Of a stretch of 64,000 bases of DNA, positions 1 to 64,000 are shown in pieces (position 1 is the first letter of the stretch; each line of letters starts with the position of its first letter). The notes below the pieces were generated by a model that searched no databases, was not told the DNA's origin, and saw only the letters and a program-made list of their open reading frames with translations. The position numbers and the translations under genes are program-made. The stretch is from Ricordea florida (lineage: Eukaryota; Cnidaria; Anthozoa; Corallimorpharia; Ricordeidae): the NCBI GenBank assembly GCA_949710005.1, contig OX453272.1, positions 45,406,146-45,470,145 of the forward strand, in the 5' to 3' direction.

Positions 1-108
1 TATGGTGGTGCTTTGGATGTTGATAAACGCAAACGGTACAAGAAGTTACTCGAGAGTGAAAAATACGCCAGACTTTGCTTTTCACTGCGCCACCCGTTTG
101 AAAAATAA
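1..108 (+). CDS. C-terminal end of an unidentified element protein (partial)
   Basis: The frame is open from the first base of the window to a TAA at 106-108. It encodes the last 35 residues of a protein whose start lies beyond the left edge. The tail is rich in Lys and Arg (DKRKRYKKLLESEKYAR) and ends in HPFEK. It lies 29 bases upstream of the next gene in the same direction, so it probably belongs to the same array. The fragment is too short to assign. The missing part could carry a replication or packaging function, but nothing visible here shows that. Confidence 0.5.
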   Translation, partial: YGGALDVDKRKRYKKLLESEKYARLCFSLRHPFEK

Positions 109-137
109 TAAGAGATACCCGCATCTGGGGCATAAAC

Positions 138-734
138 ATGGCTAACCCTGAAGATATATTGAACGGTGAAGCATCAGTTGCTGAAACAACACCAATCATT
201 GATTTGGAGTCAAAGAGGGAATCTCTTTCAATCTTGGCGTGCCTAGGTTCAACGAAAGAATACACGGGTGTGGTTATGGACCTCTCTGACACAACCAAAC
301 TATCAGATAAGGATGTGGAGAAGTATTACAAAAGGTACCAAATAGTGTCCGGCAAGAAGATTGCCGATGGCTTGGCGGACTCTTCTTTTCAATTGATAGC
401 TAAGGCTGTGGATCGAGGTTTGAGCAAGTTCGGAAATATAGATGATCAAGACGCTCTTGTGAGAGACTGTAAGAACGATGAATTGATAATGAAGGAGATC
501 TCAAATATATCCGGATTACTTGTACTCAAAGGTGGAAGACTCACGGCATTACTTTCGGCATTTATTCAATTTGCAAAGCACTTCAAGTTAAGAGAGCAAG
601 ACCTAAGCACTACTCCAACACAACTTGAGCAAGACCTAAGCACTACTCCAACACAACTTGAGCAAGACCTAAGCAATACTCCAACACAACTTGAGCAAGA
701 CCTGAGCACTACTCCGACACAACTTGAGGACTAA
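138..734 (+). CDS. Uncharacterised element protein with four C-terminal 11-residue repeats
   Basis: This 198-residue protein starts at an ATG in the context CATAAACATGG. I recognise no catalytic motif. Residues 1-30 are acidic and Ser/Thr-rich. Residues about 50-150 form a globular helical region with motifs such as SDKDVEKYYKRYQ and SGLLVLKGGRLTALLSAF; the latter is hydrophobic but too polar to be a sure membrane span. The last 45 residues are four near-identical copies of EQDLSTTPTQL followed by ED, encoded by a 33-base tandem repeat. The neighbouring genes run in the same direction. A structural or scaffold role is possible but unproven. My memory is of similar multi-copy, unnamed proteins in invertebrate genomes; this was not checked. 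Confidence 0.75.
   Translation: MANPEDILNGEASVAETTPIIDLESKRESLSILACLGSTKEYTGVVMDLSDTTKLSDKDVEKYYKRYQIVSGKKIADGLADSSFQLIAKAVDRGLSKFGNIDDQDALVRDCKNDELIMKEISNISGLLVLKGGRLTALLSAFIQFAKHFKLREQDLSTTPTQLEQDLSTTPTQLEQDLSNTPTQLEQDLSTTPTQLED
594..725 (+). repeat. 33-base in-frame tandem repeat, four copies
   Basis: Four back-to-back 33-base units (594-626, 627-659, 660-692, 693-725) lie in frame at the end of the preceding gene and end just before its stop. They differ at only a few bases, for example Thr to Asn in the third copy and silent changes in the fourth, so the expansion is recent. Confidence 0.95.
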
Positions 735-794
735 AATGGATTCTAGGAAAAGTGTCTTCAAGATTGGTTGTACCATAAGCAAAAGCACAAAAAG

Positions 795-1445
795 ATGCAA
801 CAAAACGAACTTGAGTTTCACGTATTTACCATATATGGTGAGAATGACTCTGACTTTGAGAAGTTCTTCGAGAGAGTAAGACCAGAGATTGTTAATGCCT
901 TCGAGTTAATCAACCCTAGTTTCACAAGACTTGAAGTTAATTTCAAGCTAGACCCGGATCGACAACCATATAAACAACCATATCAATCCATAGTAGACCA
1001 TTATGATGATGAGACTGACTCTGCAGATACGCTGATCGCGCGTACTGTGAGAGTTTTGAGAGCGAGATTGAGATATAATTTGAGGGATAAACTTCAACCC
1101 GTTTTTCGTTATAGTTACAAGGACATCTACGATAGACGGTTTGATGAATCTATTAACCACGAGGAGAGATTCAGAGCAATGGACAATGGGGATTGGGATG
1201 GGGAAGAGGGTTTGGAAGATACTGCTATGTATGGCTTTGTGGTCAAGGACTTTGCAAAAGATATGGAGTCTGAAGTTTCACACATTACAATCAAAATGTT
1301 GAATGCATACAAGCACTACCATAAATCGAACTTCTACAAACATCTGTGGGATGAACTAATGCCTATAGCGTGGCACCCCGATCGTGTGTGGGATTGGTGC
1401 TTCGATAACGAGCAAAAGAGAGAAGCCGAGCAATTATGGGCGTAA
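795..1445 (+). CDS. Uncharacterised element protein with a C-terminal Trp-rich motif
   Basis: The frame is open from about 768. The first ATG in it is at 795, which gives 216 residues, and I use that start. The protein is highly charged. It begins with a beta-like segment (ELEFHVFTIYGENDSDF), has an Asp/Arg-rich middle, and ends in AWHPDRVWDWCFDNEQKREA. A short Trp/His/Cys motif of this kind recurs at the ends of unrelated viral proteins in my memory, but I cannot name a family. No membrane segment is seen. The next gene begins 73 bases after the stop, behind a perfect stem-loop. An ATG at 736 opens a different frame that closes after 47 codons, so I did not use it. Confidence 0.7.
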   Translation: MQQNELEFHVFTIYGENDSDFEKFFERVRPEIVNAFELINPSFTRLEVNFKLDPDRQPYKQPYQSIVDHYDDETDSADTLIARTVRVLRARLRYNLRDKLQPVFRYSYKDIYDRRFDESINHEERFRAMDNGDWDGEEGLEDTAMYGFVVKDFAKDMESEVSHITIKMLNAYKHYHKSNFYKHLWDELMPIAWHPDRVWDWCFDNEQKREAEQLWA

Positions 1446-1478
1446 TGACCCAACTTTCATATGAAACGCTATTGTAAA

Positions 1479-1505
1479 CCTCTTAGTAGAAGACCTACTA
1501 AGAGG
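1479..1505 (+). terminator. Perfect 11-bp intergenic stem-loop
   Basis: The arms at 1479-1489 and 1495-1505 pair perfectly around a 5-base loop (AAGAC), between the stop at 1445 and the ATG at 1519. The sequence CTTAAAG follows. Similar hairpins with 5-base loops recur after the next two genes. The call as a 3'-end or processing signal is inference. Confidence 0.65.
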
Positions 1506-1518
1506 CTTAAAGATAGGT

Positions 1519-2469
1519 ATGTACTATGTCATAACCGAAAGGTACTTGTTGAACATGACTGAACCAATCTTCATTTCACTTGACTCTGATTTTGACTGGA
1601 ACACCATCGTTGTGTCCGAACCTAAGAAGAACTCTTTCACCAAAGGCAAAAGTAAAGTACCAAATGAATGGGTTACTTCAGATGTTTATGTGGAAGGTCC
1701 AAACGGTGTGAGACGCCCAATATTCATTGAATTGGCCAAGCAATTCTTTTCAGGCATATCTGGCGTATGGCCATTTGGAACCGAGAAAAAGGATCGCAGG
1801 CTTGAAACATTGGAGGGGTTCCAGATTTTCTACCCAATGACATCGATTGAGACTATGGATAGCCCCACAACTGAAGAGATGAAGACTCGTGAAGCATTAA
1901 ATAACGTGATGGGGATCACATTGGATTCACTCAAAACGTTTTGCAAAAAACCCAGGTCTGAGCGTTTAGTACCACCCGCCACTTTCAATGCATATACAAC
2001 TGCCAAAAGTGAAAATGATTGGTCTTATGCTGTAAAACCCATATACGATTACACAAACATCACAAACCAACTAACAGGTAAGAAGACAAAGGATAAGTCC
2101 AGTCCAGAGCGGGCTTATCTAAAGTTCATGACCTGGGGTAAGGGTAAGGACATAAAATCCAAAACTTCTGTATATGGCCCAGATGATAAAATGGTTCACC
2201 CACTTGAATACATGTGGCAGCCTGATAATTATGTAACCGGTTTTGATCATCCTGTTGTCCATTGGGATGGTATATTCTGGGGGTCACACGGGCAGTCCAG
2301 CTATGGCGCTTCAGCTCGTCTTCGTGTTTCTGAGATGAATTTCACTCCAAGTGATAACAACAACATGACTCGTTTTCGCATGTTACCCCCCAATAAGGTA
2401 CAAGAATCAGAACCAGAACCAGAACCAGAATCAGAAGAAGAAGATGATGAAATTGTGATAGAACACTGA
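1519..2469 (+). CDS. Uncharacterised element protein with acidic C-terminal tail
   Basis: The protein has 316 residues from the ATG at 1519. An internal ATG at 1555 (MTEPIFISLDSDFDW) has a plausible start too and would give 304. The fold looks mixed and soluble, with aromatic strands (WVTSDVYVEG, GFQIFYPMTS, VVHWDGIFWGSHGQSSYGA). The C-terminus is a Glu/Pro run followed by EEEDDEIVIEH. The conserved-looking stretch ending in SARLRVSEMNF resembles the end of a class of putative single-stranded-DNA-binding proteins from large DNA viruses. That likeness is from memory, so the DNA-binding idea is weak. Perfect hairpins lie on both sides of the gene. Confidence 0.75.
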   Translation: MYYVITERYLLNMTEPIFISLDSDFDWNTIVVSEPKKNSFTKGKSKVPNEWVTSDVYVEGPNGVRRPIFIELAKQFFSGISGVWPFGTEKKDRRLETLEGFQIFYPMTSIETMDSPTTEEMKTREALNNVMGITLDSLKTFCKKPRSERLVPPATFNAYTTAKSENDWSYAVKPIYDYTNITNQLTGKKTKDKSSPERAYLKFMTWGKGKDIKSKTSVYGPDDKMVHPLEYMWQPDNYVTGFDHPVVHWDGIFWGSHGQSSYGASARLRVSEMNFTPSDNNNMTRFRMLPPNKVQESEPEPEPESEEEDDEIVIEH

Positions 2470-2485
2470 ATAATTAAGACTTACT

Positions 2486-2512
2486 TCTCCTAATAGACAC
2501 CCTATTAGGAGA
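2486..2512 (+). terminator. Intergenic stem-loop, 11 bp
   Basis: The arms at 2486-2496 and 2502-2512 pair perfectly, with a 5-base loop (ACACC) and one further wobble pair outside. GTTAAAGCTAAGTGAT follows. It shares sequence with the hairpin at 2792-2812. Confidence 0.65.
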
Positions 2513-2543
2513 GTTAAAGCTAAGTGATAATAGGGATACAAAC

Positions 2544-2768
2544 ATGGCTAACGCAGGAGTTACTGAAGTTATTGATAGAGCGACTGTGGATGAATATTGT
2601 AAAGAATACTGTGTAAAATACTGTGAAAACTATGTAGGTTGGCAGTGTCGGAGTATAATACAAGAAGACAAAGATAAGGGGTGGGCTGATATAGTATATT
2701 CACATTTGAAAGGTGCGGTGCTAGGATTTGGAATATATTGGTTGTGTACCTGTCGTTGGTTTCGGTAG
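2544..2768 (+). CDS. Small Cys-rich single-span membrane protein
   Basis: This 74-residue product starts at an ATG in the context ACAAACATGG. Residues 15-38 are rich in Cys and Tyr (DEYCKEYCVKYCENY, then WQC). A hydrophobic segment spans about residues 54-70 (LKGAVLGFGIYWLCTC), near the C-terminus, so it is probably a tail-anchored membrane protein. I do not recognise a family. The gene lies between two related hairpins and is the smaller member of a pair of transcription units with near-identical leaders. Confidence 0.65.
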   Translation: MANAGVTEVIDRATVDEYCKEYCVKYCENYVGWQCRSIIQEDKDKGWADIVYSHLKGAVLGFGIYWLCTCRWFR

Positions 2769-2791
2769 ATGTTAGTTCAAAAAAAAAATCC

Positions 2792-2812
2792 CCTAATAGA
2801 AACCCTATTAGG
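2792..2812 (+). terminator. Intergenic stem-loop, 8 bp
   Basis: The arms at 2792-2799 and 2805-2812 pair around the loop AAACC. An A-tract at 2779-2788 precedes the hairpin. TTTAAAGTTAAGTGATG follows, matching the leader of the gene at 2544. The role as a transcript-end or leader signal is inferred. Confidence 0.6.
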
Positions 2813-2846
2813 AAATTTAAAGTTAAGTGATGACAGGGATACATAA

Positions 2847-3299
2847 ATGGCTGAGCAAACTGTTGAGCAAATCACAAGGGAGCCCACTGTCAAGGATAGA
2901 GTGAAGGATCCTAAGAAAGTTGAGGCCGGGAAGAAACTGGCCGACTACCACAAGACGGCCAAGGAGGCATTGAAAGAAAAAGAGCAGCGGGATGCATTGA
3001 TAAATAATCAGAAAGAAAAAGAGCAGCAGCAGGATGCATTGGTAAATAATCAGAAAGAGGATAATGAAGGATCTTCCATGGATGTTAATGCCTGGATACC
3101 CAGTTTATCCTTCGGGGATGTGTTTGTAATCGGGTCCATAATAGGAATAACTGCTTATTCCATATACACGGGATACAAGGACAAAATAGCCGACTTACTC
3201 ATACCTGTTCCAACCTTCGAACCACCCCCTGTCAAGAACATGAATGAGGTCAAAAGCGCCCCAAACATAGAAAATAGTTTAAATGATGAGTTGATGTAA
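2847..3299 (+). CDS. Lys/Gln-rich single-span membrane protein
   Basis: The protein has 150 residues. Residues 16-45 are basic and helical (KDPKKVEAGKKLADYHKTAK). Residues 43-70 hold an internal duplication of about 14 residues (KEKEQRDALINNQ, then KEKEQQQDALVNNQ). A membrane span lies at about 88-107 (SFGDVFVIGSIIGITAYSIY), followed by a Pro-rich tail. It has no signal peptide. The start lies in the context CATAAATGG. The next ATG lies only 9 bases after this stop, so these genes may share one transcript. Function is unknown; a membrane or virion-membrane role is inferred only from the span. Confidence 0.7.
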   Translation: MAEQTVEQITREPTVKDRVKDPKKVEAGKKLADYHKTAKEALKEKEQRDALINNQKEKEQQQDALVNNQKEDNEGSSMDVNAWIPSLSFGDVFVIGSIIGITAYSIYTGYKDKIADLLIPVPTFEPPPVKNMNEVKSAPNIENSLNDELM

Positions 3300-3308
3300 T
3301 TACACAAA

Positions 3309-3539
3309 ATGTCAGAAAATAAGCTTGTAAAGACTGTTACAGATTCTGTATTTCTCATAGGACTCTCCGCTGCTGTGGGCTATGTGGGTAAGAAGGTCCT
3401 GAGAGAAAAAGAATCGTTCATTGGCGATCCATCGTCCAGTATCGCTAATTATGCCAAATGGGTCGGTGTTTTGTCCGCAAGTATGTACCTCAAAACTTAT
3501 TTAGAAGATCAAAAGATGTTGCCAAAGAGCTTTGAGTAA
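3309..3539 (+). CDS. Small membrane protein, stop overlaps next start
   Basis: This 76-residue product has two hydrophobic stretches, residues about 11-27 (DSVFLIGLSAAVGYVGK) and 48-62 (AKWVGVLSASMYLKT), and a polar GDPSSS linker. Its stop codon and the start of the next gene share bases as TAATG (3537-3541). The gap to the upstream gene is 9 bases. The layout suggests coupled translation from one mRNA. I recall similar short unnamed proteins in cnidarian gene sets; this is unverified. Confidence 0.65.
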   Translation: MSENKLVKTVTDSVFLIGLSAAVGYVGKKVLREKESFIGDPSSSIANYAKWVGVLSASMYLKTYLEDQKMLPKSFE

Positions 3540-3736
3540 TGAGTACAATGAGATTTGATCATACAAGATTCAAAGTGGCGTTGGATAATCATATGGGAGA
3601 CGAACCCATTTTGAGGGACTTCATAACTAAAGATGGCAATGGGTCTGTAATATCCTTTGACGAGAAAGGATTCGGTATGGCTGTAGTCGATCATTTGAAG
3701 AACACTCCCAAGTTGGAACACTTCACGATTGAATGA
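3539..3736 (+). CDS. Small soluble element protein, translationally coupled start
   Basis: The product has 65 residues, beginning at the ATG inside TAATG. It is hydrophilic, with no membrane span or signal. The sequence MRFDHTRFKVALDNHMGDEP suggests a small alpha/beta fold. A second ATG three codons later (3548) could be used. The next gene begins 33 bases after its stop. I recognise no family. Confidence 0.55.
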   Translation: MSTMRFDHTRFKVALDNHMGDEPILRDFITKDGNGSVISFDEKGFGMAVVDHLKNTPKLEHFTIE

Positions 3737-3769
3737 AATGTATTAAGAAATCCTACAATAGATTCATAA

Positions 3770-4174
3770 ATGGCGAGTATAGCGATCATGCTTGGAGGTG
3801 CAGTCCTCAATGCAACGGCCTTCATTGGTGGGAATTATATAGCAAGGGCCCTAAGTGGCTCATCTTCAGCTGATCTCCAACTTGAAAGGGAAAGGCATGA
3901 CAAAGCAATGGAGAAGTACCAAAAAGATTACGCTGCGTACCAAGAGAAGCGCTTGGCATATATTGACTTTATGAATAAGAGGAAGAGTGATGCTGACCAA
4001 GCCTCTGAGAACATATCGAAGACGGATGAAGCGCTGAAATTGTACAATCAAATGGGAAATCCTCCTAAATTCTCTGACTATTACAGACCGAATGGAGACC
4101 AAAGAATGGGTGAGATGGCCTATGTCTCCGGTGGGATGTTAGCCCTGGGATATATAGCTAGCAAGTGGGTGTGA
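3770..4174 (+). CDS. Two-span membrane protein with central coiled coil
   Basis: The protein has 134 residues. An N-terminal hydrophobic segment lies at residues 3-27 (MLGGAVLNATAFIGGNYIA). A charged helix at about 38-90 (ERERHDKAMEKYQKDYAAY) is a likely coiled coil. A Pro/Tyr motif follows (PPKFSDYYRPNGDQ), and a C-terminal hydrophobic segment lies at 115-133. The start context is CATAAATGG. This pattern matches, from memory, a protein type that is repeated many times in cnidarian assemblies without a name. A structural membrane protein of the element is the likeliest role, by inference. Confidence 0.7.
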   Translation: MASIAIMLGGAVLNATAFIGGNYIARALSGSSSADLQLERERHDKAMEKYQKDYAAYQEKRLAYIDFMNKRKSDADQASENISKTDEALKLYNQMGNPPKFSDYYRPNGDQRMGEMAYVSGGMLALGYIASKWV

Positions 4175-4211
4175 TAAATTAACTTAGAAGTTCCCATATT
4201 CGACATCAAAT

Positions 4212-5162
4212 ATGGCAACTGTTGATGAAAACGATCCTTTCGGGTTGGGGGAAGAAAACAAACAAGAAGATCCTGATGATTTTGAAAATACCCCACTACT
4301 TGGTAGGCAGCCCACACCAGATAAAGTCATAGAAACATCCACGACTAAGGGTGCTAGACGTAAATCAGGGTATGTTCAATTACCACGTGAAGATATAGAA
4401 ATGGAGCCTATGGAAGAAAACAAAGATGAGATCTGGGCTAAGATTGTAAGTAAATTCCCAAATGCCAAACCTAAGTTTCTTTTCAATTACGATGAATGGG
4501 GTAGAATCGTTGTTAAAATTACTGGTAAAGATCCAGACAAAAATGTATGGCATAAATTATTCGATGCGTATGGTGATGTGAACAAAGAATTACCCAAAAC
4601 AATTACAAAAGAGCTAGGTCCAAGCGCGGAAGAAATTGTGGAAGCCAACGATGGGGAGATAACTAAGAAAAAAAGGTTAGTTAGTAAATTGAAAGAGACG
4701 GTAAGATTCCATCGAGAAAAGGCATTGAAAACCCCAGAAGAAGTAAGTCAAATAGAGACTATCGAGGAACAAATTGGTGAACAAGAGCAAGAGATAGCTA
4801 ACTTGGAGGGGGAGAATGAGCAAATCCAGGAGCGAATGTCATTGCGGGACCGGGTGAAAGCGATCTTCAAGAAATATGGGTTCACGGTATTTGCAGTTGT
4901 GAGTGCTGTTAGTGTGGTCATTGGCGTTATCGTGTCTAATCTTTCCAAAGGCCTATCCAAGTTGGGTAAAGGTGTGGGTGAAGGGCTGAAGACCATCGGT
5001 AAGAAACTTGGTGAGATATTGCCCGGTATGGTGGGGGCGATTGTGAGTTTCCTGTTCAAGACCGCTGGGGAGGTCATTTCATTCCTGGGTAAGAACGCTT
5101 GGCTATTGATCCTCGCTGTTGTAGTGTACTTTGTAGAGGAATTAAAGAAGAGGCGTCGTTGA
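4212..5162 (+). CDS. Membrane protein with acidic N-terminus, coiled coil and basic C-terminal tip
   Basis: The protein has 316 residues. Residues 1-70 are acidic and low in order. Residues 70-140 look globular (PKFLFNYDEWGRIVVKITG). Residues 150-215 are a charged coiled coil (IEEQIGEQEQEIANLEGENE). A hydrophobic segment at about 225-247 is followed by a Gly/Lys amphipathic stretch (SKLGKGVGEGLKTIGKKLG), then further hydrophobic segments at about 270-293 and 297-311, and the end KKRRR. The amphipathic and hydrophobic C-terminal half could insert in or disturb membranes, but this is inference. The start codon lies inside a 7-bp hairpin (4194-4200 with 4209-4215), which may be chance. Confidence 0.75.
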   Translation: MATVDENDPFGLGEENKQEDPDDFENTPLLGRQPTPDKVIETSTTKGARRKSGYVQLPREDIEMEPMEENKDEIWAKIVSKFPNAKPKFLFNYDEWGRIVVKITGKDPDKNVWHKLFDAYGDVNKELPKTITKELGPSAEEIVEANDGEITKKKRLVSKLKETVRFHREKALKTPEEVSQIETIEEQIGEQEQEIANLEGENEQIQERMSLRDRVKAIFKKYGFTVFAVVSAVSVVIGVIVSNLSKGLSKLGKGVGEGLKTIGKKLGEILPGMVGAIVSFLFKTAGEVISFLGKNAWLLILAVVVYFVEELKKRRR

Positions 5163-5168
5163 ATGTAA

Positions 5169-5807
5169 ATGTTGAGCATAACAATGTACGAGTCCGAAAC
5201 CAGGGTGTACTTGGATCCTCCCCTGGACAATGTTCGATAGATACAACTCCTTGATTGTAGTATACAAACCAAACGATTGGTAAATTTCAAGGATAGCCAG
5301 AGCGTAATGAAGAAGGAGGATAATCAACTCATAAAAAGATTCCAACCTGGTACATATTCGCTATGCAATATAAACGAGATATTTATGACCGATACGGATA
5401 GGGACAAGCTCCATATCATTGAGACTAATACTGGTGACTATCTTTACTCCCACAAAAGATTCGACGTTAAACTTACGAGAGGGTTACAAATTGCTTTAGG
5501 TGTACCTGAAATCATAAGTTCTCATAAACTTCACCCCATAACTTTCAGGATCAAAGAGCCCCTGAGACTTATGTGCGGTTTAGTGGATAACCGTTCATCC
5601 TATATGAATAATGCTCAATTCACAGACCCAGTTAAGATCTCACTCTCACACCTCCTTGCCAACATACCATCACAGGATTATCCAGTCATTCCCGTTCATA
5701 AATCTAAAACCCCCATAAATCACTTCGATCTGAGCATCCTCGACAGTGAATGGAACAAATTGAATCTGAAGGGGTCTCCAATCACCTTCAGTTTGAGATT
5801 TAGATAA
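5169..5807 (+). CDS. Element protein interrupted by an in-frame amber codon
   Basis: One frame runs from ATG 5169 (or ATG 5184) to the stop at 5807, with a single TAG at 5238-5240. The part before it is 23 codons; the part after it stays open for 189 codons, with its first ATG at 5307. The upstream piece (MYESETRVYLDPPLDNVR) has good coding character and runs straight into the downstream piece, so the TAG is either a recent point mutation, a read-through site or a sequence error. The C-terminal half looks beta-rich (INHFDLSILDSEWNKLNLKG, ending TFSLRFR), as in single jelly-roll capsid or penton-like proteins. That is a guess from texture. No membrane span is seen. Confidence 0.55.
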
Positions 5808-5840
5808 CATTTTAAAAATACGTGAGATCCGTAACTAAAC

Positions 5841-6443
5841 ATGGGTGAGTACAAAGGAATCTACCCCAACTTGCCTCCGACGGCGCCTCCTCCTGATGGC
5901 GCTACTTTCAGAATACAGCAATGTTGTGACATTTTGAATAAGCTGAAGGCTGAATTGAAGCATTACGAGATGGTACTCAAAAAGTACAACCGGTCCAAAG
6001 GTGCGCTCATAAACGCAAGCTCGACCTGTGGTATCCTTTCTTGTATTTTGGCGGCTGGTGGATTGGGTTCATCTCTGAGTGGTGTGGGAATTGTGGTAGC
6101 TATACCATTGGGAGTTACTAGTGGAATACTTGTTGGCGCATCCATAGCGTGTGAACAAATCTCCAAGAGTCTAGCAAAGAAAGCGGTCAAGCACCAAAGT
6201 ACAGTTACGCTGGCTAAAGCCAAAATAAACACAATCGAGGACATGGTATCCAAGGCGCTTCGTGATAATAAGATCTCTGACGAGGAGTTCTCCTTGATAA
6301 TCAAGGAGCTTAAAAAATTTGAAGTACTGAAGGCTCAGATCCGACTCAAAGATCAAAAAAATTCAGTGAAGGAATACGATCCTGCGGTTGTGAAACAGAG
6401 AGTACGAGAAGAGCTTCTCAAAGAACTAAAAGGAGAGTCATAA
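5841..6443 (+). CDS. Hydrophobic-core membrane protein flanked by helices
   Basis: The protein has 200 residues and the start context CTAAACATGG. Its Pro-rich N-terminus (YPNLPPTAPPPDGATF) is followed by a charged helix (residues 25-52). A long Gly/Ala/Ser-rich hydrophobic core at 55-105 (CGILSCILAAGGLGSSLSGV) could form one hairpin of two spans. The Lys-rich C-terminal region contains ALRDNKISDEEFSLIIKELK. No catalytic motif is seen. I remember close lookalikes in cnidarian and other invertebrate gene sets, always unnamed and multi-copy, which fits a mobile element; this was not checked. Confidence 0.7.
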   Translation: MGEYKGIYPNLPPTAPPPDGATFRIQQCCDILNKLKAELKHYEMVLKKYNRSKGALINASSTCGILSCILAAGGLGSSLSGVGIVVAIPLGVTSGILVGASIACEQISKSLAKKAVKHQSTVTLAKAKINTIEDMVSKALRDNKISDEEFSLIIKELKKFEVLKAQIRLKDQKNSVKEYDPAVVKQRVREELLKELKGES

Positions 6444-6488
6444 CCATAACTTATGATAAGGTGTCTTATTGAGTTAAAAACTATAACC

Positions 6489-6513
6489 CTTCTACCCAAA
6501 CACTGGATAGAAG
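6489..6513 (+). promoter_or_regulatory. Stem-loop ending at the start codon of the 514-residue gene
   Basis: The arms at 6489-6497 and 6505-6513 pair in 8 of 9 positions around a 7-base loop, and the right arm ends immediately before the ATG at 6514. It could shape the mRNA leader or mark the end of the upstream transcript. The role is inferred. Confidence 0.4.
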
Positions 6514-8058
6514 ATGGACTTACTCAATGACTTTAGGAATAGGTATCCAAAGGCTGATTTGAGTCAATTCACATTTGTGAGCGATATCTATGGAGGTTAC
6601 ATTAGGTGGAAACATAATGGAATGACGATCATGTCTTATGATGATCCCACTGGTAAGATATGGACTGAAGGTCTCAAACCCGGTTTGAAAATACTACTAT
6701 GGTTAGATTTAGGATTGAATGATAATGAATTGAGTTCATTCCCGAAGAGTTTGACTATGACCGATCGCTCGTACCCAATACCTGCCATTGACTTTGATGA
6801 CTTCACAAGTGACACCACAAGTATGCTGACCTCATTGGATATATACGTGTCAAATACGAAAAAGTTCACCGCCAAGATGCGAAACGTGTTCACATCTCAA
6901 GTTGTGACTTTCAAGTTTGGAAAGCAAGGCCGAAAGTGGTTGAACGCACCTGATATGAATTATTGGCCTCAACAGCTTAATTTTGCAGTATGGTGTGCAA
7001 CCTCTGGATGTGGTATAAGCCCCTTTGAAAGTTTGAACTACCCCAAAGTGGTGGCGGGCTTCATAAAGTTTCATACATACTTCACCATAAGGCGAATACT
7101 GTATGAATTGAGTGTGCCTCTGCCTGATGAACAACCATTCGACATAGCTAACAACCCTTACAGTAAGGTTGCTTACCAAAGATTGTGCGCTGAATTCGGG
7201 ATCGCTAATGATTCTGATTTCAGATGGAAAGGCGGGCGAAACCATGGTTTGGGTGATATATTCCTTGATTATGGTGCTGGTTACCATGGACGAGGTGGTG
7301 GATTTCAGAATGTTCATTTGATTCGAAACTATGATGAAGATGCAAACCAATGGCCTGGTGATGGTGGTAAATTCTCAGATGATGGTGGTAAGAAGGATAA
7401 GGGAGATCTCATCTTATTCATCCGTAATGATGACTTTGCTGGGTACAAGTATGCTTGGTTCATTCCAACGAGTGGTTATGGACTCACCAAGGCTGGGCTG
7501 GGTAGACTGAATCGATCTGCTGAGGCCTTCGTTTACTGTGTGTTGGGATCACAAGTTAATACACGAAACTCGATCGTGGGCACGGGTGGTGGGGCAATTG
7601 AAACGCAACAAGAGTTCTTGGCTCTATTTGAAAGTAGTGTGATCGAGAACGATATCTCAAGCTCAGTACAAAGGTACCAACTCGCAACTCAGGAAGCGAA
7701 GTTAAGATTGGATCTGGCAATTGCGCCTGGAGTTTGGCTAATGCCTAGTAATATGATCATAAACACGGAGAGTGTGGTTGGGTACAACAACAACCTAATG
7801 AAGGCAACTGGTGATATGAAGTTTGGAGTTAACTCAAATGTAAACCTGGAGACCAAGACTGTAGGGATAAGCCATAACTTAGGCTCTTCGAAAGTTAAGT
7901 TACCACATGCAGCTGCCAGAACTGAAGCTGTACAGGTCAAAACACCAATGATGGATGTTAAATCTGAAATCAAAGAGCCTGACACCACACAACATGAAAA
8001 TAATATGATTGTATTGACAATCGTAGCTGGTGGATTGGCTTGGGCTTTGTTCCGTTGA
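6514..8058 (+). CDS. Large element protein, possible major structural protein, C-terminal membrane anchor
   Basis: At 514 residues this is the longest gene of the array. The N-terminal third is beta-rich (FTFVSDIYGGYIRWKHNG). A central region has WCATSGCGISPFESLNYP and a helical segment FHTYFTIRRILYELSVPLPD, then a Gly-rich loop region (GDIFLDYGAGYHGRGGGF). Residues about 345-430 include LGSQVNTRNSIVGTGGG. The protein ends in a hydrophobic span at about 494-513 (NMIVLTIVAGGLAWALFR). Size and position would fit a major structural protein, but I see no diagnostic capsid motif and a C-terminal span is unusual for one. The family is unnamed as far as I know. Confidence 0.75.
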   Translation: MDLLNDFRNRYPKADLSQFTFVSDIYGGYIRWKHNGMTIMSYDDPTGKIWTEGLKPGLKILLWLDLGLNDNELSSFPKSLTMTDRSYPIPAIDFDDFTSDTTSMLTSLDIYVSNTKKFTAKMRNVFTSQVVTFKFGKQGRKWLNAPDMNYWPQQLNFAVWCATSGCGISPFESLNYPKVVAGFIKFHTYFTIRRILYELSVPLPDEQPFDIANNPYSKVAYQRLCAEFGIANDSDFRWKGGRNHGLGDIFLDYGAGYHGRGGGFQNVHLIRNYDEDANQWPGDGGKFSDDGGKKDKGDLILFIRNDDFAGYKYAWFIPTSGYGLTKAGLGRLNRSAEAFVYCVLGSQVNTRNSIVGTGGGAIETQQEFLALFESSVIENDISSSVQRYQLATQEAKLRLDLAIAPGVWLMPSNMIINTESVVGYNNNLMKATGDMKFGVNSNVNLETKTVGISHNLGSSKVKLPHAAARTEAVQVKTPMMDVKSEIKEPDTTQHENNMIVLTIVAGGLAWALFR

Positions 8059-8074
8059 TGGACTCGATATAATT

Positions 8075-8099
8075 TTTGTAACGTGGTTCGCGTTACAAA
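8075..8099. terminator. Perfect 9-bp stem-loop between convergent genes
   Basis: The arms at 8075-8083 and 8091-8099 pair perfectly around a 7-base loop. The hairpin lies 17 bases after the + strand gene ending at 8058 and 17 bases from the end of the - strand gene at 8116, so it could serve both transcripts. Function is inferred from position and from the similar hairpins upstream. Confidence 0.6.
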
Positions 8100-8115
8100 G
8101 ATGCATACTATATTA

Positions 8116-8781
8116 TTATAACTTAATAAGATTGCGGCAATCTTTACAATGCTGTTTTTGTTTATAATGTTCGCATATGCCCTTTCCCCCACACTCTTTA
8201 CATCTATACCTATTTTTACCATGAGAACATACTTGGGACCCACCACAATCTTTGCAATAGTACTTATTCTTGCCATGAGTACATATACCCTTACCACCAC
8301 ACTCTTTGCAAAATGCTCTCTGTCTTAGATGAGGGCATATTTGTGATCCCATACAATCCTTACACTGAAGCTTACGTTTGTAATGAACGCATATGCCCTT
8401 TCCCCCACACTCTTTGCATCTGTACCTACTTTTACCATGAGAACATACTTGGGACCCACCACAATCTTTACAATAGTACTTTACTTTACCATGAGTACAT
8501 ATACCCTTACCACCACACTCTTTGCAAAATGCTTTCTGTCTTAGATGAGGGCATATTTGTGATCCCATACAATCCTTACACTGAACCTTACGTATACCAT
8601 GTTGACATTTCCCTCCACTACTAGCACTAGGTACCTCCTCAGGCATTCCCAGCGCCTCTAGTAACTCGTCTCTACGCATCATATAATACTTGGCTATCTT
8701 GCGTTCCTTGGCAATGGCGCGGAGCTCTTTGACAGTTTGATTTTCATTTGGCATGATGAGTTCTTGGATGTATAATAACAT
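8116..8781 (-). CDS. SAP-like domain plus nine Cys-His repeats, probable zinc-binding DNA/RNA-interacting protein
   Basis: The product has 221 residues; an ATG at 8754 would remove the first nine. Residues about 16-44 (TVKELRAIAKERKIAKYY) match the helix-turn-helix of SAP/Rho-N-type nucleic-acid-binding domains. From residue 58 onward come nine units of about 18 residues, each C-x-H ... C-x2-C, with spacers such as GGSQVCSHGK and GGKGIC; the four ligands per unit suggest zinc binding. Repeats of this type occur in proteins of large eukaryotic DNA viruses and algae. It is the only - strand gene of the array and faces the others across a shared hairpin. An internal 216-base duplication (four units) is seen. 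Confidence 0.8.
   Translation of the reverse strand: MLLYIQELIMPNENQTVKELRAIAKERKIAKYYMMRRDELLEALGMPEEVPSASSGGKCQHGIRKVQCKDCMGSQICPHLRQKAFCKECGGKGICTHGKVKYYCKDCGGSQVCSHGKSRYRCKECGGKGICVHYKRKLQCKDCMGSQICPHLRQRAFCKECGGKGICTHGKNKYYCKDCGGSQVCSHGKNRYRCKECGGKGICEHYKQKQHCKDCRNLIKL
8160..8590. repeat. 216-base tandem duplication inside the Cys-His gene
   Basis: Two copies about 216 bases apart (for example CGCATATGC at 8172 and 8388) are mostly identical and stay in frame, doubling a block of four Cys-His units. The remaining differences are single bases. Confidence 0.85.
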
Positions 8782-9440
8782 TTCTTTAAGTTGATAGGAT
8801 CCAAAATCGATCCTGCACGCTTGCAGTCTTTAGACCGGTTTTTTGACCACGCCCTTTGTCCCAGAACCCGCCTTTTAAAACTACTACGTGCAACAATGTG
8901 AAGCGTGGAATCGGATTCAAAGCATGAATGATGCGATTTCGTTGAAAAATTGTTTGATACTGAGCTGTCTCAAATCAGTTGAACTTTCGGTGATATGTGC
9001 ATTGCTGGGAGCCTATGGGTACAGAATCAGTTCAGAGATTGAAGATATACCGTACTTATACAGTCATAGGCGTTGTTTTGATACTATTTCTGTTAAGGTG
9101 GATTTCCACTGTCGCGGAAATTTAACGTACGTATTTATAATCGTGAATGTAACTGGCTTCACTCGCTAAAATAACATTCTGAGACAGGTAAAGTTAGAGA
9201 GTTAAACTGCATCTAGCTTTTTCATGATATTAAAGCGAAAGCCCCACACATTTTCATTAACTCTCTTCACGCCTGCAAAGACACTAAAATCCACGCGTGT
9301 ACTTGCGTTTGTATTAATTTGCGCGAGAGTGGAAATCCAAGTACACATCGTGTATTATGAGGCGTTACAACCACTAAAAGAATTGAGTTACATGTTAAAA
9401 GGACAACGTGAACGCAAGACGCTTTTGAGAACTGATAAAT
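8782..9440. other. Spacer with no recognised gene
   Basis: This is probably where the compact element ends and ordinary host DNA begins. I found no clear terminal repeat or target duplication, so the right border is not fixed. Short open frames here have no coding character. Confidence 0.4.
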
Positions 9441-9860
9441 GAGTTAGTTTCTAAAATAACTGGTGCTGCTTCGGTGGGAAATTAAAACACACCAAAACTG
9501 GGAAGGGCGTAGCTAGGGGGGGTCCAGGGATGCCCGAGACTTCTCCTTTGTGAGATAATTGTTTTATGTCCTTAGAATTCAGGTGGCGAAAACACTCGAC
9601 TGACTCAGACGAATCAACATGCAATAAATCTTTGCCAGTGCTAGATAGTTACAATTAGTAAAACACGGCGTGGATGGCGACATGCTAATCTGGCAAGTAC
9701 CTTGGGTGTGACACAGTATTACCTCCCCCCCACTCCTTTGAAAAATCCTAGCTACGTCCGTGATTGGTCTGATCAAAAGAGTTGTAATATAAGTTGTGCC
9801 ATCGTAAGATAATAGGGAGGCTGGTGAAGGTATAATGCTCTAAACGTTAGCTTTCCTTCA
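9441..9860 (-). mobile_element. Decayed Penelope-type terminal repeat with nested MITE
   Basis: The segments at 9446-9500 and 9775-9855 align, with many changes, to the two Penelope-like copies at 23 kb and 44.7 kb (TAGTTTCTAA, CTGGTGCTGC, GGTGGGAAATT, then AAACGTTAGC). Between them, about 9505-9765, lies an insert with inverted ends (GGGCGTAGCTAGG and CCTAGCTACGTCC). Confidence 0.5.
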
Positions 9861-9880
9861 TACCTCAGTTACGTTGGAAA

Positions 9881-11900
9881 AACTTACATTAGCATCTAGT
9901 TTCAGAAACCTGTTATTTGAATAAAACGTAATGGACTGATAAACCAAATCCATTAACTTGTAGTTACTGCTATTTTGATATATCTTTTCGATACAACTAA
10001 AGGCTCTTATATAGGAAGTTGCCCATGCATCGTCCGACACTCAGAACGAATAAAATCTGAATTTCAAAAAGGTCAAATCTTCGTTTATCCATTTCAGATC
10101 TCTATAATCACACTAATTCGACGCAGGGCAATCATTAATTACTTATTCACAACTAAACCTTTCTAATTTCCTTTCACGATTTTTTTATTCAAATTTAAAC
10201 GGACAACTTTGTTTTCCGCTTTTGTTAAAATGTGCGCCTTTTGTGTTAGAAAGTGCATTTACACATGTTCACCCAGTTAAAATGTTGTTCTTTGTTTCCT
10301 GAATTTAAACACAGCTTGCCAATTACTGGTGTGCCATTGTCGAAAACAATATATACCAGAAGTTAAGATTGCCGCTTTCAATTACGTTTCAATTCACGTA
10401 CATTAAAAAACCAGGAAATTATGCTAACTTTTGAATCCTCTTGCACTGAAGAACTAACAGAGAAGACAAAACGCGTTGGCCATTTGGCTCGTAAAATTGA
10501 GTGGTCTCAGTAAATCATCCGCCTCTTAAAAAATTAAGCAGCCTACATTTTGATCGTCGCGGTTCCCTTTCACTTTATTGGAAGGACCAGCTGATAAATT
10601 TAAACAGCATTTGATTTGCCAGGCTTGTTCCTTAACATCGATCAGAACACCAGTTTCATTAAAATATGTTTTGATAAACCATTTCGTCCATTTACACACT
10701 GAAGCATCATGTGAGGTTCTTGTTAAGGTTCGTATTTTAACCTACAGTGCATGCTGTAGACAGGTAATGGTTACAATGAAATGTTCAAGCCACGATCGGA
10801 ATTTTAAATGCGTTTTAAACTTGTTGACATGACAATTTGCTTATGCAAAAACAAAATAGACTATGATAAAGCAGTGAACAAGGCTGTTACTTTTGAATGA
10901 AGAAAAACGTATTTCTTTTTAGTTTGCAATTCATCTCTCTAGTTGTCTTCCCCTCCACAATGCAACAGCATAATATATACTTTCAGTGTTTTGCCAAATG
11001 CTCATTGCTTAAGCTGGGGTTCTAGATTTAATGTGGATAATCCACTCTCCAAGTATAAATTAGTGACACACTCCTAAGAGAGAAATTATATGCTCTTTTG
11101 ACTAATAATAAATGTATTCCTTTTTTTAAGGAAATAATTACAAAAAATAGTCTTTAGATTTACAAGGTAAGTAACGGTCGTTAGATTTATCAGCCACCAG
11201 CCAGAAGGAGGGACAAGAAAATTGAACCAATATTCTAAATAAACCACCAGCCGAAATTTTACAGGTCGAAACATTGCACACTTGCGCCGTCTTCGAGGTT
11301 TTCAGGGCTTAATATGCTTAATATGCTTAATATGCTTTACCGCAGTGCGTACGGTAGATACAAAATTATTGGCATCAAAAACGAACAGTTAAAGTAAGAG
11401 CTTGGTGAGAGAGACCTCAATAGTGGATTTCGACAGTGGCAGGTTTTATCACATGGCTGGTTCAGCAAGCGGTCAACATGCAGCTTCAGCCATCTTGACT
11501 TCGCGCTTGGTCAATTAAGTACGCATATATATTTAACAATTATTCTACGAAATCGAGTCGCATATGAGCTAAGAGCCAACGAGGTGCGTAGCGACGAGCT
11601 GGCTGTAGTTCATGTACTACTAGATTGGGTGGAATAATCGTTCTATCAAAAATCTATCTAAACCCTCGATAATGAGAAATTGCAAGTAGTTTGATTAATT
11701 CAAATATCTGGGCACCTGTGCACCCACCCCTCCGCTAATCCAACATTAACGCTAACATTCTAACTGATTATAACTTGTTGGGTAAGAGAGGGGTAGGTAC
11801 ACTGTTGCCCAGGTACTTACATTGATCCTTGCACGTTTGCACGAAGAGAATTGACTTTGTTGTTATTTCTTTAACAGTCTGAGAATCATGTTGTTGTCAA
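9881..11900. other. AT-rich spacer, no gene seen
   Basis: No conserved frame, RNA gene or clear repeat family is visible. A 9-base unit (TTAATATGC) occurs three times near 11,310-11,336. Confidence 0.4.
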
Positions 11901-11904
11901 GTCG

Positions 11905-12790
11905 ACTCTTTTACCTACAGACATTCATACAGACATACATACATATCCTTTATTTAAACACGATAAGATTTAAAGCTCAAAGCTTGTGGGGTCGTGTAAA
12001 AATGATTACAAATGGATAAAACTGTATAAAAATAAGAATAGCAACACTTACAAAATACAACTACAATTAAAATTCTAAAAATATGCAGTAAGATTTTCAC
12101 CAAGAAATAAAATGAATTTACATTAGTTACCTCTGAGTAAATTGACTATAGTTAAAAGCATTTAAAATCTTGGTAGTGCCTGGGCAGCGACTGGACCGAC
12201 TCTGCACTAAAATCAAGTTCCTTAAAATAAGGGTCCTTCTTCACTTTGCGATAAAAAACAGTAAACTGGTCTGTAAAATGACTCGAGACAGCGTTCCAAA
12301 GAATAGCGCCTCTATAGCTAATTGAGTTTTTTAGAAACTGCGAGTTAAAATGCGGGACGATTATGTTATTACTCCTTCTCAAGTTGTATGTAGTGCAGGG
12401 TTTATTTGTCAAGTATGAAAGAGCCGTAGGTGCTTCACCTATAAACACGCTATGGAGTAGTTTAATTAATCGAAGTTTATAATAGAGGGTTAAAGTATTC
12501 CAGTTCGAATGGCGGTAAACTTCCACGGTAGGCACATCTCGGGGTAGGTTGCATATAATTCTGGTTTCCCTACGGTGAAGTACTTCCAGAGAATGTAGAA
12601 GCTCTTCATTAGGGCAGCCGTCCCAAACGACTGGTCCATATAGAACTGATGGTAATATTATCTTGAAGTACAAGTCCAATAGGGCGTTTCTGCTCAAGAA
12701 CGAACTCCTTTTCAGGAGGTTCAGTTTGTTTACGAAGTTCTTTTTTACATCTGAAACAAATTACTTGGGATAATAATGGGATGTATAAAA
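11905..12790 (-). mobile_element. 5'-truncated LINE, reverse-transcriptase C-terminal part
   Basis: On the - strand a frame from about 12,740 down to 12,152 encodes the region after the catalytic core of a non-LTR reverse transcriptase (KLNLLKRSSFLSRNALL, ILPSVLYGPVVWDGCP, LEVLHRRETRIICNLP, SYRGAILWNAVSS). The catalytic FADD part is missing, so it is 5'-truncated. A CATA-type simple tail at about 11,920-11,945 fits the 3' end. It is an inactive copy. Confidence 0.75.
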
Positions 12791-12995
12791 GAGCTTCAAA
12801 CATGAATTAGCGAACCAGATTTGGAAGCGGAAAAAGTAGCCAAAATTAAAAATACTCACTTCACGGGCTCCACGGATGTTTCAAAATGGCGGCAGTTTAT
12901 AAGAGTTTGACTTTAGTTCAGCAACAAACCGCAGTTTCTATGGGTTTACCGGCGTAATAAACCATGCGGGAGAACACAAGAAGAGCTTGTAAAGC

Positions 12996-13128
12996 CCGGA
13001 CATTTGAGAACACTCGAGAAATGTAGAAAACACTCGCCAGCGGTTCTTCTTTTTTACATGTCACTCGTGTTCTCAAATGCCCGTCGTGTTTTAGTGTAAT
13101 ACACGGCTTAGGCTTCTTTATTTGCTAA
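12996..13128. repeat. Degenerate fold-back element
   Basis: Shorter and more diverged copy of the palindromic family at 13,240-13,416: it shares GGACATTTGAGAACAC, the complementary arm and the AATACACGGCTTAGGCTTC end. Confidence 0.6.
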
Positions 13129-13239
13129 ATAAATGTCTAGACCATTATTTACTTTAAGTTGGCATTAAATGGCGTCAGTTTGTTGATATGTGTGCTTTGT
13201 TGTTTCTGCTCGCGGCGTATAAAATCTATATCATAAAGC

Positions 13240-13416
13240 AAATAAAGAAGCCTAAGCCGTGTATTACACTGTGATAAATCACTCCGGACATTTGAGAACA
13301 CGAGCGAAATGTAGAAAACACGAGCCGCAGGCGAGTGTTTTCTACATTTCACTCGTGTTCTCAAATGTCCGGAGTGTTTTATCACGGTGTAATACACGGC
13401 TTAGGCTTCTTTATTT
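13240..13416. repeat. 177-base fold-back (MITE-like) palindrome
   Basis: Two arms of about 85 bases are inverted copies of each other with only a few mismatches. They start with AAATAAAGAAGCCTAAGCC and end with its complement, around a small GC-rich centre near 13,328. It could extrude as a cruciform. Confidence 0.85.
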
Positions 13417-14117
13417 GTTAATTATAACCTTACTGCTTAAGAGCAGCTGCAATATTACAGTTCTTATGAAATTTTACTTGCTGCCTTTCAGTTCTGAATG
13501 TACCGGTTTCTACTCCTGGTTTAATAAAACATATTTTGCAAGACAGCGTTTATTAAGTTCGTATGATAATGCCTAATTAACAATTATTTTTTGAAATGGA
13601 GACAAATAGTGGCAGAATATTTCCCGAACTACGAAATTGTGAGGTAAATATTTCTAGACCTACTATTCAGCAAGATTATTGTTATAGTCAGTTATCAATG
13701 AAGCAGCCCGAGTGACATCTCTCGGAAACAGGCGTAAAGCGTAAATTTCATTTGCACAAGAATATCCCAGAAGCCCTCGCACTATTCATCTGGTAGGGAG
13801 TAAATAAGTAACGGGCTTTGTTTTGCACATGCAGTTTTATTGTGTCGTTTATTTGCCCTATTGTTTTGTCCTAGAAGGGTCAACGTTTCATCGTGGTCAG
13901 TCAGCGTTTCATCGTGGTAGTGTTTTGCTTAATTTTCCAAGTAAAAGCTCTTAGAAAGAGCTGTGAAACAAGAAATCGATATTTTGGTAGCCATTTGGGG
14001 GCCATATTTTGGTAGCTTGGACGCCATTTTGAATTTTCTAAAAAACAAAAAAATTACTGGTACAAGGATTACCCAGAAGCCCCTACATTATTCACCTTCT
14101 AGGAGGTGGATAGTTAG
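13417..14117. other. Spacer with an interspersed repeat fragment
   Basis: About 13,826-13,990 matches about 26,560-26,730 (AACGTTTCATCGTGGT and flanking sequence), so it is a dispersed repeat of unknown type. No gene was seen. Confidence 0.4.
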
Positions 14118-14304
14118 TAAATAAATCCCTTCCGGCGGCTGGTATATCGGAGGATAATGCCCGCGGCTGAGAGATTGTCCGAAAAATGAACAGTTGGCCG
14201 AGAAGCGAAGCTTCGAGGGCATATGTGAAATTTTGAGGACAATCTCTCAGCCAAGGGCATTATCCTCCCATATACCAGTAAGCCAGGAAGGGGTTTATTT
14301 ATTT
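14118..14304. repeat. Fold-back (MITE-like) element
   Basis: The left arm (about 14,118-14,180: AATAAATCCCTTCC, CTGGTATAT, GGAGGATAATGCCC, GCTGAGAGATTGTCC) is mirrored by the right arm at about 14,240-14,304. It lacks coding capacity. Confidence 0.75.
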
Positions 14305-15586
14305 TATAACCCTCCGCGATCGTGAATTAATTTCTACTTTGTACGTGTTGAAGAAAAAGAAAAACAAGTCGTCTGACTGCGGATTCAGGCGACTGATGAA
14401 AACACTGCATGTACATTGATTGGTTACAATTGTTTTATATAAACTGTGATTGGACCAGAGCTTGACAAGCTGTCATGTCAAACATACTCTCGCAACGCCC
14501 CTTACATGAAAATCTGCAAAACACGGCACTTTTGGTTTATTTTACCAACTGCTTTTTTTCGAAAACAAGTCAAAGCAAAACATTTCCAATGGATTAGAAC
14601 AGAAAATCCAACCATACCACTAACAATGCGAAAGAAATTACACCCATGAAACAGGGAATTTGGAAAATATGGTGTAGTTGAAGGAATTGTTCGCAAACTT
14701 GGCTTTATTGTTGAATGGCGGGCACCGAGGAGATCGAAGAAAAAAAAGGTAGACGAACTTTAGTTCCAGTTGCAAGAACAGGTTGAACTGACTGAACCGA
14801 ATTCTTTTGAGCTATAAATCGAGCGATAGTATTCAGGGATGACTCGAATAGTTGTTCTACGGTTAGTCGTGTACTGTACCACTGGAGCGACTTACTGTTT
14901 GCGTAGTTTATCGTTTTTTGCTTGGAAAAGTTTCTCAACCGGCAGCTTTAAAGACAAGGGGAAGTGTACCTTGTGCAAAACCAGCCTTTTTGCACATTTC
15001 AGTGGGGAGATTTTCAAGAATTTGATTGCCCAAAGGTTCGTAACTTTTGCTCACCTCCAGGCCAAAAACACCAGCAGCTTATTTTGTTGATTTTCTGTTT
15101 TATCCGGAGCTACAATTGCGACTAGCTACTTTAAAATTACGATGTCACTGGATTATAACGAGTTTGTTGTAAAAAAAGCTTGAAAGAGACTGACTTTGTT
15201 ATGTTTTCTTGCGACTGAAAAGTTGCAGGGCAAATATCCATGCGGCCGGGGTATATCGCCTGATACCCGTCCAGCTATTTGACACCACGTGACCCAAAAT
15301 AGCTAATAAGATGGCACGAAAATTAATCGGTGGGTTATAATGTTGAATATCCCGAGGTGGAGAGCCAATCAGATTGCTCAAAATACCAATATTGTTGAGC
15401 TGGTATATACTACATTGGTATATACATAACTGGGAGTTTTGCAATCTGATTGGCTGCTCGAGTCAGTCTATTTATCGATGAACCTCGACTCTCGACCAAC
15501 GAGAAAGAAAATTCACGTTGTTATTGCAAAGACGTTTTTGCTTATAAAAACTGATATTAGCAATGATATGGAACACTTTTTAGTCT
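14305..15586. other. Spacer with a small inverted repeat
   Basis: No gene was recognised. CCAATCAGATTGC at 15,366-15,378 is mirrored by GCAATCTGATTGG at 15,441-15,453. With the TATATAC motifs between them this resembles the MITE family near 28.5 kb. Confidence 0.4.
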
Positions 15587-17311
15587 TTACCCTGTATTAA
15601 TTTGCAATTTTTCAGCTATAGCTCTTAGAAGTCTGCCTTGTGCTTCTATAGTGTCTTGGAGTTTACTTATGGTTTCATCTTGTTTGTCTATTCTATGACG
15701 CTCATAGCTGTGCATGTCTTCAAGGCTGTCTTCCGCTTCCACTCCATAATTCTTATTAAGCAGGTTATTGATGAAATCTTGATCTGCGACATCCATGCCG
15801 GCAAGGGCGATCCTTTAAAGAATTGAAACAGTACTTATCAAAAATTTTATTTGCGTGAGGTATTGATAATAAATAATACCCTCTGGCCAGTTTGAAAATC
15901 AATATAAGATTTTTGTTCTCAGCAACATGGCTAGTGATAATGGCCACTTTCTAATAAAATACTGTGATTTACCATCATAATTCATATCATGCCTATAATT
16001 CATTTTGAAATTATAAATCGGGAGCAGAGAATGTAATTGCTACTCTGTGGTAAAGCTAAGAGTAGACTGAATAAACAGCATAATTTGATGCTAATAAATC
16101 TGAGGGACTATTTAACTTAAGGGTATTTTATAACACGCGCTTTTTTGAGCAAATTCTACAGAACGATCTAGTACAGTGGAACCCCGATATAACGATCCTC
16201 GATATAACGATATCCCTGGTATAACGATAAACATGTCCCGGTAAAAGTTACAGTAAAATGTATAGCACAGAACCCCGATATAACGATCTTCGGTGTAACG
16301 ATATTACCGATATAACGATGAGTTTTTAGCGCACCGAGCTTAAAATCTTCCTCGATATAACGATATTACAGTATCAGTTTAAACAAAAACATTGAATTTA
16401 ATACAAACAGCGATTAGTAAAGACGATTGCAATTTCAACTTCAAATGCTTAAAGTTTTGTTTTGTTTCCCTTTTACGATTCTTACCACAGACTTTGTTGT
16501 GCAACCTTGATCACGTCTAATGCTTTGCAAATTGTTATTTGAAACGCTATGTTTGTGAGTCATTTGATATTCATTACAAGTTTTATTAAACTATATGTCG
16601 TAAAAAAGGTAGATGTTAATTTTACCCTGATATAACGATATTTTCGGTTATTTTACAGGAATATCGTTATATTTGGAGTCACGATATAACGATAACAAGA
16701 TATAATTTCACTGCTCCCGTGGCATATCGTTATACCGGGGTTCAACTGTATAAGCAATTAATTACCTCTTATATAACGTGTTCTGGTTTGGTTTGACCTC
16801 CCACGACGATTTGTGCAAGCGCAGCAAGATGAAGTTTGGGTAAGATTTACCCAGTTTATCAACCATCAGCGCTTGATCCTGCAAGTTCCGCAAACTTGCC
16901 GTCTTTTGGATGGAGCCAATGTCACCAACTGCCAAACCAACCTAGCACGTATATATATGAAATGTGAAATCAGAGAGTAATTAATGTAACCAACTCACAT
17001 CGGTAGAAGCCAGAAATGGCTTTTATATTCATATTTCCTCAAATGGCACTCTAGACTAATTAAAATAATTATGAGGGAAATACATTTGCAGAAGGCATAG
17101 AATGTGAGGGAAATACATTTGCAGAAGGCATAGAATGGGAGGGGTTAGGGAGCAGGGCCGACATCACTGAAATTGAAGGAGGATTAGGCAAAACCAACCC
17201 CATTGCTAGACCGTGCCAGGGTAATGTTAACTGAGAACGAAATTACTCGACCGGGCCACTGCAGAATAAAGTGAAAGAACTTGCCGCATGATACATGCAA
17301 CTAATATTTTA

Positions 17312-17346
<35 letters not shown>

Positions 17347-20300
17347 AATTACAAGTAGAATAGAAAACATAATAAATAGGCTAGTTACTGTTAAATTTAA
17401 AATAAACATACAACTTGAAAGGAGTGACTGTGGCGGGGAAATCCCCGAGAAGCAAAACTTATGAGGAATAGAGATTTCCCCCACGGGTAATTTAAATACT
17501 CTGGGTGAAGTCGGGCATATCAAAGACCTAATTCCCCCTTTTGGGAAAATAAGAATAGTTTTATCTTAGTAGCGCTTCTGTTGATCACGCCAGCTTCAGA
17601 TCAAAGGCTCCTTCGAGCTACCTCATGGTATGTGGTAATTATTCCATGAAGTGCTGTCCTTTCCCCAGACCATAAAGCGTCCATTCCGAATAGTTCGTTT
17701 TGTGCACTCTTGCTACGACTGATCGATTACTGGTCATTACTCGTCGTCCAAATTGGAGACATCGTCACTTTTAAGACTTTAAAACCCATTTCTTTCCCCT
17801 CGAGCATTTTGAACACATGTCTTCGATTGCGAGATCTTCAAAAGTGTATTTTGATCAAAGATGGAGCGAAAGGAACGAAAACCCGCCTTGACACTCTTTG
17901 CGTCGGGCTCGACACAACAGACGCCATTTTGTAAACATGTGCTGCCGCCTTGTCTCACCCCCTCCCCACACATATGTGAACATACTTTGTGGAAAAAACC
18001 AAACATAGTAGGGGAGACAAGGGAGAACCTGTTTAATTCACATTTAATGCGGATTTAATGCATAAATTAATTGTGTAACGGGAATGGAGTGACCAATCCA
18101 ACCATCACTATACCTCATGATATGACGTACATACCATGAGGCAAAAAAGGAAGCAGGCATGATTTAAAGTCCCTCTTACCAACAGATTCATCAGAGCCAC
18201 GGACACCATGAACGTAAATAGAATGAACAGGAATCCAGCGAGCTCTGGAAATGGGATGAAAACAGAATCTGTACCCTGATTTGCATATTTCTTAGCAACG
18301 TTTTCAGCGTAAATGTCTGAGTAATCCAGCTCTCCCACCATCATCATTTTTGTTTTGAGCAATGCGAGCCATACGGATACGAAATTGTCCTAGGAAAAAG
18401 TAGAAAGTGAAAGATCAGTAACATATCAGCTCAATTCCTTCATAGTATATACCAGCTCAGCAACCGCGTCATTTTCAGCGATCTGATTGTGGTTAAAGAA
18501 AAGCAAGAGAGAATGAGGTACCTCATTCTCTCTTGAGAAAAGAAAATGGCCCGCTCAATTCTTTCTGAAAGATGTGATCACCGCTGCTTCGTTGGTGTAT
18601 ACTAAAACAATTAGAGTCTTCCATCTCGGTGGACAATTGGCTTAGAAATAGTTATCGCTGCTTCGCAGCTCGGTAAATATTTTGCAACTATTCACTTCGC
18701 CTTAAATCTGCTCAGTAGATATCATGGCCAGGATTGACCAGTTAACTTGGTCATATAATGACTTCATGTTAGTCACAATTCTGTAGGCCGGATACCGAGT
18801 CACCTATACCGTTGTGTAAATTTACTTTAAGCTGCTCCGACGTAACCTTAATTCAATCTCGTTTATACCACACCAGGATAAATAGTCAATACCGGCACAT
18901 TGAAAATGAAATTTCTTCATTAAATCAATCGCTATTTTTGGTTGGTTACCAACCCTTCAAATGTTATCGAAGCCGCGGCTTTAGTTGGACTTGTGCTGGT
19001 TATATTGTGGATCCAGGCATCTAATATAGGTCAATATTAGACGCATATGGAAGATGCCTTTGAGCAGATTTGCAGGTAGTGAAATGTGGTAAACTATTTC
19101 CTAATGGTGCAGATATTGAATAAATCAATTACACCAATAATATCTATAAATTTATTTAATCTTTTTTCCCGTGCTTTTCTCGCGCCTTCACCGCCGAACC
19201 GTGAGTTAACATCGTGCTCCGCCGTAAAAAAGAAGAAAAAGAGATTGTAATTTTCAAGAAACTTTTCATTTGTTAAAATATTTCAGTGGTCACTTTTTTC
19301 CGCCTACATTTCAACTTGTGCTAGCATGTAACAAGTTACCATATGAGCTAGCCTAACTACGATATATTGTATAATTGCTTTACCTGCTCCCCGAAGAGAA
19401 TGTAGAACACCAAAGCGAAGCCCACAGTGATGGAGGAGAAAGCAAACAATACTTTAAGAATTGTAACGAACACTTCTACATACATCCTAACATATAAACC
19501 AAAACCACCGATTCGACGAAGCGACAGTGTTAAGTTCACGTACGCTAACAATAAGCCAAGTATCCCGGCAATCCACTGCCCGTAGACTGGTTTGTCGCCT
19601 GTTGTGTAGGGAAAAGTGAAACTGATCACCAATAGGATCATAAGCAGGTCAAGCAGGTTTGACGGGTCCTTGACGTAGGAAATCCGAAGCCAAAGAAGCT
19701 GGAACATTTCCTTTATTAACTGGGAACCCATGAAAATCAAGATTAGGTAAGGTAAAACCGTTTTAGTTATTCCCGTCTTTTGTTCATTCTCTTCCAGAGC
19801 GGTGTTAACGTTGGTAAAACCAGTGAGCGACAATTTGATTTTGCCTCTCTCTGTAATGACAAGAACAGTGAATAAGATGACGAAAGTTGTAAATACTAAA
19901 AAGTTAACGGAACTCATCAACTTTCCAAGAATCATCCACTTCCATCGCAAAAGCCCCTGAGTAACAGTATGATTCAGAAGATTCTCTCGGCAATTAAGAG
20001 CCATCCACGCTGGGGCAAAGAATGTTTCTTGTCCTTCATTGTTGCCTGGATCTAGAGGAACCCAGTCAAATTTGACAGTGAAGTCTTCATGCGCTGGGGG
20101 GTGGGGACTGTAAGTGATGCATTGATCCAACACAATCTCCGCGACATCTGGGAGCTTTTCTATCAACTTCTTCATGGGGTAGTTACCAGTATCAGGGCTG
20201 TACTGCATGACGTCTTTCCACCTAACATTTAACAGTTATTCATAAATATTTACTGAGGCTTCCGCGAATAATTGTTCACGATGTTCACCCCTTAATTGGA

Positions 20301-23300
20301 TTTTACTTTTTTGATTTTTTTGTGAGCTCATTCCGTGTCAAATAACAGAGACACGGAATCGGGCTCGTAGAACCACCGGCAAAAACAACTGTTGAAAACA
20401 ACAACCGCTAACAACAACAATAGCAACGACAATAAAAGTAACAACAGAAACGGAAACAACAATAACAGCAAAAACAACAGCAACAGCATTTCAACAACAG
20501 CAAAAACAACAGCAAAAACAACAGCAACAAATGGCAAACAATTTCATACAAAATGGCCGCTGCACATGCGAATCGCCTCACTTTTTTGGACTTCAAAGCA
20601 AAAATTCAAAGATTCAAAGCACTGCAGAAAAGATAACAAAGAAATGTATGGAAAATATGACCTACTGCGTTAAAATGTTTTTTCTTAATTTTTTTTTTCT
20701 CCTCCACTGTAACTTATTTTACAGGCCCACAGATCTAGTTCCCAAAGCGCATGTTTGCTCTCACCTTTGAACCTTGCAGCATCCAAAAATATAGCGACTT
20801 GTTTATTCTCAACGCGAATAAAACTTGTTTCTTTTTATACGATATCCGCCATATTTCTACTCAAAAAAGTTCCGACTTGCTGCAGCAGAAGGGTCCTAAC
20901 TCCATTTCGAGATGCAATGTTTGAAACCCATAGATTCGATTCGACTATTTACATGTTGCAGGTTGTTTTAAGCACACAAATAAGGTTTTCTGGTCATTCT
21001 TCGTTGTTCCCAACACACATGAAATGTTGGAAAAACTGCCTCTCCACATTGGTGCGATAGAAAGGGGAAAGTCATCGCTGCGTCACCTTTACGAGTTCAT
21101 GGGCTCCTGACGAGTCCTTTTGTCAGCAAGTGAGGATCACTTCGATCGCCATTTTGAACTCACATTGTTTGCCATGCAACAACAATATCAACAGTTACAG
21201 CAACAGCATAAATAACAGCAACAGCAACAGCAACAACAACACTGATCAGCAACAGCAGCAACAACAAAAACAGCAACAATAGCAGCAACAGCAACAACAG
21301 CAACAACAGCAGCAGCAGCAACAACAACAGTAACAACAATAACAACAGCAGCAACAGCAGTATTAACAACAACAACAACAGCAGCAGCAGCAACAACAAC
21401 AGTAACAACAATAACAACAGCAGCAACAGCAGCATTAACAACAACAACAACAGCAGCAATAGCAACAACAACAGTAACAATAACAACAACAAGAGCAACA
21501 ACAACAACAGCAGTAGCAACAACAACAGTAACAATAATAACAAGAACAGCAGTAGCACCAACAACAGCGGCAACAACAGCAGCAGCAGCAACAACAACAG
21601 CGACAATAACAACAGCAGCAGCAGCAACAACAACAACAGCAGCAGCAACAACAGGACCAACAACAACAGCAACAGCAGCAACAGCAACAACAGCAGCAAC
21701 AACAGCAGCAACAACAGCATCAGCAGCAACAGCAACAATAGCAGCACCAACAGTAACAACAACAACAGCAGCAGCAGCAGCAGCAAGAACAACAGCAATA
21801 GCACTGAACATCTACAACAACAAAAGTAACAACGACAGCGATATATTTTTTTCTTGCTTGTGCAAGGTAACTAGGGACACTGGAATTAGTCTGGTTAAAA
21901 CATGTGAATATCACTTGTACTAGAACTTAATGGTACTTATAACTCATAATTAAATCTAAACATTGTGAGGTCAAAACCGTACAAAAATATACTAGAAAAT
22001 ACCAGCTATATAGCCGGTGTAGGAAGATTCAAGCATGGCCTTACTCCTACGAGCTTCCTACAGCCCAGAGGTACAGAGTCTGAACTCGGGAGGTCGTAGG
22101 TTCGACTCCTGAGAACTCTGATTTGCTTGTGACAGTACTGGAGTTCTAAATTGACTCAGTTCCGAAGATTCATTGAAACTAGGATTTAAGATAATCAAAC
22201 AAACCTGTTATGTTTTACTAAAATCTTAGCCACCTCATTGGCTCCCCATTCGATAGCAACGTCCAAACAAGTCATCTTCAGCTTGTTTCTGGCAATGACG
22301 TCAGCACCCTTGCTTAACAAGAACCTTAATACTTCTAAGCGACTGTGCCTGCAGGCAACATGGAGAGGAGTATTTTCGTCCTTGTCTTGCTCTTCTAAAG
22401 TACTTGGAATCAGTGGATCGAGTAAGGTCATCACAGTCTCTAATGAGCCAGCTGTCACTGCCAAGTGAAGTGCCGTGCAGGAGTAAGCTTCTTTTAAAGT
22501 AACATCAGCGCCCTTAGAAATCAGTAGCTTGCAAGTGTCTCTGCAGAGACAAAACCAAAAACGACAGGAGGAAAAAAAATTATAAATTGTGGGAGAAAAT
22601 AGCAATCCACATTAGATAACTGGACGCATAATTGCGGCAAATTTCTAGAGCATTCGGAAGGGAAACCATACAAAGCAAGCTATATGATATAACTATTGGT
22701 CAAATATATACGGACACACACACACGCTATTAGAAAGAACATGCTTGTGTGCAAGTGAAAATTATATATTCGAGGCAAGTACATGAAAGGTGTCCAGTGA
22801 AGGCTGCCTAAGAGATTCTAAATTATATACATGTGCAAGAGTGTCCAAAGCGTAAATAAGTAAGATAGATAACTAGATGGAGAGATAAATAGATAGATAG
22901 ATAGATATCAGTCCCTTTTCTATGTTGAACAGTTGAAACACCACTGGTTGGTGAGGTCTAAAAGGGCGGTTACTGTTGAGTGGAGCGATCTAAATCCAGA
23001 CTGACAAGTATTGTGGGGATAGTTTCTAAAGAAACTGGTGCTGCGTCGGTGGGAAATTGAAACACAAGAAATTGGATAAATCAAACGAGTTGATTAAGTA
23101 AGTTATACCACCGTAAGGTGAATGGGAGGTGCTGACGTTTCGAGCGTTAGCCCTTCGTCGGAGCGAATGAGAGGATTGTGGGTTACGTTCAATTTATATA
23201 GATGTTCGTGCGTGACGTCGAACGAAATGATAAAGATGCATCGAAACCTGTAGCGCGACACTTTAATCTACCTAACCACTCAACTCACAACATGGCGGTA

Positions 23301-24550
23301 TGTGGACTTTCCGTGTATCAGGGCAATACGGAAAGCCGTAAAAACCTAGAACAGAAGTTTATCTTCCAACTCGGTTCTCTTAATCCCCACGGTATCAACG
23401 AACGTTTCTCATTCATTTAATCATTCATCTAATTTATTCACTTCCATTCACACAATGCTATGGTTCCACCAATAGGATGGCTCCAAACTTCTCCATATAA
23501 ATTGAACGTAACCCACAATCCTCTCATTCGCTCCGACGAAGGGCTAACGCTCGAAACGTCAGCACCTCCCATTCACCTTACGGTGGTATAACTTACTTAA
23601 TCAACTCGTTTGATTTATCCAATTTCTTGTAAATCCAGACTGACGTTTGCTTAATATCTAATTTCTGTTAGATAGTAATAAATTTGTTGATAAATTAACT
23701 TTTCGAAGAGCCGGATACTGATATAGGTCAATAATTATTAAGATCATTCCGCCCACCGGCTTTGAATATGGGGGAAACCCTAACTTGCTTCCAGTGATCA
23801 GGAAATGTTTTTTTTTTTATTTTAACGAAAGATTGAACAAATCAGCACCTATATACTGTCTATAAATGACTGATGCGGCCAATTTGAGGAGTTTGTTGGA
23901 AATTTGATCAAGGTCGGTCGTTTTTGCAACGTCCACTTGTGTTAGTGATTTAAAAACTCTAGGAGATCTTATTTCTTTAAATTCGAACGTACTCAGCGCC
24001 CGTTTCAAATACACCGCTGGATTAATGGGTGACGCCGGAAGGTTTTTAGCAAGATTTGGACCAATCTGACTAAAGTAGGAATTCAAATGGTTTGCAATGT
24101 AAACTGTATTGCTTGAGGTAATATTGCCTGGCGTTAAAATTTCGTAGATCTAAGTAGCAGCCGATTAAGTTTCATCCTATTTATTGGGTAACTCGTTCTA
24201 CAACTTGGCTCCAGTAAATGCAAATCTATCTATTTTTGCAGTAGTTTGTGCGATTTTTCGGAAGATCCCGGTTATTCATGGACGATTGGAGTACATAGTC
24301 GTGGAACAAGGTTCTATACTTAAACATTTCAGAGAGGCACCTTGGTGCTAGACCATGCAGTATTTTAAATTTAAACATCAAAATAGCCTTTTGGCGCTTT
24401 CTCATGGCTTCAAGATTTGGGCACTCGAGCTCTGTAAGAAGGTCGCGAGACCTTTTCACATCAGAGGCTCCAGTTATAATACGCGTAATATTTGCAAGTT
24501 AGGCAATTGCGTGTCACCTTTTGTATCCCCAACAATACAACTGTATTGAC

Positions 24551-24607
<57 letters not shown>

Positions 24608-24626
24608 CATAGATACATAGATAGAT

Positions 24627-24723
<97 letters not shown>

Positions 24724-27700
24724 GTTATCAGTCTGAGAGTTATCAAACAATGCAAAAAAGCTCTCACGCATGTCCGTTCTTCGCAGCCAAATGGAGCGGC
24801 GTCATCCCTTTTATCTGCCTGTCATTCAATATACCAGAAAACTGTTCAACTTTTGTTGAAAGTTCTTCTACGCACTGAAGGGAGCCTTTTTCAGCTGCCA
24901 CGTGAAGTGGGGTCATCTCCTTTGAGTCCCGCCTGGTTAACAGATCTCCTTCTCGTAGGAGAATCCTCAGGATCTAAACATTATGCAAACAGTATTTTAC
25001 AGTATCTTAAAAACAACGCTCAAAAATAAAAATTATGAGAATTTTCTCTGGATGTCTCAGTTTGTGTCTTCATCCCCATAGATAATTTAAGGTGCATTCC
25101 TGTGTTATGATCCGGATTTGGATTTTTGATCAGAGATCACTCAGATTCATTCATTCTAGACAAGGATTCATCGGTTTCTTTAATACTCGAATCACAAATC
25201 CGAGTCCGCATCATATCAAAGGAACGCACCCTGTGATCAAGTTTTTCCTGAATGTTTCTTGGCATTTCGTGAAAAAAGAAATGTGCCGATTTTGTTGACA
25301 GGCTTAACGCAAGAAGCACTTTCATACTGCATGTGGCGTGTAGGTCATAGAAAAACTTTTGAAATGTGTACACACGGTTGTCTTTTCAGAATGGGTTGTA
25401 CCACGCTTATAGAAGGAAAAAGGGCCGCAAAAAGCCCATAGAATCCTACCAATTAAACAATGTTCAGTTCATATCGAGTGAATTAAACGATGTAAGATTC
25501 AAACTTTGAATAGCTTGTGTCCTCTAAATGGTATGACCTTGTTTCTTCTATTTACATATACGGAATAAGGTCACGTCGACAAAGATGAAAATTAGGTGAA
25601 TTTAGCTTAGAGGAAGTTTTCTAATTCAAAAGTTAAGAACCAACTACCATTTAAACTTTTGTTGACTGGCAATATTATCAGTCTCACTTGGAATTTTTTG
25701 CGATCTATAATTAGGATAAAATGAGTGGTTAATTAGAAGAGCTTTGTGACCTGAAGCTTTTTAATACTATACTGTACCAACAATTTAACATTTTTACGAC
25801 ACCTGAGCGTCTTCTAAAGCAGCGGCCATGTGTATTGCAGTACTAAAGTCTTTATCCGTTTGATCTAGTAATTCATGTTTATTTTTCTTCAGCAGCCATT
25901 CAACCATCTCAGGTTTTTTGTATTTGACAGCCAGATGAAGGCAGCTATTAAATGAAGCGTCTTTTGTCATTATGTTCGCGCCGCTGTCCCATAAAACTTC
26001 AGCACATCGTTGAGATCCGTAAACGACAGCGGTTAAGAAGGGTGTCAAACCCATCATTTCCTCCTTTACTTCCATATCTGCACCTTGCTCCAGAAGAATC
26101 TTCACTATGCGGCTATGATCAAAAGCAGCAGCTCTGAAATGACAAATTTTTTTAGATCATTTAGTATGTACAGCATGCAGATCAAGACATAAAGTGAATT
26201 TTCGTCAATCTCCTTGACTTTCAAAGCAGTTAGGTATTAAATAACTTAACTTTCTCTCTTCTTTATCCTTTTCGCCACCGATTACCAAAATCGAAAGAAA
26301 TCAGATTTTCAGGATAAGTATCATCAAACTGATAAATGAAACTAAGCTAAGGTGATAATTTTTATATTGCGACGGATATCTAAAAGTAGATTTAACAATT
26401 ATTCTCAGAAATCGAGGTAAACATTCCTATGGCCACTTTTAACTATACATGGCCACTCGTTTTATTATATATCAATGAAGCAACCAAGCAAACACGACGG
26501 TGACGGCCGAGTGAACAAAATTAATTTCTGAACAGCAGTTCGTACGACAGAAAGACTTACCGGACTTAATTTTGCACATACATTGTGTCATTCATTTGCG
26601 CTATTGTTTGGTCCTCTCCTAGTTAACGTTTCATCGTGGTCGTGTTTTGTTTAGTGACACTTCTCGTAAACAGCTCTTAAACGAGAATCGATAGCCCCCG
26701 ATATGACGCCCTATTGTTTTGTCTTGAGCTACAACACACTAGCGCAAGGTATAGCCAGAATTCCAACATTATTTGTTGAGTTAGGATGCTGAGCAAGAAC
26801 CGAATAAGCCAAGAAATAAGCAATTGATTCCCATGTTTAATCCTCTGGTAAATTATAGCGCATGCTCATGGGATTGCCACGCATGCAAACGTCAAAGCTC
26901 AATAACAGTAACGGAGGACCATCTAGGACCATCACCGGAGGACCATCACGGTTGCTGAGTTGTTATAAACTAAATATGTTTATATATATTATCGCATCGG
27001 TCAAAATGCCAATAAGATAGATCTAGATGCAAATTATTTTAGTGCGTTTCTGGATGCTGCTTTAGAATCTCTTACGTGCTATAATGGTACTGTTTCATTC
27101 CTCTAAAATATGAAACTTTTGCACGTATTTTACCCAATAAGTTGAAATCACTCACTGATGTAGTGGCGTCGTAAGATTGTTGTCTTTAGAATCCACAGCT
27201 GCTCCATACAATACCAGCAACTCGACAACCGTCAAATGACCATTCTTGGCTGCTAAGTGAAGTGGTGTTGAAAGCAATTTCCCTTTCTGTATCTCTATGT
27301 TTGCTCCGTTCCGTATCAACAGGTCTACGATCCTGTCGTGTCCTTTAGAGCAGCTGTGATGAAGAGCCGCTGATCCATCCGCGTCTCGAGCATCTAAGTA
27401 CTCTTTTAGAGAAGGCAGAGTCTTTGATGCTTTCATCGGCAAAAAGAAGCAAACAGTGTTACAGGTACTAAGCACTTTGCCAACGCTACAATTATTTTGC
27501 ATTGGATTACAGTGAATTTCCCGTAATGTTCTCAGACAAAATGAGATTGAAAGAAAAGAATGCAGTTTACAGCCGCAAAAAAATTTTAGCCGGCTTCACG
27601 TGAACTGTAATGGCATTAACTCGTTCCTCGTTGTCGTTGCCTTATAAACGATTCTAGCCGAAGAGTAAAAAAGGAAATAATCGGTTTAATAAATCAAACA

Positions 27701-30700
27701 AGGAGCAAACTAATACCTACATAAACGAGATGAATAGCTAGGAACACAAATTATTGGTAAAAAAAAACTGGGACTTTGCAAAAGACCGACGATGATTTAA
27801 AGCATAAACTGCTCAACTTGAAGAAAGAAAAACGCGAAAAACTAAATTAGTTGAAAGCTTACCGAACTGTTAAAATATCTTAAGATATGTCAAGATATGT
27901 GAGAGGCGGTATTTGAATAACCCTATTGGTATGTAATCAACGGCTACATACTGTACGTAGTTGACAAAAAAAATACACACACGCACCCAACTGTGCACGA
28001 ATTGCTTCATATTCTGAATAGACTCGACATTTTGCGCACTTACCGACTTTAATGATCAATTCACACACTTCCTCATGGCCACCATAAACTGCTATGTACA
28101 GTGGCTGTGGCATATTTGCTGATCGCGCAAAAATATTTGCTCCGTGTTTCAAAAACAACTCGCATACAGCACGATTTCCATAGAGACAGGCCAAACCAAG
28201 TGCTGTCACTGACTTTGCGCCAGTTGGAAGATCAACTTCAGTTCTAGGATTGCGCAAAAGAATTTCTGCTATTTCCATAAGGCCTCCCCGTCCTGCGATA
28301 TGTAGAGGACTCGTACCACTGTTGTTTAATATGTTGGGGTCGGCACCTCTTTGGAGAAGGAGCCTGACTGTTTCACTACTCTGGGTTCTGAAAATTAAAC
28401 GACATCTGTTATTAGTACAATTATACCAACTCAGCAACCTATGCATTTGGAGCATCTGATTGGCTCATTATCTCGGAATAGTTAACAACTATTCACCGAA
28501 GTGGAGGTGGCTAGTGGTGGATATTTACCGAGCCGCGAAGCGGCGAGGTAAATATCCACCACTAGCCACCGACACTGAGGTGAATAGTTGTTTTAGTATA
28601 TACTAAAACAGTGAGATAAGTGTACACGAAAAAAAGAAAAGGGCTTGGAAAATGGAGGACTTCTCAAATGACAATCCAACGCACCGCCGATCGCCGTTAA
28701 GGACTTTTTGTTGTAATTACTGCCGTACGTCTCGTTTTCTCGCTGAGAGAAAAAATTTTGTTTAGTTCTAGTGGCAACATTTCATCAAATGGAGTTGCAA
28801 ACCCTTTTTGTATTTGAAACCATTCTGTAAAAAATATAATTCAACTTTGGTTCTCAAGTAAACAAGCGACATCCAATTTGGTTATGCAAGACAATTTGCA
28901 TTTGTAAACAAAACCTTTCTCGTTGCTTTTTACCGCTAAACTCCGGGTTAAAAACAAAAGCCATTACCTCTGAACACGGCCAAGCCAAATTTAGTCGCTT
29001 TCTTGGAGTTTTCAGGGACTGCTTCGTTGTTAATTTGGATGATTTCTTCGCTTGTCATGCATACAAACCGGGCGGCCATATTCACGCGGCGGAGCGAAAA
29101 ATTCGCAAGTTGCTCGGAGGTAAATAGCACAGGATATTCGGAGTTTGACTAGCCAATCAGAGCGCACCTTCAACGCTATCCACTGTTTTAGTATATACTA
29201 ATCAACACTATTTACCTCGTGGAGGTGAATAGTGCCGGGGCGTCTGGAAAAGCCATGTCAATTGAGTCATAAACGTTTCGAAGAAAACGGCCTATTTTAT
29301 GAAGTTTCACCGTCACCTAAATGAGACAAGAGTTCCTTCAATCTGGGTGGAGTGGATTGAGAATTGAATATTTACCATTTGCTTAGCAACTCAGTAAAGA
29401 ACATCAACTTGTATCATTGTATTTATTCTACCGCTTTTAAAATTAATTTCACAGTATTTTATAACAAGTAAGCTAGGTAGAGCTGTCCAAATACAATTCA
29501 AAATTTCATTGAGAAGGAGTAATAATAATAATAATAATGAACTTTACTTGAGTGTCAACTGTATCTAGCACTGACGTACTAATTGGGGACACTGTAAAGC
29601 ACAAATCAAATCAAATCAAATCATATTTAATTAAATTGAATCAAATCAAATCAAATGTTGGTTTTTGTGGAGAGGGGAAAACCGGAGTACCCGGAGAAAA
29701 ACCTCTCGGAGCAGAGTAGAGAACCAACAAACTCAGCCCACATACGGCGCCGGCGCCGTGAATCGAACCCGGGCCACATTGGTGGAAGGCGAGCGCTCTC
29801 GCCACTGCGCCAACCCTGCTCCCGGAGTGAGGTCAATTGGTCAATAAGAGGCAGATATCGCCAAAGTTCTTCCTTTCTCTGTTTATAGATTAAATTGGAC
29901 TCCAGCTATGTTCTCACTGTGCCTGATCGAATCATGCCAACTTTAGTTCCAATTCCTAATTAAGGGGCAAGAACTTTGTTGTTTTGTGCTTTGGTAACAT
30001 TCTTTCATTTTTCGGACAATTTGAATTTTTCTAAAACATAACTTTTAAAATCTGCTTGCAAGTCCAAATGTGGTTAACATTTTTTAATATTATTAACCTT
30101 CTTGTGAGCCGCCTAGGGCAGGGCTGGATAGGTAACCAAAAAAATATTATTGATTTCGTTATCGTTACCGTCACTGTTATCGTTATCATTATGGTTCTTG
30201 TTCTCATTCTTGTTATTAATATTGTTGCTACCTTTTCTATTGTCGTTGTCATAGTTACCGTCATTTTTATGTTACTTTTGTGTTGTTGTTGTTATTAAGT
30301 AAATGCAACAGAGACAAGAGCACTCGCTGGTCCCGGCAAACAGTTAGTTAAAATATTATCGATGTAAATTAATCTAACCTGACTGCGACATGAAGAGCAG
30401 TGACTCCATCTTTTCCCGCGAAGTTAATATCAGCTCCAGAGTCCAGCAAATAAGTCACTTGCAGCAAATCTTTTCCACGCACCGCGCGATGCAAAGGCGA
30501 CAGTCCATCGCTGTCCAGTTTATTTAAATTGCTTTCAGAGTCAAAGCCACCGTTCATCCAACCAACCTGCTGGGGTTCAAACACTTTGATGCCGCTTCCA
30601 CGTGCAAACATACTTATAAGGCTATTTGATTCTTTCGTAGACGCGTGGCTGGAGATGAGTTCCAAAGAGTCATGGTCACTACTTTGCCAGGGCTGTACTT

Positions 30701-32014
30701 TGGTTAGGGATGCTGTACTACGCTGTGTCTCCTTAGACGATCGCGGAGGAGGCGTTTCTAATGTGATAACAACGAAAAGAAAAGAGCTTACAAGGAGTTT
30801 AATAATCACTAGGGTACTGAAAGGGGCCGTAAAACAAAATAAATGTAGACTACTTCCATGAGTTGCAACAAGAGCTTTGAAAAAGCTCTGTAACGCAATT
30901 ATAGAAAATCTATCGATATGGGATTTGTCCCGTTTTTTCAAAATTAAAACAAAGAAATAAGTAGTCTGCTGAACTGTATCACTGCTTCAGAAAAAGAATA
31001 GAGAGGGGATTGAGACTTTGGTGCCTGCCATTGTAGCTTTCAAGTCACACTGCATTAAATCTGAGGCACAATTATTCAAATACAAGAAAACCAACAATGG
31101 TTCCCATAAGACCCACAAGATACACAGGGAATTTCAATACGCACAACGTCTTTCCCTCTTTTCATGCAGGCTGAAAATCATTTTGATTTATGTTTCTTTC
31201 GAGAAATAATAGTAGATGGACTCGTCATGACTCAGTCGACCTGAAACTAATTGTCAACTGTTGGATTCAAATGACGTCATATTTTTAATTGTTGTGCCTA
31301 TTGTCATTCCAGACGTCACTACAGTATTCTGAATCATGATGAAGCGATCCGAACATACAAATTTCATTTCAAAGCTTTCCATTCTGTGTTAGGGCTCAAA
31401 AAAAACCTTTAAAAACATACAAAATATCAAACGTCCTACTGTTCGACGTTAATAGTAATACCAAAGAATATTATCATAACATTACATCAGGGAAATGTTT
31501 CTATCTAGCAGACTTTAAATTCAATCTAGTATGTCGTGATTTTTGAAACGGAGAGTCTGACTTATTGTCAAAGTCAATTTCAACAAAGGGAAACGTGGTT
31601 GACAAACCATTATACAACGAGTAAAAGTCAACTTTAAAAATCTTAATTATAAAACCACGCACGGCATGTTTATGACGCCGACCAGTCGGCTCAGTTGGTA
31701 GAGCACTGGACTACCGTGCGAGAGGTTGTGGGTTCAAAGGCCGCCCGGACCAACACGTTAAAGAACCCACATGTACACTGTTAGAAAAGAGTAGGGGACG
31801 TTGTTCCCGGTGTAGTGGTCTATCTGATCATATTGTTAATAGCGTAATATTATAGTCGACGGCCGTATGTTAGAAAACTCTTGTAGCGTTAATGCGTCAC
31901 ACTCATAAAGATAAGATTATTTATCACTAAAATCGTGAGTTGAACTTACAAACCTTTTCTTTGCGGGATACCAGTGCGAATAGCGAAGTCGTAAATCGAT
32001 GAGAGATCGCTCAT
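15587..32014 (-). CDS. TRPA1-like: TRPA1-like cation channel, copy 1 (complete, 11 exons)
   Basis: Exons, 5' to 3' on the - strand: 32014-31954, 30757-30379, 28387-28044, 27429-27156, 26133-25803, 24973-24768, 22540-22205, 20221-19384, 18389-18180, 16941-16766, 15812-15587. All junctions are GT/AG and phases match, giving 1126 residues, close to the usual TRPA1 length. Exon 1 begins MSDLSSIYDFA. Exons 2-7 encode ankyrin repeats (TPLHLAAKNGH, NTPLHVACRHSR). Exon 8 encodes the pre-S1 region (TYSPHPPAHEDF) and S1-S5. Exon 9 holds the pore (MMMVGELDYSDIY) and S6 (MVSVALMNLLV); exon 10 starts GLAVGDIGSIQ, as in TRPA1; exon 11 is a coiled coil (YERHRIDKQDETISKLQDTI). A tetrameric plasma-membrane sensory cation channel is expected. 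Exon 4's acceptor is the least certain border. Confidence 0.88.
16174..16748. mobile_element. Pogo/Tigger-like nonautonomous DNA transposon
   Basis: The ends CAGTGGAACCCCGATATAAC and the inverted TATACCGGGGTTCAACTG are flanked by TA on both sides (16,172-16,173 and 16,749-16,750), typical of the Tc1/mariner-pogo group. Inside, the motif GATATAACGATA recurs many times. It has no transposase. It lies in the last intron of copy 1, 14 bases from the splice donor. Confidence 0.8.
17072..17136. repeat. 31-base tandem duplication
   Basis: The unit beginning GAGGGAAATACATTTGCAG is present twice in tandem in an intron of TRPA copy 1. Confidence 0.8.
17308..17345. repeat. (ATT)n microsatellite
   Basis: About twelve uninterrupted ATT units in the intron between exons 10 and 9 of copy 1. 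Confidence 0.9.
18445..18730. repeat. Degenerate MITE of the TATATACTAAAACA family
   Basis: Contains GTATATACCAGCTCAGCAACC, a palindrome around GAATGAGGTACCTCATTC, and GTGTATACTAAAACAATTAG. Related copies lie at 15.35, 28.45 and 29.1 kb. Confidence 0.45.
20380..20530. repeat. CAA-rich low-complexity tract
   Basis: Imperfect AAC/AGC triplets in the intron between exons 8 and 7 of copy 1. Open frames across it are artefacts of triplet composition. Confidence 0.85.
21178..21830. repeat. CAA/CAG triplet expansion, about 0.6 kb
   Basis: Almost continuous CAA, CAG and TAA triplets, with higher-order blocks near 21,300-21,480 (a unit of about 100 bases containing CAGTAACAACAATAAC is repeated). It lies in the exon 7-8 intron of copy 1. 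Several frames stay open for about 200 codons, but the peptides are homopolymeric. Confidence 0.9.
22020..22165 (+). mobile_element. tRNA-derived SINE fragment
   Basis: GTAGGTTCGACTCC at about 22,096-22,109 is a good polymerase III B box. An A-box-like stretch (CAGAGGTACAGAG) lies about 40 bases upstream. Located in an intron of copy 1. Confidence 0.55.
22991..23644. mobile_element. Penelope-like element copy A with 15-base target duplication
   Basis: TAAATCCAGACTGAC occurs at both 22,991-23,005 and 23,630-23,644, so the insert is 23,006-23,629. Both ends carry the same terminal sequence in opposite orientation, each with a hammerhead-like motif (23,131-23,164 and 23,530-23,563). Between them, 23,202-23,420 on the + strand encodes the last 70 residues of the GIY-YIG endonuclease domain region (KPVARHFNLPNHSTHNMAVC). 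The reverse transcriptase is missing, so the copy is 5'-truncated and inactive. It lies in the exon 6-7 intron of TRPA copy 1. Confidence 0.8.
24550..24720. repeat. Compound (AGAT)n/(AG)n microsatellite
   Basis: An (AGAT)n block (24,550-24,606) is followed by an AG run to 24,720. On the transcribed strand this is a long CU tract starting about 47 bases after the donor of exon 6 in TRPA copy 1. Confidence 0.95.
26560..26730. repeat. Dispersed repeat, second copy
   Basis: Shares CGCTATTGTTT, GTCCT and AACGTTTCATCGTGGT with 13,826-13,990. Type unknown. Confidence 0.5.
28485..28610. repeat. Fold-back element with a perfect 22-base palindrome
   Basis: The arms at 28,485-28,536 and 28,541-28,592 are near-perfect inverted copies. 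The next bases, 28,589-28,610, form an exact 22-base palindrome centred on GTATATAC. It lies in the exon 2-3 intron of TRPA copy 1. A related, more decayed copy is at about 29,100-29,235. Confidence 0.8.
29600..29830 (-). mobile_element. tRNA-derived SINE with (TTTGA)n-type tail
   Basis: On the - strand an A box (TGGCGCAGTGG, about 29,802-29,812) and a B box (GGGTTCGATTC, about 29,760-29,770) are followed by a body ending in CCGGTTTTCCCCTCTCCAC. The tail of repeated ATTTG units runs through about 29,605-29,656. Confidence 0.75.
31675..31860 (+). mobile_element. tRNA-derived SINE
   Basis: CGGCTCAGTTGGTAGAGCA (A box) and GTTGTGGGTTCAAAGG (B box) lie about 30 bases apart on the + strand. The body continues GTTGTTCCCGGTG. 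The tRNA fold is not complete, so this is a SINE head rather than a working tRNA. Confidence 0.6.
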
Positions 32015-32067
32015 AGTGATGGTAACGGTTGAGTTCTTTGCTTTTCTCGCCTCTATGAGAACGCAAT

Positions 32068-32083
32068 CAGATCAATTATAAAG
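32068..32083 (-). promoter_or_regulatory. Candidate core promoter motif of TRPA copy 1
   Basis: On the - strand CTTTATAATTGATCTG lies 54 bases upstream of the ATG. A close match occurs 99 bases upstream of copy 2. The TATAA core makes it a candidate TATA-type element; this is weak. Confidence 0.3.
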
Positions 32084-33740
32084 CAGTCAAAGCAGTTCTT
32101 TGGCTAAGTCGCTGAAACCGCCGCGGTGGTTAATGCAAATAAATCACAACTTTTTGTGGTTCGTGCGTAACAGATCCTGTGTATACTGACATCAGAAGAA
32201 AATTTGAAAGATCTGATGTCGTTTAGCGTACACTCACCTTAAAGGGAATTTGTAAACTGACGCAAAGAACACAAAATCATCGAGTAATTTACATGATTTC
32301 GTTTGATCAATGAAGTTGAAAATATCATTGTCACGCAGGAGCCTATAATAGGCTCCTGTGTCACGCACGTCACACGAGTTTGCGCTCACCGAATAATAAA
32401 GAGGGTGTTTACAAGGGAAAGCTCGGCCCGAAACGAGTTTCATACCATGGAAGGGGGGTGGTGGGGTACTGTCATATATGGGCTATATAGGTATGTGAAG
32501 GGTATGGTTTTTAAGGAGTTACTATAGCATAGCAAGAGCCCACCTGAGTACAGGAAATATATAAATCAGAGTGTTTGGGTCTAGAATAGGGTATCATTTT
32601 TCACGAAACTGACCAGTTGGCTGAAGATTAAAAAAAAAAAAACCTGAGCAAGTATAAATAAATCTTTTTTGAGAGAAAAACGATTGTGATGTAAGGTTTG
32701 TTTTGGCTAGACTGTGCTAGTGACCTCAGTTTCTGGAAAACAGCTACTGTAGGATAATGGGGTTTACTCTAGCATAGGGTAGCAAAATTCAGCTGAACCA
32801 GCTCTGCTATAGGCTAAGGGTTCCAGGGTTCCAGCGTCACATCGCCACCCAGAAATTCCTAAAGTACATCCCCGGGGCTTCATACCGGGATGAAATTATT
32901 TTAATTTTTCGCCACGCATGCTCTACCCGTTACAGCACACTGAAATAGAGATTTCATACCCAATTAAATGCTCGTTCTTCGTTTACATGAGGTCGTAACG
33001 GAACAAGATTTTCGATCCGGCTTAGAAACAGGAGTGAATTCGAACTCGCTCCAGTATAACTCATTCCGTCATGACTTTTCCGGTGTTATAATGTAAACGA
33101 ATACAGAGCCATATAAGTCGAAGAGAACCGGAGTGAACTCGGTCGGGGTGGAACTCGCCCATGCTCATGTAGACACCACGGTCTTAAACTTCGTTGACAA
33201 ATTCATTGTTTACGCAGTGCGCATCTGATAAAGTGTTACTCCTTTTTTTGGAAAGGATTCAAGTAGGTATTTTGTGTGTTGCCTGCATGATATGTAACAC
33301 GCAATGACCGTAATAGTTAGTGATATTCATTGGTGGATATGCTTGTCTACAGGCTGTTTTACTGCTCCTTTGGCATGAACGCGACGAACTGTAGGCTACG
33401 GTAGACGCAAGTCCCATTTTCATCTAGTCATACAAAGAAGTGTTTAAATCAGTACGCACTCACCAATATATTAATTAATTGGTCTGAGTCCTTTTTTACA
33501 TTTTTAAAGCGTAGTATTCTTGTTCTTAGAGCACCAATCTTGTGTCATCGTGATTTATTCAGGGAGCATGCAGTATTCTTCCTTATCATATGAATGGTCC
33601 CAAGAGCGTGCAATAAGAGTACAGTATAGAACTTGGCCAAAGTCATCTTGGCCTCATGTTTGTTCAATAATGGATGTATATTCAGGTAGCTAGTGTCACT
33701 CAGCATCCAAATAGCAAGGAATTAAGCAAAGTTTACTGAA
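32084..33740. other. Upstream region of TRPA copy 1
   Basis: No gene was seen. Two perfect inverted repeats are present: GACATCAGA/TCTGATGTC (32,188-32,196 and 32,212-32,220) and a 10-bp stem with a 3-base loop (32,336-32,358). Either could be regulatory or chance. Confidence 0.35.
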
Positions 33741-33819
33741 TCATGGAGTTTGAATGCTGGAAGATGAGTTATGAGGCTTGTAATAGTAAAAGGAAGAAAC
33801 AACTAAGATTTATTGAAAC

Positions 33820-34161
33820 CTATAAAATGCCACTTGACCAGAGTGGAGTAGTTTCGAACAAGGCATGTGTGAATTTTACATTCCTTACATATGGAGCATC
33901 AACACCTATGCCGAGAGCTGATGTGGCAAACGACACTCGCACTCTTGAATTCTCCTTTTTGATTTTCACAACCGTTCCTTCTTCATTCGCTCTATCTGTG
34001 GTAAGTGGAACAGCTGTGCAAAGAGTCGTGCTACTAGAGCAACAGTCTCCAATAATCGAATTTAACGGACACACTACAATCCCAATATTCCGGTTTGACT
34101 TACAGGGAGGAAATGTGGGAGAACGACTTCCCAAAAACAGTAGGTAAAACGCCAATAACAT
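33820..34161 (-). pseudogene. RecQ-like helicase fragment, internally deleted
   Basis: A 113-codon frame on the - strand includes IGIVVCPLNSIIGD, like motif Ia of RecQ helicases, and then VRVSFATSALGIGVDAPYV, like motif V. The roughly 100 residues that normally lie between them, including the DEAH-type box, are absent. No Walker A is visible. RecQ-like genes are multi-copy in cnidarians, as I recall. The + strand frame over the same bases (33,743-34,147) has no recognisable content. This is a decayed copy, not a working gene. Confidence 0.45.
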
Positions 34162-34214
34162 CCTGATCCTTGAGAAGGCACTAAAGGAACTTGACTTGAA
34201 GCGGCTTTAAATTA

Positions 34215-34476
34215 GGGACGGACTATTAGAAAAGTGATGGCGGGGTGGGGAAAAAACCCAAAAAAAAAATTCATGCAAAGAAGAAGGTAAAAAAAAAATT
34301 CATGCAGAAGGAAGGTCGAATTGTGACTTTTTCACATGTAGTAAAAAAAATTCGTGTAGAGGGGTTCACCTGAAAAAAAATTCCTGCACAAGCAGTGAGC
34401 CAAAAAAAAAAATTCGTGCAAGCTTAAGATTCCCCACCCTTCCCCCCCTCCCATCACTTTTCTAATGGTCCGTCCC
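34215..34476. mobile_element. Harbinger-like MITE
   Basis: Inverted ends of about 40 bases (GGGACGGACTATTAGAAAAG and its mirror) are flanked by TTA on both sides (34,212-34,214 and 34,477-34,479), as for PIF/Harbinger elements. The inside has about five copies of an A-run followed by TTCATGCA or TTCGTGCA. Confidence 0.75.
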
Positions 34477-34479
34477 TTA

Positions 34480-35622
34480 ACATCAGAAAAATTGCCGCTA
34501 TTCAAAGAAATTTGCAGTTGTCGGAAGACATAGAAACTCTGGTCGCTCGGCCGCCATCTTTGTTTGAATAATTACAATAATTTATTACACACAGGATTTT
34601 AGGTTATTTTGATGGTCACGTGAATGACTCAGGGAAAAGGTCCTGGGAATGAGGTTGACAAAAGAGGGTTGCATTTCCTCCCCTCCCATTTTGTTTTTGT
34701 ATTTTTATTTTTATCTTTTATTTTTTGGTTTAGTTTCCTCTTTAGAATAATTGGTACATTTTTGCTCCCGCTGAGGATATGAGGCGAAAGACCGTCCACT
34801 GGTAGCACTATACGATGGACTATGATCGGTATCGGTATCGGTATATGACAGGTGGATTATGCTAATGACATAATTATAGAGTTGGAAAATCTATTTTCTG
34901 GGATTGTAAAAGCCAAATTTTTGATCGAAATAAAAACCTATACATCATTCAAAATTGAAATCAGGTTCTTAACGCTACAGGTGCAATGTAAAACCAAGTG
35001 AAGCTTATATGATTATAACTTGGGAGCTCGGAATTAACTAAATCATTTTTCAGTAAGACAGTATTTTATTCCGATGAGGTTTGAATTCTAGGAAGTGTAA
35101 CTATTGTTTTGCAGTAAGAGTTGTTCTACAGTTGGTAAAGTTTGAGTTGCTGCTCCGTTAAGTTGTAAGGACTAAATAATTGGATGCCTACCAAGAAAAC
35201 AAGTCAAGTTGCATTTGATAAACAAAACCACACGGACAGTCATGATACCAGATTGGGACTAACCACACAATGCATAGCGAAACTCAGAGTTCTTAATAGT
35301 AGGTTTTTCTACTTCCGGTATATGGCGTTAGCATTTCAATTAAGAGAGAGATCTACGCCATTTTCCGGCAAACTTTTTAATACAGCTTTTGATTCATCTT
35401 AAGTAGTATCATACAATTGCAATTTTAACAGCTCGTTACCTTACACCCTCTAGCTTGTTGTGGTAAGTATTTGGTTAAGTACTCTACAATGGAAAACCTT
35501 TGACACTATTTTCTTATACATCCAGATGTGCAGGTCGACAAAAACTATTTAGTACTCGAAAATGGCTAAGCATGTTATACTTGATGAAATAGCTGCAACA
35601 AACACAGTCTGCTGCTCCTCCC
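34480..35622. other. Spacer between TRPA copies 1 and 2
   Basis: AT-rich, with no recognisable gene or repeat family. Confidence 0.4.
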
Positions 35623-38600
35623 TTACTCTGTATTAATTTGCAGTTTTTCAGCTATGGCTCTTAGAAGTCTGCCATGTGCGTCAATGGTGTCTTGGAGTTT
35701 TCTCAGGCGTTGATCTTGTTTTACTATTCTTTGACGCTCAAATTTGTGCATGTCTTTAAAGCCATCTTCTGCTTCCTCTCCAGAATTTTTATTTAGTAGA
35801 TTGTTAATGAAATCTTGACCTGTAACATCCATACCAGCAAGGGCGAACCTTGAAAAATAGAAACAAATAAACGTATGTACGTAAAGCAATGGGCGGGAAA
35901 AGGGAAACGTAGTTTCTTATCCCCTACGCCAATATAAATATTTGCCCAAGCCCGGAAGCAGAGTACTGAAGTTATTTAACCTCTGGTCTTGATACGATAT
36001 TTAAATATCATTTAGTTTCCTGACTTCGCGGTAATGCTTAGAGCCATATGCTCACAAACTGTAGTATCGCGATTCTAAGGTGATTCCGCTCAAAGAAAAA
36101 GGCATCAAAGCTGCTGCAGTTTATTTCTTTTACCGCTAACAGCAGTAAAAGTTATTTTTTGCATAAGAATAAGACCAGAATCACTTAAGACTTGGAGAAA
36201 CATTAACCATTTCTTAGGTGGCCAACGTTCTACCAAGTCGAAACTTAGATACCATAGGTTTTTGATGCTGCTTTTCGGGTTTTGTTTGTCTGTTTTCAAC
36301 AAAGTATTGTAGAGTGTGTTAAACAATCAAAGTAGAAAATTGAAGAATATTGTTTGGCATACACTCATGCATGCCCAAAAAATGGATCATGCAAATTGCA
36401 CAGTTCTGAATTTTTAAATTTTCTTTTACAATAAAAACAAATCGTTAAATTACCTCTTGAATAATGTGTTCTGGTTTGGTTTAATCTCCCATGAGCATCT
36501 GTGTAGGCGTTTCAAGATGAATTTTGGGTAAGACTTTTCCAGCTTATCAACCATGAGCGCTTGATCCTGCAAGGCCCGTAGACTTGCCGTTTTTTGGATG
36601 GAGCCAATGTCACCAACTGCCAAACCAACCTGACATGAAAAAATGAAATTTAACTCAAGAAAAAGAAATTTCAAATGCGAATATATGGAATTCCTTATAA
36701 CTGGATTGCGGAACAAAAATTGAAGAAGTGAAAGATTATGCAAGAAAAACTATGCATATTTAGAGAAATTATAGAGAAAACCAAAAAGTCAACGGCCTTG
36801 TAATTGTAACTACTAACATTACTTCCGGTACCGAAGCCCACATTTCCAATGCCTTATCAGTATGCATGGCGGGAAAATCAGGTACAACTGTCACAATCGA
36901 GCTTCTTAGTGAACTGATTATGGGTTTTGCATCTTTGCAGTAATGTACATCCGTTTATTTGTATTGTTCATTTCAGAAACTACTGTTAAATTGTTTCATA
37001 GGATTCTCAGTAAGAATCCCATGTTTTTTTCAGTACAAGTCAATTAATGTGCAAGATTTGCGCTGCGCTCTCCACAGTTCTTGACTGCTGTTAAAAAAAA
37101 AATATCAACTTGTATTTATTCTTCTTTTGCACCTTTTGTTTCATTGTACTCACTGTAATTTCTTTTTCAAGTAGTAAAACATTATCGATACACACGTCTA
37201 ACTTCAACCTCTACAGGTATCTTATTCCTAAGGGCATTTGTTTTTTTTCTTGTTGTTGTTGTTTGTTTGTCTTCTAAGAGATTGTTTTTGTTTGTTTTTT
37301 TCTTTTGTTTGATTTTTTGGGTTTTATAAAACAAACATAACATTAAGTTAACGCAAGACCAGACAAGAATCCCGTATTAATTATAAAGTCTCAAAATGAC
37401 TAATAGAAATGCCTCGCTCTGCTTCTTACTGGTAACAACCCTGAAACAACAGTCATTATTTTTCTTACCAACAGATTCATCAGAGCCACAGAAACCATGA
37501 ACGTAAAGAGAAGAAACAGGATTCCTGTCAGCTCTGGATATGGGACGTAAACAACATTTGTACCCGGAACAGTACTGTTACTTGCTACGTATCCTGCATA
37601 AATATCTGAGTAGTCCAGCTCTCCCACCATCATCATATTCGTTTTGAGAATTGACAGCCATACCGACAAGAAATTGTCCTAAAAGAGAGTGGAGAAAAAA
37701 ATGAGAATTTTAAATTGTCCTTGTATCATTGAATCATTCGTGAAAAGACTACATCAGCAGTACAGTATAAATGCATAGTTATTAAAATAACTATAAGAAG
37801 GCAATCTTTAACAGAACAACGAATCTCGCTAAACAGTCAAGCTATGGGCTTCTTTAATCAATTTACTGATGAACAAATATGTAAATAAGTTCGTAAATTA
37901 TTGGTTTAGGTTTTCTTTTTATAAATCTGTTCATTTATTTATGAATGTGAATATATAAAAGGTTATATGTATGCGAACTGCCGAAGGAAAGACGTAACAA
38001 GTTAAAGATCATCGCGGTTATGTATGCAATTTAAGCAATTGTGAAGATGACCCCATGACATTGCGATACCGGTACAATTCTCTAACCAACTGAGCTCAAG
38101 CCAGCTGACAGCTGTTCGTTTTGTGGGTTCGTAATATACCCGTAGAGGATAAAGATATCGCTGTGAATATATAAACATTTCACATCGGTGAACTGCGGAA
38201 GTGAGAGTTAACAGGTGAGTGATTGAAACCATTTATTTATTAACTTGTTCATTCATTTATTTGAAAAAAATGTTTGTTTTAGAGCAATCCATTAATTTTT
38301 TGGAAGATAATCGTGATATGTTTTTTCTCTTACCTGCTCCATAAAAAGAGTGTAAAACACCAACGAATACCCGACGATGATTGAAGAGAAGATGAACATC
38401 ACTTTGCTTAGTGTCGCTAGTACTTCCACGTACATAGAAACGTATAAACCGATGCCTCCAATTCGACGAAGAGACAGCGTCAAGTTTATATAAGCTAACA
38501 GTAAGCCAAGTATCCCGGCAACCCACTGCCAGTCGGCTGGGTGGTCATGTGATATATACGGCACAATAAAACTGATGACCATCGCGATCATAAGGAGGTC

Positions 38601-41600
38601 AAGCAGGTTTGACGGGTCCTTAATGTAGGAAATCCGAAGCCAAAGAAGTTGGACTATTTCCTTTATTCCTTGACAAGCTATGAAAATCAAGATCAATGGA
38701 GGAATTACTGTACTGATCGCCGTGTTGTCTTCCTTTTCATCCAAAGTGTTGGTAAAACCAGTGAGTGACATTTTGATCTTGTCCCTTTCTGTTACGACGA
38801 GAACAGAAAACATAACAACAAACGTTGTAAATATTAGAAAGTTAACACAACTTATGCCTCTTCCCAGCATCATCCATTTCCATCGCAAAAGCCCCTGCGT
38901 CACAACGTGATTCAGAAGTTTCTCTCGACAATTAAGCGCCATGAAAGCTGGAGCAAAGAACCTTTCATTCCCTCCAAAGTTGACTGGATTAAGGAGAAAC
39001 CAGTCAAATTTGACAGCGAAGTCTTCATGCGCTGGGGGGTGGGGACTGTAAGTTATGCATTGATCCAACACAATCTCCGCCACATCTGGAAGCTTTTCTA
39101 TCAACTTCTTCATTGGGCTGTTACCAGTAATAGTGCAGTACTGCATGACTTCTTTCCATCTACGTTAATAAAATAAAATCATACACAGTTATAAAGAATT
39201 GAACAAAGTAAGGATCGGAATGAGTGCTTCACCAAAATATCCCGGCTCTGAATTAAAAACAAATTAAAGACACAATTCTTTTGAGGAAATTCCGGAGAAA
39301 AAGAAAAAGTCTGACCTCCGCTAAGCTGATAAATTTAATATACAATACACGACTTGTGAGATACATACGAAACTTCATTCGGGCACATGAGGATTTCGAT
39401 GGTATAATGGCCTGTGTTTTCCCGCGCATTTTTGAAGTGAGTAACATGTCTTTAAGTCTATATAATAAGACGAAAATTACTAGATGGATTTTATTGTCTG
39501 TGATCTTGTTTGATTTGCACCACCGTGACTCAAAAAGAAAAATCGGTTCTGTCCTTGGGTTCTGTCCGCGTATACCGGTACAGTAGGGAATAACTATTGT
39601 GTTTTCTTTGTATAGAAGTCATTGTTTAGTTGTAATGTATTGTTTGGTCTGTTTTATTGGCTCTTGCGTACCGGTATACGAGGATAGAACTGAAAAATCT
39701 GGCTCATCCTCGGTGTAAAAACCTGTTACGTTTACGAGTGACGTAGAACAAAGAAAACAAAGGAGACAAAACAATAGAGACTAGGAAAATAATTGTGAAA
39801 TAACCAAGAAAAACTTCACAGGTTTTTACACCGAACTAGGTTATCCCAAATATCTATATCACCGCGCCTCCGTTAGGCTATCATTTATTGACAGGCTGCA
39901 ATTTCTAAGTTGGACAAGATTAGGCGAAGTAATCGATTAACTAGTAAAGCAACCTCACAATAATGTGGTTCGCCGTGATTTTAGGGTAAAACCAGTTTAG
40001 TTTATCAAAACTGAAAGCTGTCATTTGGTTTAAAAAGTAACTTATATTGGGAGATTTTGCTATCTGAACAGTTGTTGTGTGTGAGTTCCTCAAGTGATGA
40101 AATCACGCTTTCGCAGCAAAACTTAATGGCAGATGTTCTTGCTGGTTTCCGGCCGCCATATTAGTGCCTTCTTCGGGAGTCTATACAAAGCTCTATAAAT
40201 TTGGGTGAAACGCTTCTCCAAGTACCTCGCATATGAGAAATCGCACTGCTGCGAGGCCTCAGGCATATATATCTTCTTTCAATTCCCCAATTCTGAACTT
40301 AACCTATTCAATGGTTTCCAACTCTATCGTTGACAGCGACAGTGAAACCAGCAACTGAATTGAACAGTCTTCGTTGAGTCTGTTACGAACATTGGAATGA
40401 GAACACTTCAATCAAGGGGCGCTTCATTGACTGATGGTTCCAACACACCTTTCATGTTTAACAAGAATCTTGGCCACCTCATTGGCTCCCCATTCAATAG
40501 CGACGTCCAAACAAGTCATGTTAAGGTTGTTTCTAGTAGTGACGTCAGCACCTTTGTTTAACAAGAACCTCAATATCTCCAAGCGACTGTGTCTACAGGC
40601 AACATGGAGAGGTGTGTTTTGGTCCATATCTTGCTCATCTAAAGTGCTTGGAAGTAATGAATCTAAAAGGGCTTGGACAGTCTCCAAGGAACCAGCCATC
40701 ACTGCCAAGTGAAGTGCCGTGCAAGAGCGACCATCTTTTAAGGTAACATCAGCGCCTTTAGAAATCAGTTTTAAACACATGCATCTGAAATATCAGAAAT
40801 TGTTAAATACCAAGACTTTCACTCAACAAAAGGAGCACCGTGACTGGTTGATTCTTGGTCACGTGCCCCTGATCAAATTCAAATGTATCGCCGATCGGGA
40901 TACAATTGCGTAGTTGTTGCCCGCGCGCCAGTTGCGCCGTCTTTGTTTGTTTTTCTATATGACTGTTTAAGGGAATGACTAAATATATAACAAAGCACTA
41001 AATGTATAGTCCCTCGGGAAACTAGTTAGTTCTCGAGTCCCGATGTCAGGACTCTCGGAAAAACAAAACTGTCTCCCTTGGAACCACGCATTAAGCGCAC
41101 ATTATTATATCTCCCAGTTAGTACGCGCGCTGTGATTGGTCAATTTAGCGGGCCGTACTTTACTGTAAGGCCCGCGAAATTCAAGGGTTTGTTTTGGGAT
41201 ATAATAAATATCTTACAAACCTCGTTTTCCCGGCCGCACTGTAAGTTACGGATCCTCGTTTTGTCCGCTTGGATTCATGGCCCGCGCGCTTCGCGCTTAG
41301 GCCATAAATCCAAGCGGACAAAACTCGGTCCCTAACTTACAGTACGGACCTCGATCTCGGTTAGTAATATTTTCAAATTGGAATACTTAACACTAGTGTA
41401 TCATTTTGTTGTATAGGTACTGCACAGGCCGTAATCTGTCCCGTTAGCTTCTGATATTCAGGGAAGTAATGATAGAAATTACAAAGGAACAAAATATAAA
41501 AAGTGTTCTAGAATTTGAATGATGCCAGTTCATTTTACAGTGTCAAGGTTTATAGTACAGCATATACTTAAAACTCCAGTAATTTACAAGCCCCACCTTG

Positions 41601-43352
41601 CCATCAAGCAAAACCTTTCGAGGTGACTCGATATCAAATTGCCAAGAATACTAGGGATCGATGCTTTTTATCTAACTAGTGTAGACCAATTCTGCACAAC
41701 TGTGCTGCTTATAAATGAAAGTGATATTACTTTTTATGTCAAATAATGCGAAAAGATACTTACGGCTGTCTGTTCTTCGCAGCCAAATGGAGCGGTGTCA
41801 TTCCCTCGATCTGCCTATCATTCAGAATAGAAGAAAACTGTTCATCTTTTGTTGAAAGTTCTTCCACGCACTGCAGAGAGCCTTTTTCAGCTGCAACGTG
41901 AAGTGGCGTCATCTCACGTGCGTCACGTCGGGACAATTTCTCTCCCTCGCGGAGGAGAATCTGCAAGATCTAAAAGAAATCCAAATATGCGTTACTTTAA
42001 TAACGTTGTCGCAATGAAAGTAATTTTTCCCTTCTTGACTTATTCTCTATCAGTGTTGTGGATTCAATAAAATGACTTCTTGTTTTCGGCATTATTTTGG
42101 TGAGTAGGCTTCACCTACGAGCGCAGCCTCCCTCGCTACGTTTTGCCTTATCGGACAGAGGAGTAAGAGCTGGAGGTCAGATAATCCTCAAATAGCCTAA
42201 GAGTACTATAAGAGGATTTTTGTCTTGCTTTGAGACCCTGATTAGGCACAAATACGAAGACCTCTTTGAGGTGCTGAAATTCCAAAGGACAAGAAAGCAA
42301 ACTAGGACAATGAGGAATACTGCAAGCCTTTTGTTGTGCAGATCTATTATATTTATTTAATTTATGACTGGCCGAGTATGGCCTCTGTTTAATGGGATAT
42401 ATAGAACGTTTACCATGCTCCTCAAAACGGCATTATGCAATTATTGCAGGTCTACAACGCAGCACGGTCATGTTGGTGTAGTACCTCAAATACGGAAAAA
42501 ATCATGAAGATCAGTTGAGGCAAAACAAAAATGCCAGCTTCTTACTCTTTTGCGTTTTAATCTGACAAGTTATTTTGTGCTCGTTAGTACAGTGGTATTA
42601 TGGCGATTGCTGGGAGAACGGATTTTACCAAAAAAAAATATTATTCCCACGAAAACCTAGTTTATAGAAGTCTGCGCATGCGCAGGTTATAAACATAGTT
42701 GTAGCATGGTGGTCCTACTTGAAAATAACACAAAAACAAGCAACACCTGAGCGTCTTCCAAAGCAGCCGCCATATGCACGGCAGCAATAAAGTCCTTATC
42801 TGTTTGTTCCAGCAATTCTTGCTTGTTTCTCTTCAGTAGCCATTCAACCACCTCAGGTTTCTTGTATTTTACAGCCAGATGAAGGCAGCTGTTAAATGAA
42901 GCGTCTGTTGCCATTATGTTTGCTCCACGGTTAAATAAAGTTTCCGTACTTTGTAGGGAACCGTGCACAACCGCGTCCAAAAACGGTGTTAGGCCCATTG
43001 TTTCTTCTTTGGCTTCCATATCCGCCCCATTATCCAAGAGAATCTCAACTATTCGTCTGTGGTTAAATGCCGCAGCACTGAAATAGTAATTGTAGAGTTA
43101 CACAGATACCATGAGGTTGTCAATTTTGTTAAGAACCTTAAAATATGCCAGTCTGCAAAAAGTACGTGCCTTTTAGAGAGATGAAGGAAATAGGCACTGG
43201 GGATACATCCGACGTCAAAGTTATTTAATCTGCTGTTTATTTAATATTTTATTTCTTGCTGCTATGATCACGGCGACCCTACAAATTCCATTAACTAGCA
43301 ATGGCGTGATATTGATAATGATAGTGATAGCGACAGTGACATCTATAATAGC

Positions 43353-43407
<55 letters not shown>

Positions 43408-46400
43408 TTAATGATAATAATATCACTGGGAAGTGCAACAGAAACCTTGGTCAAATGGCTGGGAAAGTTGGATGTCAAAATTGGTGTTTGATTACTCCAG
43501 AAAACTACGTTACTAGGAACAGCAAGGATTTTTGAGAAAAGTACTAGAACTGTAGAGTAAGGAGAAAACTCTAAGGGACCTTTGGTCATGGGCTATGACT
43601 CGCTCCCTTAGTAAGCAAACCGGAAAAAAATCATCCAGCTCACTAAGATGAAAATAATAATAACAATTATAATAATAATAATAATAGTAATAATAATAAT
43701 ATTGTTTGTCTGTCTGACCATTGACTTGATGAGAGCACATAAATAAAGATCTCAGACCACTGAAGACAGGCTACGTGACAATAATGATCAAGAAACATAC
43801 CATGTAGATCTCGAAAACACACTACACCTAGATATAACTCAAATCTTTTCGCAAAACGTAAAATTGAAAAGTCTTATTTGTTGTAAAAACGTCGATCAAA
43901 GGACACAATTCGAGGCACTCTGGCAAGGAATTCCATCTAAGTTGTAAATAAAGGCCGCGAATCCAAAGGCCTGAAAGCGTTTAAAACAAGAACACAATAT
44001 GACACACTTACTAATGCAGTGGTGTCTTACGACTGCTGTCTTCTGCATTGATAAATACTCCATATAATACCAGTAACTCAACAACCGTCAAATGGCCATT
44101 TTTGGCTGCTAAATGAACTGGTGTTAAACACGAGATGCCCTTCCGTATCTCAAAGTTTGCCCCGTTTCGTAATAGTAAATCCACAATTCTTTCGTGTCCT
44201 TTGGAGCAGCTATCGTGAAGAACTGTTGCCCCATCGCTGTCCTTAAAATCCAGAAACTCTTTTAAGGAAGGTAAAATCCTTAATGCTGCTCATAGAACAA
44301 GAGAAAATTGGTGTCATTTTGTATTATCGATAAGCTTAAAAAATCCCAATCACAACCATAATTTTTTTTTCATATTTCACTGAACTTTAGTGTAAGTATT
44401 GTTTTTAAACAACCGGAAGAACGGGAAACGAGCATGGTTTTGGTAGCTAAGGACCATAGTAATTCAACTGTTTAACTCCCAGATTTCATATTCATTATAA
44501 ATTAATCTGTAAAGAATATATGTCACCAGCTATGAGTATGTACCACGATATATACCACTTAATAACCGAGAGTGAGGTCATTACAGGGAAATCTCGGAAC
44601 GCTATCGCTCGGTCAATACAGTCAAGGCCTAGGTTTGAAATTTCCTTGTAATGACCGAACAGACGGGGTTAATAAGTTATTTATCATATGCATTGTGGGG
44701 ATAGTTTCTAAAGAAACTGGTGCTGCGTCGGTGGGAAATTGAAACACAAGAAACTGGGTATATCAAACGAGTTGATATACCACCGTAAGGTAAAAGGGAG
44801 GTGCTGACGTTTCGAGCGTTAGCCCTTCGTCGGAGCGAATGAGAGGATTGTGGGTTACGTTCAATTTATATAGAGAAGTTTGGAGCCATGCTATTGGTGG
44901 AACCATAGTAGTGTGTGAATGGAAGTGAATAAATTAGATGAATGATAAAATGAATGAGAAACGTTCGTTGATACCGTGGGGATTAAGAGAACCGACTTGG
45001 AAGATAAATTTCTGTTCTAGGCTTTTACGGCTTTCTGTGTTGCCCTGATGCACGGAAAGGCCATATACCGCCATGTTGTGAGTTGAGTGGTTAGGTAGGT
45101 TAAAGTGTCGCGCTACAGGTTTCGATGCATCTTTGTCATTTCGTTCGACGTCACGTAGATGTTCGCAGAAACGGTCGCCTAATCTTCTTCCGGTCTCGCC
45201 GATGTATATCTTCTTGCATAAGGTGCATTTTATGCAATAGATAACATTGGCGGAAGTGCATGTGAAGCGGTCGGTGATTTTACGCGATCGTTTAGGTCCT
45301 GCTATTTTGTTTGTGTTGTGGATGAAAGGGCAAGTTTTGTATCTTTTGCGTGTGCAGTTGAAAGTGCCGGGTGATTCGTCTGATTTTACTGTACTTCTAA
45401 CTATAAAATCGCTTACGTTTTTGTTACGTTTGAATGAGATGAGTGGTGGTACTGAGAAGATGTTGCCTGTTTCGTTGTCATTCTGAAGTAACTTGAAGTT
45501 CTTCAGAATGATGTTCTTGACAGGTAGGTTGAGTGGGTGAAAAGTGAGTGTGAACGGTATTCTCTGGTTCTCTTCCTTTTGCGACGTTTGTGGTGCTAAG
45601 TGTTGGTCAGTTGTTTGAGCGCGCTGTTAGAGCCACGGTTCTTGAAGAACTGAAGCATTTCTTCTGATTTGCTGGAAAAGTCCAACTCATCACTACTTAA
45701 ACGTCGAAGTCAGAGGAATTGAGAATATGGAAAGGAATTTTAAACATGGGTGGGGTAAGAAGACGAGTGCAACAAATAACTATGGGAGTCTGTAGGTTTG
45801 TAGTACACACTAGTTGATAGGCCATTGTTGTGGATTCAAACCCTGATAAACTTGCCCTTTCATCCACAACACAAACAAAATAGCAGGACCTAAAGAGGGG
45901 GACATTGGGGTTTACGGTATTGCGGTATTGGGCTTATTTTCAGGCGGTATTTCGGTAATTCAAGTCCCAAGCTACGGTATTGCGGTATGCGGTAGCCCTA
46001 CGGTATGCGGTTTTTCGTCGTTTTGACTGACGGTAATCGGTAAAAAAACATATTTCGCGGTATTGCGGTTCAGTTGAAGTCACGGTGTTCACACTTCTCG
46101 TCATAACTAGCTCCGAAGTTCGCGTAACATAGCAAACCAATCGTGATTTGCTTCATATCATTGTTGCTCTACAAAAATTACTTTGATACGAAAACATCGG
46201 CACATAAGAGAGATAACTGAACGCACGAGGTGGATACAACTTTAAGCGTGGCCGATTAAAAGTGCGGTATCGGTATTTTGTAGATTTTGCACTCGGTATT
46301 TCGGTATTTGCATTTTTTTTCTTACGGTATTGCGGTATTGGGTACCCCCCAATGTCCCCCTCCCTAAACGATCGTTAAAAACCCCAAGCGCCCGCTTCAC

Positions 46401-49400
46401 ATGCACTTCCGCCAATGTTATCTATTGCATAAAATGCACCTTATGCAAGAAGATATATATCGGCGAGACCGGAAGAAGATTAGGTGACCGTTTCTGCGAA
46501 CATCTACGTGACGTCGAACGAAATGTCAAAGATGCATCGAAACCTGTAGCGCGACACTTTAACCTACCTAACCACTCAACTCACAACATGGCGGTATATG
46601 GCCTTTCCGTGCATCAGGGCAACACAGAAAGCTGACCATTTCCGCGAACATCTACGTGAAGTCGAACGAAAATTGTCCCTTGAAAACCTTGATCTCGCCC
46701 GTCTGGTTTTCCCGCCAGATTGCGAAAATGTGACATAAATAAGGTCAAAAAGTCGACCGGAAGCGTCCCGACAAGAAGCTATATCATTTAACCGGAAGTC
46801 TCTCTTCATTCTCCCAAACTACCGCTGACTTTTTAATTGAACACCGAAAACTCAGCCTCCCTCTACGCCCGTGGAAAAGTGACACCCGAACGAAATGACA
46901 AAGATGCATCGAAACCTGTAGCGCGACACTTTAACCTACCTAACCACTCAACTCACAACATGGCGGTATGTGGCCTTTCCGTGCATCAGGGCAACACAGA
47001 AAGCCGTAAAAGCCTAGAACAGAAATTTATCTTCCAACTCGGTTCTCTTAATCCCCACGGTATCGACGAACGTTTCCCATTCATTTAATCATTCATCTAA
47101 TTTATTCACTTCCATTCACACACTACTATGGTTCCACCAATAACATGGCTCCAAACTTCTCTATATAAATTGAACGTAACCCACAATCCTCTCATTCGCT
47201 CCGACGAAGGGCTAACGCTCGAAACGTCAGCACCTCCCTTTTACCTTATGGTGGTATAACTTACTTAATCAACTCGTTTGATTTACCCAGTTTCTTATTT
47301 ATCATATGGCCTCTTTAGCACAGGAAAAAGAAAAACGGAAGACTCTTTTCAATATTTGCTTGCGCGCGCAAGAGGTCATTCAAGGTCATTTCCACTGAAC
47401 CGAAACACCTGACCTTGCGAGCGAAACTAGAAGCAACAGAAAAAACATCTTTTGTCTATATTAAAGGAAACCTTTGTCTATATTAAAGGAAAAATGTTTT
47501 GAAAAATTTTCATAATGGCAGGTCATTACAAGAAAATCTTGCCCGCTCAGTAGCCAATCAATGCGCGCGTACTATTGTAGCCGCATAATGAAATAACTTA
47601 TTTTCCTATATTGCTGTATTATTATTTAACTTTAAAAGTCTTCAGTTCTAAAAAGATAACGTCAAAATGTAGTAAAAGTGTGGTAAAGCCAAAAGTATGC
47701 GCACTGGTGCGACAGTGGTAGGAGGGATAAGACCCTTTTGCTACCAAAAAAAAGTAGAAAAAAAAAAATAGAAAAATAGAGCTCAAAAGCCAGCAGCCAT
47801 GGACAGCTGTTTCGGCCATGTTAGGCCTCATCCTTAGCCACATCCCACAACTCTACCATTTTGCTTCTAAAAAGTTAGATATCGGTTCAGCGTCAAACTG
47901 CATTTCTAAATTATTACTCTCTTTTCGGGTTTCCTTGCCAATTTGTTTACTTTATTACGTCATCTTTTACTCTAATTCTTCTTTCTCTATTCAAAAATAA
48001 CTATTAATAAGGGCTACTAAAGGCTAAGGCTAAAATATAGACATGCTCTTACCGGCTTGAATAAGCAGCTCACAAGCTTCCTCATTGCCCTTATAAACTG
48101 CCATACTCAAAGGCCTTCGCAGATTTACCGAACTCGACAAAACATCAGCACCGTTCCTTAAAAAAAGTTCGCATAGGGCGGGATCTCCATGAAGACAAGC
48201 TAAATGAAATGGTGTAAATTTTCCAACGTTTGCAACATTAGCGTCAACTTTGGGATCTTGAAGAAGAATCTCTGCTATCTCAGTAAAGCCTTGATGTGCA
48301 GCTATATGAAGAGGACTCATTTTGTTGCTTTCAAATAAGGCGGGATTGGCACCTTTCTGAAGAAGAAGCCTGACAATTTCACCACTCTGTGTTCTAAAAG
48401 AAGGCAAACAAAAGATTAAACTTTTTGATCTGCTAAATCAGAAAATCAGTCTATTTTGTAGAGTATTTCGCGGGTGCATAGTGGTATCACCCATACTTTA
48501 TTGTGCATGATTTACCTGTATTGTCATGAGGCCGGCCAATGCAAACATTGTATGTTTGCGAAAAACGAAACAGTACTATTAAAGCTTGGATAATGATGTA
48601 TCCGTAATAAATTATGGGAATCTAGCCTTTCGTCAGTAAACTCACCAAAAAGACGACAATTTGCAATATCCTCCAAATGTCACTGACCCGAAAAGTAAGT
48701 TAAATAAACTTGATCAAACTTAAAGAATTTGTTTACGTTTTCTAACCTGACAGCAACATGCAGTGGAGTGACTCCATCTTTTCCCGCCAAGTCAATATCA
48801 GCTCCACGGTCTAGCAAGTAAGTCACTTGCATTAAGTCCTTTTTTAGCACCGCGCGAAGCAATGGTGACAACCCATCCCTATCGAGTTTGTTTAACCTGT
48901 TGTCAGCCTCCAAGCCACCGTTTGTGAAAACAACTGGCTCTGGTTCAAATGCCTTGACGTCGCTTCCACGAGAGAGCATTCTAATAACATTCTTTGGTCC
49001 TTTCGTGCTCACATAGTTGGAGATAAGCTCTAAAGATTCATGATCACTATCAAGCAATGGCTGTACTTTTGTCAGAGAAGCTGCACTTTTCTGCGTCCCC
49101 TTTGAAGATCGCGATAACCGCCTGCCAGATGCTGATGACATGAGCAAAACACATCATATAATAAACGTTAGATCTACATACAACGATAAAGAAAACCGTT
49201 TAAATATTATTGTTATTTGACTAGAAATGACAGATGGTTTTTACATATTACGACAGTCGTAAACAAAAATATATTTTCATTAAGAGGGCGTGCCTTTATC
49301 CTTAGCAGTTGGTATGTGGATTGGTAGTTAACTGTATATAGTTTGCTGATGTGTATGGCTATTTGCAGTTATGCAGGGTATTAAGGGGCTGTTCATTTTT

Positions 49401-52400
49401 TTATGAGGGAGGGAGCACTGGTGTGATTGGGGAAGCACCATTTAAAAATTGCATAACACCCCTCAGCTTGCCAATTTTTTTACATGACCCTCCCTCTTTC
49501 CCATCAAAAGAAAGAGAAGTTAATTTCGGATTAAAACATTGTGACATCATATCACTAAGTATCGTTAAAATATTTCACGTGATCCCCCTTTTCCCTGATT
49601 TTTTTTTGCATGGCCCCCCAAGTCCCACCAAAAAACCTATACCCCACCCCACCCCCCCCTTCCTCTCTCTCTCTCTCTCTCGTAAAAGATGAACGGTCCC
49701 TAAGCGAAGTTCGCGCAGTTCACGGCAGGAGCCACTCAGACTCTCTATCTTAAACTCTTCCAACATTCCGAACCAGTTATTTTCTGTTTCGCTGCGTTGA
49801 GTATTAACGCAATTTTGAATTCTCAGGCATTTCCTTGCATTTCACTTCCGACTATTATTCCTTTTTCGAAATAGAGCGCTTGCTGAACTAGTTTGGATGT
49901 GTACACCTCCCGCGAAGCTCAACCTGACCAGGATAACCCCCGGGTATTGTAAACAATAGGTTTTCTTCAACCAGTTGAATAGATATGCTATTCCTAGTAT
50001 TTTGGTTTTCTTGGTCATTATTTTAAATCTGTAAATATCGATGGCTCGAATAGAGAATCAGCCTACATACACTGAACACGCTACTAACGGCATCACTCAC
50101 TTCTCAATGAGAACCCCTAGTTTTAGTATATTTTCAGGCTTTTGAAAATGTTTCCAAAATCAATGGCATTCTAACTTTAAAAATATTATTCATAAACAAC
50201 ATTGCTTTGTATTAATTTATCAATTTGAATTTTGTAACGATTTTGGGGGATTAAAACATGAATGAATAATGGATAAACACTCATATTTCTAATAAAATAC
50301 ATGCAAAAATTTCAACGTGGGAATTGACTGAGAACACGTCAATTAATCCCAAACAGTGCTGAAAGCTCAAATTAAGTGCAAATTTTGAGAGTGCCGAAAC
50401 TTGAAAATGAATTTTTATATGTGTAGTTTTGAAATGTAATGAAATGTTTTAGAGAGCAATTTGGAATAATGAAGAATTCGTAAACAAATTACACTCGCCC
50501 CTTGGGTTTTGTAAGCGTGTGTTTATCTATTCCCAAATTCACTCGAAATCATTTTATTACATGTACGAATTCAATGCAAATTTAATAATCATTAATGAGA
50601 TAATGATTTTAGTCCATGCACACTCGTTGGAAAATAATGAATAGCAATTCTCATCCTGTACTAGAAAAATTAACGTTTGAGCTAAAAGTCAAATGAAGCC
50701 CGAGCTTTAACAGATTTTAGATACCAATTTATTCTGATAACACACCCACGCATAAACTTCACATCCCATTACCCTCATTGTTGGTCGATCGAATTAAAGA
50801 TATCGATCAAAAAAGGTTTAAAAGGTTCCTACTAAACTGGGAACCTTTCACAATAGTTATCTGCTTTTGTTCAAAATAATTCTCTCACAACCATTAAATC
50901 ACGTTACCTTATTTCTCTGTCACTGTTTTCGTAAGCCAGTTCTAACATTTTGGACAACATTTTGTCAACATTATCATAAATCATAATTACGTCAGTTCTC
51001 TGTTCAATAAGGCATCTGACGTCATCCCACATTTCCTAATTTTTTATCTTTAAACCAACCTCTTGAAGGTGCAATTGATTTTTAATAATTTTAAAGTTTA
51101 CTTTTAATTTTCTTACTGAACTGTTCCATAACACCTGACCAATTTCCATTCAGTGGTTCGACAGCTGTCGCTGGAAAACCTTATAAGGCTAAGTAGCTTT
51201 TTTCTATTTGCCCCCGCAGGGTTCCGGCCCAGAGGCCGGAACCCGAGGAGGCACCCTAATGTTCTCCGCGTAAATAAGAAGTATCGTATTGTCGTAGTGT
51301 TAGTATGCGAAAATTTTCTCGATTTGACGAAAATAGGCGCGCACGGTGGTCCCGGTTAATTTTCAGCATGTGCGCCTGGCTCAGCAACCGCGCAAACTGG
51401 GTTTGGAAAGTTTGGCAACGAGTCGTCACGATTTCATTCCAAGCTTTCTTATTTAATTCCAAGCTATAATGTAAACCCATCCTAAACACGATATGTATGA
51501 GGATTTCCATTAACCCAAGAAACAAAGTGTGATAACTGACAAAACACAAACACAACAAGGAGCTTGCACTCGCAAACTCTCAAACGAAAACTACATTTCA
51601 AAGGTTCATAACAAATACATGGACAGCCACAGGCAGTCTTCATTCAGTTTTTACAAAGTCGGGGGCAGATTTAGTGACAACTATGACTAGTATAATTTCG
51701 TAGTATCGAGCCCCCGTTAGCTAATATTTCATTTCGTCGTTCTTTCGAAAAAGTCATAGAGCGGAAACGATTAATAACATGGAATAAAAGTGGCCCTGTG
51801 TTTTACAGCTGTTCACAATCGCGCGATTTGGGTAGGATTATTTTGGAACGGTTTGGGAAGTATTTGTTTGACCATAACGCGACTGCTGTCAATGGATTGC
51901 CTACAGTCTTTCCCAACGACTTAATGTTGTCCCGTAACTGATATTGCATCCTTATAATAGGTAATGCCTGACAAAACTTACCTGCTGTATTTATGCCAAT
52001 CAAACCTGTTTAGTTTTACATCCAGTGTACACTTTAGACCGACCTTCGGACTATCAAAATTTTAACATTTTGCACAAAGTCTAAGAAAGACGATTCATTA
52101 AGGACAACTTTCGAGTCAGAAGAGAACTTCAAGAAGGCTGTTAAATACGAAAGGACTTTAAACGATGTTAGGTTAGCAGCTGTTTAACCTGTGAAAAGTC
52201 CGGACGTGAAGGCAAAATACGTTGTTAATTAAATACCTGTGTCATCGTAGCGATTATCAACTGAATATAGATGTGCAGCAAGGACTACCAGTGAGACAGT
52301 AGCTGTTATAAACTAGCAGTTCACAATATTCATCCCAGCTGAGGTGACTAAGTCATTCAAGAAAAGAACACGATAGAGACCCTTTATCAGCCGACCATTT

Positions 52401-52580
52401 CAAGCGACGAATGTAAACTTCATTTTAACTCAACAGGCACCGATTTGCATAGGATAACCTTTTGCTTGGGCAGATATCAACGAAACAATTCAAAGGAAAA
52501 ATTTAAAGTCGACATCACAAACCTTTTCCACCGTCTCCACTGTTCAGAGCGAAGTCGTAAATCGATGAAAGGTCACTCAT
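35623..52580 (-). CDS. TRPA1-like: TRPA1-like cation channel, copy 2 (complete, 11 exons)
   Basis: Exons, 5' to 3': 52580-52523, 49131-48747, 48393-48053, 44288-44012, 43077-42747, 41969-41764, 40784-40449, 39159-38334, 37678-37469, 36629-36454, 35848-35623. Junction phases are identical to copy 1 and the frame holds throughout, giving 1123 residues. The N-terminus is MSDLSSIYDFALN. Ankyrin repeats include SPLHIAAHQGF, TPLHYAA (split by an intron) and NTPLHVACRHSR. The S1-S5 exon matches copy 3 best (DPSNLLDLLMIAMVISFIVPYISHD). The pore exon reads MMMVGELDYSDIYAGYV, the same filter as copy 1. The C-terminal coiled coil ends EKLQINTE. Exon 4 has no Met and is easy to miss. The exon 2 acceptor has a weak pyrimidine tract. 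Confidence 0.88.
40840..41350. repeat. Dispersed fold-back repeats
   Basis: 40,840-41,060 is an inverted, diverged copy of the repeat at 54,700-55,070 (GTCACGTG, GATCGGGATACAATTGCG, CTCGAGTCC). At 41,225-41,345 a second palindrome has arms containing TTTTGTCCGCTTGGATT and its mirror. Both lie in the exon 6-7 intron of TRPA copy 2. Confidence 0.6.
43350..43420. repeat. (AAT/GAT)n microsatellite
   Basis: AAT-type triplets followed by GATAAT units in an intron of TRPA copy 2. A second AAT-type tract lies at 43,650-43,700. Confidence 0.85.
44677..47308. mobile_element. Penelope-like element copy B: inverted dimer with 14-base target duplication
   Basis: TTATTTATCATATG flanks the insert (44,677-44,690 and 47,295-47,308). 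From the left end to about 45,760 the sequence is a - strand copy with the GIY-YIG endonuclease region (YCIKCTLCKKIYIGETGRRL, about 45,240-44,960 on the - strand) and the protein part before it. From about 45,840 to the right end it is a + strand copy of the same region (46,330-46,635 and 46,887-47,088). A duplicated, rearranged block lies at 46,636-46,886. Hammerhead-like motifs sit at 44,803-44,836 and 47,198-47,231 in opposite orientation. No reverse-transcriptase core was seen. It lies in the exon 3-4 intron of TRPA copy 2. Confidence 0.8.
45895..46362. mobile_element. Nonautonomous DNA transposon nested in Penelope copy B
   Basis: The 16-base ends GAGGGGGACATTGGGG and its exact inverse bound 468 bases. 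CCTAAA is duplicated on both sides (45,889-45,894 and 46,363-46,368), and joining the flanks restores the Penelope sequence seen intact on the other arm near 45,280-45,310. The inside is full of CGGTATTGCGGTAT-type motifs and has no coding capacity. The superfamily is uncertain; the 6-base duplication excludes the TA and TTAA groups. Confidence 0.8.
47790..47850 (-). repeat. Second hammerhead-like retroelement fragment
   Basis: On the - strand GGATGAGGCCTAACATGGCC is followed by GAAACAGCTGTC, giving a perfect GGCC/GGCC stem and the GAAAC strand of a hammerhead. The 5' core (CUGAUGA expected) reads AGGAUGA, so it is degenerate. Confidence 0.35.
49385..49700. mobile_element. Harbinger-like MITE
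   Basis: The ends GGGGCTGTTCAT and ATGAACGGTCCC are inverted, with TAA on both sides (49,382-49,384 and 49,701-49,703). A C-rich and CT-repeat tract lies at 49,640-49,680 inside it. Located in the intron between exons 1 and 2 of TRPA copy 2. Confidence 0.6.
51219..51244. repeat. Perfect GC-rich 11-bp hairpin
   Basis: GGGTTCCGGCC and its exact inverse are separated by CAGA. It lies in the first intron of TRPA copy 2, which otherwise shows no gene between 49.7 and 52.5 kb. Confidence 0.7.
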
Positions 52581-53465
52581 AATGTTTACAACACCGTGCC
52601 GCTTGCTTTCCTTGGTGTTTGAGCACGCAGTTTCGTGACACAGCAGATGTTAAGCCAATGAAGTGGGCGTTAATGATGCAGATCAATTAAAACAGTTGGC
52701 TGGACGTGCTGACATTTTAGAATTCAGCACATGTACACTCTAAAATACGACTACATCACGATCTAGTCCCGATTCACGAGGAGTGTTTGACCAACTGATG
52801 AATAATAATAACGTAATACGCAATATTAATCAATGATTGACGTGGTTTCAATTGATCAGTCAAGCTGAACATCGATTTGTTTGCATCATAACATCATTAC
52901 TTATCTGTAAATATATCAATTTTAATTCAAGCATAATTTAACCCGAGCAGGTTGGGTTTATTGATTAGCTTTTGTAGCGTTGACGTGGCCAACATATGGC
53001 GCCCAATGTTTATTATAATCAATTAACAGTATTGACAACTTTGGCGAACTGCAGGAGACAGCTTAGACAGCTTCTAGTTGTAAAACCGAGCATGTATACA
53101 TTTTCAACAACAGAGGAGAACCCGACAGGAACCGTGAGCGATGGAGGTTTTATCATGAAGTACGGTATTGAGGATTTTAACTTGACCTTTACATTTCTGC
53201 CATTTTGCGGAATCAATATTCTCGGTTCAGTCATATAAGCTTTAAATAGCGTGAGTGCAATGATGAATTTTTGCTTTTGTTAGGACGTTTTTGAGACTTT
53301 TCCTAGATTGTAATTTTAAAAAAATATGATGACCTTGTCGAATAAGAGTTAGAAAATCATCCAATCAGGGTTCGTATTTCAGAGGTAATTTGAGCTTCCC
53401 TCCTTTGAAGGTCGCGTCCAAGCCACAAATAGGTTTTGCACGATTTCAGGTTCTCAGTTTTTGTA
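52581..53465. other. Upstream region of TRPA copy 2
   Basis: TTTTAATTGATCTG on the - strand (52,679-52,693) matches the motif upstream of copy 1. No gene was seen. The frames at 52,996-53,238 lie on both strands and look like chance. Confidence 0.35.
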
Positions 53466-53862
53466 CAGTGGAATCCCGCTCTATAAGGAAGACCCCGTTA
53501 TAACGAACAAAATTTGAAAGCCCGGCAGAATTACAGTAACATATGTGCAAACGAACCTCGCTATAACGCAATCCCTGCTGCAACGAACAAATTTTGACTG
53601 TCCCAACGCACATTTTACCCCGCTAGATTGAAAACTAGTTGTCCGATCGCTCGCAGCAGTCAGTAAAGACGACAGATTTGAGCAGAAATCACAGCTTGCC
53701 TTTATTTCGGTTGCTAATAATTAACGTACCACCCTATAACGAATATTTTTGCTGTTAACCAGGCAATTCATTATATAACGGGGTCTTCTCTATAACGAGG
53801 ACCCCGCTATAATGAACAATTTATTCGGTACCATGGCACTTCCTTATAGCGGAGTTCCACTG
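53466..53862. mobile_element. Pogo-like MITE
   Basis: The ends CAGTGGAATCCCGCTCTATA and TTATAGCGGAGTTCCACTG are inverted copies. The left flank is TA and the right flank is CA, so one side of the TA duplication has mutated. The inside repeats CCCGTTATAACGA-type motifs. No transposase is present. Confidence 0.7.
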
Positions 53863-54411
53863 CAGGAGACACAGACAATTCCACAGACAATCGAGATGGA
53901 GCGCTGGTCATTGTAGAGGGACTTGCACTGGAATTGTTGTAGTACTCCCTTGGGAGTGTAGTAGTGTAATCGTTAATTTTTTGTCACCCTCGCACAGTTC
54001 GATAGAAATAATTATGTCTACTGCCTTATTCAGAATTCAAAATATTTTCTGAAGTTGTATGTGCTTGTTAAGTTACTTATAGCGTTTTGAACAATTATTG
54101 TATTTTCCAGTCTATTACGAGAGAGAGATAAGCAATTTTCATGAGAACTTATTAATGTAGCTTTTGATTCCTTTTAAGTCATTATCATGCAATTTTTAAG
54201 GCTTCGTTACCTTACGGCATCTTATAGCTAGTTGATTAAGTACTTTTTAGGTACTCTACAATGGCAAACGTTTCCCATTATTTCCTTATATTACAAGCCA
54301 AGTCGAGAGAAGTATTACAACGACATCGTTGCCAATTCTTAGTACTCGGGATGGGAAGGGTATGCTCTGATGAAGAAATAGCTGCAACAATCACAGTCCT
54401 CTGCTCCACCA

Positions 54412-57400
54412 TTACTCTGTGTTAATTTGCAGTTTCTCAGCTATGGCTCTTATAAGTCTGCCTTGTGTGTCAATGGTGTCTTGGAGTTTTCTCATGCGTT
54501 GATCTTGTCTTTCTAGTATATGACGCTCATAGTTGTGCATGTCTTCAAAGCCGTCATCTGCTTTCACTCCAGAATTTTTATTTAGTAGATTGCCTATGAA
54601 ATCTTGACCTGCAACATCCATACCAGCAACGGCGATCCTTGCAAAATAAAAACGAAAACCTTACGTTCGGGAAACAGGGCGGGAAACGCAAAACATTATA
54701 AACTTAATGTATGGTCCCGAGGGAAAGAGTTAGTTTTGTTTTCCCTCGAGTCCTGACGTTTAGAGCCCCCGAGTCCTGATGATTCCCGAGACGATGTCGA
54801 GGGCAACAGCAGGACTCGAGAGAAAACAAAACTAACTAGTTTCCCGGGAGACCATACATTAGTGCTTTGTTATATGTTTAGAAGATCGCGCAATTTTTAC
54901 TTTAGTCATGCATTGATCACGTGCTGTTACAGTGTATCTTCGGCGCGCGGGTAACAAATGCGCAATTGTATCCCGGTCGGGATACATTTGAATTTGTCAG
55001 GGCCACGTGACCACGAATCGGCCAATCACAGTGCTCGTTTTGCTGAGTGAAAGCTTAGGCATATAACAAAGTTTCTTATAGCCAAGGATAAAATCAATAT
55101 TTGGCCAAGTAAAGTCGGAACACCACAGTTATTTCTGGCCTTAATTCGATATTACATGTTCAAACGAGTGCAATGCACACAGCAAAGCATAAACTACAGT
55201 ATCTCGATCATCATGCAGATGATTCGGTTTTGAGACCGCCATCAGCAAAAGAAATTAAATTTCCTCTCAATATAAAAGTGGTAAATCTTCAGACTTGGAA
55301 AATAACGCTACTTTTTGGCATTAGGTCTTTGTTTTGACTAAAGTATTGGTAAAAGTAGGTTAGGACGCACACGAGCCTTAAAGCCCGCCACACGGCCGGA
55401 GCTTATTCTGGTTGCAGTAGAATCTAGAGGCTGGGAGTATTGCTGCTCCCCCTGGATGGAATGCTAGTCTAAGGCAGGGTTACTCCTAACATTATATCGG
55501 TACCCATTTATCCTTACTTCCGGGTGGAGAGAGACAGAGTGGAGTTAAGTTTTTTGTTCATGCAAAGGCCAGAAACAACATAGTGCCATCGTTAGGGATC
55601 GAACTCCGGACCGCCTACTGCATTAAGTCCGAATTGCTAACCACTACACTACCGTGGCACACAACAAAGTGTTGTCAGACAGTGTGTCGAACAACCCAAG
55701 GAGAATATTGAAGACTATTGTTTGGCCTACACCCGTGCATACCCCAAAACTGAATAACACGTCATGAAAATCGCACAATTACCTCTTCAATAACGTGTTC
55801 TGATTTGGTTTAATCTCCCATGAACTCTTGTGTATGCGCTGTAAGATGAACTTTGGGTAAGACCTTTCCAGATTATCTACCAACAGCGCTTGATCCTGCA
55901 AAGAGCGTAAGCTCGCCGTCTTCTGAATGGAGCCAATATCGCCAACTGCGAGACCAACCTGACATGAAAAGATGAAATGTTGAAATTGCCGTGAATTGAA
56001 GACGATTAAAACAAAAGGAGCGAAAAAGATAGCTCGTTTTTTTCACTTCAGTTTCCCTTTTTCCAGTGCCTTGATATTCTTCTAAAAATGAAAGAAAATT
56101 ATGTTTAATAATCTTCCTCTTACCAGCAGATTCATCAGAGCCACAGAAACCATAAATGTAAACAGCAGGAACAGGACCCCAGTAAGCTCCGGAAATGGGA
56201 CGTAAACAATATTTGTACCCGGAACTGTACTGTTGTTTGCCACGTATCCAGCATAAGTGTCTGAATAGCCATAATCTCCCACCATCATCATACTCGTTTT
56301 AAGGAAAGCAAGCCATACAGACAAGAAATTGTCCTAAAAGAAGGGTGAAGAGAAAAACGTAAATTGCTAATATTCCTTGTACCAGCAAATTATTTGTCAA
56401 AAGACTAATTATTAATGCATGCATCGTTAATCGACATAAAACTGAGTCCGCAGACTATTTTAGGCCATTACCATCGGTCCGCATAAGAGAAAAACGAATC
56501 GCATTTAATGATAAAGGCTGTAGCTTTCTTGAATATATTTACTAATAAATAAATAAATGAGTAAATAAGGCATTGTTTCAGTTTTTTTTATTTTATTTAT
56601 TACTTTGTTTGTTTTTATTTTCTATTCCTTTGTTTGTTCATTTTTCCAATCGTTTCCTTTTTGAACAATCCCAGCCATTTTCATTTTCTATTTTCTATTA
56701 TTGTAACTTTTTTTCTCTTACCTGCTCCATAAAAAGAGTGTAAAACACCAAAGTATATCCGACAATGATGGAAGAGAAGATAAACATCACTTTGCTTAGT
56801 GTCGCTAGTACTTCCACGTACATAGAAACGTATAAACCGATGCCAACAATTCGACGAAGAGACAGCGTCAAGTTTATATAAGCTAACAATAAGCCAAGTA
56901 TCCCGGCAACCCACTGCCAGTCAGCTGGGCGGTCATGTGATATATACGGCACAATAAAACTGATGACCATCGCGATCATAAGCAGGTCAAGCAGGTTTGA
57001 CGGGTCCTTGATGTAGGAAATCCGAAGCCAAAAAAGCTGGACCATTTCCTTTATTAACTGAAAACCCATGAAAATCAAGATCAAGTGGGGTGTTAGAGCT
57101 GTTGGAATGATCGCTGTGTAGTCCTCCTTCTCATCCAATGTGTTGGTAAAACCAGTGAGTGACATTTTGATCTTGTCTCTTTCTGTTACGACGAGAACAG
57201 AAAACATAACGACAAACGTTGTAAATACCACGAAATTGAAAAGACTTATGAATTTTCCTAGTATCATCCATTTCCATCGCAAAAGCCCCTGTGTTAAAGT
57301 GTGATTCAGAAGTTTCTCTCGACAAGTAAGCGCCATGAAAGCTGGAGCAAAGAAAGTTTGTTTTCCTCCAAAGTTGACTGGATTCAGGAGAGACCAGTCA

Positions 57401-60400
57401 AAATTGACAGTGAAATCTTCATGCGCTGGGGGGTGGGGACTGTAAGTTATGCATTGATCCAACACAATCTCCGCCACATCTGGGAGCTTTTCTATCAACT
57501 TCTTCATGGGGCAGTTACCACTGACAGGGCAGTACTGTATAACTTCCTTCCACCTATGTTAATAGAAAATAATCACACATAATTACAAAGGAGTGAGCAA
57601 AGTAAACCCCAGAATGAATTTATCACCAAAATATGGCTCTGGTCACTCAGAAGGAAATAAGATATATAAAAAAATGAAAGTTTGACTTACATTCAGTTGA
57701 TCACTTCCTATAATTTATTGCTATACATAAACCCTAGTGTTTAACTGGAAAATAGACCACTTGTAATATTCATACAAAACTACATAATTTATGAACATTG
57801 AGTGACGTATTTTTGTATATTCTCACACGTGAAGATATGGATGACGCGATGGCAAGGTTTTTTTTTTTTGGTTCTAAGAAGGAAACTACACGATGTCGTG
57901 TAGAAATAAAATTTCTTTTCCCATAGTATTTCTTATATAATTTTCTGTTAGGTTAACTTTTTTTCCACCAGTTTGGATGAGATTCAACGAAGTGACCGAT
58001 GATCAGCTAGTCAAACAAACTCGATAAGTTAGACACGTAAGACTAGCAAAAATCTAAATACTAAAAAAACAACAAAAATGGAAACAACAGCGGAAGACAA
58101 ATTAATTCATAAACCTAGGTTTGAGAAGTAAGCTGGACAGCTTCGTTATTTCTGTTGCGAACGTTGAAAGGAGAGTACTTCAATCAAGGGGTGCTTCATT
58201 AATTCCTGGTTTATCAAAGTGTTTTAACACACCTTTCATGTTTAACAAGAATCTTGGCCACCTCATTGGCTCCCCATTCAATAGCGACGTCCAAACAAGT
58301 CATTTCAAGGTTGTTTCTAGCAGTGACATCAGCACCTTTGCTTAACAAAAACCTCAATATCTCCAAGCGACTGTGCCTGCAAGCAACATGAAGAGGTGTA
58401 TTCTGGTCCTCATCTTTTTCTTCTAACGTGCTTGGAAGTAGTGGATCCAGAAGGGCTTTGACAGCGTGCACGGAACCAGCCATCACTGCCAAGTGAAGTG
58501 CCGTGCAAGAGCGAGCATCTTTTAACGTAACATCAGCGCCTTTAGAAATCAGTTTTAAACACGTGCATCTGTAATATCAGAAATTATAAACAATGTTTTC
58601 ACAGGTTGAACGGCAAGCGATATTACAATTAACTTACTCAATACTATTGTATCATTTTTACTTCTGGTTACTGTATAGCCGTAACCTGCCCTGCTAGCTT
58701 GTGATATTCAGGGAGGTCCTAATAAAAAAAACGGAACAGAATTTCTCATACTCATATCTATAATTCATAAAAGAAAAAACAAAGAAAATCAAGCACCGAG
58801 ACGTGTTTTGATATCTGATGAACACGACTCAGCTCGTTTTTGCATCGTTAATTTTTCCTTCTGAAAAATTTTGCTCGAGGAACTACATAATAAACACGCG
58901 ATATAAGTGTTTCGTCACCTATCAAACGCCTTGAATTTTGTCAAAAATACTCATATAAAAAATTATCGTCAACTCTCTTCTCGGTCTTTATATGTAATGA
59001 AACACTGTATCAAATGATATCAAACATCAACATCAACACTGTATCAAACATCTTTAAGTGTCCAGTCTGACAACAGTACATACTCCAGTACATACTCCAG
59101 TACATACTCCAGTACATACTCCAGTACATACTCCAGTACATACTCCAGTACATACTCCAGTACATACTCCAGTACATACTCCAGTACATACTCCAGTACA
59201 TACTCCAGTACATACTCCAGTACATGCTCCAGTACATACTCCAGTACATACTCCAGTACATACTCCAGTACATACTCCAGTACATACTCCAGTACATACT
59301 CCAGTACATACTCCAGTACATACTCCAGTACATACTCCAGTACATACTCCAGTACATACTCCAGTACATACTCCAGTACATACTCCAGTACATACTCCAG
59401 TACATACTCCAGTACATACTCCAGTAATCCAAAGAACTGGATTGAAATTAAGAATACCAACTGAAACGAACAGTTGTCACTATAACTTCAACCGCCTCTT
59501 CAAAGTCCCCTCATTCCTCCCCCAGCGCAGCCTTTTTTAATTCTGATCTAAAGGAAGATATTTCTATAACAAAAGGTACTTATAAATTTTTTAATAGTTT
59601 AAAGGAGAATTGTAAATTATTCAAGATCAACTCCCTTCTCGCTTTAATTCCGCAATTCTAAAGGATATTTCATGAATGAACTTTTTTTATGTAAAACAAC
59701 GCAAAAATACTCACGGTTGTCTGTTCTTTGCAGCCAAATGGAGCGGCGTCATTCCATCGATCTGCCTGTCATTCAGAATTGCAAAAAACTGTTCATCTTT
59801 CGTTGAAAGTTCTTCCACGCAATGCAGGGAGCCGTTTTCAGCTGCAACGTGAAGTGGGGTCATCTCACGTGTGTCACGTCGCGACAATTGCTCTCCCTCG
59901 CGGAGAAGAATGTGCAAGATCTAAAAGAAATCCAAACGTGTGGTATTCAATGGAAATTATTTTTGTCCCTCTTGTCACATACTCTATCGGTATTACTGTT
60001 TCGTTAAAAATGTTTCTCAGTTTTCGCCATTTGCGAAGTGGTAGTCTTCCCTTGTGAGCACAGTCTTTTACTGCTTTTGATTTTTGCCTCTGATAAGACA
60101 GAAGGTGAAGAAAAAAGATCTAGACTAGACTTTTGTTTATTTACAAAAAGCCCTAGAATAGTATGGGGATTTCAATTACGAGTTTTTCCGAGACCACTCT
60201 CAGGTTAGAAGTGCAATGCAAAAGCCTGCCGAGGCTATAGGCGCTTAATTTTCAAGGAAGGAAAAAGTGTTAATAGGTAACTCTCCTAGGTAAACATACA
60301 GGTCCTTCATTACGCAAAGTTATGTTTTAAACCGTAGTTACCCATGAAATAGGTGTTCTGTAAGGATACCCCAAAAGTAGGTTTAGCCCACTAGTAGATC

Positions 60401-61444
60401 ATCACAATACGATATATAAAGGAGACGCCGCTTGAAGGACGGCTGGAAATAAAATTCACTATATTGCTGGACAGCGCTTCATAAAACCCCTTCCAGCTGT
60501 ACATATATAACAGCTCAGTAATCAAAGGCCTTACCATATATAGTCTTTCTTACGGCCTCTATACAAAAGTGGCTGGGCATGACATGTCACAGCCCCGTAA
60601 CAATGCTCCGCAAAGCGTCATTACGCCAGGAATTTGTAAAAAAAACATTTTTGAGTGCAATTTGGAAATGAGCAAAAGTAAACTTTTCAGAAACTAAAAT
60701 ATTGCACGAGTCCGTAGGAGAGTGTAATTTGTGGTCTGAAAAATCGACGCGTTGAAATTTTTGCATGTATTTATTATATAAATAGCCATTTCCCATGGAA
60801 ATCTCTAGTTGATAAAATGATGCTCACATATATGCATCATAAACATGATAATACTATTTAGGTAGTCCTGCTTTAGGTAAATAAGACTTCATGCATGTGG
60901 CACCAATTGCAGCCTTTGCATCTTCTATAATAGCAGCCACGTGGTTTCCTCCACAAATGTTTAAGAATCAACTGCCAGTTTTAATGTGGTTATCAATCAA
61001 TGTTATTGTAAGCCTCAAAAGTAAATAGTGGTGGTTGGAAGAGGTTACTACTTCAAATATTTTTTTTTATTTTGTACAAACAACTTAATTAATTTAGGCG
61101 TGAAATACTTTACCTGCGGATCTTCCAAGGCAGCGGCCATGTGCACTGCAGTACTAAAGTCCTTATCTGTTTGATCCAGCAATTCCTGCTTGTTTCTCTT
61201 CAGTAACCATTCAGCCATCTCAGGTTTTTTGTACTTGACAGCCAGATGAAGGCAGCTGCTAAAGGAAGCGTCTGTTGCCATCATGTTCGCACCGCGGTCT
61301 AATAAGACTTCCGCACTTTGTTGGCAGCCGTAAGCTACAGCAGCCAAGAAAGGTGTTAAGCCCATTGTTTCTTCTTTGGCTTCCATATCTGCTCCGTTGT
61401 CCATGAGAACCTCAACTACTCGACTGTGGTCAAATACGGCAGCA
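54412..61444 (-). CDS. TRPA1-like: TRPA1-like cation channel, copy 3 (3' seven exons visible)
   Basis: Exons, 5' to 3': 61444-61114, 59920-59715, 58568-58233, 57553-56722, 56333-56124, 55958-55783, 54637-54412. These correspond to exons 5-11 of copies 1 and 2, with the same lengths or multiples of three and the same phases. Exons 1-4 are not found up to 64,000; they lie further right or are lost. The visible part covers ankyrin repeats (AAVFDHSRVVEVLMDNGAD, NTPLHVACRHSR), pre-S1 (TYSPHPPAHEDF), S1-S5, pore and S6, the TRP-like region and the coiled coil ending EKLQINTE. The pore filter differs from the other copies: MMMVGDYGYSDTY, with Asp where they have Glu. No stop or frameshift was seen in any of the seven exons. 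Confidence 0.85.
54700..55070. repeat. Fold-back element, related to 40.9 kb
   Basis: The arms at about 54,705-54,765 and 54,810-54,865 mirror each other (ATGGTCCCGAGGGAAA, GTTTTGTTTTCCCTCGAG). The next 200 bases match 40,840-40,960 in inverse orientation. It lies in the last intron of TRPA copy 3. Confidence 0.65.
55365..55662 (-). mobile_element. tRNA-derived SINE
   Basis: On the - strand the head (55,660-55,583) has GTGCCAC ... TGGCAC ends that pair, an A box (TAGTGTAGTGGTTAGCA) and a B box (GAGTTCGATCC). It is followed by a conserved-looking body (GGTACCGATATAATG, CATCCAGGGGGAGCAGCAA). The body and the poor anticodon arm argue against a functional tRNA. Confidence 0.65.
59075..59422. repeat. 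12-base minisatellite, 29 copies
   Basis: AGTACATACTCC is repeated 29 times in tandem. I see only one variant unit (A to G at about 59,225). It lies in the intron between TRPA copy 3 exons 59920-59715 and 58568-58233. Because the unit is a multiple of three and has no stop in several frames, long spurious frames cover it on both strands. Confidence 0.97.
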
Positions 61445-62089
61445 CTGAAATAGCAATTGTACAAATGCACGTGTACTTTGGGGTTGTCAACTTTTGCTAA
61501 GGAACCTTAAAATTTGTCCCTCTTAGTGAGGTGCGAGACTCAGAGAAATAGTAGAACTAGACACTAGGGGTACATACGAAGTCCCACGTGAAATATTTTC
61601 TTTTATACCAATGATAAAAATACTTAAAACAAAATAGAAATAATAATGATAATAACATTAACAGACTGGAGTAAGCCACCTTGTCTAAGGAGTAAACATA
61701 GTAATAATAATATTAATAATAATAATAATAATAAGAGCACTCCGAGAGTGCAGACCTCCGATAGCACATTCGAGCCGCTAGCAAGGGTACTGATGTTACC
61801 GCATCATGTGACATATGGGCAGATGCAGAATTGAAAGATGCAAACATTTTAGTTTTGGTTTGAAGTTGATATGATGATTCTAGTGCGAATTATTGCGAAA
61901 TAATGATTTTTTTCGTTTTTCCGTGACCTTGATCTTGACCTTTGACGTAGATTCCCCAAAATTAAATCATTTCTAAGTTAGACCGTAGCCGATGTTTTGA
62001 TCAAGTTTGGTTGAATGATTGGTTGAACGGTGTGGACGGTAGGCTGCTAACATAAATAATCTTCGTCCATCGGGTTCGATGATGACCAG
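61445..62089. other. Intron or upstream sequence of TRPA copy 3
   Basis: No exon was recognised. There is an (AAT)n tract at 61,700-61,735. Confidence 0.4.
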
Positions 62090-62425
62090 GACATCAATTT
62101 GTTTTGCGATGGACACGACTGTGCCCGATGAGACCAATGCGGGCTAGGAAACACTTTCCACACTGGGGGCACTTAAAGTCTTCGTTTTGAGGAAGAGCTG
62201 CGCTTCTGGCTTTTCTCGCGGCACGTTTTATTCGCGCGTTCTCTATCTTCTTGAACTCGAATGTAACTGCTCCGGTAGCGGTAGTGGCTCTCCAGGAATT
62301 CCGATTTAGGGCCAGAGATTCCCAGGATGGCACATCGATTTCGAAAGATTTGAGTGACGCTTTAAGAACATCTTTGAAGCGCTTTTTCTGTCCACCTTGG
62401 GTGCGCTTACCACTGGCCAGTTGGA
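62090..62425 (-). mobile_element. LINE remnant: C-terminal zinc-finger region
   Basis: On the - strand the frame reads QGGQKKRFKDVLKASLKSF, then a Trp-containing stretch, an Arg/Lys-rich helix (RIKRAARKARSAALP) and a C2H2 finger (CPQCGKCFLARIGLIGHSRVH with C-x2-C and H-x3-H ligands). This order is familiar from the extreme C-terminus of some non-LTR retrotransposon polyproteins. No reverse-transcriptase core is attached. Confidence 0.6.
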
Positions 62426-62502
62426 CGGTAGGCTGCTAACATACAAATAAACGAACAAACAAATGCCGGTGAAAACATGACCTCCGTCCAACTCCGTTGG
62501 CG

Positions 62503-62504
62503 GA

Positions 62505-62550
<46 letters not shown>

Positions 62551-62551
62551 T
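62503..62551. repeat. (AAT)n microsatellite
   Basis: About sixteen AAT units next to the LINE remnant. Confidence 0.9.
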
Positions 62552-62879
62552 AGTATTAAAGATAAGTAACTGGAGAAGAACCAACTAGATGATATAGCTA
62601 ACGTCTGACAAAAGAAAAACGTCATCATAGCGCCTGTTGTCGTTGGTGTCCTTGAAACTGTATCAGTCAACTGTATTGAATACGTGAAGAGAATTGGTGT
62701 GAATGTAAGGTTGGAAGTGGTCCAGTAAATGGCTTTGTTGGGGACAGCAAAGATACTAAGGAAGTACTGTCTCTGCAGGAAGGAAAAAAAAGAGCCTTGA
62801 GACCCATGGTGACTTGTTGAAACCTGCTCTCAAGGGCTAAAACCAGACCCAACAGCATGTCTGAGCCTAGGTCTCATAT

Positions 62880-64000
62880 TGGTTCCATAGTGCTCATATT
62901 GGTTCCATACGAAGTGTATGTCAGACTTGAACAGACTTGGGTCCGACTCAAAGTTGGCGTGGCTGTGTACTAAGTGTATTTTTCCCAATTTGTCAACCAC
63001 CTTTCTCCTTGGTGAAACGGAATTTGGCCACGAAAACACCTACGACTTGTTATCAGACGAGAGCACTGTAGAAAGTGAACCAGGACCGCCTCTATTTACA
63101 TCAAGTCCAGTTTTCCCCCCTGCACGCCCGAAGTCCCGTGAATACAACCCACGGAGGAAGTTGAAGGTTCTGTCGCTCAATTGCAACGGGATCAAGAGTG
63201 GAAAAAAGAAATCAGAGTTCCATTCACTGCACGATCCCAATATCATTTTCGAATGCGAAAACAAAATCGACCCGAGCATCCCGACGTACTCAGTTCCCTG
63301 AAAATTACGAAATTTTCCGCAAGAACAGAACCCTCTTCGGCGGGGGCGTATTCGCGGCGGTTCGCAACGATGTCACCGCGGTGGACGAACGTGGCTTAGA
63401 TGTCGACGGCTGCGAAACTGTTACATGCTCGCTCCAGCTTGTAAAGCGCAAAAAGCTATTTCTCCCAAGCCTTTACCGCTAAGCCTTTACTTTCTAAAGT
63501 TATGGAGCACATAGTTTGCAGACACGTTACAAGTCATCTCTCTACGAATCATATTATAACGCATTTGGCACGGCTTTCAGCAAGGTCTCTCTTGTGAGAC
63601 TCAACTGATCTCGGTGATCCACGATTGGGCCACGATCAGGTACATGTTGTGTTCTTGGACTTTGGCAAGGCGCTTGACACGGTCCCCCATCAACGCCTCC
63701 TCTTGAAAGCGGAATACTACGGCATCAGAGGTAAGCTATTGGCCTGGCTCCGTGACTTCTTTACTGGTTGTAGGCAACGCGTTGTGGTAAACGGGTCTTG
63801 CTCGAACTCAGTGGTCCCCAGTGATTTCTGGCGTCCCTCAGGGCACAGTCCTAGGCCCAGTCCTATTCCTCTTATTCATCAACGACATGCCGTCTGGGCT
63901 GAAGTCGCACGTCAAGCTCTTTGCTGACGATAGCGTTTTATACCGCCCGATCAATGCACCTGGTGACCACGCTATTCTCCAAGAAGACCTACTCGTCCTG
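62880..64000 (+). mobile_element. LINE, endonuclease start joined to reverse transcriptase (runs off window)
   Basis: At about 63,150 the + strand frame enters an AP-endonuclease-like start (LKVLSLNCNGIKSG). It shifts frame near 63,300 (NRTLFGGGVFAAVRNDVTAV), then jumps, with most of the endonuclease missing, to a reverse transcriptase from 63,625 (VVFLDFGKALDTVPHQRLLL). After a frameshift near 63,815 it continues as VISGVPQGTVLGPVLFLLF and the catalytic FADD at 63,920-63,931. Multiple shifts and deletions show an inactive copy. CR1/Jockey-type is likely. Confidence 0.75.

Follow-up and report, generated by a model that had tools for sequence, protein, structure and literature searches.

The compact gene array at positions 138-8781 of the analyzed window belongs to an element of 16,369 bp, of which it forms the right half. 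With a probability of about 0.9, we read this element as an integrated, multi-copy DNA provirus of the Polinton type that would spread by self-copying, packaging into a capsid and reinsertion via its own predicted integrase. The window comprises 64,000 nucleotides (C1:45406146-45470145) of a 538-Mb host assembly of 48 contigs. The rest of the element was found by an ORF and Pfam profile scan in the 10 kb of host contig directly left of the window. Coordinates given as L009:n refer to that stretch.

Ends and gene content of the element

The left end of the element is located 7.5 kb before the window and the right end at position 8885. Both ends are formed by inverted terminal repeats of 270 bp (L009:2517-2786 and 8616-8885), which are 97.8% identical, begin with AGTAGTT and are flanked by ACGTG. 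The latter represents the 5-bp target duplication (L009:2512-2516 and 8886-8890). Additionally, the terminal repeats extend into both terminal genes, which have a SAP-like start in common (62 residues, 84% identical) and then diverge.

The left half carries the hallmark genes. At the left end of the element a Rho_N/SAP-like protein of 388 aa is encoded, the start of which lies inside the left terminal repeat. An 842-aa protein matched Endonuclease_7 (E 2.3e-5, 24.6 bits, cut-off 23.6). It contains EVDMMYP, NNSVFGKTMEN and FTDTDS in this order, which we take to be the PolB motifs A, B and C according to the consensus. No Pfam polymerase family matched the protein; based on the three PolB-like motifs we infer a polymerase. 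A further gene of 276 aa matched PHROG 20431 (E 8e-9). The integrase gene is located on the minus strand, and its rve match (E 2.7e-7, 31.2 bits) was slightly below the cut-off of 32.6; a PHROG transposase match (E 1.2e-6) lends support to it. Asp 137 and Glu 172, 35 residues apart, were assigned by eye as putative catalytic residues.

The predicted major capsid protein (411 aa; L009:8257-9492) matched Capsid_N slightly above the cut-off of 24 (E 1.4e-5, 25.2 bits) and had no PDB match by sequence. Its gene adjoins that of an A32-type packaging ATPase, spanning from L009:9506 to window position 108. The part left of the window contained a Walker A motif and matched Pox_A32 (E 1.2e-11, 45 bits, cut-off 22.8), and the C-terminal end is the plus-strand open frame at 1-108, closed by two stops. 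Among the 19 element genes scanned no Pfam protease was recognised, although divergent proteases could escape such a scan. Furthermore, no D5 helicase, VLTF3 or RNA polymerase was recognised by Pfam in the 16-kb unit.

These results are largely in agreement with an earlier sequence-only reading of the window. It had proposed a virus-like, large mobile element with hallmark genes possibly located left of the window, and had advised extending the contig leftwards and searching for terminal repeats and target duplications. The extension revealed the left half with integrase, capsid, A32-type ATPase and PolB-like protein, together with the repeats and duplications described above. The extent of the array, given there as 1-8781, holds for the genes at 138-8781; however, bases 1-108 form the last part of a different gene, and the element continues to 8885.

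As had also been described, the array consists of about a dozen genes in one orientation and a single convergent gene, all of them intron-free. In total 13 genes were found: twelve plus-strand ORFs (138-8058) and one minus-strand ORF (8116-8781). Of bases 1-8781, 91% fall within ORFs of at least 65 aa. For 200 dinucleotide shuffles this share averaged 17% and did not exceed 33%, and in six equally long host blocks it was 11-36%. The intergenic gaps had been given as 9-110 bases but actually lie between an overlap of one base (g6/g7) and 144 bases (g9/g10).

The first ORFs are g1 (138-734; 198 aa, with four 11-aa repeats at the C-terminus), g2 (795-1445; 216 aa), g3 (1519-2469; described below) and g4 (2544-2768; 74 aa, weakly hydrophobic at the C-terminus). 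They are followed by g5 (2847-3299; 150 aa, membrane segment), g6 (3309-3539; 76 aa, possible membrane segment), g7 (3539-3736; 65 aa), g8 (3770-4174; 134 aa, membrane segment), g9 (4212-5162; 316 aa, at least two membrane segments), g10 (5307-5807; 166 aa) and g11 (5841-6443; 200 aa, membrane segments). The large protein and the SAP/Cys-His-repeat protein noticed earlier are g12 (6514-8058; 514 aa) and the convergent g13 (8116-8781; 221 aa). The latter combines a Rho_N/SAP-like start (Rho_N E 2.4e-6) with Cys-His repeats and begins inside the terminal repeat. The claim of at least six membrane products depends on the span used. With 15 residues, 6 of 13 products are reached; with 19 residues at a mean hydropathy of 1.5, only g5, g8, g9 and g11 remain (4 of 13), without g6 and g12.

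ORF 3 of the array (g3) encodes a predicted single-stranded-DNA-binding protein (SSB) with an acidic tail. Structure comparison pointed to a CP312R-like SSB fold. The best model match was the marseille-like LCMAC102 with 42% identity, and the other giant-virus models listed shared 8-19%. CP312R was absent from the best 50 matches in a plain Foldseek search of the PDB. Based on these models, g3 is predicted to belong to the Nucleocytoviricota-type (CP312R-like) SSB family.

The product of g12 is strongly conserved and has four conserved cysteines. For this protein 2116 homologues were found, 37 of which were aligned; the predicted structure model was poor and no phage match was obtained. A possible membrane anchor at the C-terminus is uncertain, since a mean hydropathy of at least 1.0 was reached near the C-terminus in only 40 of 105 full-length homologues.

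Intergenic hairpins, base composition and flanking DNA

Perfect hairpins were present in the gaps g2/g3 (1479-1505, plus strand, 11-bp stem), g3/g4 (2486-2512, plus strand, 11-bp stem) and g4/g5 (2792-2812, plus strand, 8-bp stem) as well as between the convergent g12 and g13 (8075-8099, 9-bp stem). Thus, four of the five perfect hairpins with stems of at least 8 bp in bases 1-8781 fall into gaps, which make up 8% of this stretch (p 0.0002). Shuffled sequences contained 0.8 such hairpins in the whole stretch. Stems of at least 9 bp occurred three times in the array versus 11 times in the 55 kb host part of the window. Since equally strong hairpins are found in host DNA as well, it is their position in the gaps that stands out. 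Mimiviruses are reported to end their transcripts at such palindromes (PMC4402537). By analogy, the hairpins of the array may mark transcript ends. The likeness consists in palindromic hairpins between genes; however, here only four gaps carry a stem of at least 8 bp.

The gaps before g4 and g5 (2486-2549 and 2789-2852) were 86% identical over 64 bases, including the hairpin and the start codon, a pattern suggestive of the duplication of a terminator-promoter cassette.

The array had a lower CpG value (0.64) and a higher TpG value (1.29) than the remaining window (0.89 and 1.08, respectively). CpGs across codon junctions numbered 102 compared to a mean of 162, which was below all 300 synonymous shuffles. 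Host exons followed the same trend, but more weakly (CpG 0.77; 50 junction CpGs versus 65, reached by 3 of 300 shuffles). CpG depletion and TpG excess of the kind seen in 1-8781 would be expected from methylation of integrated copies. At about 9 kb the CpG value changes stepwise, which is consistent with the right end of the element.

Several features were observed in the host DNA to the right. Exon-like ORFs on the minus strand (19357-20208, 27937-28455, 38292-39146, 48680-49141 and 56698-57507) carried ion-channel or ankyrin domains, with a TRPA1 match at 56698-57507 (E 5e-20), which suggests that TRPA1-like host genes are clustered here in tandem. At 12996-13424, direct and inverted repeats of 34-98 bp are nested within one another and probably represent a small foldback or MITE-like element. 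A 12-bp unit is repeated almost perfectly 29 times in tandem at 59074-59426.

Copies in the host genome

The genome search scored the best candidates only; copy counts are therefore lower bounds and biased to intact copies. At least 101 copies of the capsid gene were found (best 101 of 6126 candidates) with 91-100% identity, 8 of them with and 93 without a stop. For g3 there were at least 129 copies (best 129 of 782 candidates; 15 with a stop) and for g12 at least 84 (best 84 of 6028 candidates; 10 with a stop). The matches were spread over 16-17 contigs, with copies in contigs as long as 48.6 Mb. For 61 of the 84 scored g12 copies, a same-strand g3 copy lay 2-16 kb upstream (median distance 5.3 kb); only 2 were found in the wrong order or strand, and about 0.002 would be expected per copy. 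Bacterial contamination, the case that the sequence-only reading had named as refuting, is excluded by this distribution over many chromosomal sites with target duplications.

Predicted end stretches were taken for ten copies, including that of the window, and for an eleventh copy the right end only. Both ends were located in 8 of the 10 copies; for the remaining two (C1:28.56M and C2:2.40M) the stretch predicted to hold the left end contained no repeat. An exact 5-bp target duplication flanked each of the 8 two-ended copies, with eight different sequences. As a control, none of 56 mismatched end pairings gave a 5-bp duplication. The target duplication of the copy at C4:13.44M falls within a short tandem repeat, and at the right end of the copy at C3:11.75M the motif was present twice, the first one being used. 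The sizes of the 8 two-ended copies ranged from 15,944 to 17,103 bp, plus one of 20,302 bp (15.9-20.3 kb). In this largest copy (C3:32771103-32791404) the ends and the 5-bp duplication were intact. Here, g3 and g12 are about 9 kb apart, so an insertion of approximately 4 kb between them is likely.

Between copies, the median dN/dS was 0.11 for g12 (28 pairs, 0.07-0.20), 0.23 for the capsid (21 pairs, 0.14-0.46) and 0.44 for the SSB g3 (21 pairs, 0.18-1.07). Because these medians are below 1, selection seems to have acted on the genes of the element, including the capsid, during the spread of the copies.

The gene content suggests how such an element could work. Exact 5-bp duplications show that the target is cut with a 5-bp stagger, for which the integrase would be the cutter. 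The polymerase-like 842-aa protein might copy linear DNA, perhaps with protein priming at the terminal repeats; g3 is predicted by its SSB fold to coat single-stranded DNA during replication. Capsid and A32-type ATPase would package the DNA of the element. The SAP-like proteins presumably bind DNA, and the small membrane proteins together with g12 may serve an inner virion membrane or entry. Self-replication, packaging and reinsertion are thus the likely function, with particle formation being putative.

Relationship to known proviruses and alternative readings

Polinton/Maverick elements are usually about 15-20 kb long and have inverted terminal repeats and short target duplications. The analyzed element resembles these and the adintoviruses in its size of about 16 kb, in its inverted terminal repeats and short target duplications, and in encoding an rve-type integrase, a predicted capsid protein, an A32-type ATPase and a PolB-like protein. 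With the hallmark genes located in the left half, it is of the Polinton type and not a new kind of element, and its size, ends, integrase, capsid domain and ATPase most likely group it with the Polinton-type proviruses. However, the standard Polinton/Maverick set includes a protease and is not known to contain a giant-virus-type SSB or an endonuclease VII fusion, and Polinton target duplications are 6 bp. In contrast, the element carries such an SSB, its endonuclease VII is joined to the PolB-like protein, no protease was recognised, its SAP-like genes begin inside both terminal repeats and its target duplications are 5 bp. The conserved 514-aa protein and the intergenic hairpins are further departures from the standard set. 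The designation as undescribed in the sequence-only reading, made subject to the element not proving a standard, already named one, therefore stands only in part: the element is of the Polinton type, but with the SSB and no recognised protease it is not the plain standard set.

That it is nevertheless an ordinary member of the catalogued Maverick/Polintons or adintoviruses, with odd genes that are normal for cnidarian copies, fits its size, terminal repeats, integrase, capsid and ATPase. Bellas et al. 2023 report Polinton-supergroup capsid genes in Cnidaria, but outside the main Maverick-Polinton cluster (PMC10120064). This location makes us regard an ordinary member as rather doubtful, as do the SSB, the joining of endonuclease VII to the PolB-like protein and the lack of a recognised protease, which depart from the standard set. 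The reported counts of Endonuclease_7 genes (46 in Hydra viridissima, 9 in H. vulgaris) and DUF2738 genes (21 and 12, respectively) exceed those of the other cnidarians listed (PMC7642931). Together with the cnidarian capsid group of Bellas et al. 2023 (PMC10120064), they would fit the same lineage as our element. Among the titles and abstract starts of the open literature, searched for right-half features, no paper on the element was found.

An integrated giant-virus (Nucleocytoviricota) fragment would account for an SSB near that of a marseille-like giant virus, the Capsid_N and Pox_A32 domains and hairpins as in mimiviruses; giant-virus genes have been reported earlier in Hydra and Exaiptasia (PMC5294986). 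Still, we consider it highly improbable given the integrase, the defined ends and 5-bp duplications, and a bounded unit of about 16 kb recurring at many sites without further Pfam-recognised core genes. Compared with ASFV CP312R and the Nucleocytoviricota SSB family, the SSB here sits in a 16-kb provirus. More plausible, but unlikely, is a transposon that has put capsid-like genes to other use and makes no particles. In its favour, the copies are chromosomal; against this, purifying selection acts on capsid and g12 between copies, and a packaging-type ATPase is retained beside the capsid gene. Contamination by bacterial or other DNA, suggested by compact intron-free genes, is negligible in view of matches on 16-17 contigs of the assembly with target duplications and of g12 lacking a phage match.

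Within the preferred reading of a Polinton-type provirus, it is conceivable, though less likely than not, that the element represents a separate, still active animal lineage combining Polinton-style integration with giant-virus parts (SSB, perhaps capsid and hairpin-ended transcripts). Such a lineage might form membrane-containing virions with g12 as a new vertex or entry protein, and an exchange of the SSB might have taken place between it and marseille-like giant viruses of the sea.

Polintons are widely regarded as close to the base of several groups of eukaryotic DNA viruses. Of the animal copies known, most are old or broken. Here, one likely cnidarian genome contains numerous copies with intact genes and exact target duplications, and the median dN/dS values lie below 1. 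It thereby becomes possible to test the replication, packaging and insertion of a Polinton-type animal element in a living host. Furthermore, the giant-virus-type SSB would provide a direct sequence link between small integrated animal viruses and marine giant viruses.
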